Assembly: GCA_031213475.1 (NCBI GenBank)
Contig: JARUPZ010000010.1
Coordinates: 10,773,917 to 10,837,916 of the forward strand
From: Nereocystis luetkeana
Taxonomy: Eukaryota > Sar > Phaeophyceae > Laminariales > Laminariaceae
Direction: 5' to 3'
DNA length: 64,000 nucleotides
Shown one piece after another: positions 1 through 64,000 of this stretch; the first letter of the stretch is position 1, and every line of letters starts with the position of its first letter. Under the pieces are notes generated by a model that did no database searches, was not told where the DNA came from, and worked only from the letters and a program-made list of their open reading frames with translations. Made by a program: the position numbers and the translations under genes.

Positions 1-453
1 TGGCCGTGGGGGTCGCCGAGTGGGTCTAAACCCTGTAGCGTATTCGTAGGCACGCCTGTGTGCGGGATAGAGTAGCGGAGGAGGGAGGTCTCAAGGTGGC
101 TCAAATGGAAAGTGTTGGCGTTAGGTGTACTTGAAATGTCTGCACGGTAAGACATAAACATGGGCATATACGCCCCTGTGTAGCTTCAAACCCTTCAAAA
201 CATCGCATACCTCAGGCAGATCAGATATATTATCTACAGATAGATCATCTACATCATCTAGATCCTCACCTCCCGTTATGATATGTAGTGCAGGACCTGT
301 GAACTGTAGATCAGATCCAACCTAGGAAGCATGTCCTAGATCGTGCAGAGTATACTACTCCCACGCGGCAACATGTGAGCTAGATCCTATCGATCAGGAA
401 TATATCTGCCCTGAAAGGCCCGTAGACAATTAAGTAGGGATCGGTGGTAAGTC

Positions 454-542
454 TGTTCGTTTTGTAAAGCAAGGGTTCGTCACTGAGCTATTCAGTCAGC
501 TCTGACCGAGTAGCTCAGTGATCTATCCTCTACAAAACGAAC
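454..542. repeat. Foldback with tRNA A-box-like inner arms
   Basis: Outer arms GTTCGTTTTGTA (454-465) and TACAAAACGAAC (531-542) are perfect inverted repeats. Inner arms CACTGAGCTA (481-490) and TAGCTCAGTG (511-520) are also perfect. The right inner arm resembles a tRNA D-arm/A-box, but there is no B-box downstream, so it is not called a tRNA. It is probably a small foldback element. Confidence 0.6.
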
Positions 543-678
543 AAGCTTGTGGGGGAGGGGGACACTATGAAGGAAAAACTAGGTGCTGGTCAGAGGCTTG
601 ATTAACCCCGGGAGATACTATCGACGGAGGCCGTACCGAGCCCAAAGGCACTTATTTTTCCGTTTCATGAGGAGTGCA

Positions 679-710
679 ACACTGAGCTGTTACTAAGTAG
701 CTCAGTGGTT
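679..710. repeat. Second CACTGAGCT/AGCTCAGTG foldback
   Basis: AACACTGAGCT and AGCTCAGTGGTT form a short inverted repeat with the same core as the inner arms of the foldback at 454-542. It is followed by a T-run (715-720). The shared core suggests two fragments of one family. Confidence 0.5.
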
Positions 711-751
711 CAACTTTTTTACTATGGGCAAAGTGCGAGGTGTGAAACATG

Positions 752-796
752 GAATTATAATTATCACCGTACAAGAACACGGTAATTATAAAATAT
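752..796. repeat. AT-rich imperfect hairpin
   Basis: ATAATTATCACCGT and ACGGTAATTATA lie in inverted orientation about 8 nt apart. This is a short imperfect hairpin, possibly another foldback remnant. Confidence 0.4.
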
Positions 797-2939
797 CACC
801 GACTGGCAGCGAAGCAAGCACCAGCCCAAGGAGACCGTTCCATGTTCGACGGGCGGCGCGATGCTGCAGGATTACGAGGAAGCTTTCATTAACCGCACCT
901 GCTGTGAAAAAAAAAATCGTGCCCGCAGTTTTTGCTATCTTAATAATGTTGACCCGTTTGTGACTCGATTGTACGGTGGTATATCGACCCCAACAATGAG
1001 AAATGCGAGTTTTTTCAGCACGGATTAACGTGAGCGCTCACCAACCCAAGCGCGCCTGTCGTACGTACAACCTCTTAGCATTTTGTTGTCCGGGCGCTCG
1101 ACGAAACCCAGCAGAACCGGCTGCTTCTTGTTGCCGGTGCCGCAATCGGCACTACCCTACACTGTTCGTCATTTCCCCCCTCTGACATGTTTAAATAATG
1201 GTGCTGGAACGGCGTTGACAGGACCTACGGTGTGAGCCGGGGAACGATCTAGAGGAAGACACAGAGCTCACTCGATCTCCCAAGCACCACCAGCAAAAGG
1301 TTAGTCCATTTATTGGTAGAGCTTTCCACGGAGGAAGCATTCACATAACCCTCGTAGCTGGCACTTTTAAGCAACCCCTCCGGGACTGGGGAGGGGAAAC
1401 GTGACAGCAAATACTGACGACTACGAGCAGAATTGGTCACTGCTTGGTTGGCTGATGAAAATTCGTCACCGAAGTTCAGAAACAAAAATGCAAGAACATG
1501 TAAGAAGGGTAGGACACTGGTGTGGGAGATTCGGGATTTTACTACTCGTGCTGACTGCAATATACATGTACAACTGGCGTGCATTCACGCCGGAGAATTG
1601 ATAAAAAGCCTTAACTCTCCTTGCTTCGGTCGGTCTTTAGTATTTATGGGTTCCAAAAGGGCCTTAGATTGCTACCATACTACAGTGTACGTTGGTTTAA
1701 AAACAGCCTTGACATTGTCTTGCGGGTCGGCAGCCAGTGGCGGACACGGCGGCCGTTCGCGGTGCGCACAGCTTGTTTCATCTCATACCGCACCTACGTA
1801 CAGTACACCCCTGGTGTACGATATATCTTACCACTGTATGTATCACACCCTGCCCGATACCCCAACCCCGACAAGGAACGTATCATGGCACGACTATGTT
1901 CCCACTCGCCTGTCAATGTCGCAAAGGCTCGGAGACGGTGGACGCGTTCTTATCTCGGTCGGGGACTGTGTGGCTTTGTGTGCGGGTTGTGTCGTCGGTC
2001 TCTCGCCAGCGAGCGGTGCGTACGTGTAGCTAGAGCTGGCAGTCCTTCAATGATGTTGAGAAAGGTGTCGTCAACAAAGGGGCGCGGGAAGATGCGGTGG
2101 CAGGACCTATTATGTCTGATTGCGTGCAGGTACGCAGCATTGTCACCTGTCGCGTGTCGGGTAAGGTCGAAGCTGTGTGGGTTTTGTACCATAACAAGGG
2201 GCAAAGTAGGTGCCATCCTTCCAGCTCCAGTTCCACGCGATGCGCAGTGCGGCCGCGGGAAGTCCGCGTTCTTCGAGAGTTACGATATACAGTAAGTGAT
2301 GCAGTATTCCACATCTCGTCTCTTTCACATATATCTCACCAAGGGTATAACTGCGGTGCGTGGCTTGGTAGGTGGTCCGCGTGCCTATCAAGATCAATTT
2401 CGTGGGTTCAAGTCTCGCTGAGTGCATGCTCGTAGGGACTTTTTCTGGCATAAACACTTGATTAGCGGAAAGCGCTAGAGCGTGAGTTAGCTACATTCGA
2501 TGAAAATCGACGAGCAGTGGGAATGCTGAATCCTATGCGCGACAAAAATAAAAGGCACGCACCGGGGAGGAGAAGGGACGACACCTGTGACAACGGCTTG
2601 TCCAGAAAATCGCTGAGGATAAAACCTCCTACGGATTAGGCTGGAGACGTGAAAGCGATGATTTTAAAAAAAAAGTGTACCTGGTACGCAATGGCCTGCG
2701 AAAGTCATAATGAGGGGCGCTAGTTCGAAGCACGACCCTTTTTTCTTTTTTCTTGGTGCTTCAAGGAAATAGAAACTTCTTCGGAGAGTACGGCGGTGCC
2801 TCGTTTTATCTTCCCAAGTTGAATGTGTGTGCCACCTTCTTTGTGATTCAACCCTTTTTTCGGCCACGTTAGTCCACCGCGCTCAACGCATACGGCACCA
2901 GTGCCAGTCCCGGCGGACTCTGTGCACGCACACACACTA

Positions 2940-3043
2940 TTACGGGGGACCATAGTTAATAGGACCAAATATTGTTAGTAAAAATACGTAAACATGTAGT
3001 TTTTTTGTTTACCGTAGGTCCTACTTACTATGGTCCCCCGTAA
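2940..3043. mobile_element. MITE family A, copy 1 (TTACGGGGG termini)
   Basis: A 104-bp element with long imperfect terminal inverted repeats: TTACGGGGGACCATAGT at the left and its near complement ACTATGGTCCCCCGTAA at the right. GGTCC motifs flank an AT-rich centre. TA stands at the left border, but the right flank is TC, so the target duplication is degenerate here. Copies at 18065 and 27073 keep TA on both sides, which suggests a Tc1/mariner-type non-autonomous element. Confidence 0.85.
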
Positions 3044-4861
3044 TCGCGAAACCTCCTCGTGCTGGTGCAGTTCCAAGTCGTTCATATTTGGTCGAGTTAC
3101 TTTAGGTGCGGCAACGTGTGTTGGCATGGCTAGGCCATGGTCTGAAAATATCAAAACCGTAAAATATCATAACGGTTTTTGTTTTTTTAGTTCTACCTAA
3201 CAAAACCCAACTCCACGAGAGTACTCGCAGGCAGAAGGTGCCTGTCCACAGCGACCTTCGGGCCGTGTCCCTAAGATAGGTAGCAGGTGATATTGTCAGG
3301 CCCACCCTCCTATTGATGATGGGACGGGGAAGTAGGAGAAGCTCAGCTGTAGATGTCGTACGGCCGTATGAATAGTAGCGGTGGCACCTGCTACGAGAAG
3401 CTGGACACATGACTGTCAAAGGTTGTAGTTTTTTGGCTTCAAATTATGGCGAATTTCGAGTTGGGGAACCAGGAGCAACACAACAAAATCGAGTACGTGC
3501 ACAAAGGGTTCAAGGGTTATACCGACAAGCCGAGCGTACAGCGACGCTAATCCTTGCTTCTTGTGCCCTACTGCTGCCTCTGTTGTTGCTGCCGCCGCCC
3601 CGTCTGCTGCTGCTGCTAACGCATTTTTTTCTTACGAGAATGCACCCAAACGTCACGGATACGACCTCGTACGTACGTAGATGTTCGTTCGTGATGGTTC
3701 AGCACAGCAATCTGTATTCACCCGGCATCATGATGCATACGTTACGATGTTGAGAAAAATAGGCTCAGATCGGCACGAACAATAAGAAACTCACCTAAAC
3801 AGCAGTAGTGGGGAATACTCCAAATCCTATACCTGGTACCAGGTACAAGAGAGATACGTACAGACCAAGAAAAAAATACCAGGCAAGACATTGATTTGAA
3901 TACGATCGTGGACAATTCTTACTTACGCCCGCTGTCCTGCAGGCATATACTGAGGTCGCGCCGCATTACTTTAGCGTGAATGTTTCGTAATGAGATGATA
4001 CCACAGATACCCAAAAGATATACACAGTTTACCTCGTACGTTCGTAGGTGTCAGAGGTTCACAACATAAAATGACAGCCGGAAAAAAAAACATCTGATTC
4101 ACCACAAATCGAGTAAAACAAAGATGGAACACGATGAACACACCTGTCTACTTCTTCGGGCAGCGGAGACTTCCGAGGAACGGCTGCAACAGCAGCAGAC
4201 ATGCCCTCGGCGCTGGGAACAGTCGATTTTATGGCAGATCCTCTGTCCTCATTGTGTTTGCATCTTCTGAAGAGGGTCGTCGCTTTATCTGTGTTTAACT
4301 TGTTGACCGCATCGGAAGATCGTGCTGATAGGAGGAGGCGGGTAAGGTCGACTCTGAGAGCATCAATTGCGGCCTCGGTCATCGCTCACAGGCTCAACGA
4401 GCGACGCCGGCCAAACCAAGTAAGCCTACGAGCACATCAGAGAGTCTACCCAACAATACTGCGTCGTCTTGGGAACCGGAGAGGTCGTACAGTGTACTCG
4501 TACTACGGCGGTTCGTTTGACTTGAACATCTTCCAATCTTGCAGCTTGATCTTGATCGTAAATTGTTTTTCGTTCGTATCTTGAAACGGCGAAAACAATG
4601 TACGCCTTCCTATCACATGAAAACCTCTACGTGTCCCCGATCCCCATTCCGAAATCCACGATATTCGACCAGGTTTTCTTTGGGAACCATCGCCGTTAGC
4701 GCCCAAGCTCGTGCACCCCTGGTGCGTCGCGTTGTCGACGATCTCAGACATCGAACGCGTTGCTCTATTGTAAATAGCTCCCTTGTGGCCAGCGACAGGC
4801 ACGAGGTCAATACAAGCCCTGCTGTGACTTCATTTTTGGTGTATTCCTGATCACAGCAGTC

Positions 4862-5362
4862 ATGATTCGCTCTGTAGCGACCCGAGCGGTCCTCATTTTT
4901 TTGTTGATTCTGTCACTGGTCCTGTCGAACGAGCGAACGGCCGTCAGCGCCGTGCCGACGTTCAATAGGACTATGGGCGAGATCCGGGTGGGAACGTGCG
5001 CGGGACTCAAGAAAAATGTGGAGATGGGCCTAGACATCACCATCGTGGTGAACGCCGACCTCATCTGCAGCGAGACGATAACGCTTTCTGCAGGACAAGA
5101 CGTGTCGATTGCCTCGATCTTTCCCCAGAAGCACCTCGTGATAATCGCGGAGGACTTCGCGGTACCCGACCCGTCGTCTGCCACCCTCATCGTCAACCCC
5201 CGGGGTGCCTCGCTGGTACTGGAGCAGCTCTCTTTCGCGAACGAGGCGGGGACCGTAGGATCTCCCGGTGCGGCCCGCGCAATTTGGAACTCAGGCAGTT
5301 TGAACGTAAACGGGTGCTCTTTCGTCAGCCTCAACTACGCCTCTGCCCAGGACGGAGGAGCG
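4862..5362 (+). CDS. Gene 1 exon 1: signal peptide and first beta-helix coils
   Basis: The ATG at 4862 opens a 167-codon frame beginning MIRSVATRAVLIFLL, a typical secretory leader. The frame runs to GACGGAGGAGCG before the donor GTGAGTGA at 5363; reading on hits a stop within a few codons. It ends with GGA, the start of a beta-helix repeat that is completed by IYSSS in the next exon, giving the motif GGAIY. That continuity strongly supports the junction. Confidence 0.85.
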
Positions 5363-8300
5363 GTGAGTGAATGAAGTCCTGAGATTCCCTGTAGTACAAG
5401 CTCTATGCTCTATACTTGTATTTACAGGCACAAAACAAGCACGCGAACTCGGAAATACTTCGCTCTATTTCCAGTACGAAACACAAGATGTTATTTTACT
5501 GCTGTAGTTGCCAATCCACCTGAAGCGCTGAAACATACTCGAATCATGCATTGGATGTTTGGTCGTTGTTCTGTGTAGGTCAATCCCGATGTGCTTTCGA
5601 TCACGCACATAAACTCGAGCACGAGCACACAAGCTCTTGTTTGTTTCGTTGCCCTTGGTTGTGTTGTACCGCGGGCTGGTTAAATCAGCGATTCTTGTGC
5701 CCGCGCCCAGCCACGCCGCCTCTGGTACATTCTTGTTTTTCGACACACTGCTGCTTTTTTCTCGAGTACAGGCATTTTCATACGTGCCACATCAGCTGCT
5801 TCGAAGCTTCGGATTGAGCGGAGTATTATCCGTCTTCTGGGCTTGAGAGCCCCCTGACGGCGAGATTACCGGCCTCGAAACTTTTGTTCAGCAGGAATGT
5901 AGTACTCGTCGACAGGCTGGAGAGGCAGTACGTGTCCTATACCCCGAGCGATCTTCTGGGCGCATGTGTGTGCTGCTGCCTTGGCATTAAACCGTTTTTT
6001 CTACACCCAACTATTAACCACTGCACCTATTAATAGTGTCCGCCCTGTGATCACTCATCCTACAGGATATTAACCACTGCGGCTATTAATAGCGTCCGTC
6101 CTGTGATCACTCATCCTACAGGGATAGGATTGATCTGTGATTCTGTGGTCACAGACTACTGCTGTGAGACTGAGAGGAACCCAAACAATTTTTTTTTCAA
6201 AGGAATAGCTAAAAAGCAAGTGAAATGCCAACGTATCCAGTTCGAGAACACACTATTAATAGCGCAAGCCAGACCAGAAAGTAAGGACAAGAGCGTTGCT
6301 GGTTGAGCTATACGACCTACCCGGTATCATAAATGGTGAAATGCCGCGATGCCCCCAATGTTTTTTTTTTTTTTTTTTTTTTTCCATCCCATTCATTATC
6401 TTCGCACATCTTCTTCTCTCTCTCCTTCCAACTCGTAACTCAGATCCGGGGTCACATAGCAGGCTCTTCTCCCCCCTTCCCGCTACGGTACGTGCCTTCA
6501 TTTTTTATCGCGAGAAGATTTCAGCCTTTTATTCCCTCGTCGACTCGCATCGAATTGTGCCTACCCACGCTGCAAGGCGCTCTCAACAATTGAATCCCTT
6601 TTTTTATTTTTGCAAATAAAGTCAAAGTCCGACCCTCCTAGGGCTCGAACCCAGGACTCAAACAAGTAGAATTCGAGGTTAACCACTTGAACCACCGGGG
6701 CGATATATCCATACGTATAATACGTACGTACGTAAAGCATGATATTGTACCTTTTACTATTAATAGAACCGCAGTCCCATTTTGGGGACAAAACACTCTA
6801 ATTTCAAGTAGTTTGTCCCCAAAACGGGACTGCGATTCTAAAGGGGCACCCTCCGCCTCGAGTTTATTTTCGGAATTTCAGCGTAGTGGTAGAATCGTCT
6901 GCGCGACACGTACGTATTGCGTGTACATTTGTGCGAAATCTGTCGGAAGTGAAACATGACGGAGACTAAATCGTACGACAGGTATCATGCCAGGTATACT
7001 GCTGTAGGTATAATACGATATAATGCATGTTCACATCACACCACGCCGCGCACCCTTGGTGGGTGGTGTACTTGTTGACGGTACACAGGCAGCGCCGCGC
7101 ATCCGCGGTGTTTGGCATACTGCTGAAGGTATTATACGATATAATGTTGACGGTACACAGGCAGCGCCGCGCATCCGCCGTGGGCGGTGCCCAAGGGAAT
7201 TGGGAGAGGGGGGGGAACAGGAGGAGTGGAAGGAAATCCGACCACGGGAATGGGGGCAGGGGGGGCAACCGGAGGAGTACAAAGGGAAATCGTGGTGGAC
7301 GAGAGTAGGAGGGAGACGGCAGAGAAGGTAGCAAGTTGTAGCAAGGCACCAGGCCGACCTGTCTTTGTAGGTGGAAGATGCTTATGCTACTCGTGCGGCC
7401 AACTCTGCAGCTGGCTCGAACGTGATCTTCCTCTTGGTTTATTTTTCTTTTTGCGCTTTGATCCTCCGTGATTTTTTCATTACTTATTTCTGTCTGTTGT
7501 TCCTCCTTTTCCTTAGGCTTATGGAAGGAGTCTTGTATACGAGGGGCATGGGGCATGGTTGGATGCCGAGTGTGCGTTGTGGTTTGTCTGTTTCGCATTG
7601 TCTGACGTATCGTCTTTGGGGGTGGGGCATGGTTGACGATCGCAGGACGGAGACGACAGACAGGGTACCAGACCGACTGTTAATAGGAATATCGGGTGGT
7701 AGGTAGAACCTGGCTATGTTTCTCGGACCACAAACTGCTGCGGCTACCTGGAGGGTGCTTGTCGTTTTTTTTCTTGTGCTTCAGTCATCCTGTTATTTCC
7801 CTTTGTTCTTTCGTAGTCTTGCTCTGTCTGGTATTGTGCATCAGCTCGTTCTGTATTGGCCGCCCATTGCGCCACGTTCCCTACGGAGGGGCACGACTCT
7901 TCTTTTTTTTTATCCTCCGCTTCGATTCGTGTTTCTTCCTTCCTTCGTTTTATCTCTTTCATACAATGTGTACGTTGTCCCTATCGTATGTCGTAATCAG
8001 TACGATGACATGGCATTGCATTGTCTAATCTGCTTACTGCATAACAAAATGCAGCATCTCTGAATGTGGCGTAGTGTGTGACCACAGAGCTTTTTATTTG
8101 CCTACAGCCTACAGCAGCAGTACAGGTATTTAACAGTAGAATTGAAGAATCGGCACGGACACTGGTTGTGCTGGATATCGACGGGTAGAAAGAACGGTTT
8201 GATGTGAAAACACACACAGCACAGGTTATCTCACGCCATTATGGCCAGGAATATAATACCCGTTTGGTATCCACTTAAAACGCCAAATGGGTATTGTATT

Positions 8301-11300
8301 CCCGGCTAAAACGGTACAAGGGATCATGGGTGGTCCATTGGAGGGTCGGTGTCGATTCAGGATTTGTTGATTGTACTGCTGTACAATACCTGGTGTTTTA
8401 CTTTACACCGGAACGAGAATCGATTCTTCTTTCGTTGGAGAGAGACGATCCGCTCTATTGCCCGCCGTGATGAATCTCCGCACTCCGGCTGTCTGCGATG
8501 CGGACAACCTTTAACCCTTTTAGAACCGCAGTCCCGTTGTGGGGACAAACCATTCAATTTTCAAGTACTTTGTACCCAAAACGGGACTGCGGTTCTAAAG
8601 GGGTCAAGTACGCCAGACGCTGACGCTGTTTTGCCCAGAGAGGGCCAGGGAGAGCCAGAGCCGGTCGCCCCGGTGGTTCAAGTGGTTAACCTCGAATTTT
8701 ACTTGTTTGAGTCCTGGGTTCGAGCCCTAGGAGGGTCGGACTTTGACTTTATTTGCAAAAATAAACAAAGGGATTCAATTGTTGAGAGCGCCTTGCAGCG
8801 TGGGTAGGCACAATTCGATGCGAGTCGACGAGGGAAGAAAAGGCTGAAATCTTCTCGCGATAAAAATGAAGGCACGTACCGTAGCGGGAAGGGGGGAGAA
8901 GAGCCTGCTATGTGACCCCGGATCTGAGTTACGAGTTGGAAGGAGAGAGAGAAGAAGATGTGCGAAGATAATAAATGGGATGGAAAAAAAAAAAAAAAAA
9001 AAAAGAGAAAGAAAATCCGGAGGGAAACGAAATACGACCCTGGTGCACTCTTCCAAGAATCACAAATACTCCGTACGTATTCCGTATGAGGTAGGTATGA
9101 TACGAGCACGTACGTACGGTATCGATTATGAGCGCGCACGTGAATATACAGACTGCTGTAGTAGGAGTTCTTGTATACTGCATACAAACCCTGCAGTGGT
9201 TCGTGGTCCGTGATATGATACGTGATACGTGGTACCCATACCTATTGTGGTGTTGGGAATAGAGCCGACAGGTGAGTGTGGAATATCGGCTCCGCGAATC
9301 CGCGAACGGCCGTGGTAGATCTCCCCGCGCCATAGATGTCAGGAGACAGGATACAGATATGTCAAGCAACGCAAAACGTGCTCTGGCACGGGTGTAGGGC
9401 CGAATGTCCCGCACTAAAACCTACTGTAGTAGTTGGTGTCAGTCAAAGCATGTCAAGGCAAAGTTGCTGTCTTTTATAAGGTGAAAGTGCCGTCTCTTGA
9501 CATCTTTGGCCCGCGCAGGTTGACTTCCCCAGAGTTCCCCTCATAAAAGAACGTCTTTTGGTTTTTCGATCGGGTAGGGTTTTGTCACGAGACTGAGGGA
9601 TTTTTGTCCCAACGGTGGCATTTTATTCGGCCTCGACTAACGGCGGCCACCACCGCCCCGACCCGGAACTCGAACCACCCCTATAGCCCTAACCAGAGGT
9701 GTGCTTGGTTGGTGTGCCGTGAGGTCGTTCGGCTAGGGAAGGCTCTACGCGTATTACTAGTTGCTGTGTGGGCGCATCTAGAGAAATTCGGCTACGCGCG
9801 GGCAGATTTGCTCGAGGTCGGTACTAGTGTACGCTGATGATAGTCAGGTGTCACATGATCTGATGGATGTGTGTCAATATACGTATGTTGCACCACTCTG
9901 TTGGTGTACCAACTGTTTATCCGAGTTCAACACGTGGTAGGAGTACTTTACCTCTTGCATATATGAACATGGGTTCGGGTTGTTCATGTATTGGTAAAAT
10001 CAGTACTACAGTTGTGGTATGTAGTGCTGCTGGTGTATATATCGCCCCGGTGGTTCAAGTGGTTAACCTCGAATTCTACTCTGAGTCCTGGGTTCGAGCC
10101 CCAGGTGGGTCGGACTTTGACTTTATTTGCAAAAATAAACAAAGGGATTCAATTGTTGAGAGCGCCTTGCAGCGTGGGTAGGCACAATTCGATGCGAGTC
10201 GACGAGGGAATAAAAGGCTGAAATCTTCTCGTGATAAAAATGAAGGCAAGTACCGTAGCGGGAAGGGGGGAGAAGAGCCTGCTATGTGACCCCGGATCTG
10301 AGTTACGAGTTGGAAGGAGAGAGAGAAGATGTGCGAAGATAATGAATGGGATGAGCAAAAAATATATATATATATGTACGTGCGTGTTGCTGTGCTGCTT
10401 CAGACGCGGTGTCGAGAATGTTACAAGGTATCTGGCATACTACAAATACCCCATGCCAAAAAAAAAACGTCGTACGGAACGGTGCCGAGTTCCAGGCTGG
10501 GCAGCAGTTCGAAGGTCAGCCCGTATGTACTATTAATACAAATATACATTTTTCCCTCAGGTATTCTTCCGTTCCAGTTTTTTGCAGCCTGTCCTGCAAC
10601 CACGGCTCAGTCTTCAAACATTTTGGACGTGAGTTGATGTGAGAACAACCCTTATATGCAGGATGCCCAAGGTATCTGGTACGTACGCCGCGTAACACGC
10701 AATATGACACACCGCTTGGTGGACGCGATTTTCCAAGCTGATCTCCTCGGTAACGGGGAGAATCCAAACCCCTACATACACACGTCTACGTGGATTGGCC
10801 TACACTATTTAGAGGTTTCGTGTAAGACACCATCTTGGTTGTGTGTACGTACCCCTCTACTTTTGGAGATAATAAGCTCGGAAATTCATCCCAGGGTGTG
10901 TGTTTTCTTGATGATAGTATGCGGCGGTACACATTATGACGTATTATATGATGTCAACCTCGGGCAGTACGAGGTACAGGGGCAGCAGTTTGTTACCCAA
11001 ACCCGCCCCTGGTGGCAGGTGCCTGACATGCTAGGAACTCCTTCAGGACCGGCGGGCTCCCGTTTTAGGTTTTAGGGACAAAGTAGTTCATTTTTTACTC
11101 GAACATTTGTTTGTATACGGCCAGAGCGCAGTTTCAAAAGGGTTCATTCACGTTCTCCTCTAGGGCCGATTTGCACCCTGAGCTTCGAGGGTGCCAAGCG
11201 GCATCCCCGCCTACCAACTGGGGATCAGGAATTGAGTCCAGGGGGAGGGGTTGGGATAGGTAAAACGTTGAGCTCGCCTATCGCCACCCCTCCCCCTCCG

Positions 11301-14300
11301 CCGCCCTGCCTACGCTCCCCCCACCACCCAAGGGTTAGTTAGGGTTTGGGCTACTGTAGCTAGAGAAAGGTATTGAAGCCGGTGCCGTGTAGCAGCCGCA
11401 CTATTTCATAGGCAAAGTTTTGTCGCTCCGGGCGTGCTCGACACGATGTATGGCTCGTTCTATGCTTGCATCCAACTTCCATCTTCCGCGACATATCTTT
11501 CTCGCTGTATGACTGGTACCGACGTTCTGACACGGTTGTCTCCAACCACAAAGGGCGTGACGTCAAAATGTTTTCAACCACCTCTTTTTTAGTGCTCTCG
11601 AAGCCTGTCTATACCCCGACGCTCTTGCGTTCTTTCCCTCCCTTACCGTTTTTTCCCCATTCGACATACAGCCCGTAAGGGTATGTACGATATGAATATT
11701 TCTACGGTATTAATAGTTACCAGGTAATCTCAATCCGATATACAGGCACATATTATTGACGCAGTGGCCAAAAACAGGTAAATCCGGTCACATTCCTCCC
11801 AAAAAACGAGCAGACTCTGGGTATAAGTAAGCCTCTGGGGGCTTCGATTGGCCAGTCACACATCTTACCCTTTTATGTCCGATAATCCCCCTGACGGAAT
11901 TCCTGAATCTGTCTGCTGATCTCCACCCCGTTTGGGTACATACATCCTGTTCTGCTGTTTTTTATTTCATTTTTTTTTCGCCTTTGAAACAGCCATGCAC
12001 ATGCATTGTTCTCTCCCACTACCCCGTCAGAGCACACGATGACCCTCATATATCGTGTTAGGACGCGCGAAACACAAACACGCCGTGCACAGAATGCACG
12101 GTTGCTCCTCACAATTGTGTTTGTTCGTGGTTTTGGTAAACAAGGAGGCAGGTTTATAGCCAACTAACGCAACAGATACTGGTATTTGTGTGGTACCAGG
12201 TATTATGTGTATGCTGGAAGGCGGTCCAATCGCGAACGTAGAAGGATACACGGATTCATCCCTTTAGAACTCCAGTCCCGTTTTTGGGGACAAACCAATC
12301 AAATTCCAAGTAATTTATCCTCAATTGTCCCCTAAACGAGACTGCAGTGCCAAAAAACGAATACCGGTACACAGAACTCAGGCAGACAGACAGTCAGTGG
12401 AGAAAAGAAAACGACAAGGTGAAGCACACGTGCACGGCGCGGAGGGTGTCTCGTTTACGTAGGTCGAAAAAGGTAGGGTTGGTTGCCACTTTTTAAATAT
12501 TGTGGTTGGCGCTTTGATCGCCTCGCCCCAACAATCCCTAGCCCCAACCTGGACCGTACGAACAGCAGTGTCTACAACTTGGCCCAGCCCGGACAAAATG
12601 GTTGATAGTCACACTACCTCCTACAGTAGTAGTTACGTACCTGGTATTATTTTCCGAGACATTTTCCAGGCGGTCGGGGCTGAAGGCGGTCAGTCTTTGC
12701 TAGAGCTGTGAGTCGGCACGATTTAACCCTTTTAGGACCGCAGTCCCGTTTTGGGGACAAAACAGTTGGAATTAATGTGGTTTGTCCCCAACACTGGACT
12801 GCAGTACTAAAAGGTTCAAGTCCCAAACTAGTTCTTAGTTGGACTGAAAGTTGGTCGTTTCCCGGACGCGCTGACTATCCGACTTGTTTTGGTTTCCATG
12901 CCTGTAGGAAGGATTGTTGAATGCAGGATACCTTTTTTCCTTTTTCGGGGGCGGGACCCCCTTGGCCGGGTAGAGGGGGTGTTTGCCTTGCTTCGCTCGC
13001 CTGACTTTGAGTCGGCAAGCCGGCGGGCCATCAACTGACTCCGCCAGCCGATTTGCTGCAAAGACAGTTATTGGATCGTTGGCTAACGGCACCTACCGAT
13101 TACCCGATAGCTATTGCCGGTAGTCACTTAATCCTGCCGACTCGCAAGCCCTATTAATAGTATTTCCAGGTATCGCCCTGGCCGGGAACATTACCCCCCT
13201 TTGATATATACATCAGAGTCGAAACGGGGATTATTTTCTCGGACAGAGAGGTATTTTAGGAGGTACCTGGTATATACTAATCTGTCCCGGAATATAAGGT
13301 CTGTTCTTATTGAATATTAATGTACAAACGATATTTATATCTTAGGACAGTGGCGGGGTGTAGAACCTCTTCGCAACTGCGCCCACATTTTGAGAGAGAA
13401 TTTTACTTGAAATTAGTATACAGCAGTAGGATATGTTTTGTACTTCATACCAGGGGATGGAGGGCAAAACACTTTCGATACGATATATATGCCTGACACA
13501 GCACCTCAAATAATACCTGGTAGTCGATTATTTAGGTGTTCGTCTGATGCGCTACTGCTACTGTAATCGTCTCGCCGGGGAACTTGCCACACGATCTGTC
13601 ATCTTCTTGGTGCTCGTACTCTTTGTCGACAGCGGTGTTAGATGCCGATATTGCCGTCACCCCCCCCCCCTCCCTCCCCAGGGAACATCAAAAATAGGTG
13701 TACAGGTGATGTAGACAGATACAGCCACGGAGCTGCCTGCCTACGCGACCTACGGCAGCAGATGTATTTTCCTACATTTCGCACGGCCGTTGGCTACTAT
13801 TAGTACTTAATAACAGTCATACAGCACAGCAGTAGTGTATGAACATTGGTGTATGTTTTTTTTTTTTTTTTCATTATTATTTATTTTTTGCTCATCCCAT
13901 TTATTATCCGCGCACATCTTCTTCTCTCTCTCCTTCCAACTCGTAACTCAGATCCGGGGTCACATAGCAGGCTCTTCTACCCCCTTCCCGCTACGGTACG
14001 TGCCTTCATTTTTATCGCGAGAAGATTTCAGCCTTTTCTTCCCTCGTCGACTCGCATCGAATTGTGCCTACCCACGCTGCAAGGCGCTCTCAACAATTGA
14101 ATCCTTTTTTTATTTTTTGCAAATAAAGTATGTGAGAAACATGAACAGCAATAACGGTACGAGTATGACAGCGGTGGAGTAACTTGGAGTAGTATTGCTG
14201 TAGGACATCACAGGTGCTGGACGCTAGACGTGCACTGGAGGTGCACTGGCTGCTGTCCTATTCGTGCTCACCCTGAGCTACAGCAGTCGGATGTCGCTTG

Positions 14301-17300
14301 TCGTGTGTGTGAGGTTTGTCTTGATATGGAAACATTCCACGCTTCGGACGCAACATCGATTGCCACAACAGAGTTCATGATCTACTTAGCAGGTGTTTCA
14401 AGGCAGATAGATAATCTGTTCCCGATATTGCCGGGTGGGGCCGAAATAGTCCGCACGATCAATCTACCACGTGCTTCCTGGGTTGAATATGTACTATGCA
14501 GATCCTGCACAGCCTCTCACACAACGGCAGTTGATCAACTAGATCATCTACAGCAGATAGATAGATAGATAGATCATGATCTGCCCCGATGTGTGATCGT
14601 TCGACGTGCTTCCCCTCAAGAACCAGAAAGCCCCGCATTAGGAATAGTCTAATCTCCGACCACAGATGGAAAGTGCTTTTTGGCGATGGGTTACATACGG
14701 CTGCAGCCGGGGAACGATCCCCCCCTCCTCTCACATTTGATTCGAACGTGACTAAGACCTATACATCTCTTCGGTATTTTGGCAACTTGGTTCGATCGTA
14801 ATTTTTTCCCCTGTGGGGTGGGGTGTGTAGTTGGCTGTATGGTTCATCTGCGCTGTGTATACATACTCTCTTCTCAAGCTTGCCTCTTGCCTCCGATTCG
14901 ACCTGACGCACAACGTACAACAATATGTTGCTCGTACGAATGGTATCCCTCTGCGTCTTGAAGCTTGCCCGGCGGGCTTTTTCGGTCGGGGGGCCCATCA
15001 CTGCTTTCTCTTGATGCTCAATTCGCCGGAGATCTTTATTTTTGACGACCTTCTGGAGTGACAGACTGTGGTCGCAGGTATCACCCCCCCCCCTCCCCCC
15101 CGAGACACGCCTTCTAGTGTTATTAATAGATACCATATCGAAAGTTTAAGTTCCGATATCCGATATATCGAAATACCGAACTCTCGATATATCGTGTCGA
15201 TCGTCTTGTGCCTTCCATCCCCTATCATCGCCGTGTTTTTTTTACTGACAACTGAGTGAAAGCTTTGACGTGTCAAATATCGAAATAGCATTGACTTAGT
15301 TTTTCGTTTGTCGATACCCGACGCGAAACCCTTCATTTTTTTGGCGCAGAAGGTGGAGCATTCCCACGACTGTTCGCCGAGTTTCGTCTGAACATTTTGC
15401 CCACTCGCGCTCTCGCGCTTTCCGCGACATGAGAAAAGCGTACAGAAGGCCACCGAGGCCCCAATTGCTATTTTTTTTTCACTTCTTTGTCTTCTCATTT
15501 TTTCTCCCTTTCAAAGTATCTGGGTCGCTGGCGTGTGATTGTGAGCTTGTAGTGTGCGGGGGGGGGGGCACGACAGATTGTTTCTCCTAGATTTTGCTTT
15601 CATTTTTTTCTTCTCTTTCGATCTGTCTACGAGTACCTTGTTTTTGTTTTCTCTTTGATTGTTTCTTTTCGTGCCACTATTTCATAGATTGCGTATGTCC
15701 TGCCTGTCGTATCTAGTATGATGACATGGCGGTGCATTGCACACTGCAGTGCATACTGCACACGTGGCAACGTAGTATCTCTCTGGCGTAGCTTTGTGAC
15801 CACAGAACTTGTATCTCTTCTAGGATTGAAGAATCGGCACGGACACTGGTTGTGCTGGATGTCGACGGGTAGAAAGAACGGTTTAATGTGAAGAACACAC
15901 ACACAGTGTGTCCAGAGTACGATGTCATAGCAGTGCATTTTCTAATCTCGGTACTGCATTACAATGCCTGATTTATTTTTATTTTTATTTTTATTAATTT
16001 TTCTCATCCCATTGATTATCTTCGCACATCTTCTTCTTCTCTCTCTCCTTCCAACTCGTAACTCAGATCCGGGGTCACATAGCAGGCTCTTCTACCCCCT
16101 TCCCGCTACGGTACGTGCCTTCATTTTTATCGCGAGAATGTTTCAGCCTTTTCTTCCCTCGTCGACTCGCATCGACTTGTGCCTACCCACGCTGCAAGGC
16201 GCTCTCAACAATTGAATCCTTTTTTTTTTTTTTTTTTGCAAATAACGTCAAAGTTCGACCCACCTGGGGCTCGAACCCGGGACTCAAACAAGTAGAATTC
16301 GAGGTTAACCACTTGAACCACCGGGGCGACCGGCTTGATGCATGTACTCGTATAATCTCCATGTCGTACCAGTAGTTTTGAGACCGCAGAGCGTGAATCT
16401 CTCTAGGATGAAGGATCAGGGCGGATACTGTGTGTGCCGGATGTTGACGGGTACGAGCAGAACGAACGGTTTATTACGAGTAGAACGAACGGTTTATTGT
16501 GAAAACACCCACATTTACAGGGAGTGCCAACCTTTTTCTCGTTTCTGTTGTGGTCCCCTCTCAGAGACGCGTCGATAAGGGAAACATGTTCTAAGAGACC
16601 TCAATTTTCGGCCTAGTGTTGTTTTTCCCCACTGTAATATATTCCAAGGTTGTGTTCGGTAAGGTACATACCGAGGCGTACCAGCGGTAATGTACCTCCG
16701 GTATACCGGTACCGAGAAGTTCGGTACCTTCGGTATGATCTCCATACCGGTACCGAGGACTTCGGTACGTTCGGTACGAGGTCCATACCGGTACCGGGAA
16801 GTTCGGTACGTTCGGTACGCAGTTCGCACCGGTACCGGTGGTGCCGGTACAACAATCCGTACCGGTAACGAGATGTTCGGTATGTTCGGTATGATCTCCA
16901 TACCGGTACCGAGAAGTTCGGTACGTTCGGTACGAGGTCCATACCGGTACCGGGAAGTTCGGTACGTTCGGTACGTCGTCCGTACCGGTACCGAGCATAC
17001 CGGTAGTTCGGTACGATGTTCATACCGGTACCGAGCGTATACCAGTACCGAGAATACCGGTACCGGGATGATCGGGAAGATAGGCATGGTATTTACCCGA
17101 TACCGCCACACACTCACAGCACCAGCAGCACAGCCGTAGCCTCTTCGCTCGGTACACTACCCTCTTCGCTCGGTACACTGGCGCGTGCCAGCCGCCTCAT
17201 GAGCGCCGCATCAACCCCCGCCAACCACGATGCCCCCGCTGCTGGCGGGGGGGGCAACAACGAGGCACCCGCCGCTGGCGACCAAAGCTCATCATCGCCA

Positions 17301-20300
17301 GTGCCGGCGCCAGCACCTTCGGAGGCAGGAGTTGTTGTCGTGGATGGTGGAGGAGGCACGGGCGTGCCAGTGATAGGGCCTGCTCCCATCTACGACAGCG
17401 CAACGAACACAGAGAGAAGTGCCGGCGGAGACACTCAAAGCTATCGATGAGTTTGTGGTGCCGGAGGGGTATCGGAGGGAAGGGACGCGTGAGGCCTCTT
17501 TCTTGTACTCGCTCGGTGTGTACGTTGAGCCGATAGATTCGAAAAGCAAGGCCTGCCGGTACTACTGCTTGGCGAGCGCACCGTGCCGTTCGAAGAAACA
17601 CACGGTACCCTGCGTCATGCATTTTGAAATTGACATTTTGGGCGGGCAATATGAGAGACGCTCCGCACACACACACCACCGGTATCGCCGGTATCACCGG
17701 TACCGGTACCGGTACGGGCTTCCATACCATACCGAGAAGTTCGGTACCTTCGGTATGATCTCCATACCGGTACCGAGGACTTCGGTACGTTCGGTACAAG
17801 GTCCATACCGGTACCGGGAAGTTCGGTACGTTCGGTACGCAGTTCGTACCGGTACCGGTGGTGCCGGTATAACAATCCGTACCGGTACCGAGATGTTCGG
17901 TATGTTCGGTAAGATCTCCATACCGGTACCGAGAAGTTCGGTATGTTCGGTACGTCGTCCATACCGGTACCGAGAAGTTCGGTACGTTCGGTACGATGTC
18001 CGTACCGGTACCGAGCATACCGGTACCTTACCGAACACAACCTTGATATATTCCCTATTGACTATTACGGGGGGCCACATTAAATAGGATCAACTATTGG
18101 TAGTAAAAATAGCGAAATATGTAGGTTTTTGTGTGTATCGTAGGTCCTATTTAATATGGTCCCCCGTAATACTAAGTACAATGAGCGTCATCAGGCCTTC
18201 TATGGGATGTCGGTATATATGGGACCTCCAAAGCGAGACTGCAGTCCTAAAAGAGTGAAGATACGCACTGATGAGGGAAACATGTTCTAAGACCTATGCC
18301 AATGGAAACGCGAAGTTCAAAAGTTTTTTTTCAAATATATCGCTTTCAAAAAACAGCCGAAAAAAATCTCGTACCGCCGCTGTGGGGAAAAAAAGAGAAA
18401 AATGTTTGATTTTTTCTTTTTTTTCCCCCAACGGCTGCAGGCGGCGCAATTTGTGTTTTCCTGGTCGCAAATTGTCAACACGGTGATCGAAACCAGCTCG
18501 TGCGACGATCGACCCTCGATCTCGACATAGACTCAGCCCACGGCCAACCCACTCGGTATCTGGCAAGCCCAACGAATATAGATGACGGCCTCGAAGATAT
18601 CAGGTGGATCCATGGTCTAGGGGGCGAGAGCTTGCCGGCGGCGTCCTACGGTATCCTCCCAAACCTGAAAACAAGTGTATTTTTTGCCATTCGAGACGGA
18701 TGGAGAAGTTTCGTCTTCTGTTTTGTGCACACCAGCGGCCAAATGTTTTTTTATCACACGCCTGGTCAGCTCCCGCCACATGACACCGGCCATGGTGTGA
18801 AGACGGTGACCCTAGGGTGGGTCGGTGCCCCTAACGAGCGCACTCCGTTCAGAATTCATGACGCAATCGTTGGTTTTGTTGATCAATGTCTGTCGAGGAC
18901 TCGGAATCTCGCCGCTTCGAACCAAAGATCGGCCTGAGTTTTTCTCAAGCCGATGTTGGCCCAACATTGGCCCCAGATTTGCTTTTTTTAGGCTTTTCCA
19001 AAAGTTAGTAACTTTTTTTTTCACGTGGCCCATAGGAAGCGTGTTCTGATTTTTTTTGGCGGGTATCTTTGAAATTCAAACTTTTTATTGCAACTTCGCT
19101 GTACCATTGGCATAGGTCTAAGAGGCCGCAATTTTCCGCCCACTCCTTTTGTTTTTTGCCGCTTTATATGGCCTATTGACCACCAAGTGGTCTGGTATGG
19201 GACGTTGGTATATAAGGACTCTCCAATCCCGAACAATCAGTAGGGTCCCTTAATTAATAGCAGCTGCGTACTATTAATACTGTAGCCACCTACTGCTGCG
19301 AGTGGTAAAGCTACCTTCGGCAATGCCTCCCTTTTTTTATTCCATCCGACGGACTCTGCCCAAAGGATCAATGAGCCGGACAGTAACTTGGTTGACATCC
19401 CGATGATGCAGCTGTAAGATCGTGGCAGGTTGTGGTAGATGAACCACGCATTGCTCGGCGTTTGTTTGCTCTGCCATCCCCATTTTCGGGAAAAGGCATC
19501 TCGGAAATTCGTCCATCGGGATGTGTTACATTTATCACACGGGTGATAGTGTCACTCTCGGGTACCAACCTTGATTTTGTGTAGGCTTTACTATATATTA
19601 ATAATACATACTCCAGGATACCCCGGTACCAAAGCTGGTTATGTTGGTCATACCCGGGTAAATACCCGCGTACATTCAGTGTATGTACCCTGCTACACAT
19701 ACCAGCAAGGAGCGATTACCCAATCGGGTAATGCTCGGGACGATAGCTGGTGGGGAGAACCCGAGACCAGGCGGACAGTGTAAGACTTGGCATAGATGCA
19801 TACCAGGTAGTCGAAGACCTTAGGGAGTTCCGAGCCACCGAAGGGTCAACGGAAGTTGCCCCCTTGGTGTTTGGAGTTGAGACCGCGTTGTGGTCCACTG
19901 CAGCCAAAAAGGTGGGGAAGTGGTACCGGGGGATCCTTGAAGCAGCCGAACGGTTCATGGTGAGGTGGCACGAGGCTGAGGCTGAGATGAGTAGGCAGCG
20001 CCGCGCATCCGCCGTAGATGGTGCCCAAAGGAACGGGGGGGGAGGGGGCAACAGGAGAAGTGGCAGAAAGCCCGACCGAGGGAATGCGGAGAGGGGGGGG
20101 AACAGGAGGGGTAGAAGGGAAACGGCGGTAGACGAAAGTAGGAAGGAGATGGCAGACAGGGTAGCAAGGCACCAAGTCGACTAGGAAGTAGAACATGACC
20201 ATACTACTAGTGCTACCAACCGGTGCAGCTGGTTCGAACGTGGTCTTCCCTTGTCTTCTCTTCTTTTTTTTCTTTTTTTTTTTTTTCTTGCGCTGACTTT

Positions 20301-23300
20301 CCGTGATTTTCATATTATTTTTTCTCTTCCTCTTCCTCTCCTGATTGATAAGCCGTACTCAAGGAGCCGTGTGGCGTGGTTGGAAGACGAACCTGCTCTG
20401 CTCGGCTCGTATTGTCTGACGCCAAGGGGCTGGGCATAGTTGACGAACGCAGGGCGGAGACGGCAGTCTGGGTAGCAAGGTACCAGGCGGATTAGCAGGG
20501 AGAACCTGGCTATACTACTCGTACCACAAGCTGCTGCCGCCACCTGGAAGGTGCTTTGGGCTTTGGTCTGCCTGTTATTTCCCCTTTGTTATTTTTCCTT
20601 GTTAGTTTCTCCTTGGTTCTTTGTCTTACTCTGTTCACAAGCAGTGGTGTTTTTCGTTATTTCTTCTTTTTTCCAGCTCGTTATTTTTCAAGTGTTCCCC
20701 ACCTCGCCTGCGGGGGGGGGGGCACGACAGATTGTTTCTCTTAGATTTTGCTTTCATTTTTCTTCTTTTTCTTTTTCGATTTGTCTACCTTGTTTTTGTT
20801 TTCTCTTTGATTGTTTCTTTTCGTTTCACTATTTCATAGATTGCGTATGTCGTGCCTGGCGTATCTAGTATGATGACATGGCTTTGCATTGCCCACTGCA
20901 GTGCACACTGCACACGTGGCAACGTAGTATCTCTGTGGCGTTGCTTTGTGACCACAGAACTTGTATCTCTTCTAGGATTGAAGAATCGGCACGGACACTG
21001 GTTGTGCTGGATGTCGACGGGTAGAAAGAACGGTTTAATGTGAAGAACACACACACACTGGTATCCTCGGCTTGGTGAGCCATGGTCGTCATTCGGGCTA
21101 TTTTAGCAGACCGACAGGTAGGCAGACAGTCAACACATAGACAGGATACAGACGGACACACAGAGAGTTAGGCAGACAGGCAGACATGCAGGTAGGCAGG
21201 TAGACGGTGAACACACAAGCGGGACAGACGAGTGGGTAGGCGTGCAGGCAAGCTGACAGAGGAGCAGGCAGGCAGGCTGACAGACAGAGAAGCAGACAGG
21301 CAGGTTGACAGATAGAGAAGCAGGTTGACAGACAGAAACAGGCAGGCTGACAGAAAGAGGAGCAGGCAGGCAAGCAGGTATGCAGATAGCCAAGGCAGTC
21401 GACGCACAGACGGTAACAGACAGGGAGGCAGGCAGGCAGACAGACTGATGGACGACACAGACAGACTTAATGGACGATGTGTAAGCTATGAACAAGGTAT
21501 CACGGGTACAGCACCAGTAGCAGTAGTGGTCGTAGTATCCTCCTCCGGGATTGCCATTCGTGGTCACTCCGTATGCTCACTCATTCATGGTTACCTGCTG
21601 GATGTCGACGGGTAGAAAGAACGGTTTAATGTGAAGAACACACACACACACACAGATATACAGCAGGCAGACAGACAGGCGGATAGCTCATCTCGTCCTT
21701 TCTTGTCTTGCCTTGTCTGTCTATTTGTCTTGTCTTGTTTTAGTTTACTGCCTCTCTGAGTCACTGCCAAATCTCGTCGTAGCTGTTTTTGCTTCCTCCT
21801 TTTCGCTGTTTTGCGTCGTCTTGAATTTCGAATTTCGTGCTTATCCCTACCCCTACTACACTCGCACCCCCCCCCACCCCTCCACCCGTCCCCACATCGC
21901 CTCCTTTCTGCTATCTCGTGTTTATCGCCGTCACGAAACAGATTTACAGCAGCTCCGAGTCAGGCAGCAGCGGTGGAGCGTTCGTCAACATAAGAAACTC
22001 TAGCTTTATTGGAAACCTCGCGCAAGATCGAGGAGGAGCTATTCTGGCGGAGGGGTCGGGGTCTGTGGAGGTCAGCAACTGCACTTTCGAGAGGAATGAG
22101 GCCGTAGGGTTGGGCAACTACAGGCGTGCTGGGTCTGGGGGGTCTATCTTCGCGTCCCCTGGGGTGGATGTGACGGTGAGAGGGAGGGGATAGCGGGCTT
22201 GTTTGGTGTTGGTCGATTGGTGGGGTGGTGGGGAAGGGGCGGGGGATAGTGGTGCGGGAGTTGGTGGTGGTTGTGTTGGTGTTTGTGGTGGTTGTGTCGC
22301 ACGATGGAGTAGGTAGTGCCGGGTGTAGTTTTGTTTTTTGGGCAAAAGCCAGGAACAGGTACACCTGTTCCATTTAAACCAGAAACAGGTACGCACTATA
22401 ACCCAGCCAAAAGCACACGCCATGAGCGGTGTTTTCGTGTTTTTGGCCAAGGGTAATCACAAACATTTTGTTTTGTTGTGCTTGGACGGCAGTATTGAGT
22501 GAACGTGCGACCTCCAAAATCTGAATTGTTTTGTTTTCGACAGGGTACGATAATATGTGCGTTCTTTCTCCACTCGGACCTGGGGATGGTCACCAGGCTC
22601 CGCTGTTTGCACGACGGCGGGCGCGCCAACATAATTTCCTCTGGCACCCCTCTCACCGTTGCCAGCTCTGAAGCCTCTCGATAATCGTCGAGGAACCGCT
22701 TGCTCGCCACGAAGCTTTGCCGTACGTACTAAAAGTGAGCCCACACCTCGACGCGGAGTGGGCCAGAGGTAGCTGCAGAGGCAGACGGACCGCCGTCTGT
22801 GTGTGTGTTCTTCACATCAACCCGTTCTTTCTACCCGTCGACATCCACAGCAGTCTGTAGTATGATTGTAACCATACAAAACAACAACAATACACATCAT
22901 AAAAACTGAAGCACATACCGATATCAACCCCTTTAGCACCGCACTCCCATATGTGGGCCCAAAACGGGACTGGGGTCCTAAAAGGGTTAAATATAAAGTA
23001 CATGGTACAACCCAAATAACAAAATGTGAAAGCAGCGTACGTATGCATGCACCAGATACGTACGTCCAGAGCGTATACGTAAGAACTTTTTTTGTTTTTT
23101 TTTTGCTCATCCCATTTATTATCTTCGCACATTTTCTTCTCTCTCCCCTTCCAACTCGTAACTCAGATCCGGGGTCACATAGCAGGCCCTTCTCCCCCCT
23201 TCCCGCTACGGCACGTGCCTTCATTTTTATCGCGAGCAGATTTCAGCCTTTTCTTCCCTCGTCGACTCGCATCGAATTGTGCCTCTACCCACGCGGCAAG

Positions 23301-26300
23301 GCGCTCTCAACAATTGAATCTTTTTTTTTTTTTTTTTTGCAAATAAAGTCAAGTCCGGCCCACCTGGGGCTCGAACCCGGGACTCAAACAAGTAGAATTC
23401 GAGGTTAACCACTTGAACCACCGGGGCGACCGGCAATCAAGAACCGAGGGGACCGGGAACCTCATACGAAGCGAAAACAGCAGTGTACGTATGTACGTAT
23501 GGCCTCTGGCCAAAATCAGGCAACACCAGTTACCAGTTGAAAGCTACCAGGTACCAGGCACGTATCATGCGTAGCAGGTAGGCGCAGTAGACAAATCCAG
23601 GTGTATCTGGCCAGTTTTAACCTATGCAACTTTTAATATTCATATTAATAAAAACAGATACGAGGCGAGGCTGGCCAATCGCAGGGCTCCTGGCGTGTGT
23701 GTGTTTTACTCGTTTTTAGTGTGTACGTGTGTACCTGTTTTTGGTCCAAAATGGGCCAGGTTATACGAGTACTCGTGTGTACTTGTTTTGGGCCAAAACC
23801 TTCCTTTGTTGCTTGTGTATGTTGTGGTTTTTCATCGGTTCTTGCTAACCCCCCCCCCCCGCCCCCGTGGCCATACCGGAAATAAAGTAACGTGTTGAAG
23901 CTGTCATCCATGTGCAAGTCCGTCTCACAAGCGGTTCATGTAGGATGAAGCTCGCCGTTCATGCGACTCGCCGAACACCTCACGCCGCTTCGCGCTTGGT
24001 GCAAGCAATGTCTGGCTGGTCGGTGAACACCCGGCGTGCCCCGTCCCGGCATTGTAGGGATGCGAGGGTCTATGGCCATACGACTACGGCCATGCATGAT
24101 ATCGAGTACACCCCCCCCCCCCCCCCCCCCCCTCCCCATGCTGAAGGGGATAAGACTAGCAAAACGTTTATCTGAAATATATGGAATCAGCGTAATGAGC
24201 GCCCAACTGTTGGGGGTGTCTCTATATTATAAATAGGAGTAGGAACGGTGCTCCGTCTCGAAAGGGATTCGTTGTCAATGGTCAAATGACTAAGGCAAGC
24301 AACAAATGAGTACGCCCCCCCCCCATCCCTCCACGCTTCTCGTACTTTCACCGTCTTTACTGCTGTAGTCCCCTTGCTTCGGTAAATGCTCGGTCCCCTT
24401 GCTTCGTTATCTGCGGCCGCACGCTCATGGTCTTACCTGGAGCCGGCATTTTAATGAAATCAGCCCGGAGAGCCAAAGACGAGAGAGCGAAGCGACCAAA
24501 TAATATTTTGCCTTATCCTTATGTAGGCGAAAAAAAGTATTTCGTACAGCGGTGCGCACTGGCTATGTCTGTCTGTCACTAAAGTTGTGTTCTGGTTGTG
24601 CTGATTGCGAGTGATGTACGTGACCGATTCCCACACACTCAAAATCTACAGAAGCGAACGATCTGGGGCGAGCGCATCGGGCGTGTTTCGCCGCTCAAGT
24701 TGTCTCGAGTTGATCACTGTCGGAGTGCTATGGGTCTTGGTGGTGTTTTGGGAGCGGTTAATATTTTGTTTCTTTCGTTTCCTGTGAACGCACACGGCCT
24801 ACGGCATGTAACAGGCAAAGCTGCCTCCTTTGTCTATTTATTGCTACCTGCCGGCAAAACGAGCAAGTAGTACAGCTTTTGGGTCTGTTTACAGTTGTCC
24901 ACAACACAGATGCTGTGTACGCTTGCCTTGCTGTTATCTATATGCATATTTCTTCTCGCCCTTCCTCTGGATAATTTTCAATAGGTCAGACGACATTTGT
25001 CTGCAGCGACCGGTTCAGTCTGCCTATGATAATATCTCGAGCACGCACCGTGAGTAAGCAGCTAGCCCGGCCGGGTAACGTTAATACTTACTAACAAGTG
25101 CGTGCACGGTGGAAATCATCACCTGATACGAATGTTTTGAAAAGTTCGAGTAGTTTCCCACATAAAACGTATTTTGATGTCGCTCGTTAATCTTTATTGG
25201 GGGCAACACGCAGAAGCAGTCTTTGTCGCTCACTGCTCCTACAGCCCCCCGACACATGCCAACCAAAAAAGCTCTTCACATACAGCTCAGCTCCGCTCTC
25301 AAAAGGTGTGCACCGGACGTAAATATGATATGTGTCGGATGTACAGTAGTTCGCAAGGACAACATGCTACAATGCTAGCGGAAGGAGCAAGACACGTGGA
25401 ACCGAACGTTGATTGAGAGACACCTCGAAAATCCCCCGTCTTTGTAGTGCCAACGAAGTAAAACCGTCGCCTGCAAGTCGTGGCAGAATTTATCCTTGAA
25501 GCATATTGAGACAGCAGTGCACATGCTGCACGCCTCGTGCGCCACATCTGGTTTGATCTGAATTTTTTTCCTCAGACCGCCCGCACTGAACATGCACCAT
25601 CACTGTGGGCTAGAATTGCGGCCCGCCTGATATATTTCGTCTCGGGCGGATGCAACTCACGCTCCACCCTGAATTCCCCAATGTGCCTTCGTCTCCTTTG
25701 GATGCTAAAGAGTCGCCGGAAAGGTCGTCGGGTGCACGCACGGCAGTCAATACACATTCCGCCTTGGTGCTTCTGCCAAAAATGATTATGGTGGTGTTGT
25801 TATGTCCGCCACTGCCAGTTTTTTTTCTCCCTGGCAAAACTCGCGAAAATCTCGATGGCAGTGGTGACTGCACAGCCACCCTCTGCTCCCCCCATGATTT
25901 GGAGCAGCTTAATGTTCTGCATACTATCGATATCTGCTCATGCTGAGGGTCATCGGCGATTCAACAAGCAAAGCCTTTGCCCCGAGTGGCACTTGCGGGG
26001 CCTCGACGGCCGACGAAAGCGCGGCAGTTCATCTTGATGGGTGCACCTTTCGCGCAAACAGCCCCTAGCGGTTCCCTGGTGTTGATGTGGCCGAGATGCC
26101 TGCGTCACCACCGGTGAGACGTGGGATGTGGGAAGGACGTGTCGTTTAGCCCGAACGCAGCAAGGAAATTACCGGAGCTGTACAAGCCCTCACTCGAGCA
26201 TTCGAAACTTGAAAGAACGGAAAAAAAAACAGGCTGGGTTTTACTTGTTGTTTTAACAATTCGCGTCAAGGTGGCCGGCCTTGCGGCTCGAACTACTGTA

Positions 26301-27797
26301 GGGTCAGCATCAGTGTAGGTAGCCCCCGGTAGGTATGAACATAGCGACACCTGCCCCGTTCCAGTGTTGTGTCTACATCGTCTTGGTGCCCGCCTTACTA
26401 TCGGGAGGGCTATTCCACTACGTACCGCGAAGCTTTATGGCAGGGGGCCGCCTCCACCAGCGCGAGGTCTTCTGCACGGAAATTTTCATAAACAATTGTT
26501 GGCCTTACCAAAAGCGTGTAAACTATTACAGTCGCCGTGGCAAAGTGGAATACTGCATGGCACGGAAACCTCTACTCTCATGCACACTCCGGCCGACGGC
26601 GGTGGCAGGGGAAAAAAGAGTCATGGCACATTTCACACCGCACTCAGTATGGCAGAAACCACGCCCACATCGCTGGTACTGCTGAATGTATAAAAGGCAT
26701 GACCTGCCGTACCCTACCTACTGCTGTAACACTGCACGAGAAGGCACAGGGGTAGGCTTAAGGATCACAGAGGTGGTGCGCAGCGTCAGACGCCACGAAC
26801 AAGTAGGGAGAGGTGGGGGTAAAATCAAACTATTAATAGTAGTTTAACCTCAAAGCTTGATGCGGCGTGCGCCAAAACGGCGTCGAAAGAGGTGCCGATG
26901 ACTACGTAGTGCCAGTGTTGCTCACCTGAATCGGGACTTCCTCCCTATTCGTTTGACGGAAAACGCCGGGATTCACATCAATGGGCCCTTGCTCTCCGTC
27001 GCCGTATGGGATTCACCCATCGTACATGCTTACTGCCTCCCCATCGCCCCACCTCCACGCCTGCGACGACTATTACGGGGGACCATAGTAAATAGGACCA
27101 CATGTTGGCAAAAATAGGGAAATATGTAATTTAGTTTTTTGTCTGCACTGTAGGTCCTATTTTCTGTGGTCCCCCGTAATAGCGTTGGTTCAGCGCTGAG
27201 AGCTACGGCGCCGTGGGGCGTTCCACCCAGGAAGTGAATCCGGCGGCGAGGCGGGCTCCCTCTGTCCCATGTCCGTCGCACGTAGTTCACTCGCCGCGTC
27301 GGGCAGATGTGGTGGCCTTTCCTGTCCGCCAAGAGGAGCACCTTTGCCGCTGCCGTAGTCGCCACGGCGTGCGGTTCCGGACTTGGGTCCTGGCATGGGG
27401 TGTAGCTTGCGACCCTCACCATCCTCTCACCCGGCGGGCCTGTTCCTTGCGCCGACTCTCATGCACGACTATCGTTTACTGTTGCTTGGTTCGTTGTCTT
27501 AAGCCAGCGAATCTGGCTCTCTTAGCAAGCAACGCCTATGTCGGTCCTCCTGCCTCCTCTCCGCCGTTGCCGCCGCTGCAAGGGCATCGCTTTCGGCTGC
27601 GCGCAAAACAATCGCACGACCAAGCACCACGTGTATGCAGTCAGTGTGCGACGTACTTTGTATTAGTTTCTTTGGTAAGGAAAAAAAAGTTGAACGCTGA
27701 TTGGTCTGCACTACGGGGCACCAGGTAAGACCATTGGCGTGCGGCCCTTTACTCTAGTGCTTCTAATACAACTTATAATTCGACGACTACTACTTAA

Positions 27798-27855
<58 letters not shown>

Positions 27856-27859
27856 TTAA

Positions 27860-27943
<84 letters not shown>

Positions 27944-30900
27944 CATATTATTTTACCACTGTGTATCTTGTACGGCTACAATTGCAACTCCTCCTACTTC
28001 TATACAGTACCACTCCCGCTGCTATAGGCATATCAGAGATGTTGGCGTATTCCGGAATTGTTCTTCTGTTCCTCCATTTTTTCGATTGAATTCCACATTC
28101 TGTCTGCTCTGAATTTTCAAGATGATCACGGCTGCTCCTCCCCTTAAGCAGGTGCTGAACAGTAGCTTCGAGTCGTGCCTGGGGCTCTACGGTGGCGCGG
28201 CTCTTTTCCTGTGTGGGGGGGTAGTAACAGACTCAGCGTTCCTGGATAACGAAGCGACCGGGATATTCGGGGCGGTGGTCAACGGAGACCTATCAGCCGA
28301 AGAGCGCCTCGACGCCTCCCTGCAGCTGGACGCGTCCTCTTTAGCAGGGAGGAACTTCACGTGCCCCCCGCTCTACGTGTCGGGGACGGTTTTCGAGGGG
28401 AATGTGGCCGTAGGGGGTTACGGCGGAGGCGTTGCGTCCGTGGATGCTTCACTGTCGGTGATCAACTCCACGTTTTATGGAACCATCGGAGGAGCGCTGT
28501 ATTTCGGGACTTCGGACGGCACCGGTCGGGATCAGCTCGAGGTGAGTGATTGAGTGGGTGGGTGTTTCTTTTCCCTCCTACTTCATCCCCGAAATTTCAA
28601 CGCTATCCCACAAACGCCAAGCCCAAAATTGCCACAAACTTAAAACCCCGAATTTCAACCCCAACCCCATCCTAGTCATCCCAAACCCCGACGCCAACCC
28701 CAAAATCCCAACCCCTGCTCCAGCCCGAGCCTCAACCTCTAACCGAAGGCTGCCCCCGACCCCTATCTATGTACCGCCACCCCTACCCTTAGCCCTTAGC
28801 ACTATCCCCAACCGTTATCCCCCCAGCGACGATCTCGCCGAATCGTATCGACAGCAGGGCGGGAGTGAACGCGTTCGTGTTATTTTTTGTGCACTTGTTC
28901 TTGCATTTGCTCTTGCTCTCTCTCAAACGTCTCCGCGACAAGTCTGGTCAGACTTCCCACGCAATGTAGTCCCCATTTCTATTATATATATTTTTCGCGA
29001 TCACGTAAAGCACGTTCCACCTTGTCTCCTTCTAATCTATCTCTTCGATCCCCCCGCCCCTCCCGACCCATCCCGCACGACTCAACTCGAATGGAATCAA
29101 CTCGACTCGAACCAACTGGACCCGACATGGACATGGACTGGACTGGACTGGACTGGACTGGAATGACCTCGATTGGATTGGACTGATCTCGATGCGACAG
29201 CTGGGGGACATCGAGTTCAACCTGAACGACGGGTCGGACCTCAGCCCGGACTTGGTCGGAGCCGCTTTCCTTGTCGAGCGGACGGGTTCCGCCGCCTCCA
29301 ATTCCACGGGGGACGTAAAGGAGATAAACGCCTCCCCTTCCGATTCCTCCCCTTCCTCGTCCTCGTCCTCCTCCTCTTCCTCGGCCTCGGCGGCGGTGGT
29401 GCAAGCTGTTGACGGTGATGGCGTCCTACCCGTAGTGGGAACGGGCCGCGACCTCTACTGCTTCCAGAATACACCGTACGACTGCGAGGGGTACCTCGGA
29501 AGCGCTACGCTTGACTTCTCCGGCAACCTCCGCTGCGGAGCGTGCGAGGGCGACGCCTTCACGGGTATTGGAACTCCAGGGGGTGCTCCGACACCGTCCC
29601 CTGTATCGGTAGATGATGACGATGGGCTCTCGAAGGTTGGTCAGGAGCGGGCGCAGGGGGGGACCCCTGGGCCGACTCCGGTTGGGGGACTCCGGAGCAG
29701 CAGCAGCGGGAGTGGTAGTGGCGGTGGCGTTGCGGGGGCAGGGGGGGGAGGGGACCCGGAGCTGTTGGGGGTGACGGGGGACAAGAGGTGGGTGGTGGTG
29801 GGGCTTATCGCGGTGCTTGCAGGCGCGTTGCTGGTGTGTCTGTGCCTGGTGACAGTGTGCCGGGTAGGCGCGGGGGGCAAAGCGAAGAGGGAGAGGCGGA
29901 AGGCTAGCAGGGGGGGGGGGCGGAGGCCCCCCCTGGGGTCCATGGGCGGGGGGACGGGGAGCAACGGGGTTCCCCCCACCCTGTCAGCGTCAGACGAGAT
30001 GCTGCTTGCCGATGGAGGGAGGCAGAAGTTTTTGGCGGGAGGTGCGACGGCGAGAGGCGCCGTGGTGGGAGGCGCGATGCCTGGAACTGCTGCTGCCGCT
30101 ACCGCCGCCGTTGCTGTTGCGGAGTCTCCGAGCTCCGTGCGGAGCGAGACCCGGTTCTTTGCCGTCTCTCCAGGGGCGTCTACCGCGGCAAACGGTAACT
30201 CTAACGGCGATGGTGGCGCCGGGTCCCGCGGAGACTCCCGTAGGGCGCGCGAGGCTGCGCGCCAGAAGATAATGGCCCACGTATCAGCGGAGGCAGACAA
30301 GCGAACCGACGAGGTCTTCTGGAAGTCGGCGTCCAGTGGTTGGGGCGGGGGCAGGGGGTCCGGAATGGTCGTAGCCCCGGTGGCGGACACCCCTACCAGG
30401 GACGGCTTCACCGCTCTCTCTCGCACGACGGCAAACGCGATGACGACAGCGACGAAAACGCGAAGCCCTAGGGAAACGCGCAGCCCTACGAAGAAAAGAG
30501 AAGTGCCTGCGGCCGGGGAAAGGGGAGGAGTCGGCGTAGGCGGGGCCAGGGGGCCGCACCGCAGGAACAGAAGATCACCGGCTGACACCGAGCGAGAGCG
30601 CGGTCGGGACCGAGGGCGAGGGCGCGGGTCTCGCAGCCCTACAGAGGAAGGGGCAACGCGTGGCGAGAATGGAGGAGTCGCCTCGGGGGACACGGACAGG
30701 GGGGGGGCAGGTGTCAGGCCGAGAGGCAGGGCAGAGGTGAGGGGGAGGGCGCCGTTTTCTGGGCGTGCGATGAAAAACTCCGATCGGGGTAGTCAGAGCC
30801 TTAGCAACAGCAACAACAGCCTTAGCGAGAGTCGCAGTCGGGGTCACAGCCAGAGCAAGAGCCGTAGCCAGAGCCGTAGTCACAGCGGTCCAAGGCAAGC

Positions 30901-31633
30901 GGTTGGTCCGGAAACGGGTGCCTCCTCCCCGGCCTCGAAACTGCCTTCCGAGGACACGGGTCAAATGCGGGCTAGGAAGACCCTGGCGGGGGGAGCGCGC
31001 CTCCCGATCCCGATCAGCACCGCTCGGCGCTCGTCGGGTGGAACGGGGGGAGGTGGGCCTCCCGGTACCGCGGCTGCGGCGGCTGCGGCGGCAGTGGCGG
31101 CGACGGTGGTGCCGGGTCCGCCGGAGGAGGCTTCGGAGGTGGAAGCTTCAGAGGTGGACGCGGTGGTGGGGGAGGGAGAGAGAAAGATGGAGCGGCAGGT
31201 GTCTCGGTCGGTAGATAATACTCGGTCTTCGGTAGACTCTGCGCCCGGTGTGTCGGCGTGGGAGCCGGACATGGCAAACAGCAGCATGGTGTCCGAGGAT
31301 AATCCCGTCTATCCGCAGCATCGGGTGTGGAGCGCGAGCCCGAAGCGCATGCTGGTGAGGCTCGGGAGCATGGGTAGCTCCCGGCCCGGGCGCAGCAACT
31401 CGACGCGAGAGCGAAGGCAGCACGGCTCCTCGTCTGAGCTGGGCGGGCCAGGGGTGGGGCCAGGGGGGGCGGGGGAGGAGTCGGGGTGGGCGCCGGAGCT
31501 GTATCGGCCGGTAGTGAAGAAGAAGGGCAGTGCAAAGGTCTACAGCGGTAAGTTTGACTCTAAGAGGAGTGACTGGTCGGCTAGGGGGAAGGTCGAGTGG
31601 GACAGGTATCCCAGAACCAGCGAATCTAAGTGA
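4862..31633 (+). CDS. Beta-helix (POMP-repeat) single-pass membrane protein, 4 exons
   Basis: Joining 4862-5362, 21942-22175, 28152-28541 and 29201-31633 gives about 1185 codons, with every junction in phase 0 and GT/AG borders. Residues 1-31 look like a signal peptide (basic start, Leu-rich core, AVSA before the likely cut). Residues 32 to about 375 carry repeats of the polymorphic outer membrane protein/right-handed beta-helix type: GGA followed by I, V or F, and FxxN motifs such as SFIGN, CTFERN, AFLDN and VFEGN. A Cys-containing membrane-proximal part (CFQNTPYDCEGY) follows Ser-rich linkers. A transmembrane helix covers about 572-594, followed at once by basic residues and a roughly 590-residue Gly/Ser/Arg-rich tail with SR-like runs. 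The architecture predicts a plasma-membrane or wall-facing surface protein with an N-terminal ectodomain. Function and ligand are unknown. Further exons inside the long introns cannot be excluded. Confidence 0.8.
6013..6124. repeat. 56-bp tandem duplication
   Basis: Two nearly identical 56-bp units begin ATTAACCACTGC at 6013 and 6069. Each contains a CTATTAATAG palindrome and ends with the CTGTGATCACTCATCCTACAGG segment split over the junction. Confidence 0.85.
6359..6704 (-). mobile_element. tRNA-derived SINE, copy 1
   Basis: Full-length copy on the minus strand. The tRNA-like head lies at the right end (GGTGGTTCAAGTGG for the A-box, GGTTCGAGCCC for the B-box when read on minus). The body includes GAGAGCGCCTTGCAGCG. 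An A-tail appears as the T-run at 6361-6383. About 345 bp in all, matching the copies at 8664, 10042, 15971 and 23087. Confidence 0.9.
6764..6840. mobile_element. MITE family B, copy 1 (GAACCGCAGTCCC termini)
   Basis: A 77-bp perfect-looking foldback. TAGAACCGCAGTCCCATTTT at the left is mirrored by AAAACGGGACTGCGATTCTA at the right, with GGGGACAAA and TTTGTCCCC inside. The left end overlaps a CTATTAATAG palindrome (6757-6766). Confidence 0.85.
7075..8222 (+). mobile_element. (AC)n-tailed retroposon-like element, copy 1
   Basis: About 1.1 kb, alignable along its length with 19745-21058. Shared landmarks in order are GCAGCGCCGCGCATCCGC, G-rich AGGAG repeats, GCAAGGCACCAGGC, the T-rich middle, TGACCACAGAGCTT, and GACGGGTAGAAAGAACGG followed by TTTGATGTGAAAACACACAC. 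Two homologous internal modules (GGTAGCAAGG..CACCAG..) suggest an old internal duplication. The common 3' end with an AC-rich tail and variable 5' ends is the usual mark of target-primed reverse transcription. No reverse transcriptase is visible. Confidence 0.65.
8244..8306. repeat. Single-copy foldback (GCCAGGAATATAATACCC)
   Basis: GCCAGGAATATAATACCCGT and its near complement GGGTATTGTATTCCCGGC face each other around a loop of about 16 nt. This is a 63-bp MITE-like hairpin with no second copy recognised here. Confidence 0.65.
8516..8603. mobile_element. MITE family B, copy 2
   Basis: CCCTTTTAGAACCGCAGTCC at the left and GGGACTGCGGTTCTAAAGGG at the right bracket a short centre containing GGGGACAAA and TTTGTACCC. 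It has the same terminal structure as the copies at 6764, 12260, 12727 and 22928. Confidence 0.85.
8664..9014 (+). mobile_element. tRNA-derived SINE, copy 2 (reference copy)
   Basis: The plus-strand copy shows the pol III signals best. A-box TGGTTCAAGTGG (8674-8685) fits TRGYNNARNNGG, and B-box GGTTCGAGCCC (8717-8727) fits GGTTCGANNCC. A non-tRNA body of about 250 bp follows, then an A-rich tail (8984-9014). The head is not called a functional tRNA gene because it runs on into the SINE body and recurs with it in five other places. Confidence 0.92.
10042..10372 (+). mobile_element. tRNA-derived SINE, copy 3
   Basis: Head, A-box, B-box and body match copy 2 closely, with a 4-bp shorter head. 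It ends in A6 followed by (TA)n. TATATAT stands on both sides and may be a target duplication, but the low complexity makes this uncertain. Confidence 0.9.
12260..12355. mobile_element. MITE family B, copy 3 (diverged)
   Basis: CCCTTTAGAACTCCAGTCCC at the left and CGAGACTGCAGTGCCAAAAA at the right, with internal GGGGACAAA and TTGTCCCCT. It has more substitutions than the other copies. Confidence 0.75.
12727..12815. mobile_element. MITE family B, copy 4
   Basis: CCCTTTTAGGACCGCAGTCC and GGACTGCAGTACTAAAAGG form the terminal inverted repeats. GGGGACAAA and TTTGTCCCC lie inside. Confidence 0.85.
13856..14130 (-). mobile_element. tRNA-derived SINE, copy 4 (headless)
   Basis: The A-tail (T-run 13856-13872) and body align with the other SINE copies, but the element stops at TTTTGCAAATAAAGT, just where the tRNA head would begin. 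It therefore lacks A- and B-boxes and cannot be an active pol III template. 5' truncation during reverse transcription is the simplest explanation. Confidence 0.85.
15555..15906 (+). mobile_element. (AC)n-tailed retroposon-like element, copy 2 (5'-truncated)
   Basis: It starts at the G-run before CACGACAGATTGTTTCTC and matches the 3' third of the copy at 19745-21058. It ends GGTAGAAAGAACGGTTTAATG then GAAGAACACACACAC. Confidence 0.8.
15971..16330 (-). mobile_element. tRNA-derived SINE, copy 5
   Basis: Full-length minus-strand copy with a tail of ATTTTT-type repeats instead of a pure T-run. Body and tRNA head are intact, with the B-box read as GGTTCGAGCCC on minus. Confidence 0.9.
16395..16520 (+). 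repeat. Diverged 3' end of the (AC)n-tailed family
   Basis: GATGAAGGATCAGGGCGGATA, then CCGGATGTTGACGGGTA and GAACGAACGGTTTATT (present twice) followed by GTGAAAACACCCACA, resemble the last 90 bases of the (AC)n-tailed element. The ending is internally duplicated. Confidence 0.5.
16645..18045. mobile_element. hAT-type DNA transposon, non-autonomous
   Basis: A 1401-bp element starting CAAGGTTGTGTTCGGTAAGG and ending with the complement (CCTTACCGAACACAACCTTG). The same 8-bp word ATATATTC flanks both sides (16637-16644 and 18046-18053). An 8-bp duplication and CAAGG termini are hallmarks of the hAT superfamily. Subterminal blocks of about 360 bp (16680-17060 and 17690-18020) are built from repeats of TACCGGTACCGAGAAGTTCG and GTTCGGTACGTTCGGTAC and are near-copies of each other. 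The 17100-17650 core carries open frames. No DDE catalytic core or dimerisation domain is present, so the element would need a transposase from elsewhere. Confidence 0.92.
17110..17640 (+). pseudogene. Coding remnant inside the hAT element
   Basis: One frame (to 17450) reads a low-complexity Ala/Gly/Pro stretch. An overlapping frame from about 17415 reads AETLKAIDEFVVPEGYRREG and then a Cys/His-rich cluster (CRYYC, APCRSKKH, VPCVMH). The cluster is compatible with a transposase N-terminal zinc finger of the kind hAT proteins carry, but I cannot match a BED finger exactly. The change of frame implies either an intron or a frameshift. It runs into subterminal repeats without a stop of its own, so no complete protein is likely. 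Confidence 0.4.
18065..18169. mobile_element. MITE family A, copy 2
   Basis: A 105-bp element with TTACGGGGGGCC and GGTCCCCCGTAA termini, TA on both sides, and the same AT-rich centre as the copies at 2940 and 27073. It lies 12 bp right of the hAT target duplication. Confidence 0.88.
18228..18256. repeat. MITE family B, right half only
   Basis: AGCGAGACTGCAGTCCTAAAAG matches the right terminus of MITE family B, but no left half is nearby. This is a truncated copy next to the Harbinger-like element. Confidence 0.5.
18291..19118 (+). mobile_element. PIF/Harbinger-like element with conserved ORF, copy 1
   Basis: An 828-bp element with terminal inverted repeats GACCTATGCCAATGG and CCATTGGCATAGGTC that continue imperfectly for about 40 bp. 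TAA flanks both ends (18288-18290, 19119-19121). A 3-bp TWA duplication is typical of PIF/Harbinger. A second copy lies at 57003-57833 in the opposite orientation, flanked by TTA. A related site without the insertion (GAAACATGTTCTAAGAG, about 16581-16597) shows a single TAA. The internal ORF has no recognisable DDE or Myb motif, so this is probably a non-autonomous derivative. Confidence 0.85.
18500..18937 (+). CDS. Unidentified ORF carried by the Harbinger-like element
   Basis: A 145-codon frame occupies the middle of the element. It includes LDLDIDSAHGQPTRYLASPT, then GLGGESLPAASYGILPNL, GQMFFYHTPGQLPPHDTGHG and a C-terminal DAIVGFVDQCLSRTRNLAAS. The copy at 57003-57833 encodes nearly the same residues, with one frameshift where a run of seven T has become six. 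I do not recognise the family. It shows no zinc finger, transmembrane segment or transposase triad. The initiator may lie further 5', since similarity between the copies extends upstream. It could be a transposon accessory protein exon or a captured host fragment. Confidence 0.5.
   Translation: MRRSTLDLDIDSAHGQPTRYLASPTNIDDGLEDIRWIHGLGGESLPAASYGILPNLKTSVFFAIRDGWRSFVFCFVHTSGQMFFYHTPGQLPPHDTGHGVKTVTLGWVGAPNERTPFRIHDAIVGFVDQCLSRTRNLAASNQRSA
19570..19745. repeat. Degenerate CCCGGGTA-type repeats
   Basis: Several copies of (A/T)ACCCGGGTA-like words occur in variable spacing (CATACCCGGGTAAATACCCG, ACCCAATCGGGTA). The same kind of sequence recurs at 41900-42250 and around 61320-61380. Confidence 0.45.
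19745..21058 (+). mobile_element. (AC)n-tailed retroposon-like element, copy 3 (longest)
   Basis: About 1.3 kb and the most complete copy, matching 7075-8222 over its whole length and 15555-15906 over its 3' third. The 5' part has a 144-codon frame (19750-20184) reading VGKWYRGILEAAERFMVRWH followed by an Arg/Gly-rich basic tail. That could be the end of a gag- or ORF1-like protein, but this is only a suggestion. The 3' end is GACGGGTAGAAAGAACGG, then TTTAATGTGAAGAA and (AC)n. Confidence 0.65.
21106..21470. repeat. Degenerate CAGG/CAGA tetranucleotide repeat
   Basis: About 365 bp of AGGCAGACAGGCAGG-type sequence, imperfect throughout. The open frames over it on both strands (Cys/Leu-rich on minus, Arg/Gln-rich on plus) are repeat artefacts. 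Confidence 0.85.
21598..21652 (+). mobile_element. (AC)n-tailed family, extreme 3' end only
   Basis: CTGCTGGATGTCGACGGGTA, then GAAAGAACGGTTTAATGTGA and a 20-bp AC tract. It contains only the last 45 bases of the family and is thus a severely 5'-truncated copy. Confidence 0.8.
21942..22175 (+). CDS. Gene 1 exon 2: beta-helix repeats
   Basis: The exon starts after CACGAAACAG and ends before GTGAGAGG, 78 codons, phase 0 at both ends. It encodes IYSSSESGSSGGAFVN, then NSSFIGNLAQDRGGAI and a CTFERN motif, ending SPGVDVT. The GGA/FxxN alternation is the beta-helix repeat pattern. Exon 1 ends GGA and this exon begins IY, restoring GGAIY. Confidence 0.85.
22351..22370. repeat. GGAACAGGT palindrome
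   Basis: GGAACAGGTACACCTGTTCC has perfect 9-bp arms and a 2-bp spacer. A third GAAACAGGTAC follows 15 bp on. It could be a dimeric protein-binding site or a chance hairpin. Confidence 0.35.
22796..22850 (-). mobile_element. (AC)n-tailed family, 3' end, reversed
   Basis: GTGTGTGTGTTCTTCACAT followed by CCGTTCTTTCTACCCGTCGA is the reverse complement of the family's 3' end with its AC tail. Only about 50 bases are present. Confidence 0.75.
22928..22987. mobile_element. MITE family B, copy 5 (internally deleted)
   Basis: CCCCTTTAGCACCGCACTCC and GGGACTGGGGTCCTAAAAGG termini are only about 20 bp apart, so the AT-rich centre of other copies has been lost. Confidence 0.7.
23087..23430 (-). mobile_element. 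tRNA-derived SINE, copy 6
   Basis: Complete minus-strand copy with T-run tail, body and tRNA head ending CCACCGGGGCGAC on plus. Minor indels occur in the body (CCTCTACCCACGCGGC). Confidence 0.9.
23870..24134 (+). mobile_element. Poly(C)-tailed retroposon-like repeat, copy 1 (5'-truncated)
   Basis: It starts near ACCGGAAATAAAGTAACG and carries GCAAGTCCGTCTCACAAGCG, then CGCTTCGCGCTTGGTGCAAG and TATGGCCATACGACTACGGC. It ends in a run of more than 20 C. It matches the 3' half of the copies at 39561 and 54685. Confidence 0.8.
25949..26113 (+). pseudogene. Relic beta-helix exon with in-frame stop
   Basis: Between an AG (GCTGAG) and a donor GTGAGACG lies a 165-bp frame of 55 codons, phase 0 at both ends like every true exon of the gene. 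It reads ADESAAVHLDGCTFRANSP, stop (26066-26068), RFPGVDVAEMPASPP. The GCTFRAN motif and the PGVDV ending resemble exon 2 (CTFERN, SPGVDVT). It looks like a duplicated beta-helix exon that has decayed. It could also be a rarely spliced poison exon, or a sequencing error could have created the stop. Confidence 0.45.
27073..27179. mobile_element. MITE family A, copy 3
   Basis: A 107-bp element with TTACGGGGGACCATAGTAAA and TTTTCTGTGGTCCCCCGTAA ends and TA on both sides. Confidence 0.88.
27796..27943. repeat. (CTA)n microsatellite
   Basis: About 148 bp of CTA triplets, interrupted once by TATTAATAC. The poly-Leu frame over it is an artefact. Confidence 0.95.
28152..28541 (+). CDS. Gene 1 exon 3: beta-helix repeats
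   Basis: 130 codons between acceptor CTTAAGCAG and donor GTGAGTGATTGA, phase 0 at both ends. Motifs in order: SSFESC, LYGGAALF, SAFLDNEATG, TVFEGNVAVGGYGGGVAS and NSTFYGTIGGALYFG. The exon ends GRDQLE. Confidence 0.85.
28542..29200 (+). other. Gene 1 intron 3 (659 bp)
   Basis: It runs from GTGAGTGATTGAG to GATGCGACAG. The middle is C/A-rich (CCCCAACCCC-like). Near its 3' end is a GGACTGGACTGGACT pentanucleotide repeat (about 29128-29162). I recognise nothing else. Confidence 0.8.
29201..31633 (+). CDS. Gene 1 exon 4: stalk, transmembrane helix and basic tail
   Basis: 810 codons plus TGA, starting LGDIEFNLNDGSDL after the acceptor GATGCGACAG. Ser-rich and Gly-rich linkers flank a Cys-rich patch. 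A transmembrane helix (WVVVGLIAVLAGALLVCLCL, near 29790-29850) is followed by KAKRERRK, consistent with a cytoplasmic tail. The tail contains Arg/Ser runs (GHSQSKSRSQSRSHS) and Ala/Gly runs. GTAAGT at 31548 is a good donor, so an alternative C-terminus could be spliced from there. The minus-strand open frame of about 350 codons over this exon is a composition shadow. Confidence 0.85.
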   Translation: MGDIEFNLNDGSDLSPDLVGAAFLVERTGSAASNSTGDVKEINASPSDSSPSSSSSSSSSSASAAVVQAVDGDGVLPVVGTGRDLYCFQNTPYDCEGYLGSATLDFSGNLRCGACEGDAFTGIGTPGGAPTPSPVSVDDDDGLSKVGQERAQGGTPGPTPVGGLRSSSSGSGSGGGVAGAGGGGDPELLGVTGDKRWVVVGLIAVLAGALLVCLCLVTVCRVGAGGKAKRERRKASRGGGRRPPLGSMGGGTGSNGVPPTLSASDEMLLADGGRQKFLAGGATARGAVVGGAMPGTAAAATAAVAVAESPSSVRSETRFFAVSPGASTAANGNSNGDGGAGSRGDSRRAREAARQKIMAHVSAEADKRTDEVFWKSASSGWGGGRGSGMVVAPVADTPTRDGFTALSRTTANAMTTATKTRSPRETRSPTKKREVPAAGERGGVGVGGARGPHRRNRRSPADTERERGRDRGRGRGSRSPTEEGATRGENGGVASGDTDRGGAGVRPRGRAEVRGRAPFSGRAMKNSDRGSQSLSNSNNSLSESRSRGHSQSKSRSQSRSHSGPRQAVGPETGASSPASKLPSEDTGQMRARKTLAGGARLPIPISTARRSSGGTGGGGPPGTAAAAAAAAVAATVVPGPPEEASEVEASEVDAVVGEGERKMERQVSRSVDNTRSSVDSAPGVSAWEPDMANSSMVSEDNPVYPQHRVWSASPKRMLVRLGSMGSSRPGRSNSTRERRQHGSSSELGGPGVGPGGAGEESGWAPELYRPVVKKKGSAKVYSGKFDSKRSDWSARGKVEWDRYPRTSESK

Positions 31634-33329
31634 ACGAGCCGAGGGAGGGGAAGGAGTGAGTGGTGCGCGGGGGGCGGCGAGTGGGCTGAAGCGGTCTCAC
31701 AAAACTGAATTAGCGATGCTGGGGATGGGGAGGAGATTTTGAGGGGGTGGGGTGGGGTTGGCGAGGGGGTGAAGCGGGAGTGGGGAGGCAAAGGGGACTA
31801 ACGCGGGTCTCATGTCTCCCGGGCTAGACTGGAGCGATTTGAGAAGTTCGGTCTACATGGGCAGGAAGAGTTGCTGAGTAACGCTACCTCCCCCCGCCCC
31901 CCCAATCCCCAATCCTCCTTTCGAAAGGGGCTCACCACCCCCGCCCGCCGCTGATTGGCCCCCTGCTGATTAATCTGCTCCTTGTTGGTCCGTTGCTGAT
32001 TGGCTCGCTGCTGATTGGTCCGGGTAGACGGCCAGAGCACTAAAGGTGTCTGACGCGCCGGCTTGGATCGCCTCCCCCCCCTCCCCCCCGCGGGTGTCGC
32101 ATTTGTCGTCGTAGTGGTGGAGGTTGAGGGACAAGACGGGCAGGCAGTGTTTTTTCGTGCCGTGACGAGACTTTCCTTGGTACGTCCGTCACTTTTTTCC
32201 CCCCCCCCTCTCTTTTTCGTTTTTTTGTTTTCGTTTTTTACATGGGGGGGTCGAAGGCTCCATTACTTTCATTCAGCGGTGACGACTACTGTTGTCGCTG
32301 GTGCTGCTGTTGGTTTTGGTAGTGACGGTCGTGGTGGAGCTGCTGCTGCTTGCTGCTGGTGTTGTTTGGTGCTGTTGTCTTTGGTTTGTGCTGTTGACAG
32401 CTACTGTGGAGCGAGCGGGGTGTCTGGCTAAAGTTGTGGCGACGGGGCGGGGGGGATGTCAGGGGTATATATAACATGCCGTATTTGTTTTCGCTTCTCG
32501 GGCCCATGGTTGGAAGGAAGGCGGGCGGCAACATGGTACCAGGTATCGTACTTTGGTAAGAACGTAGACTACTGCTGTACGTTTCGTGCCCTGACGCATA
32601 CAGTCTCGCGCGTGCTACCACAGTAAGTCTCCACCCGCAGGAAGGAGTTCCACCACGATAGGTGGCCTAGGCCTTCCGGGAGAGAGGGACGGGGGGGGGG
32701 AAGCGTTCATCGGCCGACCAAGTTCGTGGCCACGCTCTTGGGTATTTTCCTTAAGGCAGACGGGTGAGGAAGTATTTATTACATAGGGGGGGGGGGTGCG
32801 CTGAAATCGAATGCTGCTTGCTCTGTTGTCTTTTTTTTGTTTTTTTTTGTTTGTGCTGGGGAGAACGGTATCTTCCCTTCCCTCTGCCTAGTCTATACGT
32901 CTGCTGCACTGCTGTCCAGTAGTATTAACGGAGTAGTCGGACGGAAACTTCCAGGAAATGTTCAATCACTAGTGACAGGGGGAAAAGTGGTACGCGGTTC
33001 GGAATAATAAAAAAATATCGAAAGCGGTGCAGCTGCGTCGTGACCGATTTCTGGACTGTTTCAGGTCCGGGTTGGGGTCAGGGTAAACGTAGGCCGAGGT
33101 TTAGGGGTTGCGTTGGGTCCACCTTAATCCAGCTAGAAAGTGCTTCCTAGCTCGCTATAACGTGCGATAGAGAACAGCCCAACCCCGGAAAAATCTACCG
33201 CCGGAGTCGTCGCGTGCAATGTATACATAGTCCAAGAAACGTTCCAGTAATATTCGGGGATTTTTCCGGGGTCGTAATGATGGGGTAACGTTCCGGCATC
33301 GTACCAAGAGTGTTCGAACATTTGTGCCT

Positions 33330-33430
33330 GGAGTGTGTGAAGATCGTTCCAGAGTCGTTCCGAGACCGCTCCAGGATCGTTCCAGGGCCGTTCTAGACAC
33401 ATTCCAGAATCATTCCGGGACCGTTTCTCG
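33330..33430. repeat. 11-bp minisatellite (ATCGTTCCAGG)
   Basis: Degenerate 11-bp units (GATCGTTCCAG, AGTCGTTCCGAG, ATCGTTCCAGG, ATCATTCCGGG) run without a gap. Looser relatives extend left to about 33240. Confidence 0.65.
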
Positions 33431-33549
33431 CGCTCTTCACGCTGCACTTTGCGACGCTGTTGTATCCAGCTCGTTGTGTGAACAGCAAGCTTGCCGTCAT
33501 GCAGTACTCGAGCCAAACGCACCGCATGGATCGATCGAATACCTGTTCT

Positions 33550-33840
33550 TGACTGATTCGTTGGTTGATTGATTGATGAATTGATTGGTTGGTAGATGGA
33601 TTGCTTGTATGCTTGATTGATTGATTGATTGGGTGATTGAGTGTTGGTTGATCGGTTGCTTGATGGAATTGCGATCGCATAACTGAATGGTTTGATTTGG
33701 TTAATCGATTTATCAATTGATTGATGTAGTGGTCGATTTCTTTAACCAATAGACAAATCGATGAATTGATTTGAGTGCGTGTTCGGCTAGTTTTGTGTTC
33801 GATTGGTTAGTTGATTTATTCGATTGCTAAAAACAACCGA
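33550..33840. repeat. GATT-rich simple repeat
   Basis: Degenerate (TTGA)n/(GATT)n for about 290 bp. The Asn/Gln-rich minus frame over it is an artefact. Confidence 0.85.
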
Positions 33841-35859
33841 GGGCAGCTACTGCGTGCGCGTTCGTTAGTCCTTAGTCGTTTCCCGTAAAGGCTTCGCTTC
33901 TTTCTTCGCGCACACCTATGGGCTATTCATAGGCTACGCACGTACCACGTACAATATAGGGACCCCTCGCGTCATATCAGCAACACGAAACGTCCAGTGC
34001 ACATCAGGTAGTGATAGTAACGCCGGTGCCATTCGCTGTTTTCTCTATTGGAAACCCATTTTTGTTCGTCATGTAGGGTCTTGTTTCTACGCGTCACGTC
34101 CCATTAGGCCAAACTATGGTGTAATATCAGCACGAGTAATAGCTGCGGTTTCGGTTACGGTTTTCGTTGAACGGCCACTCAGAAGGCTGCCGCAGGCAGG
34201 CAGATACGCAGGCAGGCAGCTCATGCGAGCTGCGGCCTATATTAGGCTATCGCTACAGTATGCCGAAGGACCAGTACTAAGTTTGTTACTCTCTTAAAGT
34301 GGAGCCTGTCTAAAGACAAGGTTGCCCTAGAGTAATAGTCGCTGAGAGTTGAGCAACGTGCGTTACTCTTGGAGTAGCGTAACGCTTGTTACTCGAGAGT
34401 AGCAAGGAGTGTTCGAGCAACCTGGCTCTGTTAGAGTAAGGAACTGACTATCAAGTTACGAATGGGTGGTATTCAACGAGAGGATTATGGAGAATTCCTG
34501 TCATCCGTCTGCGAATTTCTGTAGATCGGAGCGTAGGCAGACGGCGGGTCTCCCAACAAGTATCGAAGTGCAGCAGTAGCTTCTACTGCTGCTGCTGCAA
34601 GCATACTAAACAGACCAGGTAGTAGCTGCTACTGTTTGCTCTAATACTATCAACAGCAGTGCTTCTGGAATGGCTGCTGTAAGAGCAGCAGCGAGCTTGA
34701 GGATGTTTCCTCGGGTCGTGAGGCCATGCTACAGTAGGGCATACTGGTTGATCATACGAACGGGGTTCGTTTGGTTAATCGTGAGTACTTGAAAAAGTGT
34801 TATTGGATCGCCAAGCCGTGTTCGGTCTTAATGAGGGGCCTGTTCATACCGAGTAGGTTTGGTTATCGGCGAACTCTAGGAGTCATATTCCTAGCAATAG
34901 GACATTGTTTCAGACAGGGTTGGCCATACGAGTAGCTTGAGTTGGTTTTCGCTGAGGTTGAAGCAGTTTCTTGGAAGTTTCCTTGCATCAGTCCATGTTT
35001 GGTCATGTATACAAGCAGGTTTGTTTTTGGTTAGCATGAGCTGTAGGTTCGGTTTTCGGTTGTCCTGAGCTGTAGGTTTGGTAGTCGATAAGCTTGAGCG
35101 GGAGGTTCGGCCATGGATGATTTTGGGGAGAAAGTTTCTCGGAAATTCCTTGCATCAGGCCACCCTAGGTCAAAAGCTTGGTAACATGAATGCGATTAGA
35201 TTTACTTTAGTTGCTACTTCTATTATTACTCGTATGTACCACCATAGGATATAGCCCCGTACCTTGCACGGCATTGCACCCTCCCCTGTCTTCCTTCCGG
35301 AACTGCCCAATTCTGTGGGATGTATGATTGTACCCCTCCTGCTAGCTGCTGCAACTGTGTGCCGGCCACCCCAACCGGTAGCAGCTCCTGGATGTACGAT
35401 GCCTTGCGTTCTACAGTAGATAGCCACGATACGTACGCGCGCCCATTTTTTTTATTTGGCTGAAAAATTGATAAACTTTCAGTTTTTGACGTTTGCTGTG
35501 TTTTGTTTTGTATTGTTAGTACGTACACGGTAGGCATATGTATCGAAAATGTATGCGATATGCGAATATTCATATGCGCTAACTTCTCCGCAATATGCGG
35601 CGGAATCAACGAGCAGACGATGTGCGGTGGAACCAAGGGATGGAGAAGCCGTAGTACGTGGTAGAATTAATAGGACCATTCAGTGTGCAGCTCAGCTGCT
35701 CTGTTCTAGTTTTTGGGGCTTTTTTTGTTTTGCTTTATTTTGTCATTCTTTGTATTTTTGGTGTCGTTGGTTGTTGTTCGTTTTATTTTTTGTTAGGTCT
35801 TCCGACGCGTCGAGTTGTAGCTAGTCAGAAAAGGGAGAGGAAGTGAGCGAGTCATCCGG

Positions 35860-36900
35860 TGCTTCTGGTTACCGCGGCCGGTATTGTCATCGTCGGTATA
35901 TCCGTCTGTACCGTCGTCGGTATCTTCCCAACGGTATCGTCGACGATTTTTCCGTCGGGATTTATGTCGATTTGTCGCCGGTATGTTTCCGTCGTTGTCT
36001 TCGTCGGTGTCGCCGTCGGTATTGCCGTCGGTGTGGTAATCGCCGTCGTTGGTATTGTCACTGTCGGTATCGTCGTGGGTATCGATCGCCATCGATACTG
36101 TCGTCGATGTTTCTATCGGTACCGTCGTCGGTGTTTCTATCGTCGGTATCGTCGTCGGCATGGCCGAGGTTTTGTTTGAGTATTGTGATTGATATTGCCG
36201 CGGTATTGACGCCGGTGAAGGTGTCGTTTTCGGTATCGTCGCCGGTATTGCCGTCGGTTTTATTGTCCGAATAGTGGTCGTCGGTATTGTCATCGGTATT
36301 GCCGTCAGTACCGCCGTCCGTATTGTCATCCTTGGTCTCGCCGTTTTCGGTACTGCCGATTGGCCGTCGGTATCAGCATCGATTTTTCCGTCGGTATTAT
36401 CATCAGTACTATGTACCGTCGGTACCGCTGTTGATGTCGTCGTCATTGTTGCCGATTTTCGCCGTGGGTGTCACCATCGATTTTGCCGTCATTAAATGTC
36501 GTCGGCATTGCTGTCCGTACCGTCGTCAGCACCGATGACGGTGTTGCCGCTGTTGATGTGGCCATTGTCAGTATCGTCATCGTTGTTGCCGATTTTTCGG
36601 TCGGTACAACTCTCCATGCTAACCGTCGGTATTGACGTCGTCCGTAACATCACTTGCGGTATCGTCGTCGGTCTTTCCGATTGCTGGCGTCGGCATCTTC
36701 ATTGATTTTGCCGACGTTCGTGTGTTATCGCCGTCGGTATTGCCGATCTGCCGTCACTATCGCCATCGACTGTGCCATGGTTGATATTTTTTTCGTCGGT
36801 AACATCGTAACAGGTGTTGCGGTCGGAATTAAGCGTCTGCATTGCCGTTGTCTGTTGTAGTCGGCATTTTTTTCGAGCGCCGGCATTTGTTGCCGTTGCC
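35860..36900. repeat. Degenerate GTCGTCGGTATTGCC minisatellite
   Basis: About 1 kb of units with period 6 or 12 built on (A/G)TCGTCGGTAT(C/T)G(C/T)C. Because the period is a multiple of three, frames stay open on both strands (Thr/Ile/Pro-rich on minus, Val/Gly or Arg-rich on plus). No start, splice or domain evidence supports translation. Confidence 0.8.
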
Positions 36901-38514
36901 GTGGTGAGTAGATTATTTACTGTCCTGTTGACTATTGTATGTAGCTATTAATGTTCTACCACGACGAGTGTCCATGGTATTTTGATTGGTTGAATAATTG
37001 GTTGAGACTGAGATTGAGACACGATGTTTTGAGATTGGAGAGTGTTGAGAAATGGGGTCTTGACATTAGAGACTGGATATTGAGATAATATCGATATATT
37101 TTTAGGACTGAAGTTCGATAATAATATTTGAAGGAGATTGGTTGAGAACTGAGATTGATATCGGTTGTGGTCTCCCGCATAAATGTTCTCAAAATGTACT
37201 ATATTTTGTGATTTTTTTTTTGTCATCTACTGCAGCAGTTTTCATAGTACAACACTGTACCAGGTATGTACAGTAATAACTATCACCACCACGACCAATA
37301 CCTTACGTCTTCTGTAGGGTCGCCGGGCAGAGGCACCCGCCACTGCGACGACTGCTGTCGCTGCTTTGCACTCGTTGCAGCTTGAATGCAAAATCTGCAC
37401 AGCCGTCGTCGTGATGGCGAAGGCGAGTTCATGTTTGATTTTTTTGTTCAATGTTTGACCTACTGTTTTATTGAACTTTTCAATTTGTGTGATTTTAAAC
37501 CAGGTTGAACTTTCGTAATACCTTTCGTTTCGCTCCGTTTTTGTTGCTGTGTTTTGGGTTGTAAATTCCGGTATTTTGTCAAGTTTCCACCGGCAATGTA
37601 TACCAACATATACGTACCTGGTATATACGAAGGTGACACTAACAAAAAAAAATGACCACTCAGAAAACTGCGGGCACGATGCGGGCCGTGTCTTCCTCTC
37701 TTCCAGCAAATAAGTACGAACTGTCTCTCTGTAATGATTCATTTCAGGGGTGTGACTGACCGCACTTCAAACAAAAAGTACGCCACGGACGCTTGCTGTT
37801 GCCGCAACTACTACCAGTACTGGCAGCTTCTAGTGTGGGTCACGTGGCCTGTGGTACGCCCGCGCCCAGTTCTTGGTTCTTGGTGACGGGCTGTCACTAA
37901 ACGATGTTGTGTACTTCCGTAGGGTATCACGTATTTGCCTGGCTCCTTGCTCACCGACGGGCGTCTACCACGTACCTGGTAGCTGTTTTGTTATTTTGGC
38001 GTAAGCTACCATACGTGCCCGTGTGAACGTCTGTCTTGTCTTTTCGAAGGCAAGGTTGCGTGTATTTTTTTTTCTCGTCCGGAGTCAACGGAAGAAGATG
38101 ATGACAATGCGTTTACTATTATTGCTTTAAGTGTACAGGGTAATTAAGTATTTCTTGATAAGAGGTTGAGGTTGCCGTGGGTTTTATTTTTGCTGTCGGG
38201 CCACTCTTGTCCGGAAAGGTCCGGACGGGTTTCGAATATTCGCTTTTAGTATTCAAACGGTGGTCCCTGCATTTTACAGACATGTGTGTGATCTATTCTC
38301 AGCTTTGAAGTGGTTGTGGGACGTGCGTGCCTGTGTTTTGGAGGATATTGTTCGCTGAACGTATGGGCCAAGGCTACCGTGCGGGGAACGGGTCATTTTC
38401 ATGTCTTTTTTTAGAAGCCACTCGGCACAGTGAGTATCCCGTGTACCTGCAGTATTTGTATCGGTTCGCGATACGCACCGCGCCCTGAGATTGTGTTTTC
38501 GTTACGCTGCGCAA

Positions 38515-38730
38515 AACAGCATGTCTTCGAGTCAATAAATTGGTTGAGTGAGATACAGAGCTAGCCCCCTGGGTGGCCCTAACGAGGAGGATTGAAAATG
38601 GGGGTGGTAGCTCCTTGCGCGAGCAGCATGTCTTCGAACTCAAATTGTTTAGTGCGGTACGGAGCCGTTCGCCTGAGTGGCCTGGACGCGGGGTAGTGAA
38701 AATGGGCGTAGCTCTTTTCCTACCGCATCA
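38515..38730. repeat. Degenerate tandem duplication of about 110 bp
   Basis: Two units share the start CAGCATGTCTTCGA, a GTGGCC motif in the middle and the ending GAAAATGGG with GTAGCTC, with many differences between them. Confidence 0.55.
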
Positions 38731-39560
38731 TACCTGAGCCGTGCCGTGTCTCTATAGTGCGGTAGGGAGAGGGGGAGGGCGTGCTCATTCGTTGCTTGCC
38801 TTAATCATTTGACCGTTGACCATGCATCTACGGTGGGGTACAGTGCGGTACGGAGGGGGGTAGGTTTAGAGCCCAAAACTTTCTTTCTGGCCAACAAATG
38901 AGGAAGCAACCCACTATATTTTGCACCCTGTTATTTGTGTTCAACGGGGGTGTTGGGTATATAGCTTGCCGATGAGATTGATTTTTCATCGGGCTTCGGG
39001 TCCATTTATTTCTCGAACTCGAATTTATTTTGGGAGCCACGGTAGGTATTGTCGAGCTCCCCGTGTACAAGGGAGCCTGAAAAAATGGCGACCTAAAGAA
39101 TTTCGTTTCTATCTGTCTTTGGGCGGGTCATGGCTTGCTTTACCTCTGCCGCTGTACGTTATAGAGAAGGCAAGATTGCGTCCCATGCATATGATTGATA
39201 TGAGTACGGATGGATGTATTACTGTTGACACCTGTCTCTTGTGTAGTAGATTGCTACGTCTATCATATCAATAGAGAAGAGAATGCACGTAGTGCAACTT
39301 CTTGCGATTGTATGGTAACTGGTCCTTTGGCCGTTTTTTCCCGTGTGCTCATGTGGACCCAACAACCACAGCGCAGCAAACATCTGCCGCGTCTCTTGCA
39401 CCTGTCTGGTACACACATACCAGTGTACCGATACACGTTCACCTATACGAGCTACCAGAGCTACGAGGCGTATTGCATGCAGTGGTTTTATCAGCGTGAT
39501 AACCAAGCGCCCCCCCTCCCCCGCCCATTTAAAAAATATATATATATATTATATTTCATA

Positions 39561-40055
39561 TAGGTTGGGTTGGCGTCGGTAGGCAACGACACTGTAAAAC
39601 ATGCCGCTCACTACGTGCGCTAGACAACCAGGGTACCGCTTTTTTTCTTGGCGGTCGGTTACAGCTGGTGGTCGAGTTAGATCATTTGTGCGAGGTGAAG
39701 AACCTCTACTCCGCACAAGGGGAATGCTCGTATCACGTAGTGTTCATGGTGAGGCACCCAAGAGGCAACTTCATTGTACTCCCATTGCTGTCGCTGGAAG
39801 TGGCTACACCGGAAAATAAATTAACTCATTGAACCTGTCATACATATGCAAGTCCGCCTCACAGGCGGTTCTTAGTAGGATGCAGCTCACCCTTCATGCG
39901 ACTCACCGGACACCTCACGGCGCTTCGCGCTTGGTGCAAGCAATGCCTGCGTGGTCGGTAAACAGCCGACATACTCCGTCCCGGCATTGTAAGGATGCCG
40001 GTCATGCGTGAGATCGAGTATATCTCTCCGATTGAGTACCCCCCGCCCCCCTGGT
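39561..40055 (+). mobile_element. Poly(C)-tailed retroposon-like repeat, copy 2 (long)
   Basis: About 495 bp starting AGGTTGGGTTGGCGTCGG after an AT-rich stretch and ending GAGTACCCCCCGCCCCCC. It matches the minus-strand copy at 54685-55230 over its full length (GAACCTCTACTCCGCACAAGG, ATCACGTAGTGT, GAGGCACCCA). The GTCTATGGCCATACGACTACG segment seen in other copies is partly deleted here. Confidence 0.75.
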
Positions 40056-40869
40056 TCTATGGGGGGCGGATAATATTAACTAAAATACGATATGTTATAA
40101 TGGAAAGGATGTGTGACTGTTCTGTTATATGAGTTCGTTTCATCGTCGTAGTAACGAAGAGATCCCGCCCCCCCACCCCCCCTGGTTGACGACTCCCCGC
40201 CGCCACCTCAGGTGCCTCCGTGCATACAGCAGGGTTGCAGAACCAGCGGAGCGAACAGCAACAGAGGTATTATACGTGCAGCACGTACGTCGACAGCACC
40301 AGGCAGAAAGGAATTCATTACAACAGAAATAGAGCTTCTTCTCTCGTCCTACTTCTGTTTTTGCGGTCCTTCGTGCGCTCTGGGTATATTCGTGTGTACA
40401 GCAGGATATAGTACTCTTGTATGTTTGCGCTTACAGTATGTGAGTATGTGATGCCATACTGATACCTACGCAATGTACAAGGTACATACCAGGTCTTGCT
40501 ACATATGCATGTATCTTGTATGATGTGGGTGCTTGGTGTGGGTGTGGTGGCGCTTGTGTCGCCGTTTTTACCCATCCTGTCTGTGAAGACTGCGTGGAAA
40601 CGGCTTGTGTGTCGTAAATCCGAAAAGTAACGCCAGATTGTCTCTTACACAGCGAAGTTGCTCTTTTTTGCAACGCTGTTTTGGTTCAATTTCACTCGAC
40701 TTTTGCTTCGGCCTTGACTAAAAACACATCGTCTGCTCGTCCCCTCGACTCTATCCACCACCAGGTGAATGGATGGCCTGGTCGCGTTTTTTCTCTTCCC
40801 CGATGTTGGAAACGCACCATTCCAACACCGGAAATAACTTCTCATTTTCTTTCTCGGCTTCTGCCATAG

Positions 40870-41105
40870 TCGTGTCATCATGACCACCACCATCATCATG
40901 ATCATAGTCATTTTGTTCATCCTCCTCGTCGTAGTCATCGTCATCATCACCCATCGTAGTCATCATCATCACCCATCGTAGTCATCATCATCACCCATCG
41001 TAGTCATCATCATCATCATCGTTCGTTGTCATCATCGTTTCCATCGTCCCCACCAACATCGTCATCGGTCATCATCATCATCATCATCATCATCATCGTA
41101 TTTTT
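40870..41105. repeat. ATC/CAT triplet-rich region
   Basis: Interrupted (CATCAT)n, with three copies of ATCACCCATCGTAGTCATC at 40947-41010. Confidence 0.85.
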
Positions 41106-41574
41106 CATCTTCCTCGCAATGAACCGTATCATGCTTGGGAGGCCTTGCTTGATAGAAATACAGGGGACATCTGAGATAAGTGCGCCCCTTACATACTAGG
41201 TAGCAGTCACCGCTCACCAACATCGTTTCAAAACGTGGTTTACTTGTGTGTGTTTCACGTGCATTCGTTATGTACAGTACAGACATTCGTTCTAAACAGT
41301 GTATACAGTATCGAGGGGTGTCACGTATGACAGAGGTAGCAGTTTTGGCTATTAATAGCGTTTTTCTGTCCGACGGGGCGCTCCTCAACTGAGCAGGAAC
41401 TCCCCAATGTATTTGGAATGATAGGCGCACGTAGCATTTTGGTCAGTATGTTTCCGTCCGACTATCATAGGGCCCCTCATGTTAGGAATTACCCAATATG
41501 GCATGCCTTATATTTGGAATACCATTTTGTGTTTTTACAGTGTTTTTCGGTTGATAGCAGGGCCGTTCACGAGT

Positions 41575-41621
41575 CGGGTCGGATCGGGTCGGATCGGGCA
41601 AGGGTGACCCGATCCGACCCG
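41575..41621. repeat. GC-rich perfect hairpin (CGGGTCGGATCGGG)
   Basis: CGGGTCGGATCGGG occurs at 41575-41588 and again at 41585-41598. Its exact complement CCCGATCCGACCCG lies at 41608-41621, leaving a 9-nt loop. CTGACCCGACCCGACCC follows to about 41720, so the hairpin may be part of a larger decayed foldback. Confidence 0.8.
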
Positions 41622-41899
41622 TGAGAGTTTTAAAACCTCCTCACCTGACCCGACCCGACCCACCCGTGATATTTCTAAAAGTTCCTGACCCGACCTGCGG
41701 GCCGGGTCATGATCCGTGAAGAACCCTGGTTAATCGTCTACATAGATTGTTGGTTAGGTTGCACGTCCCTGTTTTCTCGAAGTCAGTTTTTGTTTAAGAG
41801 GCATAGAGCTCATGTGACGGAGGGAGGAACCCCAAAAACTTTAGGTGCTCGCCTACCGTATGTCGATATTTTCGCCAGATAGATGCCTTACCCACGGGA

Positions 41900-42250
41900 T
41901 TACCCCTCGGGTTGCGCGCACAACTTTTGCAAGGGTGTGTATACTAGGGTATATGCTCAGTACATACTCTGGGATCCGGGTATCAAATCTGGTTTTTCTT
42001 CATCATACTCGGGTAGATAATCGGGTAGGGTGTGTTTTACCCGAGTACCAAATCTGGGCATCTTGGTCACACTCCGGCAGATACCCGGGAAGGATGTGTT
42101 TTTAATATATTAAATACTCTGGGGTAGTCGGTTACCAAGCCTGGTTATGTTAGTCATATATATTCGGATAGATACCCAGGTACCCGAGTACCAAACTTAG
42201 ATACTTTAACCATCCTCGCGCAGATATCCGGGTAAAGACCCAACTGCATG
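41900..42250. repeat. Degenerate tandem of about 75 bp with CCCGGGTA cores
   Basis: Repeated phrases such as ACTC(G)GGTA, TACCAAATCTGG, ATCTTGGTCACAC and AGATACCCGG recur about every 70-80 bp. It is related to sequence at 19570-19745. Confidence 0.55.
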
Positions 42251-42589
42251 CGGTAAAACACATCCGTGAACGTTTCCTGAAGTCGTTTTTTTGCGTGAGA
42301 TATGGAGTCCCTTATGTTACGTAGGAACCTCAGGAAAAGCGACAGTAGTACTGTAGGCGCCTTCTTTACTACCGTAGAACGATCTCAAGCGGTCAAATAT
42401 GCGCGAGCGAGTGTTTGGAGGATGCATGTATGGTTGGTACATTGGATGGGTGATGGGTGGATGTATATGGGTGATGGCGGGTGTGAGCTGCCTGGTACAA
42501 ATCATCCGCTGACTGCGAGCTCAGTAGTTATTGTGTGCATGATTGTTATAGGTTGGGGGGGGGGGGGGTTGGTCATCACATTTATTTTC

Positions 42590-42920
42590 CAGCTCAACTC
42601 TCGGGAGTTTATGATACTTTCAGCGACCTTCTGGAAATGCCTACGCCCGAAATTAAATCAACTCATTGAAGCTGTCATCCATATGTAAGTCCGCCTCAAA
42701 AGCGGTTCTTAGTAGGATGCAGCTTACCCTTCATGCAACTCGCCGGATACCTCACGGTGCTTCGCGCTTGGTACAAGCAATGTCTGCCTGGTCGGTGAAA
42801 ACCCGACATGCTCCGTCCCGGCATTGTAGTGATGCGAGGGTCTATGGCCATACGACTACGGCCATGCATGCGATCGTGTACATATCTCATATCGAGTACA
42901 CCCCTCCCCCCCTCCCCCCG
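42590..42920 (+). mobile_element. Poly(C)-tailed retroposon-like repeat, copy 3
   Basis: It enters the family consensus near CTGGAAATGCCTACGCCCGA and runs to GAGTACACCCCTCCCCCC. It carries the GTCTATGGCCATACGACTAC hairpin segment intact. Confidence 0.82.
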
Positions 42921-44035
42921 GTACTTGGTTATTATCTCGCGTAGACAGGGATCAGCATTACTTCGTTCCTGCCACTTGTCGGTTTTCGTCGTTTTTGCCA
43001 ACTCGCGCTTTTTCTCCCTTTCGGCGACCGAAAAAGCGTCTCAGGAAAAGGGCCTTGTGCAATGACAACACCCATCAGCCGAGATTCGAGCTCTAGTGTA
43101 ATCTCCGGCGGGAGGGGTGGCAGTCTCAGATACTGCTGTTATGGATCAAAGTCAACCCGTTTAGATGGGGTCAAAATAGTATAGTAGGTGGGTTGACGGA
43201 GTGGTGTTCGTGCCGTCGACGTCAGTGGTATGATACGTAGGTTTAGCTAGGTAGCAGAATGTGTTGAAGCAGTATGGAGGACGGGCCCGAGTACGGTGCA
43301 GGTTGTCTCTGGTTGGTCTTGATTGTCACTCACTCACACGTGTTGGCACACTATCCGCTGCTCTTCCTTGCCTCTGCGCGGGCCATTATTCCCTTCCCAA
43401 GAGCAATCAGGAATCGTATCGCCTCAACAACAGTTTGAGCGCAGACGGGGATATCATGGCAGTGGGTAGTATGTTGTTGGGTGGATGGGTCGATAAACGG
43501 GGGGCGAATTAATGGATGGATATTATATATATACATTGGTGGGTAGGTGTTTTTTTAGCAGAGTCGTACCTGCCTGGCAGGCACAAGTTGTGAGACAGAC
43601 GGACACGAAAAATGTTATTGCTCATAGAAACACCACCAAACTGAGGAAGTGCGAGTTGCTTTGTTGCATGTAGGTGGGTGGACGTGTGTTGATGAATTGA
43701 TGGGTGAGTAGATGGATGCACACCTCGGCTAGGAATCGACTCCCGCTTGATGATCTAGCTCCTTCAAGCCATATGTACTACTGATCTGTATGATCTAGCT
43801 CATGTTGCTTCGTGGGAGCCGAACAAATGTGCATGGTCTAGGGCAGATTTCCTGGTTGGACCTGTGCGATACATGTCCTGCCCAACATCTAGTAGCGACA
43901 GGGTAGGATCTGAAATATCCAGGTCGTGATGTATGTGTCGAATGTGTGTGGATGGTTAGACGTCGGTATGTTGCTGTCCTACATACAAGGTACCCTAGCT
44001 CATCGCCGAAATCTAGTCGAGCCATAATTTGTTAA

Positions 44036-45770
44036 CTAACTCCCAAGTTCTCAGGTTCTTGAATACTGCCGGGTACCACATTACTGACTGTCCTATCGCA
44101 CAAGCATTTGCTTTCCTGTCGTGGACCGGGCACGTGGACCACATGGTGGTGGTGTTCGTGGTGTCGGTGGTGGGGATGGTATTGTAGCGCGAGGCGAGGG
44201 ACGGCTGTACGGTGTATTCGGTGGAAATATGCTTCCGGTGTTTTTCCACCGCACGTATTTTCCTCGCTAAAAATAGACCTTTTTTAGGTTTAGACAAAGA
44301 AAGAGCGTACGACGCCAGGAGCAACCTTTCCCCCCTAGATCACGGATCCACACGATATCTTCGAGGCCGTCATCTACTTCACTGGCGTTGCCCGACACGC
44401 AGCAGGTTGGACGTGGGTTGGTTCTACAGTGAGTGGTACGTCGAGGTCGAGGTCTCTCGTCGCATGAGCTCCTGTGTTTTCATATTAATGTGTTTACGAG
44501 CAGTGTGTGGTTAGTGTGCGGGGTGATTTCGAGCACCTTGTGAAAACTGCATTCCAGCGAAATCGAGTCGTTCGGCTCACACGTCGTTCGGCCCACACGG
44601 CATGGGGGGGGAGGTGGGGCTTGGAGCTAGCTGCTTGTCTCTGCGTCAGCTGCCCCTGCTCGTGGCCGCACCGTCGAAGCTAACGTGCGGTCGACCCTTG
44701 ATATTTTTTTCATGCGTCATACGCGCTCCGTGTACACTAAGAATCAAAAGCAGGGGTGGGGCTGACAAGGGTATGCGTGGCGTTCATTGCGTACCAACAA
44801 CACCCCTCAGTAGGACACTACTCTTAATACACTTTTATTTTGGTTTAGAGGTTCAAGTTCTTATCCGAGGCAGTAGGGAATTTTCGATATATCTATATAT
44901 ATTTAAAAAATGCATCTTCTGTTCGCCTGTCGATTACTTTTTTACTTCGCTTTCGTTTGTGATCCTTGTCGTGTATTTTGGTTCTCTTGTAACCCCGCTG
45001 TTGAAAATTCTTGTAAATCTGTCCAACAGGGCGTCGTCAGCTCTCTAACCGCTTGTTAGGGACCTCTTATCGTCGTTCGTGTTTGCGTGCCTCCTCTCTG
45101 TCATGATTTTTTATTTTGCGATCTTCGTCGCATGGTTCGGTGCCCTAGTAACCCCGCTGTTAAAAATCAAATTAAATACATCGGAAAATTAAATGCTGTT
45201 GTTGCGGAAGTGCTTGCTGGGGATCTCTGATACGCGGTACAGGTATCTCTTCTCTACCTGCCGTCTACCTTGTACCGAACAGCAGTAGTACCGATAGCCA
45301 ACACGTAGACGCTCAGTCTGAGCCAAACCCCGCCCGCTGGAGTGCCGTCTATGCCGGTCCCGACTGGTTTCTATTTTCACTCTCACAAACTCCAACTGCG
45401 ACTTTACAAAAAAAGAGACAAGCAAACTGAGAATAGAACTCGAATGCGAGCCATCGAGGGCAGTAACAATTCAAAAATATGTTTATTATGTTTCGGGCAA
45501 AAGTCGAGCCAGACCTTCTGAATTCCCAACTTCTTAAGTTCTCAACTCTCAGTTTTTTTAGTGCTGCCGCGTACTGCTGCTGTGTTCCAGCGCAAGTTTT
45601 CGCCTTCGGGTCGTGGATCAAGCACTAAACCACAAGGTGGTGGCGGTGGTGTTGCTGCTGCTGGGGGCGACACTGTGGGGCGAGGCGAGGGACGGCTGTA
45701 CGGTGTATACAGCCAAAGTTCTATTTTTTTCGTACTGTAGTTTTCTCTTCGCCCGTTCTTTGCTTCGGCG
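44036..45770. repeat. Two diverged copies of one block (44036-44290 and 45525-45770)
   Basis: Both copies contain AGTTCTCA, CTGCCG, GGTCGTGGAC-like and GTGGTG runs. The best-preserved part is GCGAGGCGAGGGACGGCTGT followed by ACGGTGTAT. An unrelated duplicated phrase, GTAACCCCGCTGTT, occurs at about 44991 and 45149. I do not recognise the family. Confidence 0.5.
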
Positions 45771-46187
45771 AGGGGATACAGATTTTATGGCTCCCGCCGC
45801 AACTTGCGGTTGGTGGTTGTTTGAGCTGCTTGGTGAACATATATCTTGTTCGGAGGATAAGTCTGGGGATGTGGAAGGGGGGGCGGGAACGATTGCACAC
45901 CTAGCCAACGGCATCGTGTACCTGTTTTCACGCAGGGGGGGAGGAGCTAGGTACGACTGTACAACTACCCTACCGCATCGTGTGCCTGATGTCAGTAATA
46001 ATAGTCGCTATTGATAGAGCTATTGTTGTCAGTAGAACTACTATTGTACCTTGGTATATTTTAGGGGATCATCGAGCCATGCGTTACTGCAGTAGAGGGG
46101 GGTACCTCCGGGCCATATGTTCCGACTGAAGTGGCTCTCCGCCCATACAGTAACTGAGGATAAAATACAAAACACCAAATATATTTG

Positions 46188-46692
46188 CAATCCCTAAGAT
46201 TTGTGTCATACAATTTGAGCTGCTATTTGCGGAGTGCGCAAAGGAAATCGGTTTTGGGGTTAGGCCCGGTGTATGGTGGCATGGTGGAAGTTTGTTTCAC
46301 ACGTTTTGAAACCGTCCTTTTTCCTAGCGGGTCAACGACTATTGTTTTTTCGCGTCAATCCCTAAGATTTTTGTCATACAATTTGAGAAGCTATTTGCGG
46401 GGTGCGCAAAGGAAATCGATTTTGGGGTTTAGGCCCGGTGTATGGTGGCATGGTGGAAGTTTGTTTCACACGTTTTGAAACCGTCCTTTTTCCTAGCGGG
46501 TCAACGACTATTGTTTTTTCGCGTCAATCCCTAAGATTTTTGTCATACAATTTGAGAAGCTATTTGCGGGGTGCGCAAAGGAAATCGATTTTGGGGTTTA
46601 GGCCCGGTGTATGGTGGCATCGTGGCAGTTTTTTCACACGTTTTGAAACCGTCCTTTTTCCTTGCGGGTCGACGACTTTGGTTTTTTCACAG
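46188..46692. repeat. 168-bp unit repeated three times in tandem
   Basis: Units begin CAATCCCTAAGATTT at 46188, 46356 and 46525, each 168-169 bp. They contain GTGCGCAAAGGAAATCG and GGTGTATGGTGGCAT. Units 2 and 3 are nearly identical, so the last duplication is recent. Confidence 0.92.
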
Positions 46693-47189
46693 AAACAGCA
46701 AAGCTCACAGGCGGCTCATGTGATGATGTAGAGTAGTAGGCCTACCAGGCCTGTCGCTTTCATTATGCTCCGGCACTACAGTATGCGCACAGACGGCGTG
46801 CAACACAGGGCAGGCAGAGCAGGGCCCTCCCCTCAAGGATGACGGACGTCTTGTTGCCATCCGTCGGGAGAGCACCGATCTATATCCAGTACCTCCTGGA
46901 GAAAGCTAAACAAATTTCATATCATACGAGTGCCAATTGCTTTTCCCCAAGGATACAGCATATCAATAGGAAATTGCGTCTATCGCAGCTGTACTCCTAG
47001 TAGTATTGATTTTGACATGGCTCTGTTGGCGATGGCAGCGGTCGTCCACAAACACGAGAAAGGAAGGGAAAAAAAAGTACGGACTCGCATGTATAGCTGG
47101 AGTCGGGATAAGGTAAGGTTCGTCCGACGATACGTACGGTATCGGCGAAATCCCAACACTTCGAAAAACCTCCCCCCCTCGACCATTTT

Positions 47190-47440
47190 CGTTGAAGCGG
47201 TCATCCATATGCAAGTCCGCCTCGCAAGCGGTTCCTAGTAGGATGCAGCTCACCCTTCATGCGACTCGCCAAACACCTCACGGCGCTTCGCGCTTGGTGC
47301 AACCAATGTCTGCCTGGTCGGTGAAAACCCGACATGCTCCGTCCCGGCATTGTAGGGATGCGAGGGTCCATGGTCATACGAATACGGCCATGCGTGAGAT
47401 CGAGTACATCTCTCCTATCGAGTCCCCCCCCCCCCCGACC
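47190..47440 (+). mobile_element. Poly(C)-tailed retroposon-like repeat, copy 4
   Basis: It begins near GAAGCGGTCATCCATATG and ends in a C-run (about 47426-47438). A second partial unit (GGTCCATGGTCGTATGACTT then C-rich) follows at 47452-47525, so the hairpin-plus-C end is duplicated here. Confidence 0.82.
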
Positions 47441-47642
47441 ACTTGCGACGGTCCATGGTCGTATGACTTCGGCCATACATGACATACTTTAAGTACACCC
47501 GCTTCCCCCCCTCCCCCTCCCCTCCCGGACCACCTCCTGACACAGAACCAAGTGGTATTTCCTGGAAAAAAGCTACTCAAGAGAAGTGGTAGTACAACCC
47601 CGACAACCCCCTCTCCAGCACCTCACGACCAGTACATAAATT

Positions 47643-47842
47643 TTAGACACGGCGAGCGTACGAGAGAAACACAGCGTCTTTGGTCAGCACCGCGGTGGAG
47701 TCGACGGTCTTGACCAGCAGGTCACTGTAAATGCGCCAAGTGTCGCCTTCCATCCGCATACACGCGTAGTAGTGGCCGCTCTGCGCGCTCGCATTCCCAC
47801 TCGTGTGGTGCATGACCCCCTGCAGGTCGTACTTGGCGTCGA
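47643..47842 (-). CDS. Gene 2 exon 15: USP His/Asp boxes and stop
   Basis: The exon starts after TTTGCTCCAG with TC, which completes a Val codon begun in exon 14, and ends at TAA. It contains DAKYDLQGVMHHTSG, SAQSGHYYACMRM and TWRIYSDLLV, then the terminal FLSYARRV. Tyr-Asp-Leu, Gly-His-Tyr and Trp..Asp match the last two conserved USP boxes. Confidence 0.9.
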
Positions 47843-50800
47843 CTGGAGCAAAGTACGGTGGATCGACGGGCGACGCGGGGCGTAGTAGGTGGTAAGGGAA
47901 TGTAGCATCACTCGTAAAACGACCATGCGTCAACGGAGAGGCCATAGGATGCGAAACACAAGGCTACAATATCGTGCTCTGACCTTTGTCGTCGGTGAAC
48001 TCTCCCATGTTGAGTTCGAGGGGGATGTCCACCTTGTGGGTGAGTTTGATGGATGTACCCTTAGCCCTGTGGGCGGCAACGGCAGGAACAAACACGCGTG
48101 CATACAAGAGGGCGGTTGGTCGCTGTGACGGCAGGCGGCTCCAGCATACGAATTACCTTCTACTGTTAGGATGTCGATAGGCCCCAGAGGGAGAATGGCA
48201 AGTGGCAAGTACACGGTACCAACAGGACATGGCTGATCGTCGGAGTGTGAATTTCCTGGTACTGGCTAGACGGTTACCTGGCGTACAAGCACGATGTTAG
48301 CAGCCCATCATACGAAACAAGGTGATCGAGCCTACTATTAATAGCATGTCTGTGAAAATCGAAGAAAACTGACTTCCCGTCGCTCACGTATTCCTATCCT
48401 TGTGCCGTGCCAGCCGCGCTATAGCCCAGACGCCAAAGCCCCAAGGGCTGTCGGCTGTGTCTGACTACCTCATCTGTTGGCGTGCCCCTGTGTACGGGCA
48501 GGGTGAACATTCTCCACTTCTCCACCTCCCCCCGGCACACAGGGCATGTACGCCACTTCGCGCAAGCGATCAAACTATTATTTCATGGCACTACAGTACC
48601 CGAAGAGTGGCGTCGCTTTAACATTTCCTCATGCCGCCGTTCGACTAGCAGCGTGTAACACGAAAAACAGACTTTGAGCCCCGCCTGCAAGCTCCTGCTT
48701 TGGTCTTGACGGCAGGAAGTATACCACAACAAGTGCGGTAAACACACGTGTAACCGACTTCCTGCGCTACCGGGATTTGTGTCTGGACCTCGCAGCATCG
48801 CGATGGCATTTCTTGCACTGCCCTTCACTCACTGGTCGAAGTAGGCCCGCCCAAGCTGCAGGAACAGCTGGGTGGGCAATTGGGTGATTGTGTCTTTCCC
48901 AGTCAACTTGTGGGGGGCCACCTGAGGTCAGCGCCAACGAAGCAAGTCCCACGTGCGGAAGCATTAGTTTCATTGTAGATTCGGTGAGTACGGCATCTTA
49001 CAAATAGCAAATAATCCCGGTTGGGGATCTGGTAAATCGAGGTCCGACCCCAGCCCACGATATTGGCTGTACTTCCGTCCGAGAATAACTGCTGGGGAAG
49101 CCTAGCGCAGCCCCTTAGGGCGCATTAGGCACCCACGGTCCTTGGCGGCTGCTCAGTATTTTCGCTCACCATGTGCCTTTAAAACAGCGCCACCCAAACG
49201 CACCTTTGCTTACACGCGAAAAAAAAACACCGTGGGCTACCGCATATGCAGGCGTGCGGGACGGACAACGACCGACCAGCCTCTTGAACAGAACGCTTTG
49301 CAAAAGAGAGCTACTGGATCGTACTGACTCATTCGCTTCCTCTTCTACGTCTCTGCACGGAAGCCATCGGCCGAAAGCCAGCATAGAGGATAGTTGTATA
49401 ATACATTCTATCACATTTTGCCTAAGGAGCTCCAACTTGTTGTAAAATACCTTGTCCCCGTTGCAGCCCGTGCATGACCTGGACTGCTCCTTGGACTCAA
49501 AGACCTTGAAATGCAGGGTTCAGCACGGGAGGACGGACAGCATTAAACAATCATGCACGAGGAAAAACGTTCTGATGCAGAAACCTCTGAACCAACCGGC
49601 GCAAGCAGGACCCATCGCCGCTGCAGAAACCAAGACCGTCTGCGCCAGTGTGAAGGAAAGTGTGGCAAGAGCATGGGATGCTGCAACAGCTCCGAATTTT
49701 GGTCACAGTTCGTAGTCCAATAAATAGTCCTGCGAGGGCGACACTGCTGCACATAACTAAACACTACCAGATATATCTTCTCTCTGCTTCTCGATGTATG
49801 GTCTGTCCTTGCTCATACCGCACCTTTCGAAGTAGGCCAGGTACACTAGGTGCCGAAGTTTCTCCTGCTCCTCTTCCTCCTGCCCCTGCCCCAGCACCAC
49901 TTCCGCCCCCTCCTTTCCCTCTTCTTTTTCTACCTTTTTTCCCTCCTCCTCCTCCTCCTCCACCTCCTCCACTTCCTTTTCCTCCTCCTCCTGCTCCTCC
50001 CTTGCTCAGCGGCTCCATGGGCAGGTTGAGGATGTTGAAGGATTCAGGATCGTCTTGCTTCGCCTGGTCTCGACACACACGAAAACAATCGACAAGGTCG
50101 GTGGATGCGATACGACTAGACTTTGCCAGCGAAAAGGCGGCAGTGTGCCTTAAGGTTGGATGTTCATAAGGCCTGCACTGTCAGCAACGTCTGATCGAGG
50201 GTGTAACCGATGACGGGATCCCGCTGCGATTCAATACCCACCCAACCATTCGAATCGGCCGCCCACGTTGTTAAATAGGCGGCTCAAGCAAGCACGGATA
50301 ACAAAAGCTATACCGTTGGACTCTGTCACGACGTCGGCTTACACGTACATAGTACCGGGTGGATGGTGACATCCCTTCCCGAACGACCTACATGTACGGT
50401 GCGGATGCCCTCTTCGACTTTGTTGCCTACTTTCTGTAGAACACGTCCACAATGATACGTTGCAGCAGTACGCGAGGCCGTGGGTCAAACGCCCAAGAAT
50501 CATACTTAAAAGGGTGCGTCCGAGTATGACATACCTTACTGCTCTATGACGCAAGCAATGGTGAGCTATCAACACTACTGACTGCACGCCCGCATGGTAA
50601 GCAGCGCAGTGAGAAACACGGTGTGTTGCCCACTCACCCAGCCGTGGGCACACTCGTAACGCGACCTCGTCTTGCCCGTGGCTGCCTCTACTGCAGGCTT
50701 CGTAGTGGCAACCTTGATAAAAAAAGGGGCAGGGCTCACGGAAATTAGTGCCAGGAAGGAGGGCAGCCGGTCGGTTCTTTCTACGGCGCTTGCACGCGCC

Positions 50801-53800
50801 CTGAAGAAAAAATCATAGAAGACTTCACACACATACTCTAAGGGCGAAAGTCGGGGCGCAGCAGAACGGCGGTCTGGTCTACGCGTGGTGTAGGGCTTTC
50901 TCAGGCTATGCTCGTGCTACAGACGGGGCAGAAAAAACATCCGCCAGGTTTTAATTCAGAGGGTCTTGAAGCTCAACAAGCTCAAGTGACACCGTCCGGT
51001 TCACTCACCTCAGACAGGGCGTTGAGGAGGGCACCCATTACCTCGGCGGCGTCAGCTTGCCCGCCGTTCTTAAGCTGTGTAGTTGGGTATTCGCGCGAGG
51101 GACAAAGACGGGGGTATGTGGTACGTTCAGGCATGGCCGGCTGTACCGTGGGTCTCATCGATCTTATACTGCTACAGCTAGTTCGAGGCATTTCCCTGCC
51201 CGTCACGTTTGCAAGCGAGGCGACGAGATAGTCACACGGTGGGTGCGACAGGTATTGAAACTTACGAAAAGGCACGAAACGAGACTGTTTGGAGCAACTC
51301 CCTCTCTGTCTTCCTGCTCGCCCCTCATCCGATGCAAGCACGTAAAAGAAAAGGGCGCGAGCCTGAGTACCCCAGGGAAATACTGCAATCAACTCCAAGA
51401 CACGATACGTTCAGTCCTGCGCTCCTGACAAGGCTGCGGACAAGGTGAAACAAACCCTGACCGTACAGTTACAGCAGTCAAATAAGCGGAGTAACGAGCT
51501 CGCGTAGATAACATACCACCCTGCACCGCAGGAAACGCCCGGTCTCACCGCATGCACGTTCGTCAGGAACATCTTCACGAACTCGTAGGTAAATCCTGCT
51601 CCAGGTAATTGCAATTGCAAGGTCTGACCGCAGTAGATCGGTCGACAAGCACCACAAACAGCACACGACGCTCGAGGGTTGGACGTTGCTGAGGTAATGT
51701 AAACATGTCTATCACGCCAGCAGGGCAGACACACTGGCATACATACGGTGCCCCCGCTCGTGTTGATCCCGACAAGAGAAAGTGCGACGCACCGAGGTAG
51801 CCTGAGCCTTTCGACAACACCCGCTTCCGCCCCAATGTCCACCCAGTGACAGAAAAGGGACACACGATAGGGTGCCCGGCAGGGAAGGGTTAAGGCTACT
51901 GTAGACCATCGCAAGGGGAGCACCGGCTGGCAATCGCCCTCGACGATGCCTAGACCCGCTGACACACAACGGCGAAAACTCGTTTTAAGATGGGGGGCAG
52001 CTGACAAAACGCGCAGAGGCACGAGTTGTACCTGGATCAGGGTGCCAAGAAAGGAGGCCACGTCGTGCGGGACCTCCTCCCTTCCAACCGTAGGGTGCCC
52101 TGAAGCCATTCCACAGATACAATGCCGAGGCAAGGCAAGGCAAGACAAACGGCAGGGAAAGGGGTGCGGTCAATACCTCACGCGTCGGAACACATACAGT
52201 ATGCGCGGAAGCGCCACGCCTACATGACTACCACACGCTACTCGATACCAATACGCCAGACATATTTGTGTAGGGGTTGTATAACGAGAAGATGGACCAA
52301 CACGGCGAACCCCATGCGCACGTGCAAACCTTTTCGTTCGTGCCCACTACTGCCCAACACCGAAGGATTTCCTGCCATCCTCTGCCGCATTGCCTGGATC
52401 GCTGCCAGTAGAGGATATCTGCGCTTGGCTTTTTCTGAACCAACTCACACCATGCTCCCCAGCGAAACGGGCAGGACGCAATCGACCAAGACTCTACATA
52501 CAAACAGGCAGCGCGGCCCTTGATTCACCTCCTTCGAAACCACTCGCACCATGATATCAGTAGAATACAACGCAGGACCAACGACCATCAGCACCTTTGC
52601 GGGGCAGCATCCATCGTGCAGCATCGCGCTGCACCACTTCCTCGTCCCGTCGCATCTTCGACTCGGAAACGAGCTGCCGAAAGAGTCCCCAGTGCCTCAA
52701 GAACTGGATGCTCGAGTTGAGCGAGCACATGTTACCGATGTTCAAGAGGCCCCTGACGTGTACGCATTCGCACGCAGAGAAAGAAACACGAATATAGCAG
52801 ACACGTGAACACAGCGCTTGTGGTTATATTATGCTGGTATATATTTATTTTTATATTTATACATATTATATACCGCGGGAGGTTGTTGTACTCCCGGTTT
52901 TGCCCTAAGGCTAGTCGTACACGAAGACATCCGGCAACGACATATTTTTCGACCTAAGCACTCCCCGAGTATGGTGCTCATAAACCCCTCTCTGCACGTC
53001 AGTACAGCTACGCGGCTGTACAGCGAGGGAGCACCGTAGACGAGAATTTTGGCCGCCACTCACTGCGCGGAAATGTCGTCCTTGGATGCCTCCCCGATCA
53101 GGCCGCCCTGCAGAGAGAGGGCAGAAACATGGCGATGCGAAGCTATGGTTGGTACCGCTGGTGCCGGAGCATGCATTGCTGCTCTGATGCTGCTGCAGCT
53201 GCGTGGAAGTTGGATCTATGAAAAACATACGGGACTTGCTGTACCCCGCGCCGTGATCGAACTGCCGCTACATAGCGTCATGCTCTCCCTGCTCATACCC
53301 TGCTTCCTGCAGAAACAGCTCTGACGGTGGGCGTCTTTGTAGGACTAACTCCCTCCTGGACTTCCTTCCTCGGCCCATAGCACCAAGGGAGACACGGGCA
53401 ACTGTCGCTCGTACTATCGCGCAGTGGTAATTTTGCTTCGGTCGGAGCTATCACACTACTTGGAAGTACAAGTACTACACCACCTCACCTGGATGTTGGC
53501 AGCGTTCTCCGTAGCCGCCGCCAGCTCCACCTGCAAAGATTGCAATCTCTGCTGTGCCTCTTTGAGCTCACCCTTGGTCTCGCAAAGCTCCGCATCAAGA
53601 GCCTTGTCGTGAGTCTGCGCCTTGTCGCACTGTTGACGCAAGTCCGCCGAAGCACGTGTAGCGGCCGACAGCGACTTCCTCGTCTCGGCAAGCTCCGCGG
53701 TGAGCTTGTGCGATTCCCCCTGCAGACTCTGCCGCGTCGTCTCCAGGTTGGATCGCACCTGCACCAACTCCAGCTTCAGGTCGGCGCTCACCTTCGCGGC

Positions 53801-56490
53801 GGTCTCGGCCGCTGCGCTGGCCTCTTGATTCTCGCGGGTCATCTCAACCACGCGGGCCTGACGTAGTGAGCACGAGCGAGGAGGGGGGGGGGGGGCGCGG
53901 AGGGGTACCACTGTGCTCTGCTTTCCTGCACGTAGTGTCTGACCTGATCTTGCTGTGGACGTTTACCCATTCGCAGGACACGCTTCCTTCTGCGGAGCGA
54001 GGCCATACTTTTATCGTAACCACATACCTGGGGTATAAAACAATATAAAAGTACCTCGTACATACGTTGACTCGAACCGTCGACCGATGACAAATGCGAG
54101 AGGAGGGAGTGTAGTAAAAACAAAATACAGCTTTTTCAAGTTTGATGTGGTAGAAGGTAGAATGCCTTGGAGCGCTCGTCTAAACCAACCCGGACGATGC
54201 CCGTTTTGTAATGTTCCCGGCATTGAGGGCTGATTCACTCCCACTGTTTGCTCGATAGCGAGCAGGCCGGCGGTTCAATCTTCTTGGGTAGCAACTGGAA
54301 ATTCTAGCGCCCGAGCCCCTCTCAAGCAAGGTACCCTATCGATTTAATATTGAACCGTCACGGTGCATTACCTGCACACGAGTCAGCGTGACGTTTTCTT
54401 AAGCCGTATCACGAACGACCACGGTAAGAAACAAATATATATCAGCCATCACTGTAGCGTAGAGGTAGCCTACAATAGGTTTCGAGGCGAAGCCACAATA
54501 TCATATCGCCTCACCTCGAGGTTATCGTTACGCGTTTTTAACGCGTCCCTGTCGTTTCCCGCTTGGCACGCCGCCGCCCGTGCCTTTGCAGAGGCTTCTC
54601 GCGCGAACTTGCAGTCCTGGCGCGCGGCAGACAGTTCCGCCTTAACCCGATGGTGCTCAGTCAGGCGAGCCTCCTCCGCCCTCTGGGGGAGGGGAGGGGA
54701 CGGGGGAGGGGGGTGTACTCATTATCATTCATGGCCGTAGTCGTATGACCATAGACCATAGACCCTCGTAGTCCTACAATGCCGGGACGAAGCACGTCGG
54801 GTTGTCACCGGCCAGGCAGACATTGCTTGCACGAAGCGCGAAGCGCCTTGAGGCGTTGGGCGAGTCGCATGAAGGGTGAGCTGCATCCTACGAAGAACCG
54901 CTCTAGAGGCGGATTGTCTTGCATATGGATGACAGCATCAGTGAATTGATTTAATTTCGGGTGTGGCCAATTTCCAGAGACAGCAATGGGTTTACTATGT
55001 AACTCCCTCGTGGGTGCCTCGCCATATACACACTACGTGATACGATCATCACCCTTGTGCGGAGTAAAGGTTCTCCAACCCCCACAAAAACAATCTAACT
55101 TGACCGCCAGCCATGGTAACCTCCAAAAACAAAAAACAAAACAAAACGGTACCCTGGCTGGCTAGCTCACGCAGTGAGAGGCGTGCTTCACAGCGTCTTC
55201 GCCAACCGACGCCAACCCAACCTGGATGTAGATATATAATACGCATTTTTGTTTTTTAGGCATGCTGCTCTCCGGCGGCAGAGGGTTCTTCCTCGCGCTT
55301 TCGGCTGCGAGGCAAGCAAGGGGGCAGTGGGTACATTACGACGCATGCCTGGATCTGCGACTGGACAACCACAGTAGCTATTAATAGGTATGACACCAAT
55401 TCCTCCTGCCAAATATTCTTCCAGGTAGACGGACCCCGTTGTGATCATGAGGGTGCTTGGTGTCGGATGTGCGCCACCCGTCAAAGGGCTTAATGCAACA
55501 AATACGACAGCCGATTGGTGTGTCTTGCTGTTGCTGCTGTATGTCTGCTGCTGCTCCTACTACTTCTTCTGCTGAGGTTGAAAACCCATGTACTGCAAAG
55601 GGAGTGGTCGAGGGTGGCGGGCTATTTATGATTAAAAAAAAGCGGGGTTTTCCATGTCACCTACTCGGCTCGGCGAGGCGGAAAGCAATCCCTTGTTTTT
55701 AAGAGCCAACTCAGCGACGTTCAATTCACCGAGCACCGACACGGTGCTCGGTCGCACGCTCTCAGAAGCAGGGAATCGCAACGGGCAACAGCCAAAGAGC
55801 CAGGTCCATACTGCCTCTCGTCTCGCTGTACTGCCGGCACCGGGCATGGCCAACACTGCCCCTGCCTGGCTGGACATTGTACTTATACAAAAATGCCCGT
55901 ATGATACAACGAACACTTTCAACAAAACAAAAAAAATCCGCTGGTTTTTCTTTGCGTGGAAAATATCAACATTCTTGGAATTGCCCGCTTGTCCAGTTTT
56001 GGTTTTTATCAATACATTCAGCACCAGCTGCAGCAGCAGCAGCAGTAGATACAGCAGCAGCAATGAACGTCTGTTGAGCGTCATGTATGTTTCACCTAGC
56101 CCTTTGACGTACACCACACACCTCACACCGAGCACGTACGTGAGGACAAAACTTGCTCCCTCAGTCCGTCTACCTGGAGGAAATTGGGATCAGGTATCTT
56201 CTGTATTTGCAAGATATCATACTTATGGATAATGAGTTGCCCAGTCGCACGCTCTCAGCAGCAGGTAATTGAATCGGGCAAGAGCCACAGAGCCAGGCTC
56301 ATTCTGCCGCCCGTCTCCGTGTACCCCCCCTGTCTCGGTGTGCATCTGACATAGTAGTACGAGTAGTAGTTGCAGTAGTAAACTAGTGGTATTTGATAGT
56401 ATTGATAGTAGTACAGTAGTAGAAATGGTAAGAGGAGGGGGAGTAGGAGAGTGGTATTAATATAGTTGTTGCAGTATTCATAGTAGCAGC

Positions 56491-56522
<32 letters not shown>

Positions 56523-59500
56523 CATCGGTAGTAGGTAGTACTGTGCTGCCGTTGCCACGAGTCTGCTGCTGTAACCAATAGTAGACTAGACCGCTTTTGG
56601 CAGCCATTCACTTAAACGTAGAGAGAAACAGTTCAAGACAAGTGCAGATATGTTTTTCATGGTGCCCTCAATCGTGTGTAGACCTGTTGTTGCTGCCTAT
56701 TTTGTTGTTAATAGTGATGTTACTGCTGTAAAGTTCTACTGCTTTAGCCACAAGTTGGCTGTGCTGTTGTCGTGAGTACTTATTTGACAATCATTATTTT
56801 TCATTCATTACAAGTAAATGCAGATAGCTTTTTCATCGTGCCCCAACCGTACGTATGCCTGCATATCAATAAATATATACCCTGGTAAAGAGAAGCGGCT
56901 TCCTACGCTTAGTATTAATAATAGTGATGTTTTTCGTTATTTGGCCTTTCTGTGTTACTGACGCTGTTTTCGACACGCAGGAACACAATTCTGAAGTAGT
57001 TAGACCTATGCCAATGGTACAGCGAAGTTGCAATAAAAAGTTTGAATTTCAAAGATACCCGCCAAAACATTTCAGAACACGCTTCCTGTGGGCCACCTAA
57101 AAAAAAAAAAAAGTTCCTAACTTTTGGAAAAGCCCGAAAAAAGCAAATCTGGGGCCGATGTTGGGCCAACATCGGCTTGAGAAAAACTCAGGCCGATCTT
57201 TGGTTCGAAGCGGCGAGATTCCGAGTCCTCGACAGACATCGATCAACAAAACCAACGATTGCGTCACGAATTCTGAACGGAGTGCGCTCGTTAGGGGCTC
57301 CGACCCACCCTAGGGTCATCGTCTTCACACCATGGCCGGCGTCATGTAGCGGGAGCTGACCAGGCGTGTGATAAAAAACATTTGGCCGCTGGTTTGCACA
57401 AGACAGAAGACAACACTTCTCCATCCGTCTCGAATGGCAAAAAATACACTTGTTTTCAGGTTTGGGAGGATACCGTACGACGCCGCCGGCAAGCTCTCGC
57501 CCCCTAGACCATGGATCCGCCTGATATCTTCGAGGCCGTCATCTATACTCGTTGGGCTTGCCAGATACCGAGTGGGTTGGCCGTGGGCTGAGTCTATGTC
57601 GAGATCGAGGGTCGATCGTCGCAACAGCTGGTTTCGATCACCGTGTGGACAATTTGCGACCAGAAAACACACAAATTGCGCCGCCTGCAGCCGTTGGGGG
57701 GAAAAAAAAGAAAAAATCAACATTTTCCTCTTTTTTCCCCACAGCGGCGGTACGAGAAAATTTCCGGCTGTTTTTTTAAAGCCATATATTTGAAAAAAAA
57801 CTTTTCAACTTCGCGTTTCCATTGGCATAGGTCTTAGTAGAGTATATACAATTGTAGTTGGAATACTCATATTAATAGTAGCCCATGGTACCGAGCGCAT
57901 GCTGCTTCTCTATTAGTGCCTGTCCAATAGCAGTATCGGACCACCTTGCTATAAGTAGTAGCAATAGTCGTAGTTGTTGTGGTGTCCGCTATTGCTATTG
58001 TTGTCGTCTGCGTGCTGTTCTTCTACCTGGCCAATAGCAGTAGATGCCCTCAACCGTATTCAATACCTGGTAGGTAGCCTGTACATTTACACATATTAAA
58101 AGTATAGTCATAGTAGTAGGTACTACTACTGTAGTGAAAGATGTACTCATGCTGCTTCTACCTGTATAAAGGATCTACGTACTACTGGCAGTGGTGTATA
58201 GTGTAACAAAGTAGAGTAGTCATGCCCCAACCCACCCACGGTACCACGTGGTTACTTGCTGTCTGTATTGTATGAGCGCGTGTTCATTCTCTAGCAGTAA
58301 ACTGTACCACTATAGGTGTAAACATAAGGACCGTTTATACATTAATAAGAAGAGCAAACAGTCCTTATGTTTACGCTCAGAGTGGTAATACTTAGTAGTA
58401 TAGATAGCGGTCAGTAGTAGTAGTGTACCAGGTATTTAATACCAAATACCTGGTATTATTTTGTAGAGTGCATGCTCCTTCTGCCTGTATTACATCTGCG
58501 CAGTAGTGGTAGTGCTGTATAGTAACAATACATATAGTAGCAACCCATGGTGCCGAATGCATGTAATGTAGCAATTACCACAGAAATAGTAGTACTCAGT
58601 CCCTGATGACTGCTATTACTCTTTCCTTTGAGCAATACGCTAACCCATGGCTCACGTTTCCGCCAAGAACTATACGTGCGTCACCTGTGACACCTTTTTC
58701 GCCTTGCGACGCCCCCGGGATTTGACGTTACCTACATCCCTAGTATATATATACCAGAGATATGATGTAGGGGTAGGCGGGAGGAGAGCAGTGCATGATA
58801 TGTGCCGTGCACCGAATGCCAAGGTCTCGGGCTGACTAGAAATAGTAGAGCGAATGTACAACTGGCTGGTACTGCACCGTTGTACAAGTACTATTGTAGA
58901 CTCTACCGTACTGTTAAAGGGTGTGAATGGGTTCGTTTAAGTACGTAAGGAAAAATAAAGGAGGTCGCATGGTCGTTATCTGGGGAAAAAAATCTTTTTA
59001 GGAAATTAACCAATCCGTGAGTAGGAAAAAAACTTTGCCACCGAATAACCCGTTCTATGATGCTGCCTCTTAAAAATGAAATAAAAAGCAGTGCCGGTAT
59101 CGATGATGTGGCGTTGAGCTATAGCTGAAAAAAAGTCAGCCTTGCTTTTTGCACGACACGTGCTGAAGGACAGCGCACAACCAAGCCCAGAGCGTGGAGC
59201 ATCAGCGTAGACAAGGACGCGCGAGCGTGAACGAATCGCACGTTCCTGGGGAGGCCTTGGGATTGGCGACCGGTACGTGGCACGAGAAAGCTGTCCCCCG
59301 CTGTGATACACATCTTCTTGTACAGATCAAATCGCAGTATGTGGTCCTGTTTTACTGCTGTTGGGCACTTCTGAACAAGAAGAACATACCTACACACAGC
59401 ATCAACAATCGGCTGCGGCTTGCTATACTGCAAGTCGCCGAGACCGGGATTTAGACGGCGCTGCCTTCACCTTCGTGGCAGCGCGCCCCACCTCTAGCAC

Positions 59501-62500
59501 ACGGGCATGTTGTTGCTGTACGTGCAGCTAGGCTTGAGCCTTGCGGCCAAGACAGCATTCACCACGCGCCTGAACTCTGCATGGCGCTGCTGTATGTACT
59601 CGTACGTACCTACGACTCTGTCCGGAAAAGTAAAAAACAGCTCATCTTCATATTTATGATTAGACCATTCCTATATTTCCGGACAGGGTGGTACGATAGA
59701 GTATTTTTACTCGATCGTTTTCTCACGTGAGACAAATATAGTGACTTTTCCGTAGGGGGTCAATTCGTGCAACAGATTTCATGTCGGCTACTTGTCGGCT
59801 TCAGGGTGCGTCTTAACCCCCCCCAGAGAGCATTGGAACGAACCGAATGGAATATTATTTGCCGCATGAATTGGTGTTGGTTGGTTGTGGGAAACGAATA
59901 GATTCAGTGCAGCCCGAGAAAAACAGTATATCTAGGAAGAGGAAGAAGTGCTGCACCCCTTTTTCTTGTTTGGGAGGACCGAACGGCCCGACCGAACGGG
60001 AACAAATAGCAGATTATTTGATGTAGATGGACACCGCCGAAGATGGATGTGGACACCAATTTGCTTTGGTATGTGCAAAGCATACCGTTCGTGCCGATTT
60101 GGCAGGCTAGGCCCAGGATTCTGCATGGACCCAAGCACGTTTATTTAGGTATGAACGGAACGAATGACCACGAACAGCCGCGTTCCGTTCCGCTCGTTCC
60201 CATGCTCTTTGGCGGGAGTTAAGACACGCCCTCATCAGTCGCAGATTGTATTGCTGTGTGCGCAAATCCCTGCCGCATCCGTTGAATGGTTTAGATTTTC
60301 GAGTAGAGTCCAATAGTTCTTCCCTAGAGAGAAAGATACGAATACAACCTGAAAAATCGAGTTGTCCCGCGTATTTCCACCATAATTAACGGAACAAAAA
60401 TCTGCAGATCAAAACACAACGAGCCAGTCGATCATTCTCCATAGATTGGAGGTGTCTGTCGAGCTTTATAATCCAATTCATTTCCCGTGTCGAGAAATCA
60501 GGTGTTCGGTGCCACCCGTGAATGTAGTCTGAAACCAAGTAAAATAGGGTGGTGACAGACTATTTTCATTTTGGTTTTACATATCCTCGAATAGACTGGA
60601 CATTTATTCACGTCTAAAACGAATCCATTCCATGCCTAACTGTTACCATGCATGTATCTGCATGTTCCTTTCCTGATGCCTGGTGTACACCTCGTACCAG
60701 AGCATTCAATCTAGCCTAATAGCCCCCGCTCTCCTAGCGGTACCGTATCCCCAACGCTGCCCCCACTTCAGTAGTAATAGTGTTGCCCCTTGCTCACCGC
60801 CATCTGCGCCGCGTAGTCTTCCTCAACCATCCTCAGGTGGTTGGCGCTTCGACATTTCTGGTGGTCATTGGCCATGGCCACGCTCGCAGCGCACTGCTGT
60901 GCTGTCACCCAGACATGCTGCGTCTGTTGGCCGGAGAAAACGCGGATATTCGGTGTTTGGTGTCGTTGGCGGCACCACACAGCGCAAATGGGTCTACTCG
61001 GCATTTCGTACTAGTATGCTGTTATTCTTCTACCCGAAGCATATACGTACGTACCAGTTATATACTCTATCAATGGTGTGTTCAGTAGGGTGTATGATAG
61101 GGTCAAGCGGGTGGGTCGTATAGCCGAGACTACAAAACGGTCCGGAATATTTTACTGGAACTCCAGATCAATAACAAGATCGTACTCTAGGTACAGTATA
61201 TTACACCGGATTGATCCTTGAGCTGCAGCACCCGAGTGACATCATCGACAAGCATACTGGAGAGTGGCAATGCGTCATGTGACGTAACATGTACCCGTTG
61301 TTATGTTCTACCGGGAAGATAACGAGTGAATACCCAGGTGAGTACCCGGCCACCCCTGGGTACCTCAAAAGTATACCTGGTAGTCTCGTCCTCACCTTTT
61401 TCCTGCCATCGAATATATACTGTATACATATATATTATATATATATATATATATATACCATTGGGTGTTACGCTGAGCGGCCTTCTAGACAAGCCGTGGT
61501 GACAGGTCACAGGCGTCTTCCCTTCCCCCCCCCGGCACATTCTACTTCATATTAACCATACGACTAGGGTTCAGTATTTTGCACTGCTCGTTGATTTTGA
61601 GGCACTTTGCCCACTCACACGATCCATATGTAGTACATCGTGCTTTCAGCGACCGGAGAAAAGCCCCAGGAAAATGCCTATTGCAACTACTACACCAACG
61701 CGCAGAGCTTCCAACACCCGCGCCACCTCTGGGTAGAAACAAGTATGTACAGTACTGTGAATACGAGTACCTCGTACTTGTTAACGTAAGCACGTACTTT
61801 TGTATACCTGATATAATCCTGGGCATTGTACCTATGATAGGAATAGTACTGTACTTCGTACTGTATTTCGTATTGTATTTCGTACGCATTACACCTCAAC
61901 TACTTTAGGCTACAGCTGTCTTGTTCCACCTATAATAATAGTATAAACTGATGTACCGGTGTAATACGTATTTGCATACATATCGCAAGTGTCTCCTGGT
62001 CTGTGTCTGGTGGAGTCCCCAAGGGCGCTACAGTAGCACTTTCCAACCACTCACCACCATCTCCAAATCACCAAAGTCGACATTGGAGGGCTCGGGCCTG
62101 GCGTGGATGGTGGCGGGGGGGGCTGCCACGAGGTTAATGGCCTTGTCCATGACGCTGTCGGTGGGGGCCACGCCCTGCACGAATACCGCAATACACAGAG
62201 CCACACAACCAGCAGCAATAAAAACCACCGTCGGCGCCCAGCTTGCCGCTGATTGCGGCGGCCCTGTCATCATGTGGCCGGCCGTGATGCCCATCCGTGC
62301 CTCGCGAAGGCCATCGTCCTGAATTTTTCGAATGTCAGTTGTCCGCGGCGGCGGTTCAACGCAAATCAATCCACCGCATTTTACGATGTTTGCTTTTTTC
62401 GAAAGAATGGTAGGGTTATCAATAGTATGGTATCCAATGTATTATCATTGTCAGTTAATATAGCCTCTGTAGGGTTTGCAGGGGGTACTGCTGCACAGAC

Positions 62501-63262
62501 AGGTATGAATACATGGCATCCGACTGGCTCAATCTCGAGAACACTACACGGTCGGGTATGTCACGCCAGTAAAGGGATCGAGGAGCAGCCTGAAACACAA
62601 CGAAATTACACGAAGATGAATGGGGAAAAACTGACAAACCCTACCCTTGTGTTGGACTATGTGCGATAAGAACGAAATACCGAGGGGGGGGACAAGTGAC
62701 CACACACCAATTACCTGTGACCGCGGCTTGTCCAGAAGGCCGCTGAGTAAGGGTACACGCGAGTCAAGCTGGCAAATAAACGCCGAGACAAAACACAAAA
62801 GTCACACAGTACACAGGATACGCTTGCTTGGTACGGTCTTGTACAACACGAGGTATCGGTAAGCACCATACGCACCACGAAAACGTCTTCAGAGAGGGCA
62901 AACTATCGCATTCATTCCTCGTTGCTCACCGACTCTGCCCGAAGGAGGTCTCCCTTCTTCTCGCGCTCGCTGTACGATCTGGCGCGCACAACGTGCTTGT
63001 TGTTGGTGAGTCGCGTTAGGTTCACACCCTCCATCAGGAGGTGGAACCTGTTGTCGCGGGCAGCCTCCGCGTTTGGCCGCTTCTCAAGTGCCGCCGCGCC
63101 GTCGCTGAGGCCACCCGGCGGGGCGGCACCGACTTCCTGACCACCTACCACGCCGACCAAGGCAGCCACAGACACGACTGCCGGAAGCAACCATCGACGC
63201 CTCCCCCGCCGAGCGTCTCGGCTCTTGAGTCCTGGGGATATATGAATGTAAACAGACGACAA
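47643..63262 (-). CDS. Membrane-linked coiled-coil ubiquitin-specific protease (USP, C19), 15 exons
   Basis: Fifteen minus-strand exons (63262-62930, 62318-62055, 60896-60798, 54682-54515, 53857-53489, 53107-53064, 52752-52595, 51595-51549, 51074-51009, 50712-50638, 50063-49824, 49504-49451, 48921-48833, 48066-47984, 47842-47643) have compatible phases and give about 762 codons plus TAA. Hydrophobic segments lie at about 22-42 and 139-160, and a coiled coil at about 233-411. The USP domain has the Cys box GLLNIGNMCSLNSS (Cys about 435), NGGQADAAEV, one zinc pair CTGC, QLPTQLFLQL, KVDIPLEL and the His box SGHYYAC (His about 720) with YSD (Asp about 737). USPs cleave ubiquitin from proteins, and all three catalytic residues are present. 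The upstream exons are linked only by strand and phase; they could belong to a separate gene, and further exons may lie in 54683-60797. Confidence 0.85.
47984..48066 (-). CDS. Gene 2 exon 14: USP region before the His box
   Basis: 83 nt between acceptor GCCGCCCACAG and donor GTCAGAG (a weak donor). Its first base completes Gln with exon 13. It encodes AKGTSIKLTHKVDIPLELNM, which matches the USP segment K(x)n V-x-(F/I)-P-x-x-L before YDL. Confidence 0.85.
48833..48921 (-). CDS. Gene 2 exon 13: USP LP-box
   Basis: The exon runs from acceptor GCTGACCTCAG to donor GTGAGTGAAG. It encodes VAPHKLTGKDTITQLPTQLF then LQLGRAYFD. In most USPs this reads LPxxLxLxLKRFxxD. Here Gly-Arg-Ala-Tyr-Phe replaces Lys-Arg-Phe, a conservative variant of the box. 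Confidence 0.88.
49451..49504 (-). CDS. Gene 2 exon 12: USP zinc-pair exon
   Basis: A small 18-codon exon, phase 0 at both ends, after CATTTCAAG and before GTATTTTAC. It reads VFESKEQSRSCTGCNGDK. CTGC is the second CxxC pair of the USP zinc ribbon. Confidence 0.82.
49824..50063 (-). CDS. Gene 2 exon 11: USP strand plus Gly-rich basic insert
   Basis: 80 codons, phase 0 at both ends, after GTGTGTCGAGACCAG and before GTGCGGTATG. It starts AKQDDPESFNILNLPMEPL, which matches the USP stretch E-x-F-x-x-L-x-L-P. About 50 residues of Gly with a basic core (KKGRKRRGK) follow, then TSAPSVPGLLRK. The insert sits between the zinc pairs, a place where USPs often carry insertions. The donor is less certain than most because GTGCGG is not a strong match. 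Confidence 0.78.
50638..50712 (-). CDS. Gene 2 exon 10: USP first zinc-pair region
   Basis: 25 codons, phase 0, preceded by a strong pyrimidine tract (CCCCTTTTTTTATCAAG) and followed by GTGAGTGGGC. It ends GKTRSRYECAHGW. The expected Cys-x-x-Cys is Cys-Ala-His-Gly, so the first zinc pair is incomplete. His may substitute, or the zinc site may be lost, as in several USPs. Confidence 0.8.
51009..51074 (-). CDS. Gene 2 exon 9: USP QxDA box
   Basis: 22 codons, phase 0, between AACTACACAG and GTGAGTGAAC. It encodes LKNGGQADAAEVMGALLNAL then SE. It matches the conserved Q-x-D-A-x-E(F/V)-(x)n-LL segment following the Cys box. Confidence 0.88.
51549..51595 (-). CDS. Gene 2 exon 8: USP segment after the Cys box
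   Basis: A 47-nt exon between TGGAGCAG and GTGAGACC. It starts with GA, completing a Gly codon with exon 7, and ends in phase 0. It encodes FTYEFVKMFLTNVHA, a helix typical of the spacer between the Cys and QxDA boxes. Confidence 0.82.
52595..52752 (-). CDS. Gene 2 exon 7: USP Cys box
   Basis: 158 nt between CACGTCAG and GTGCTGATGG. It encodes GLLNIGNMCSLNSSIQFLRH, the catalytic Cys box, then the helix LFRQLVSESKMRRDEE. Canonical USPs read G-L-x-N-L-G-N-T-C-Y-x-N-S. Here Met and Ser flank the Cys, an unusual but tolerable variation. Confidence 0.9.
53064..53107 (-). CDS. Gene 2 exon 6: linker
   Basis: A 44-nt exon after the strong acceptor CTCTCTCTGCAG and before GTGAGTGGCG. It starts in phase 0 and ends with two bases, exactly what exon 7 needs. 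It encodes GGLIGEASKDDISA. No domain. Confidence 0.75.
53489..53857 (-). CDS. Gene 2 exon 5: main coiled coil
   Basis: 123 codons, phase 0, between TCACTACGTCAG and GTGAGGTGG. It is rich in Ala, Glu, Gln, Leu and Lys with heptad-like Leu spacing (DLKLELVQVRSNLETTRQSL, ELAETRKSLSAATRASADL, ELKEAQQRLQSLQVELAAA). No Pro or Gly breaks the helix. It probably mediates dimerisation or partner binding. Confidence 0.85.
54515..54682 (-). CDS. Gene 2 exon 4: coiled coil
   Basis: 56 codons without Met, phase 0 at both ends, between a C-rich acceptor (CCTCCCCTCCCCCAG) and donor GTGAGGCG. It encodes RAEEARLTEHHRVKAELSAA, then further Ala/Arg/Glu-rich helix ending RNDNLE. It continues the helical pattern of exon 5. 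Its acceptor tract is the tail of the poly(C) repeat at 54685-55230. Confidence 0.75.
54685..55230 (-). mobile_element. Poly(C)-tailed retroposon-like repeat, copy 5 (long, minus strand)
   Basis: Near full-length copy in the sense orientation of gene 2, aligning with 39561-40055. Its C-rich tail (G-rich on plus, 54685-54713) directly abuts the AG of exon 4 and forms the pyrimidine tract of that splice site. Confidence 0.8.
56340..56530. repeat. TAG/GTA trinucleotide-rich region
   Basis: Interrupted (TAG)n, with the purest run at about 56491-56522. It lies within a gene 2 intron. Confidence 0.85.
57003..57833 (-). mobile_element. PIF/Harbinger-like element with conserved ORF, copy 2
   Basis: An 831-bp element in the reverse orientation to copy 1, with GACCTATGCCAATGG and CCATTGGCATAGGTC ends. 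TTA flanks both sides (57000-57002 and 57834-57836). Sequence identity with 18291-19118 runs from end to end. It lies in a long intron of gene 2. Confidence 0.88.
57188..57723 (-). pseudogene. ORF of the Harbinger-like element, frameshifted copy
   Basis: It encodes the same unidentified protein as 18500-18937, but a T-run near 57373 has six instead of seven bases. That splits it into two overlapping frames (57325-57723 and 57188-57424). Other changes are mostly single residues. Confidence 0.65.
58305..58387. repeat. Foldback with TACCACT and TGTAAACATAAGGAC arms
   Basis: TACCACT..TGTAAACATAAGGAC and GTCCTTATGTTTAC..AGTGGTA form an 83-bp hairpin around an AT-rich loop. It is MITE-like, with no second copy recognised. 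Confidence 0.75.
58426..58455. repeat. TACCAGGTA/TACCTGGTA hairpin
   Basis: TACCAGGTATTTAATACC faces AAATACCTGGTA, giving a perfect 12-bp stem (TACCAGGTATTT with AAATACCTGGTA). It is one of 15 exact TACC(A/T)GGTA words in the window. Confidence 0.7.
59471..59527 (-). CDS. Candidate extra gene 2 coiled-coil exon
   Basis: 57 nt, phase 0 at both ends, between GGCTCAAGCCTAG and GTGAAGGCAG. It reads LHVQQQHARVLEVGRAATK, which is helix-like and would fit between exons 3 and 4 without disturbing the frame. A still smaller candidate (59563-59589, QRHAEFRRV) lies just upstream. Splice signals are weak, so it is left out of the 762-codon count. Confidence 0.3.
59618..59686. repeat. Foldback with CTGTCCGGAAA termini
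   Basis: CTGTCCGGAAA (59618-59628) and TTTCCGGACAG (59676-59686) are perfect 11-bp inverted repeats bounding 69 bp. It resembles a very short MITE. Confidence 0.7.
60798..60896 (-). CDS. Gene 2 exon 3: helical segment
   Basis: 33 codons, phase 0, between GGTGACAGCACAG and GTGAGCAAGG (strong donor). It encodes QCAASVAMANDHQKCRSANH then LRMVEEDYAAQMA. This is Ala-rich helix like exons 4 and 5, but the evidence rests on splice signals and composition. Confidence 0.6.
61430..61456. repeat. (AT)n microsatellite
   Basis: ATATATTATATATATATATA in a gene 2 intron. Confidence 0.9.
62055..62318 (-). CDS. Gene 2 exon 2: transmembrane segment
   Basis: 88 codons, phase 0, between CGAAAAATTCAG and GTGAGTGG. 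It starts DDGLREARMGITAGHMM, has a strong hydrophobic stretch APTVVFIAAGCVALCIAVFV, and ends FGDLEMV. A 20-residue uncharged stretch of this kind is very likely a membrane helix. Confidence 0.75.
62930..63262 (-). CDS. Gene 2 exon 1: N-terminus with signal anchor
   Basis: 111 codons from the ATG at 63262 to the donor GTGAGCAACG. Arg-rich SRDARRGRRRW precedes LLPAVVSVAALVGVVGG, a typical signal anchor or cleavable leader. It continues to EGVNLTRLTNNKHVV. An AG (ATATATCCCCAG) lies inside the start of this frame, so the exon might instead begin there and be spliced to an exon outside the window. Confidence 0.65.
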
Positions 63263-63389
63263 TCACAAACGGTGTGGACGCGATATCTGCAAGTAGTGTG
63301 GTGGTGTACGGCCGTTACAGAGCTCACTCCGGGGTCCCGAATTTGTCTCAGCACGCGTCCTGCGTCCTGTTGCGCGCATCGCTCTACGT

Positions 63390-63830
63390 CTACCGATACT
63401 GCTACTACTATTGCTGCTAGTACCACTGCTACTGCTACTATTAATACTACCACTACTACTGCTACTACAAATACTACAGCTACTAACTACAACTACTACT
63501 CCTAGAACTACTATTCCTACTGCTACCAGCAGTACTACCACTGCTACTGCTGCTATTAATACTACTGCTGCTAACTGCAACTACTACTCCTAGAACTACT
63601 ACTCCTAGAACTACTACCATATAAGACTGCCACTACTACAACAACTAATACTGTACCAGTATACTACTACTATGAACTACACAAATACTCCTACTGCTAC
63701 TGCTACGTACTACGACTACAATGTTCTACAAGGGGTACTTCTCCTGCTACTACTGCTGCTGCTACTACTACTGCTACTACTATGTACTACAACTAGTACT
63801 CCTACTGCTACAAATACTACTACAATCGAT
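63390..63830. repeat. CTA/CTG triplet-rich region upstream of gene 2
   Basis: About 440 bp of interrupted (TAC)n and (TGC)n. The phrase TGCTGCTATTAATACTAC-like and CTACTCCTAGAACTACTA repeats indicate local duplication. It covers the expected promoter side of gene 2. The remaining 63831-64000 shows nothing I recognise. Confidence 0.8.
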
Positions 63831-64000
63831 CAGCTCATGAAAAGGGTTGGCTGGATCACGACGAGGAGTAGCTCGAGGCCATGGTTGCCATCAGGCAGGA
63901 GTAGAATTAGAACCAGGTCCGCATCAAATATCAGGGGAGCAGTCCCGAAGTGGAGTACGCGCTTCTTTTCTGAATGTCACCTGATGGTTGTTGGCGGCGT

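Follow-up and report, generated by a model that had tools for sequence, protein, structure and literature searches.

A candidate membrane-anchored ubiquitin-specific protease gene in a tandem array of the brown alga Nereocystis luetkeana

Does one gene of Nereocystis luetkeana join membrane segments, a coiled coil, and a ubiquitin-specific protease (USP) domain in a single protein, and what would such a protein do? We analyzed a 64,000-nt stretch of assembly GCA_031213475.1 (contig JARUPZ010000010.1, positions 10,773,917 to 10,837,916), hereafter the window, whose coordinates are used throughout. The exons of the USP gene lie on the minus strand between 63379 and 47643, within the region C10:10821550-10837300 of the contig. 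Spliced in silico and in phase, they give a predicted product of 826 residues that runs, from N to C terminus, through two hydrophobic segments, a coiled coil, and a full-length UCH/USP domain. We consider it likely, from sequence evidence, that this is an intact nuclear gene for a membrane-anchored USP-type deubiquitinase, one of about 22 copies. Among the titles listed by literature searches, none concerned this gene or brown-algal USP arrays. Rfam at gathering score gave no match in the window, no tRNA was found within it, and the patterns of one USP query had no match in viral contigs.

Gene model and catalytic domain

The catalytic region matches the Pfam UCH profile (PF00443) over positions 2–254 of 254 (E = 2.5e-31; 109.6 bits, curated cutoff 23.9 bits), which bears out its original assignment. 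The preliminary description had listed all catalytic boxes of a USP; the Cys, QxDA, His, and Asp/Ser boxes are indeed present, although they are not standard in sequence. The Cys box (GLLNIGNMC) and the His box (GHYYACMR) are identical in 11 of 11 copies, as is the Ser box. The Cys box reads GNMCS where solved USPs in printed alignments have GNTCY or GNTCF, and the zinc-finger half reads CAHG, compared with CDCG or CSCG in two paralogues. The best solved-structure matches, found with two queries that excluded the membrane and coiled-coil parts, are the catalytic domains of USP2, USP21, USP12, and USP46 (E from 2e-9 and 5e-9). At the third triad position these enzymes carry Asn (USP2, USP21) or Asp (USP46, USP12) in the printed alignments, the residues by which USP/UCH members are recognized, whereas the present gene has Ser. 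This does not exclude USP membership, since USP30, a USP, is also described with Ser (PMC8927814). The paralogues read have Asn (C36, C20, C29) or Asp (C10:1992049), and Ser in this gene is probably derived, having evolved separately from the Ser of USP30.

The present model places 18–19 exons where 15 had been counted, and the former gene edge at 63262 proves to be an open-frame limit only, the acceptor used being 63231. Exon 8 (53064..53107, phase 0/2) leads into the USP domain. Exon 9 (52595..52752), placed by the UCH match, holds the Cys box, with the catalytic Cys codon at 52727-52725. It is followed by exon 10 (52032..52099, phase 1/0), exon 11 (51549..51595, FTYEFVKMFLTNVHA), exon 12 with the QADAAE box (51009..51074), exon 13 with the ECAHGW zinc-finger half (50638..50712), exon 14 (49824..50063), exon 15 encoding CTGC (49451..49504), exon 16 (48833..48921), and exon 17 (47984..48066). 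Exon 18 (47643..47842), placed by alignments and 20 full-length genomic matches, contains the His codon (47774-47772), the third-triad Ser codon (47726-47724), and the stop. An exon parse that draws its codon model from exons 6–18 supports exons 8, 10, 11, 12, 16, and 17 and recovers exons 2, 3, and 4 with the assigned boundaries. It departs from the model at the starts of exons 5 and 6, at the ends of exons 13 (extended to 50583) and 15, and in a Glu-rich frame for exon 14, and it also inserts many low-scoring filler exons.

The matching phases reported earlier hold if a 22-nt micro-exon is included or exon 11 is shortened or skipped; otherwise, exons 10 and 11 are off by one base. The proposed micro-exon (10b; 51667..51688, QRPTLER) was picked from ten listed phase-fitting candidates for its acceptor and because it is invariant across the 11 copies; the surrounding 97 nt, likewise without variation, have P about 9e-5, a value for a stretch chosen after the fact. 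The Pfam score does not decide the choice, being 109.6 bits with exon 10b, 105.9 with a short exon 11, and 110.2 without exon 11. A sequencing error as the source of the mismatch was rejected, the 11 copies showing no indel there, and an exon 11 start at 51572 was rejected because FTYEF is lost and the acceptor is poor.

The Gly-rich basic insert (50003-49863) of the preliminary description lies in the better supported frame of exon 14, which falls short of certainty because a Glu-rich frame competes with it. Codon use (GC3 0.73 vs 0.17) and the exon parse (48.1 vs −5.5) favor the Glu frame, and Pfam does not separate the two (106.6 bits for Glu, 105.9 for Gly). The Gly frame, however, requires no shift of frame and is free of stops in all 11 copies, whereas a stop interrupts the Glu frame in c10312; the Gly frame also ends in TSAPSVPGLLRK at the place where the exon of the C29 paralogue ends in TSRTPSVVDLLHK. 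The Glu frame is therefore disfavored, though the matter is not fully settled.

Copy number, variation, and selection across the array

The coiled-coil exon is present in 22 genomic copies (95–100% identity), 20 in a C10 array of about 1 Mb and two on small contigs, and its genome-wide matches at E ≤ 1e-5 are confined to this array, a distribution within this genome that bears on the preliminary suggestion of a lineage-specific enzyme. The exon with the second hydrophobic segment has 21 array copies, and the His-box match is truncated in one C10 copy (10949440).

Variation was compared across 11 copies, three of them incomplete. In the exons checked, these copies showed no stop and no frame-breaking indel, and their splice dinucleotides are intact except for the exon 12 donor, lost in c10865. 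Exons vary at 70 of 2459 nt and contain one real indel, of 3 nt and in frame (two gaps in exon 2 are ends of fetched stretches), and introns vary at 970 of 13278 nt and contain 108 indels, of which 83 are not multiples of three. With the repeat-rich intron 5 excluded, 9.6 exon indels were expected vs one observed (P = 0.0007). In the USP exons other than exon 14, 13 synonymous and 5 nonsynonymous differences give a pN/pS of 0.12 (P = 1e-5): Purifying selection constrains the USP exons of the copies read.

This selection bears on the alternative that a gene-bearing segment was amplified neutrally, in the manner of a satellite, with most copies unused. Such a reading would fit array units of 40–59 kb around a gene of about 16 kb, the likeness of the copies (mean intron difference 2.25%), and one 28-kb spacer in which no second clear gene was seen among the open reading frames listed and compared with the window. 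It would also fit the clusters in control families, a DnaJ trio (about 56.6 kb apart) and a pair of E2 enzymes. Against it stand the constrained differences between copies in the USP exons and the uneven distribution of arrays: The genome carries USPs in three distinct arrays (22, 22, and 10 copies), compared with no array seen among 21 OTU-family matches and nothing beyond the one pair (C11, about 73 kb apart) among 38 E2-enzyme matches. We therefore judge neutral amplification unlikely. With 20 of its roughly 22 copies arranged in tandem, an intact deubiquitinase gene may allow the cell to produce large amounts of the enzyme or many slightly different forms.

Membrane segments, coiled coil, and their linkage to the protease

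The gene start is uncertain, and the true start may fall outside the window. A possible first exon (63328..63379) supplies an ATG and a basic N terminus; it was selected among three listed phase-fitting ATG exons for its GTGAGC donor, its exon-parse score is weak (−2.9), and it was found at 97–100% in 7 of 7 fetched copies holding that region. Exon 2 (62930..63231) carries the first hydrophobic segment, TM1 (63193-63140, WLLPAVVSVAALVGVVGG), and an NLT sequon. Its coding score is 0.32 vs a maximum of −0.14 among 312 open intronic windows, each 100 codons long, and its acceptor and donor rank in the top 5.8% and 5.6%; the TM1 third by itself scores low (−0.05). A single homologue of this exon lies outside the C10 region, at a separate locus on C15. 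The 54-nt exon 3 (62715..62768; phase 0/0, with its acceptor ranked in the top 5.3% and its donor in the top 2.2%) is doubtful: Its coding score falls inside the intron range, and it overlaps a dispersed repeat with other copies at 61473-61533 and 2583-2617. Exon 4 (62055..62318), with strong coding signal in part 4b and weak in 4a, carries TM2 (62237-62178, APTVVFIAAGCVALCIAVFV) between an acceptor in the top 4.3% of AG and a donor in the top 1.9%. A model in which TM2 is an intron tract before an acceptor at 62174 was rejected, that acceptor ranking at 27.4% of AG.

The two hydrophobic stretches reported earlier are confirmed, with Kyte–Doolittle 19-residue maxima of 1.79 and 2.57. A value of 1.6 is attained by 154, and one of 2.0 by 34, of 2250 open 48-codon intron windows; the weaker stretch alone is thus unimpressive. 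Together, the segments likely anchor the protein in a membrane, which may be that of an organelle or the secretory system, as first suggested, and hydropathy places them N-terminal to the USP domain. The flank following TM2 is acidic, contrary to the positive-inside rule for that segment.

The helical region begins in exon 5 (60798..60923; coding score 0.36), whose donor is good (top 3.1%) and whose acceptor is weak (top 39.2% of AG), the exon parse favoring a start at 60901. It continues through exon 6 (54515..54682; 56 codons; coding score 0.42) and exon 7 (53489..53857; 123 codons), which shows a heptad pattern. The roughly 180-residue coiled coil first proposed stands for exons 5–7 jointly, with 8 of 5000 shuffles as good, but only exon 7 is clear alone (6 of 5000, vs 851 for exon 6 and 4534 for exon 5).

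The order membrane anchor–coiled coil–USP recurs across the array: Exons 2, 4, 7, and 18 keep the same order and orientation, at nearly constant distances, in 20 of 20 C10 copies. The concern that exons 1–3 might belong to a separate upstream gene was addressed in the same copies, where the TM1 and TM2 exons stay linked to the coiled coil and the His box. The domain order is thus supported short of a transcript; co-duplication points to linkage of the modules, not to a single transcript.

Two genes duplicated together—a small two-TM membrane protein (exons 1–4) and a coiled-coil USP (exons 5–18)—could also account for these constant distances. The introns from exon 2 to exon 8 are all phase 0, a pattern readily met by chance; exon 4 runs on for only a few codons to a stop; an ATG lies inside exon 5; and the exon 5 acceptor is the weak one noted above. 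Constraint also differs between the two halves (Fisher P = 0.0035). Exons 1–8 have a pN/pS of 0.82, indistinguishable from 1 (P = 0.59), and exons 1–4 have 0.99, with 0 indels vs 2.6 expected (P = 0.07), so selection gives no proof that the membrane exons are coding; their variable sites number 20 vs 36 expected from introns (P = 0.002). The good donors that end exons 4 and 5 argue against a division, as does the exon parse, which links exon 4 to exon 5, though through small filler exons. We regard two genes as quite unlikely.

The single membrane-anchored protein that we favor would begin with a basic N terminus, followed by TM1, a loop of about 115 residues (or 97 if exon 3 is omitted), TM2, the coiled coil, and the USP domain. 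The coiled coil could serve self-association or partner binding. The USP domain, with its Cys-His-Ser triad, would lie on the same side as the N terminus, presumably the cytosol, and the enzyme would strip ubiquitin from proteins at its membrane, a role that USP30 and Ubp16 play on mitochondria.

Could it be an ortholog of those enzymes at the mitochondrial outer membrane? Human USP30 is described with a TM segment N-terminal to its USP domain and a Cys-His-Ser triad (PMC8927814), yeast Ubp16, called a USP30 homologue, with an N-terminal outer-membrane anchor (PMC9892010), and Arabidopsis UBP27 as mitochondrial (PMC5776116). The shared N-terminal TM and Ser would suit orthology; however, the Ser appears derived given the Asn or Asp of the paralogues, USP30 does not appear among the 60 PDB matches listed out of 102, and the second TM and the coiled coil are absent from USP30 as described. 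The Gly-rich insert and the copy number of about 22 further set the present gene apart from all three, and orthology seems highly improbable.

Least credible is a periplastid deubiquitinase resembling ptDUP, which in diatoms is assigned to the SELMA plastid import system. Such an enzyme has been proposed for a compartment that membranes enclose in related algae (PMC5756292, PMC6610115), which are suggested to need one there (PMC5756292). The hydrophobic segment and the A/P/R-rich stretch behind it could be a signal peptide and transit-like peptide, but the likeness to ptDUP is one of proposed role, and, on an uncertain N-terminal exon, the hydrophobic core begins at residue 31 after 13 Arg/Lys, which is unusual for a signal peptide.

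A hairpin satellite beside the array

About 26 kb past the array, in the region C10:10991471-11012910 of the contig, lie at least 41 tandem adjacent inverted pairs made of copies of the exon that encodes the catalytic Cys, their arms deriving from the exon 9 region at 52588-52807. One 417-nt pair folds with z = −44.6 (0 of 100 shuffles as stable), an inverted repeat of the long-duplex-forming kind that marks hairpin RNA (hpRNA) loci. Complementarity to a target gene, a further mark of such loci, is also present: In each of 11 copies, 8–28 of 138 exon 9 21-mers occur exactly in 3.55 kb of the satellite, and 112–116 of 138 at no more than two mismatches, compared with 0 of 148 for exon 6 and 0 of 180 for exon 18. 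We make no claim that selection keeps the exon match of the hairpin arms, the comparisons for two arms being inconsistent (134/158 in exon vs 59/62 in flank; 139/157 vs 43/50). Three exons of the C29 USP array, used as one query, revealed no hairpins for that array.

Drosophila hpRNA loci offer the closest comparison: hp-CG4068 of D. melanogaster comprises 20 tandem hairpins, and D. simulans hpRNAs suppress drive genes (PMC10317233, PMC10292708). Like them, the satellite consists of tandem inverted repeats from a gene that it resembles and could form long duplex RNA; it differs from them in having at least 41 units, in lying near the gene array, and in belonging to a brown alga. By this analogy, hairpin transcripts diced into siRNAs might silence or cap the roughly 22-copy array as its own RNA-interference control, a suggestion that we offer tentatively and hold to be possible rather than probable. 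A reading by siRNA cleavage is weakened by an Ectocarpus Argonaute study, described as finding no specific transcript changes and favoring translational regulation (PMC12867755).

Anchored USPs determine which membrane proteins retain ubiquitin. A doubly anchored coiled-coil USP amplified to about 22 copies would make the dosage or diversification of deubiquitinases an evolving trait in a lineage other than animals, plants, and fungi. Should siRNAs arise from the hairpins, an amplified gene and its hairpin suppressor would form a natural pair in a multicellular lineage that became complex independently, much as in Drosophila, where hairpin RNAs hold selfish genes in check. Given the three USP arrays in the genome, repeated deubiquitinase amplification under dosage or genetic conflict would, if true, be a new theme in brown-algal biology.

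Gene model and surrounding repeats

Splicing in silico yielded a minus-strand ubiquitin-specific protease (USP) gene from 63379 to 47643, whose 19 exons (18 without the doubtful E3) form one in-phase reading frame of 826 codons with no internal stop. A Pfam search of the spliced protein returned a complete UCH domain (PF00443), in line with the USP assignment of the preliminary description. Codon scores of E2, E4b, E5, E6, and E7 exceeded all open intron windows of similar length; E9, E13, E16, and E18 lay slightly above the 95th percentile of such windows, and E1 and E4a (carrying the second hydrophobic segment, TM2) at or slightly above it. E3 fell below this percentile, and E14, which holds a Gly-rich basic insert, was intron-like in its Gly frame. 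Splice scores were favorable for E2, E3, and E4, poor for the E5 acceptor, and disfavored an alternative acceptor that would drop TM2. A simple exon parse, using a codon model built from E6–E18, recovered E2, E3, E4, and many USP exons; it also shifted E5 and E6, extended E13 and E15, chose the Glu frame for E14, and added many small exons, and is therefore support for the gene model rather than proof.

A CTA/CTG-rich microsatellite (63384–63830) lies immediately upstream of the presumed first exon. Intron 5 contains an 843-bp element (56997–57839) with ~37-bp terminal inverted repeats, which looks like a non-autonomous DNA transposon; a 94.8% identical copy lies in opposite orientation at 18287–19121. 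Members of a dispersed repeat family, ~78–83% alike, occupy 54686–54978, 47193–47436, 42630–42870, 39530–39991, and 23868–24137, one stopping 4 bases short of E6. Plus-strand open frames at 4778–5374 and 28113–31633, without a match in a Pfam search, may belong to a single large gene for a secreted or membrane protein that has a Gly/Arg-rich tail and a hydrophobic segment.

USP gene arrays

Across the searched assembly (G000; 465 Mb in 1987 contigs), in which the 64-kb window occupies G000:C10:10773917-10837916, the coiled-coil exon E7 has 22 matches: 20 on contig C10 (9.927–10.956 Mb) and one each on C250 and C454. Array matches number 21 each for E2 and E4, and 20 full-length plus one truncated for the His-box exon E18. 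The C10 copies (16 plus, 4 minus) are spaced 43.8–58.8 kb apart in the plus block and 40.3–43.9 kb in the minus block, and all 20 keep the order E2, E4, E7, E18.

We compared the window gene with 10 of the 21 other copies, excluding missing exons where the C250 copy is covered only from E6 onward and where two copies lack E1 and at least half of E2. Mean pairwise difference was 0.70% in exons versus 2.25% outside them; across these 11 copies, frame-breaking indels were absent from exons and introns carried many indels. pN/pS was 0.12 in the USP exons (conserved), 0.82 in the first eight exons (not clearly conserved), and 1.29 in E14, from 9 changes. On one reading the catalytic domain is fixed and the anchor free to vary; on another, the anchor exons are of little importance. 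It is well supported that the gene has been amplified and that the copies read keep intact frames.

His-box relatives form two further tandem arrays of related USP genes: 22 on C29, 31–34 kb apart (G000:C29:785921-1476096), and 10 on C20, 44–56 kb apart (G000:C20:5712046-6302593), the latter in two blocks of opposite orientation with a 196-kb gap between them. Controls were few, comprising three families. OTU gave 21 matches, 12 of them dispersed copies of equal score, and no array; these 12 (e.g., C4:4087093-4087413) are spread over many contigs, 11 of them in frames of 1634–1669 residues, and are perhaps a transposon with a deubiquitinase-like domain. E2 enzymes gave 38 matches with one pair ~73 kb apart (C11), and DnaJ 45 with one trio ~56.6 kb apart (G000:C2:8623419-8736802), a small array with comparable unit size. 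EsV_1_7 matches were also clustered; all 150 scored candidates, out of 1711, matched EsV_1_7_cys, a large family in brown algae.

A hairpin satellite derived from the Cys-box exon

Searching with E7–E9 revealed dense matches to the Cys-box exon E9 on both strands at C10:10.991–11.013 Mb, ~26 kb past the last array copy. A 217-base arm query had at least 87 genomic matches: the satellite contributed 41 plus arms (7 partial) and 41 minus arms, and the array 5 E9 copies at 88%. Every plus arm (41/41) abuts a minus arm, giving at least 41 tandem inverted pairs with centers 471–558 bp apart (G000:C10:10991471-11012910). Within the 2.5 kb that was read, the arm corresponds to window 52588–52807, that is, E9 including its splice sites, and therefore derives from genomic DNA. 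Judged from its ~1075-bp dimers, which are 99.7% alike, the satellite is recent or homogenized. A broken relic of the USP gene, with pieces 84–93% like the window, adjoins it. The predicted fold of one 417-nt inverted pair reached −376.6 kcal/mol versus −142.4 (sd 5.3) for 100 shuffles.

It is a bold inference that the satellite would be a candidate source of hairpin RNA silencing the array USP gene by RNA interference. All 11 gene copies share 8–28 exact E9 21-mers with a sampled 3.55 kb of satellite. Homologues of Dicer, Argonaute, and RDR are present in Ectocarpus (PMC4513859), which has a single Argonaute and small RNAs enriched at 21 nt (PMC12867755). Two points count against silencing: the arms are only 85–88% identical to window E9, and the Ectocarpus Argonaute study detected no specific changes in transcripts and favors control at translation (PMC12867755). 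The sober alternative would be a plain inverted-repeat satellite.

Protein architecture and catalytic triad

The first hydrophobic segment, TM1 (residues 31–48), follows a strongly basic N terminus (13 Arg/Lys), and the loop between it and TM2 (164–183) holds a single NLT sequon. The E7 heptad pattern was equaled in 6 of 5000 shuffles; the helical region matched one Pfam coiled-coil family below threshold (24.8 bits, cut-off 30.1) and PDB entries weakly (E-values 0.01 or worse). The TM1 module also occurs outside the array, since an exon resembling E2, which encodes TM1, lies at G000:C15:9101450-9101900 (RWLLLPVVLAAPLIGVVGGQQVGGA; 65% over 45 residues).

The catalytic Cys and His are in place, and the third triad position is Ser. 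Solved USPs with printed alignments have Asn or Asp there, as do the paralogues on C36, C20, and C29 (Asn) and at C10:1992049 (Asp); the Ser of the array gene therefore looks derived. The Cys-His-Ser triad is shared with USP30 (PMC8927814), and by this analogy deubiquitinase activity is plausible. Taken alone, the combination of predicted membrane anchor, coiled coil, and USP domain adds a new form to the anchored USPs.
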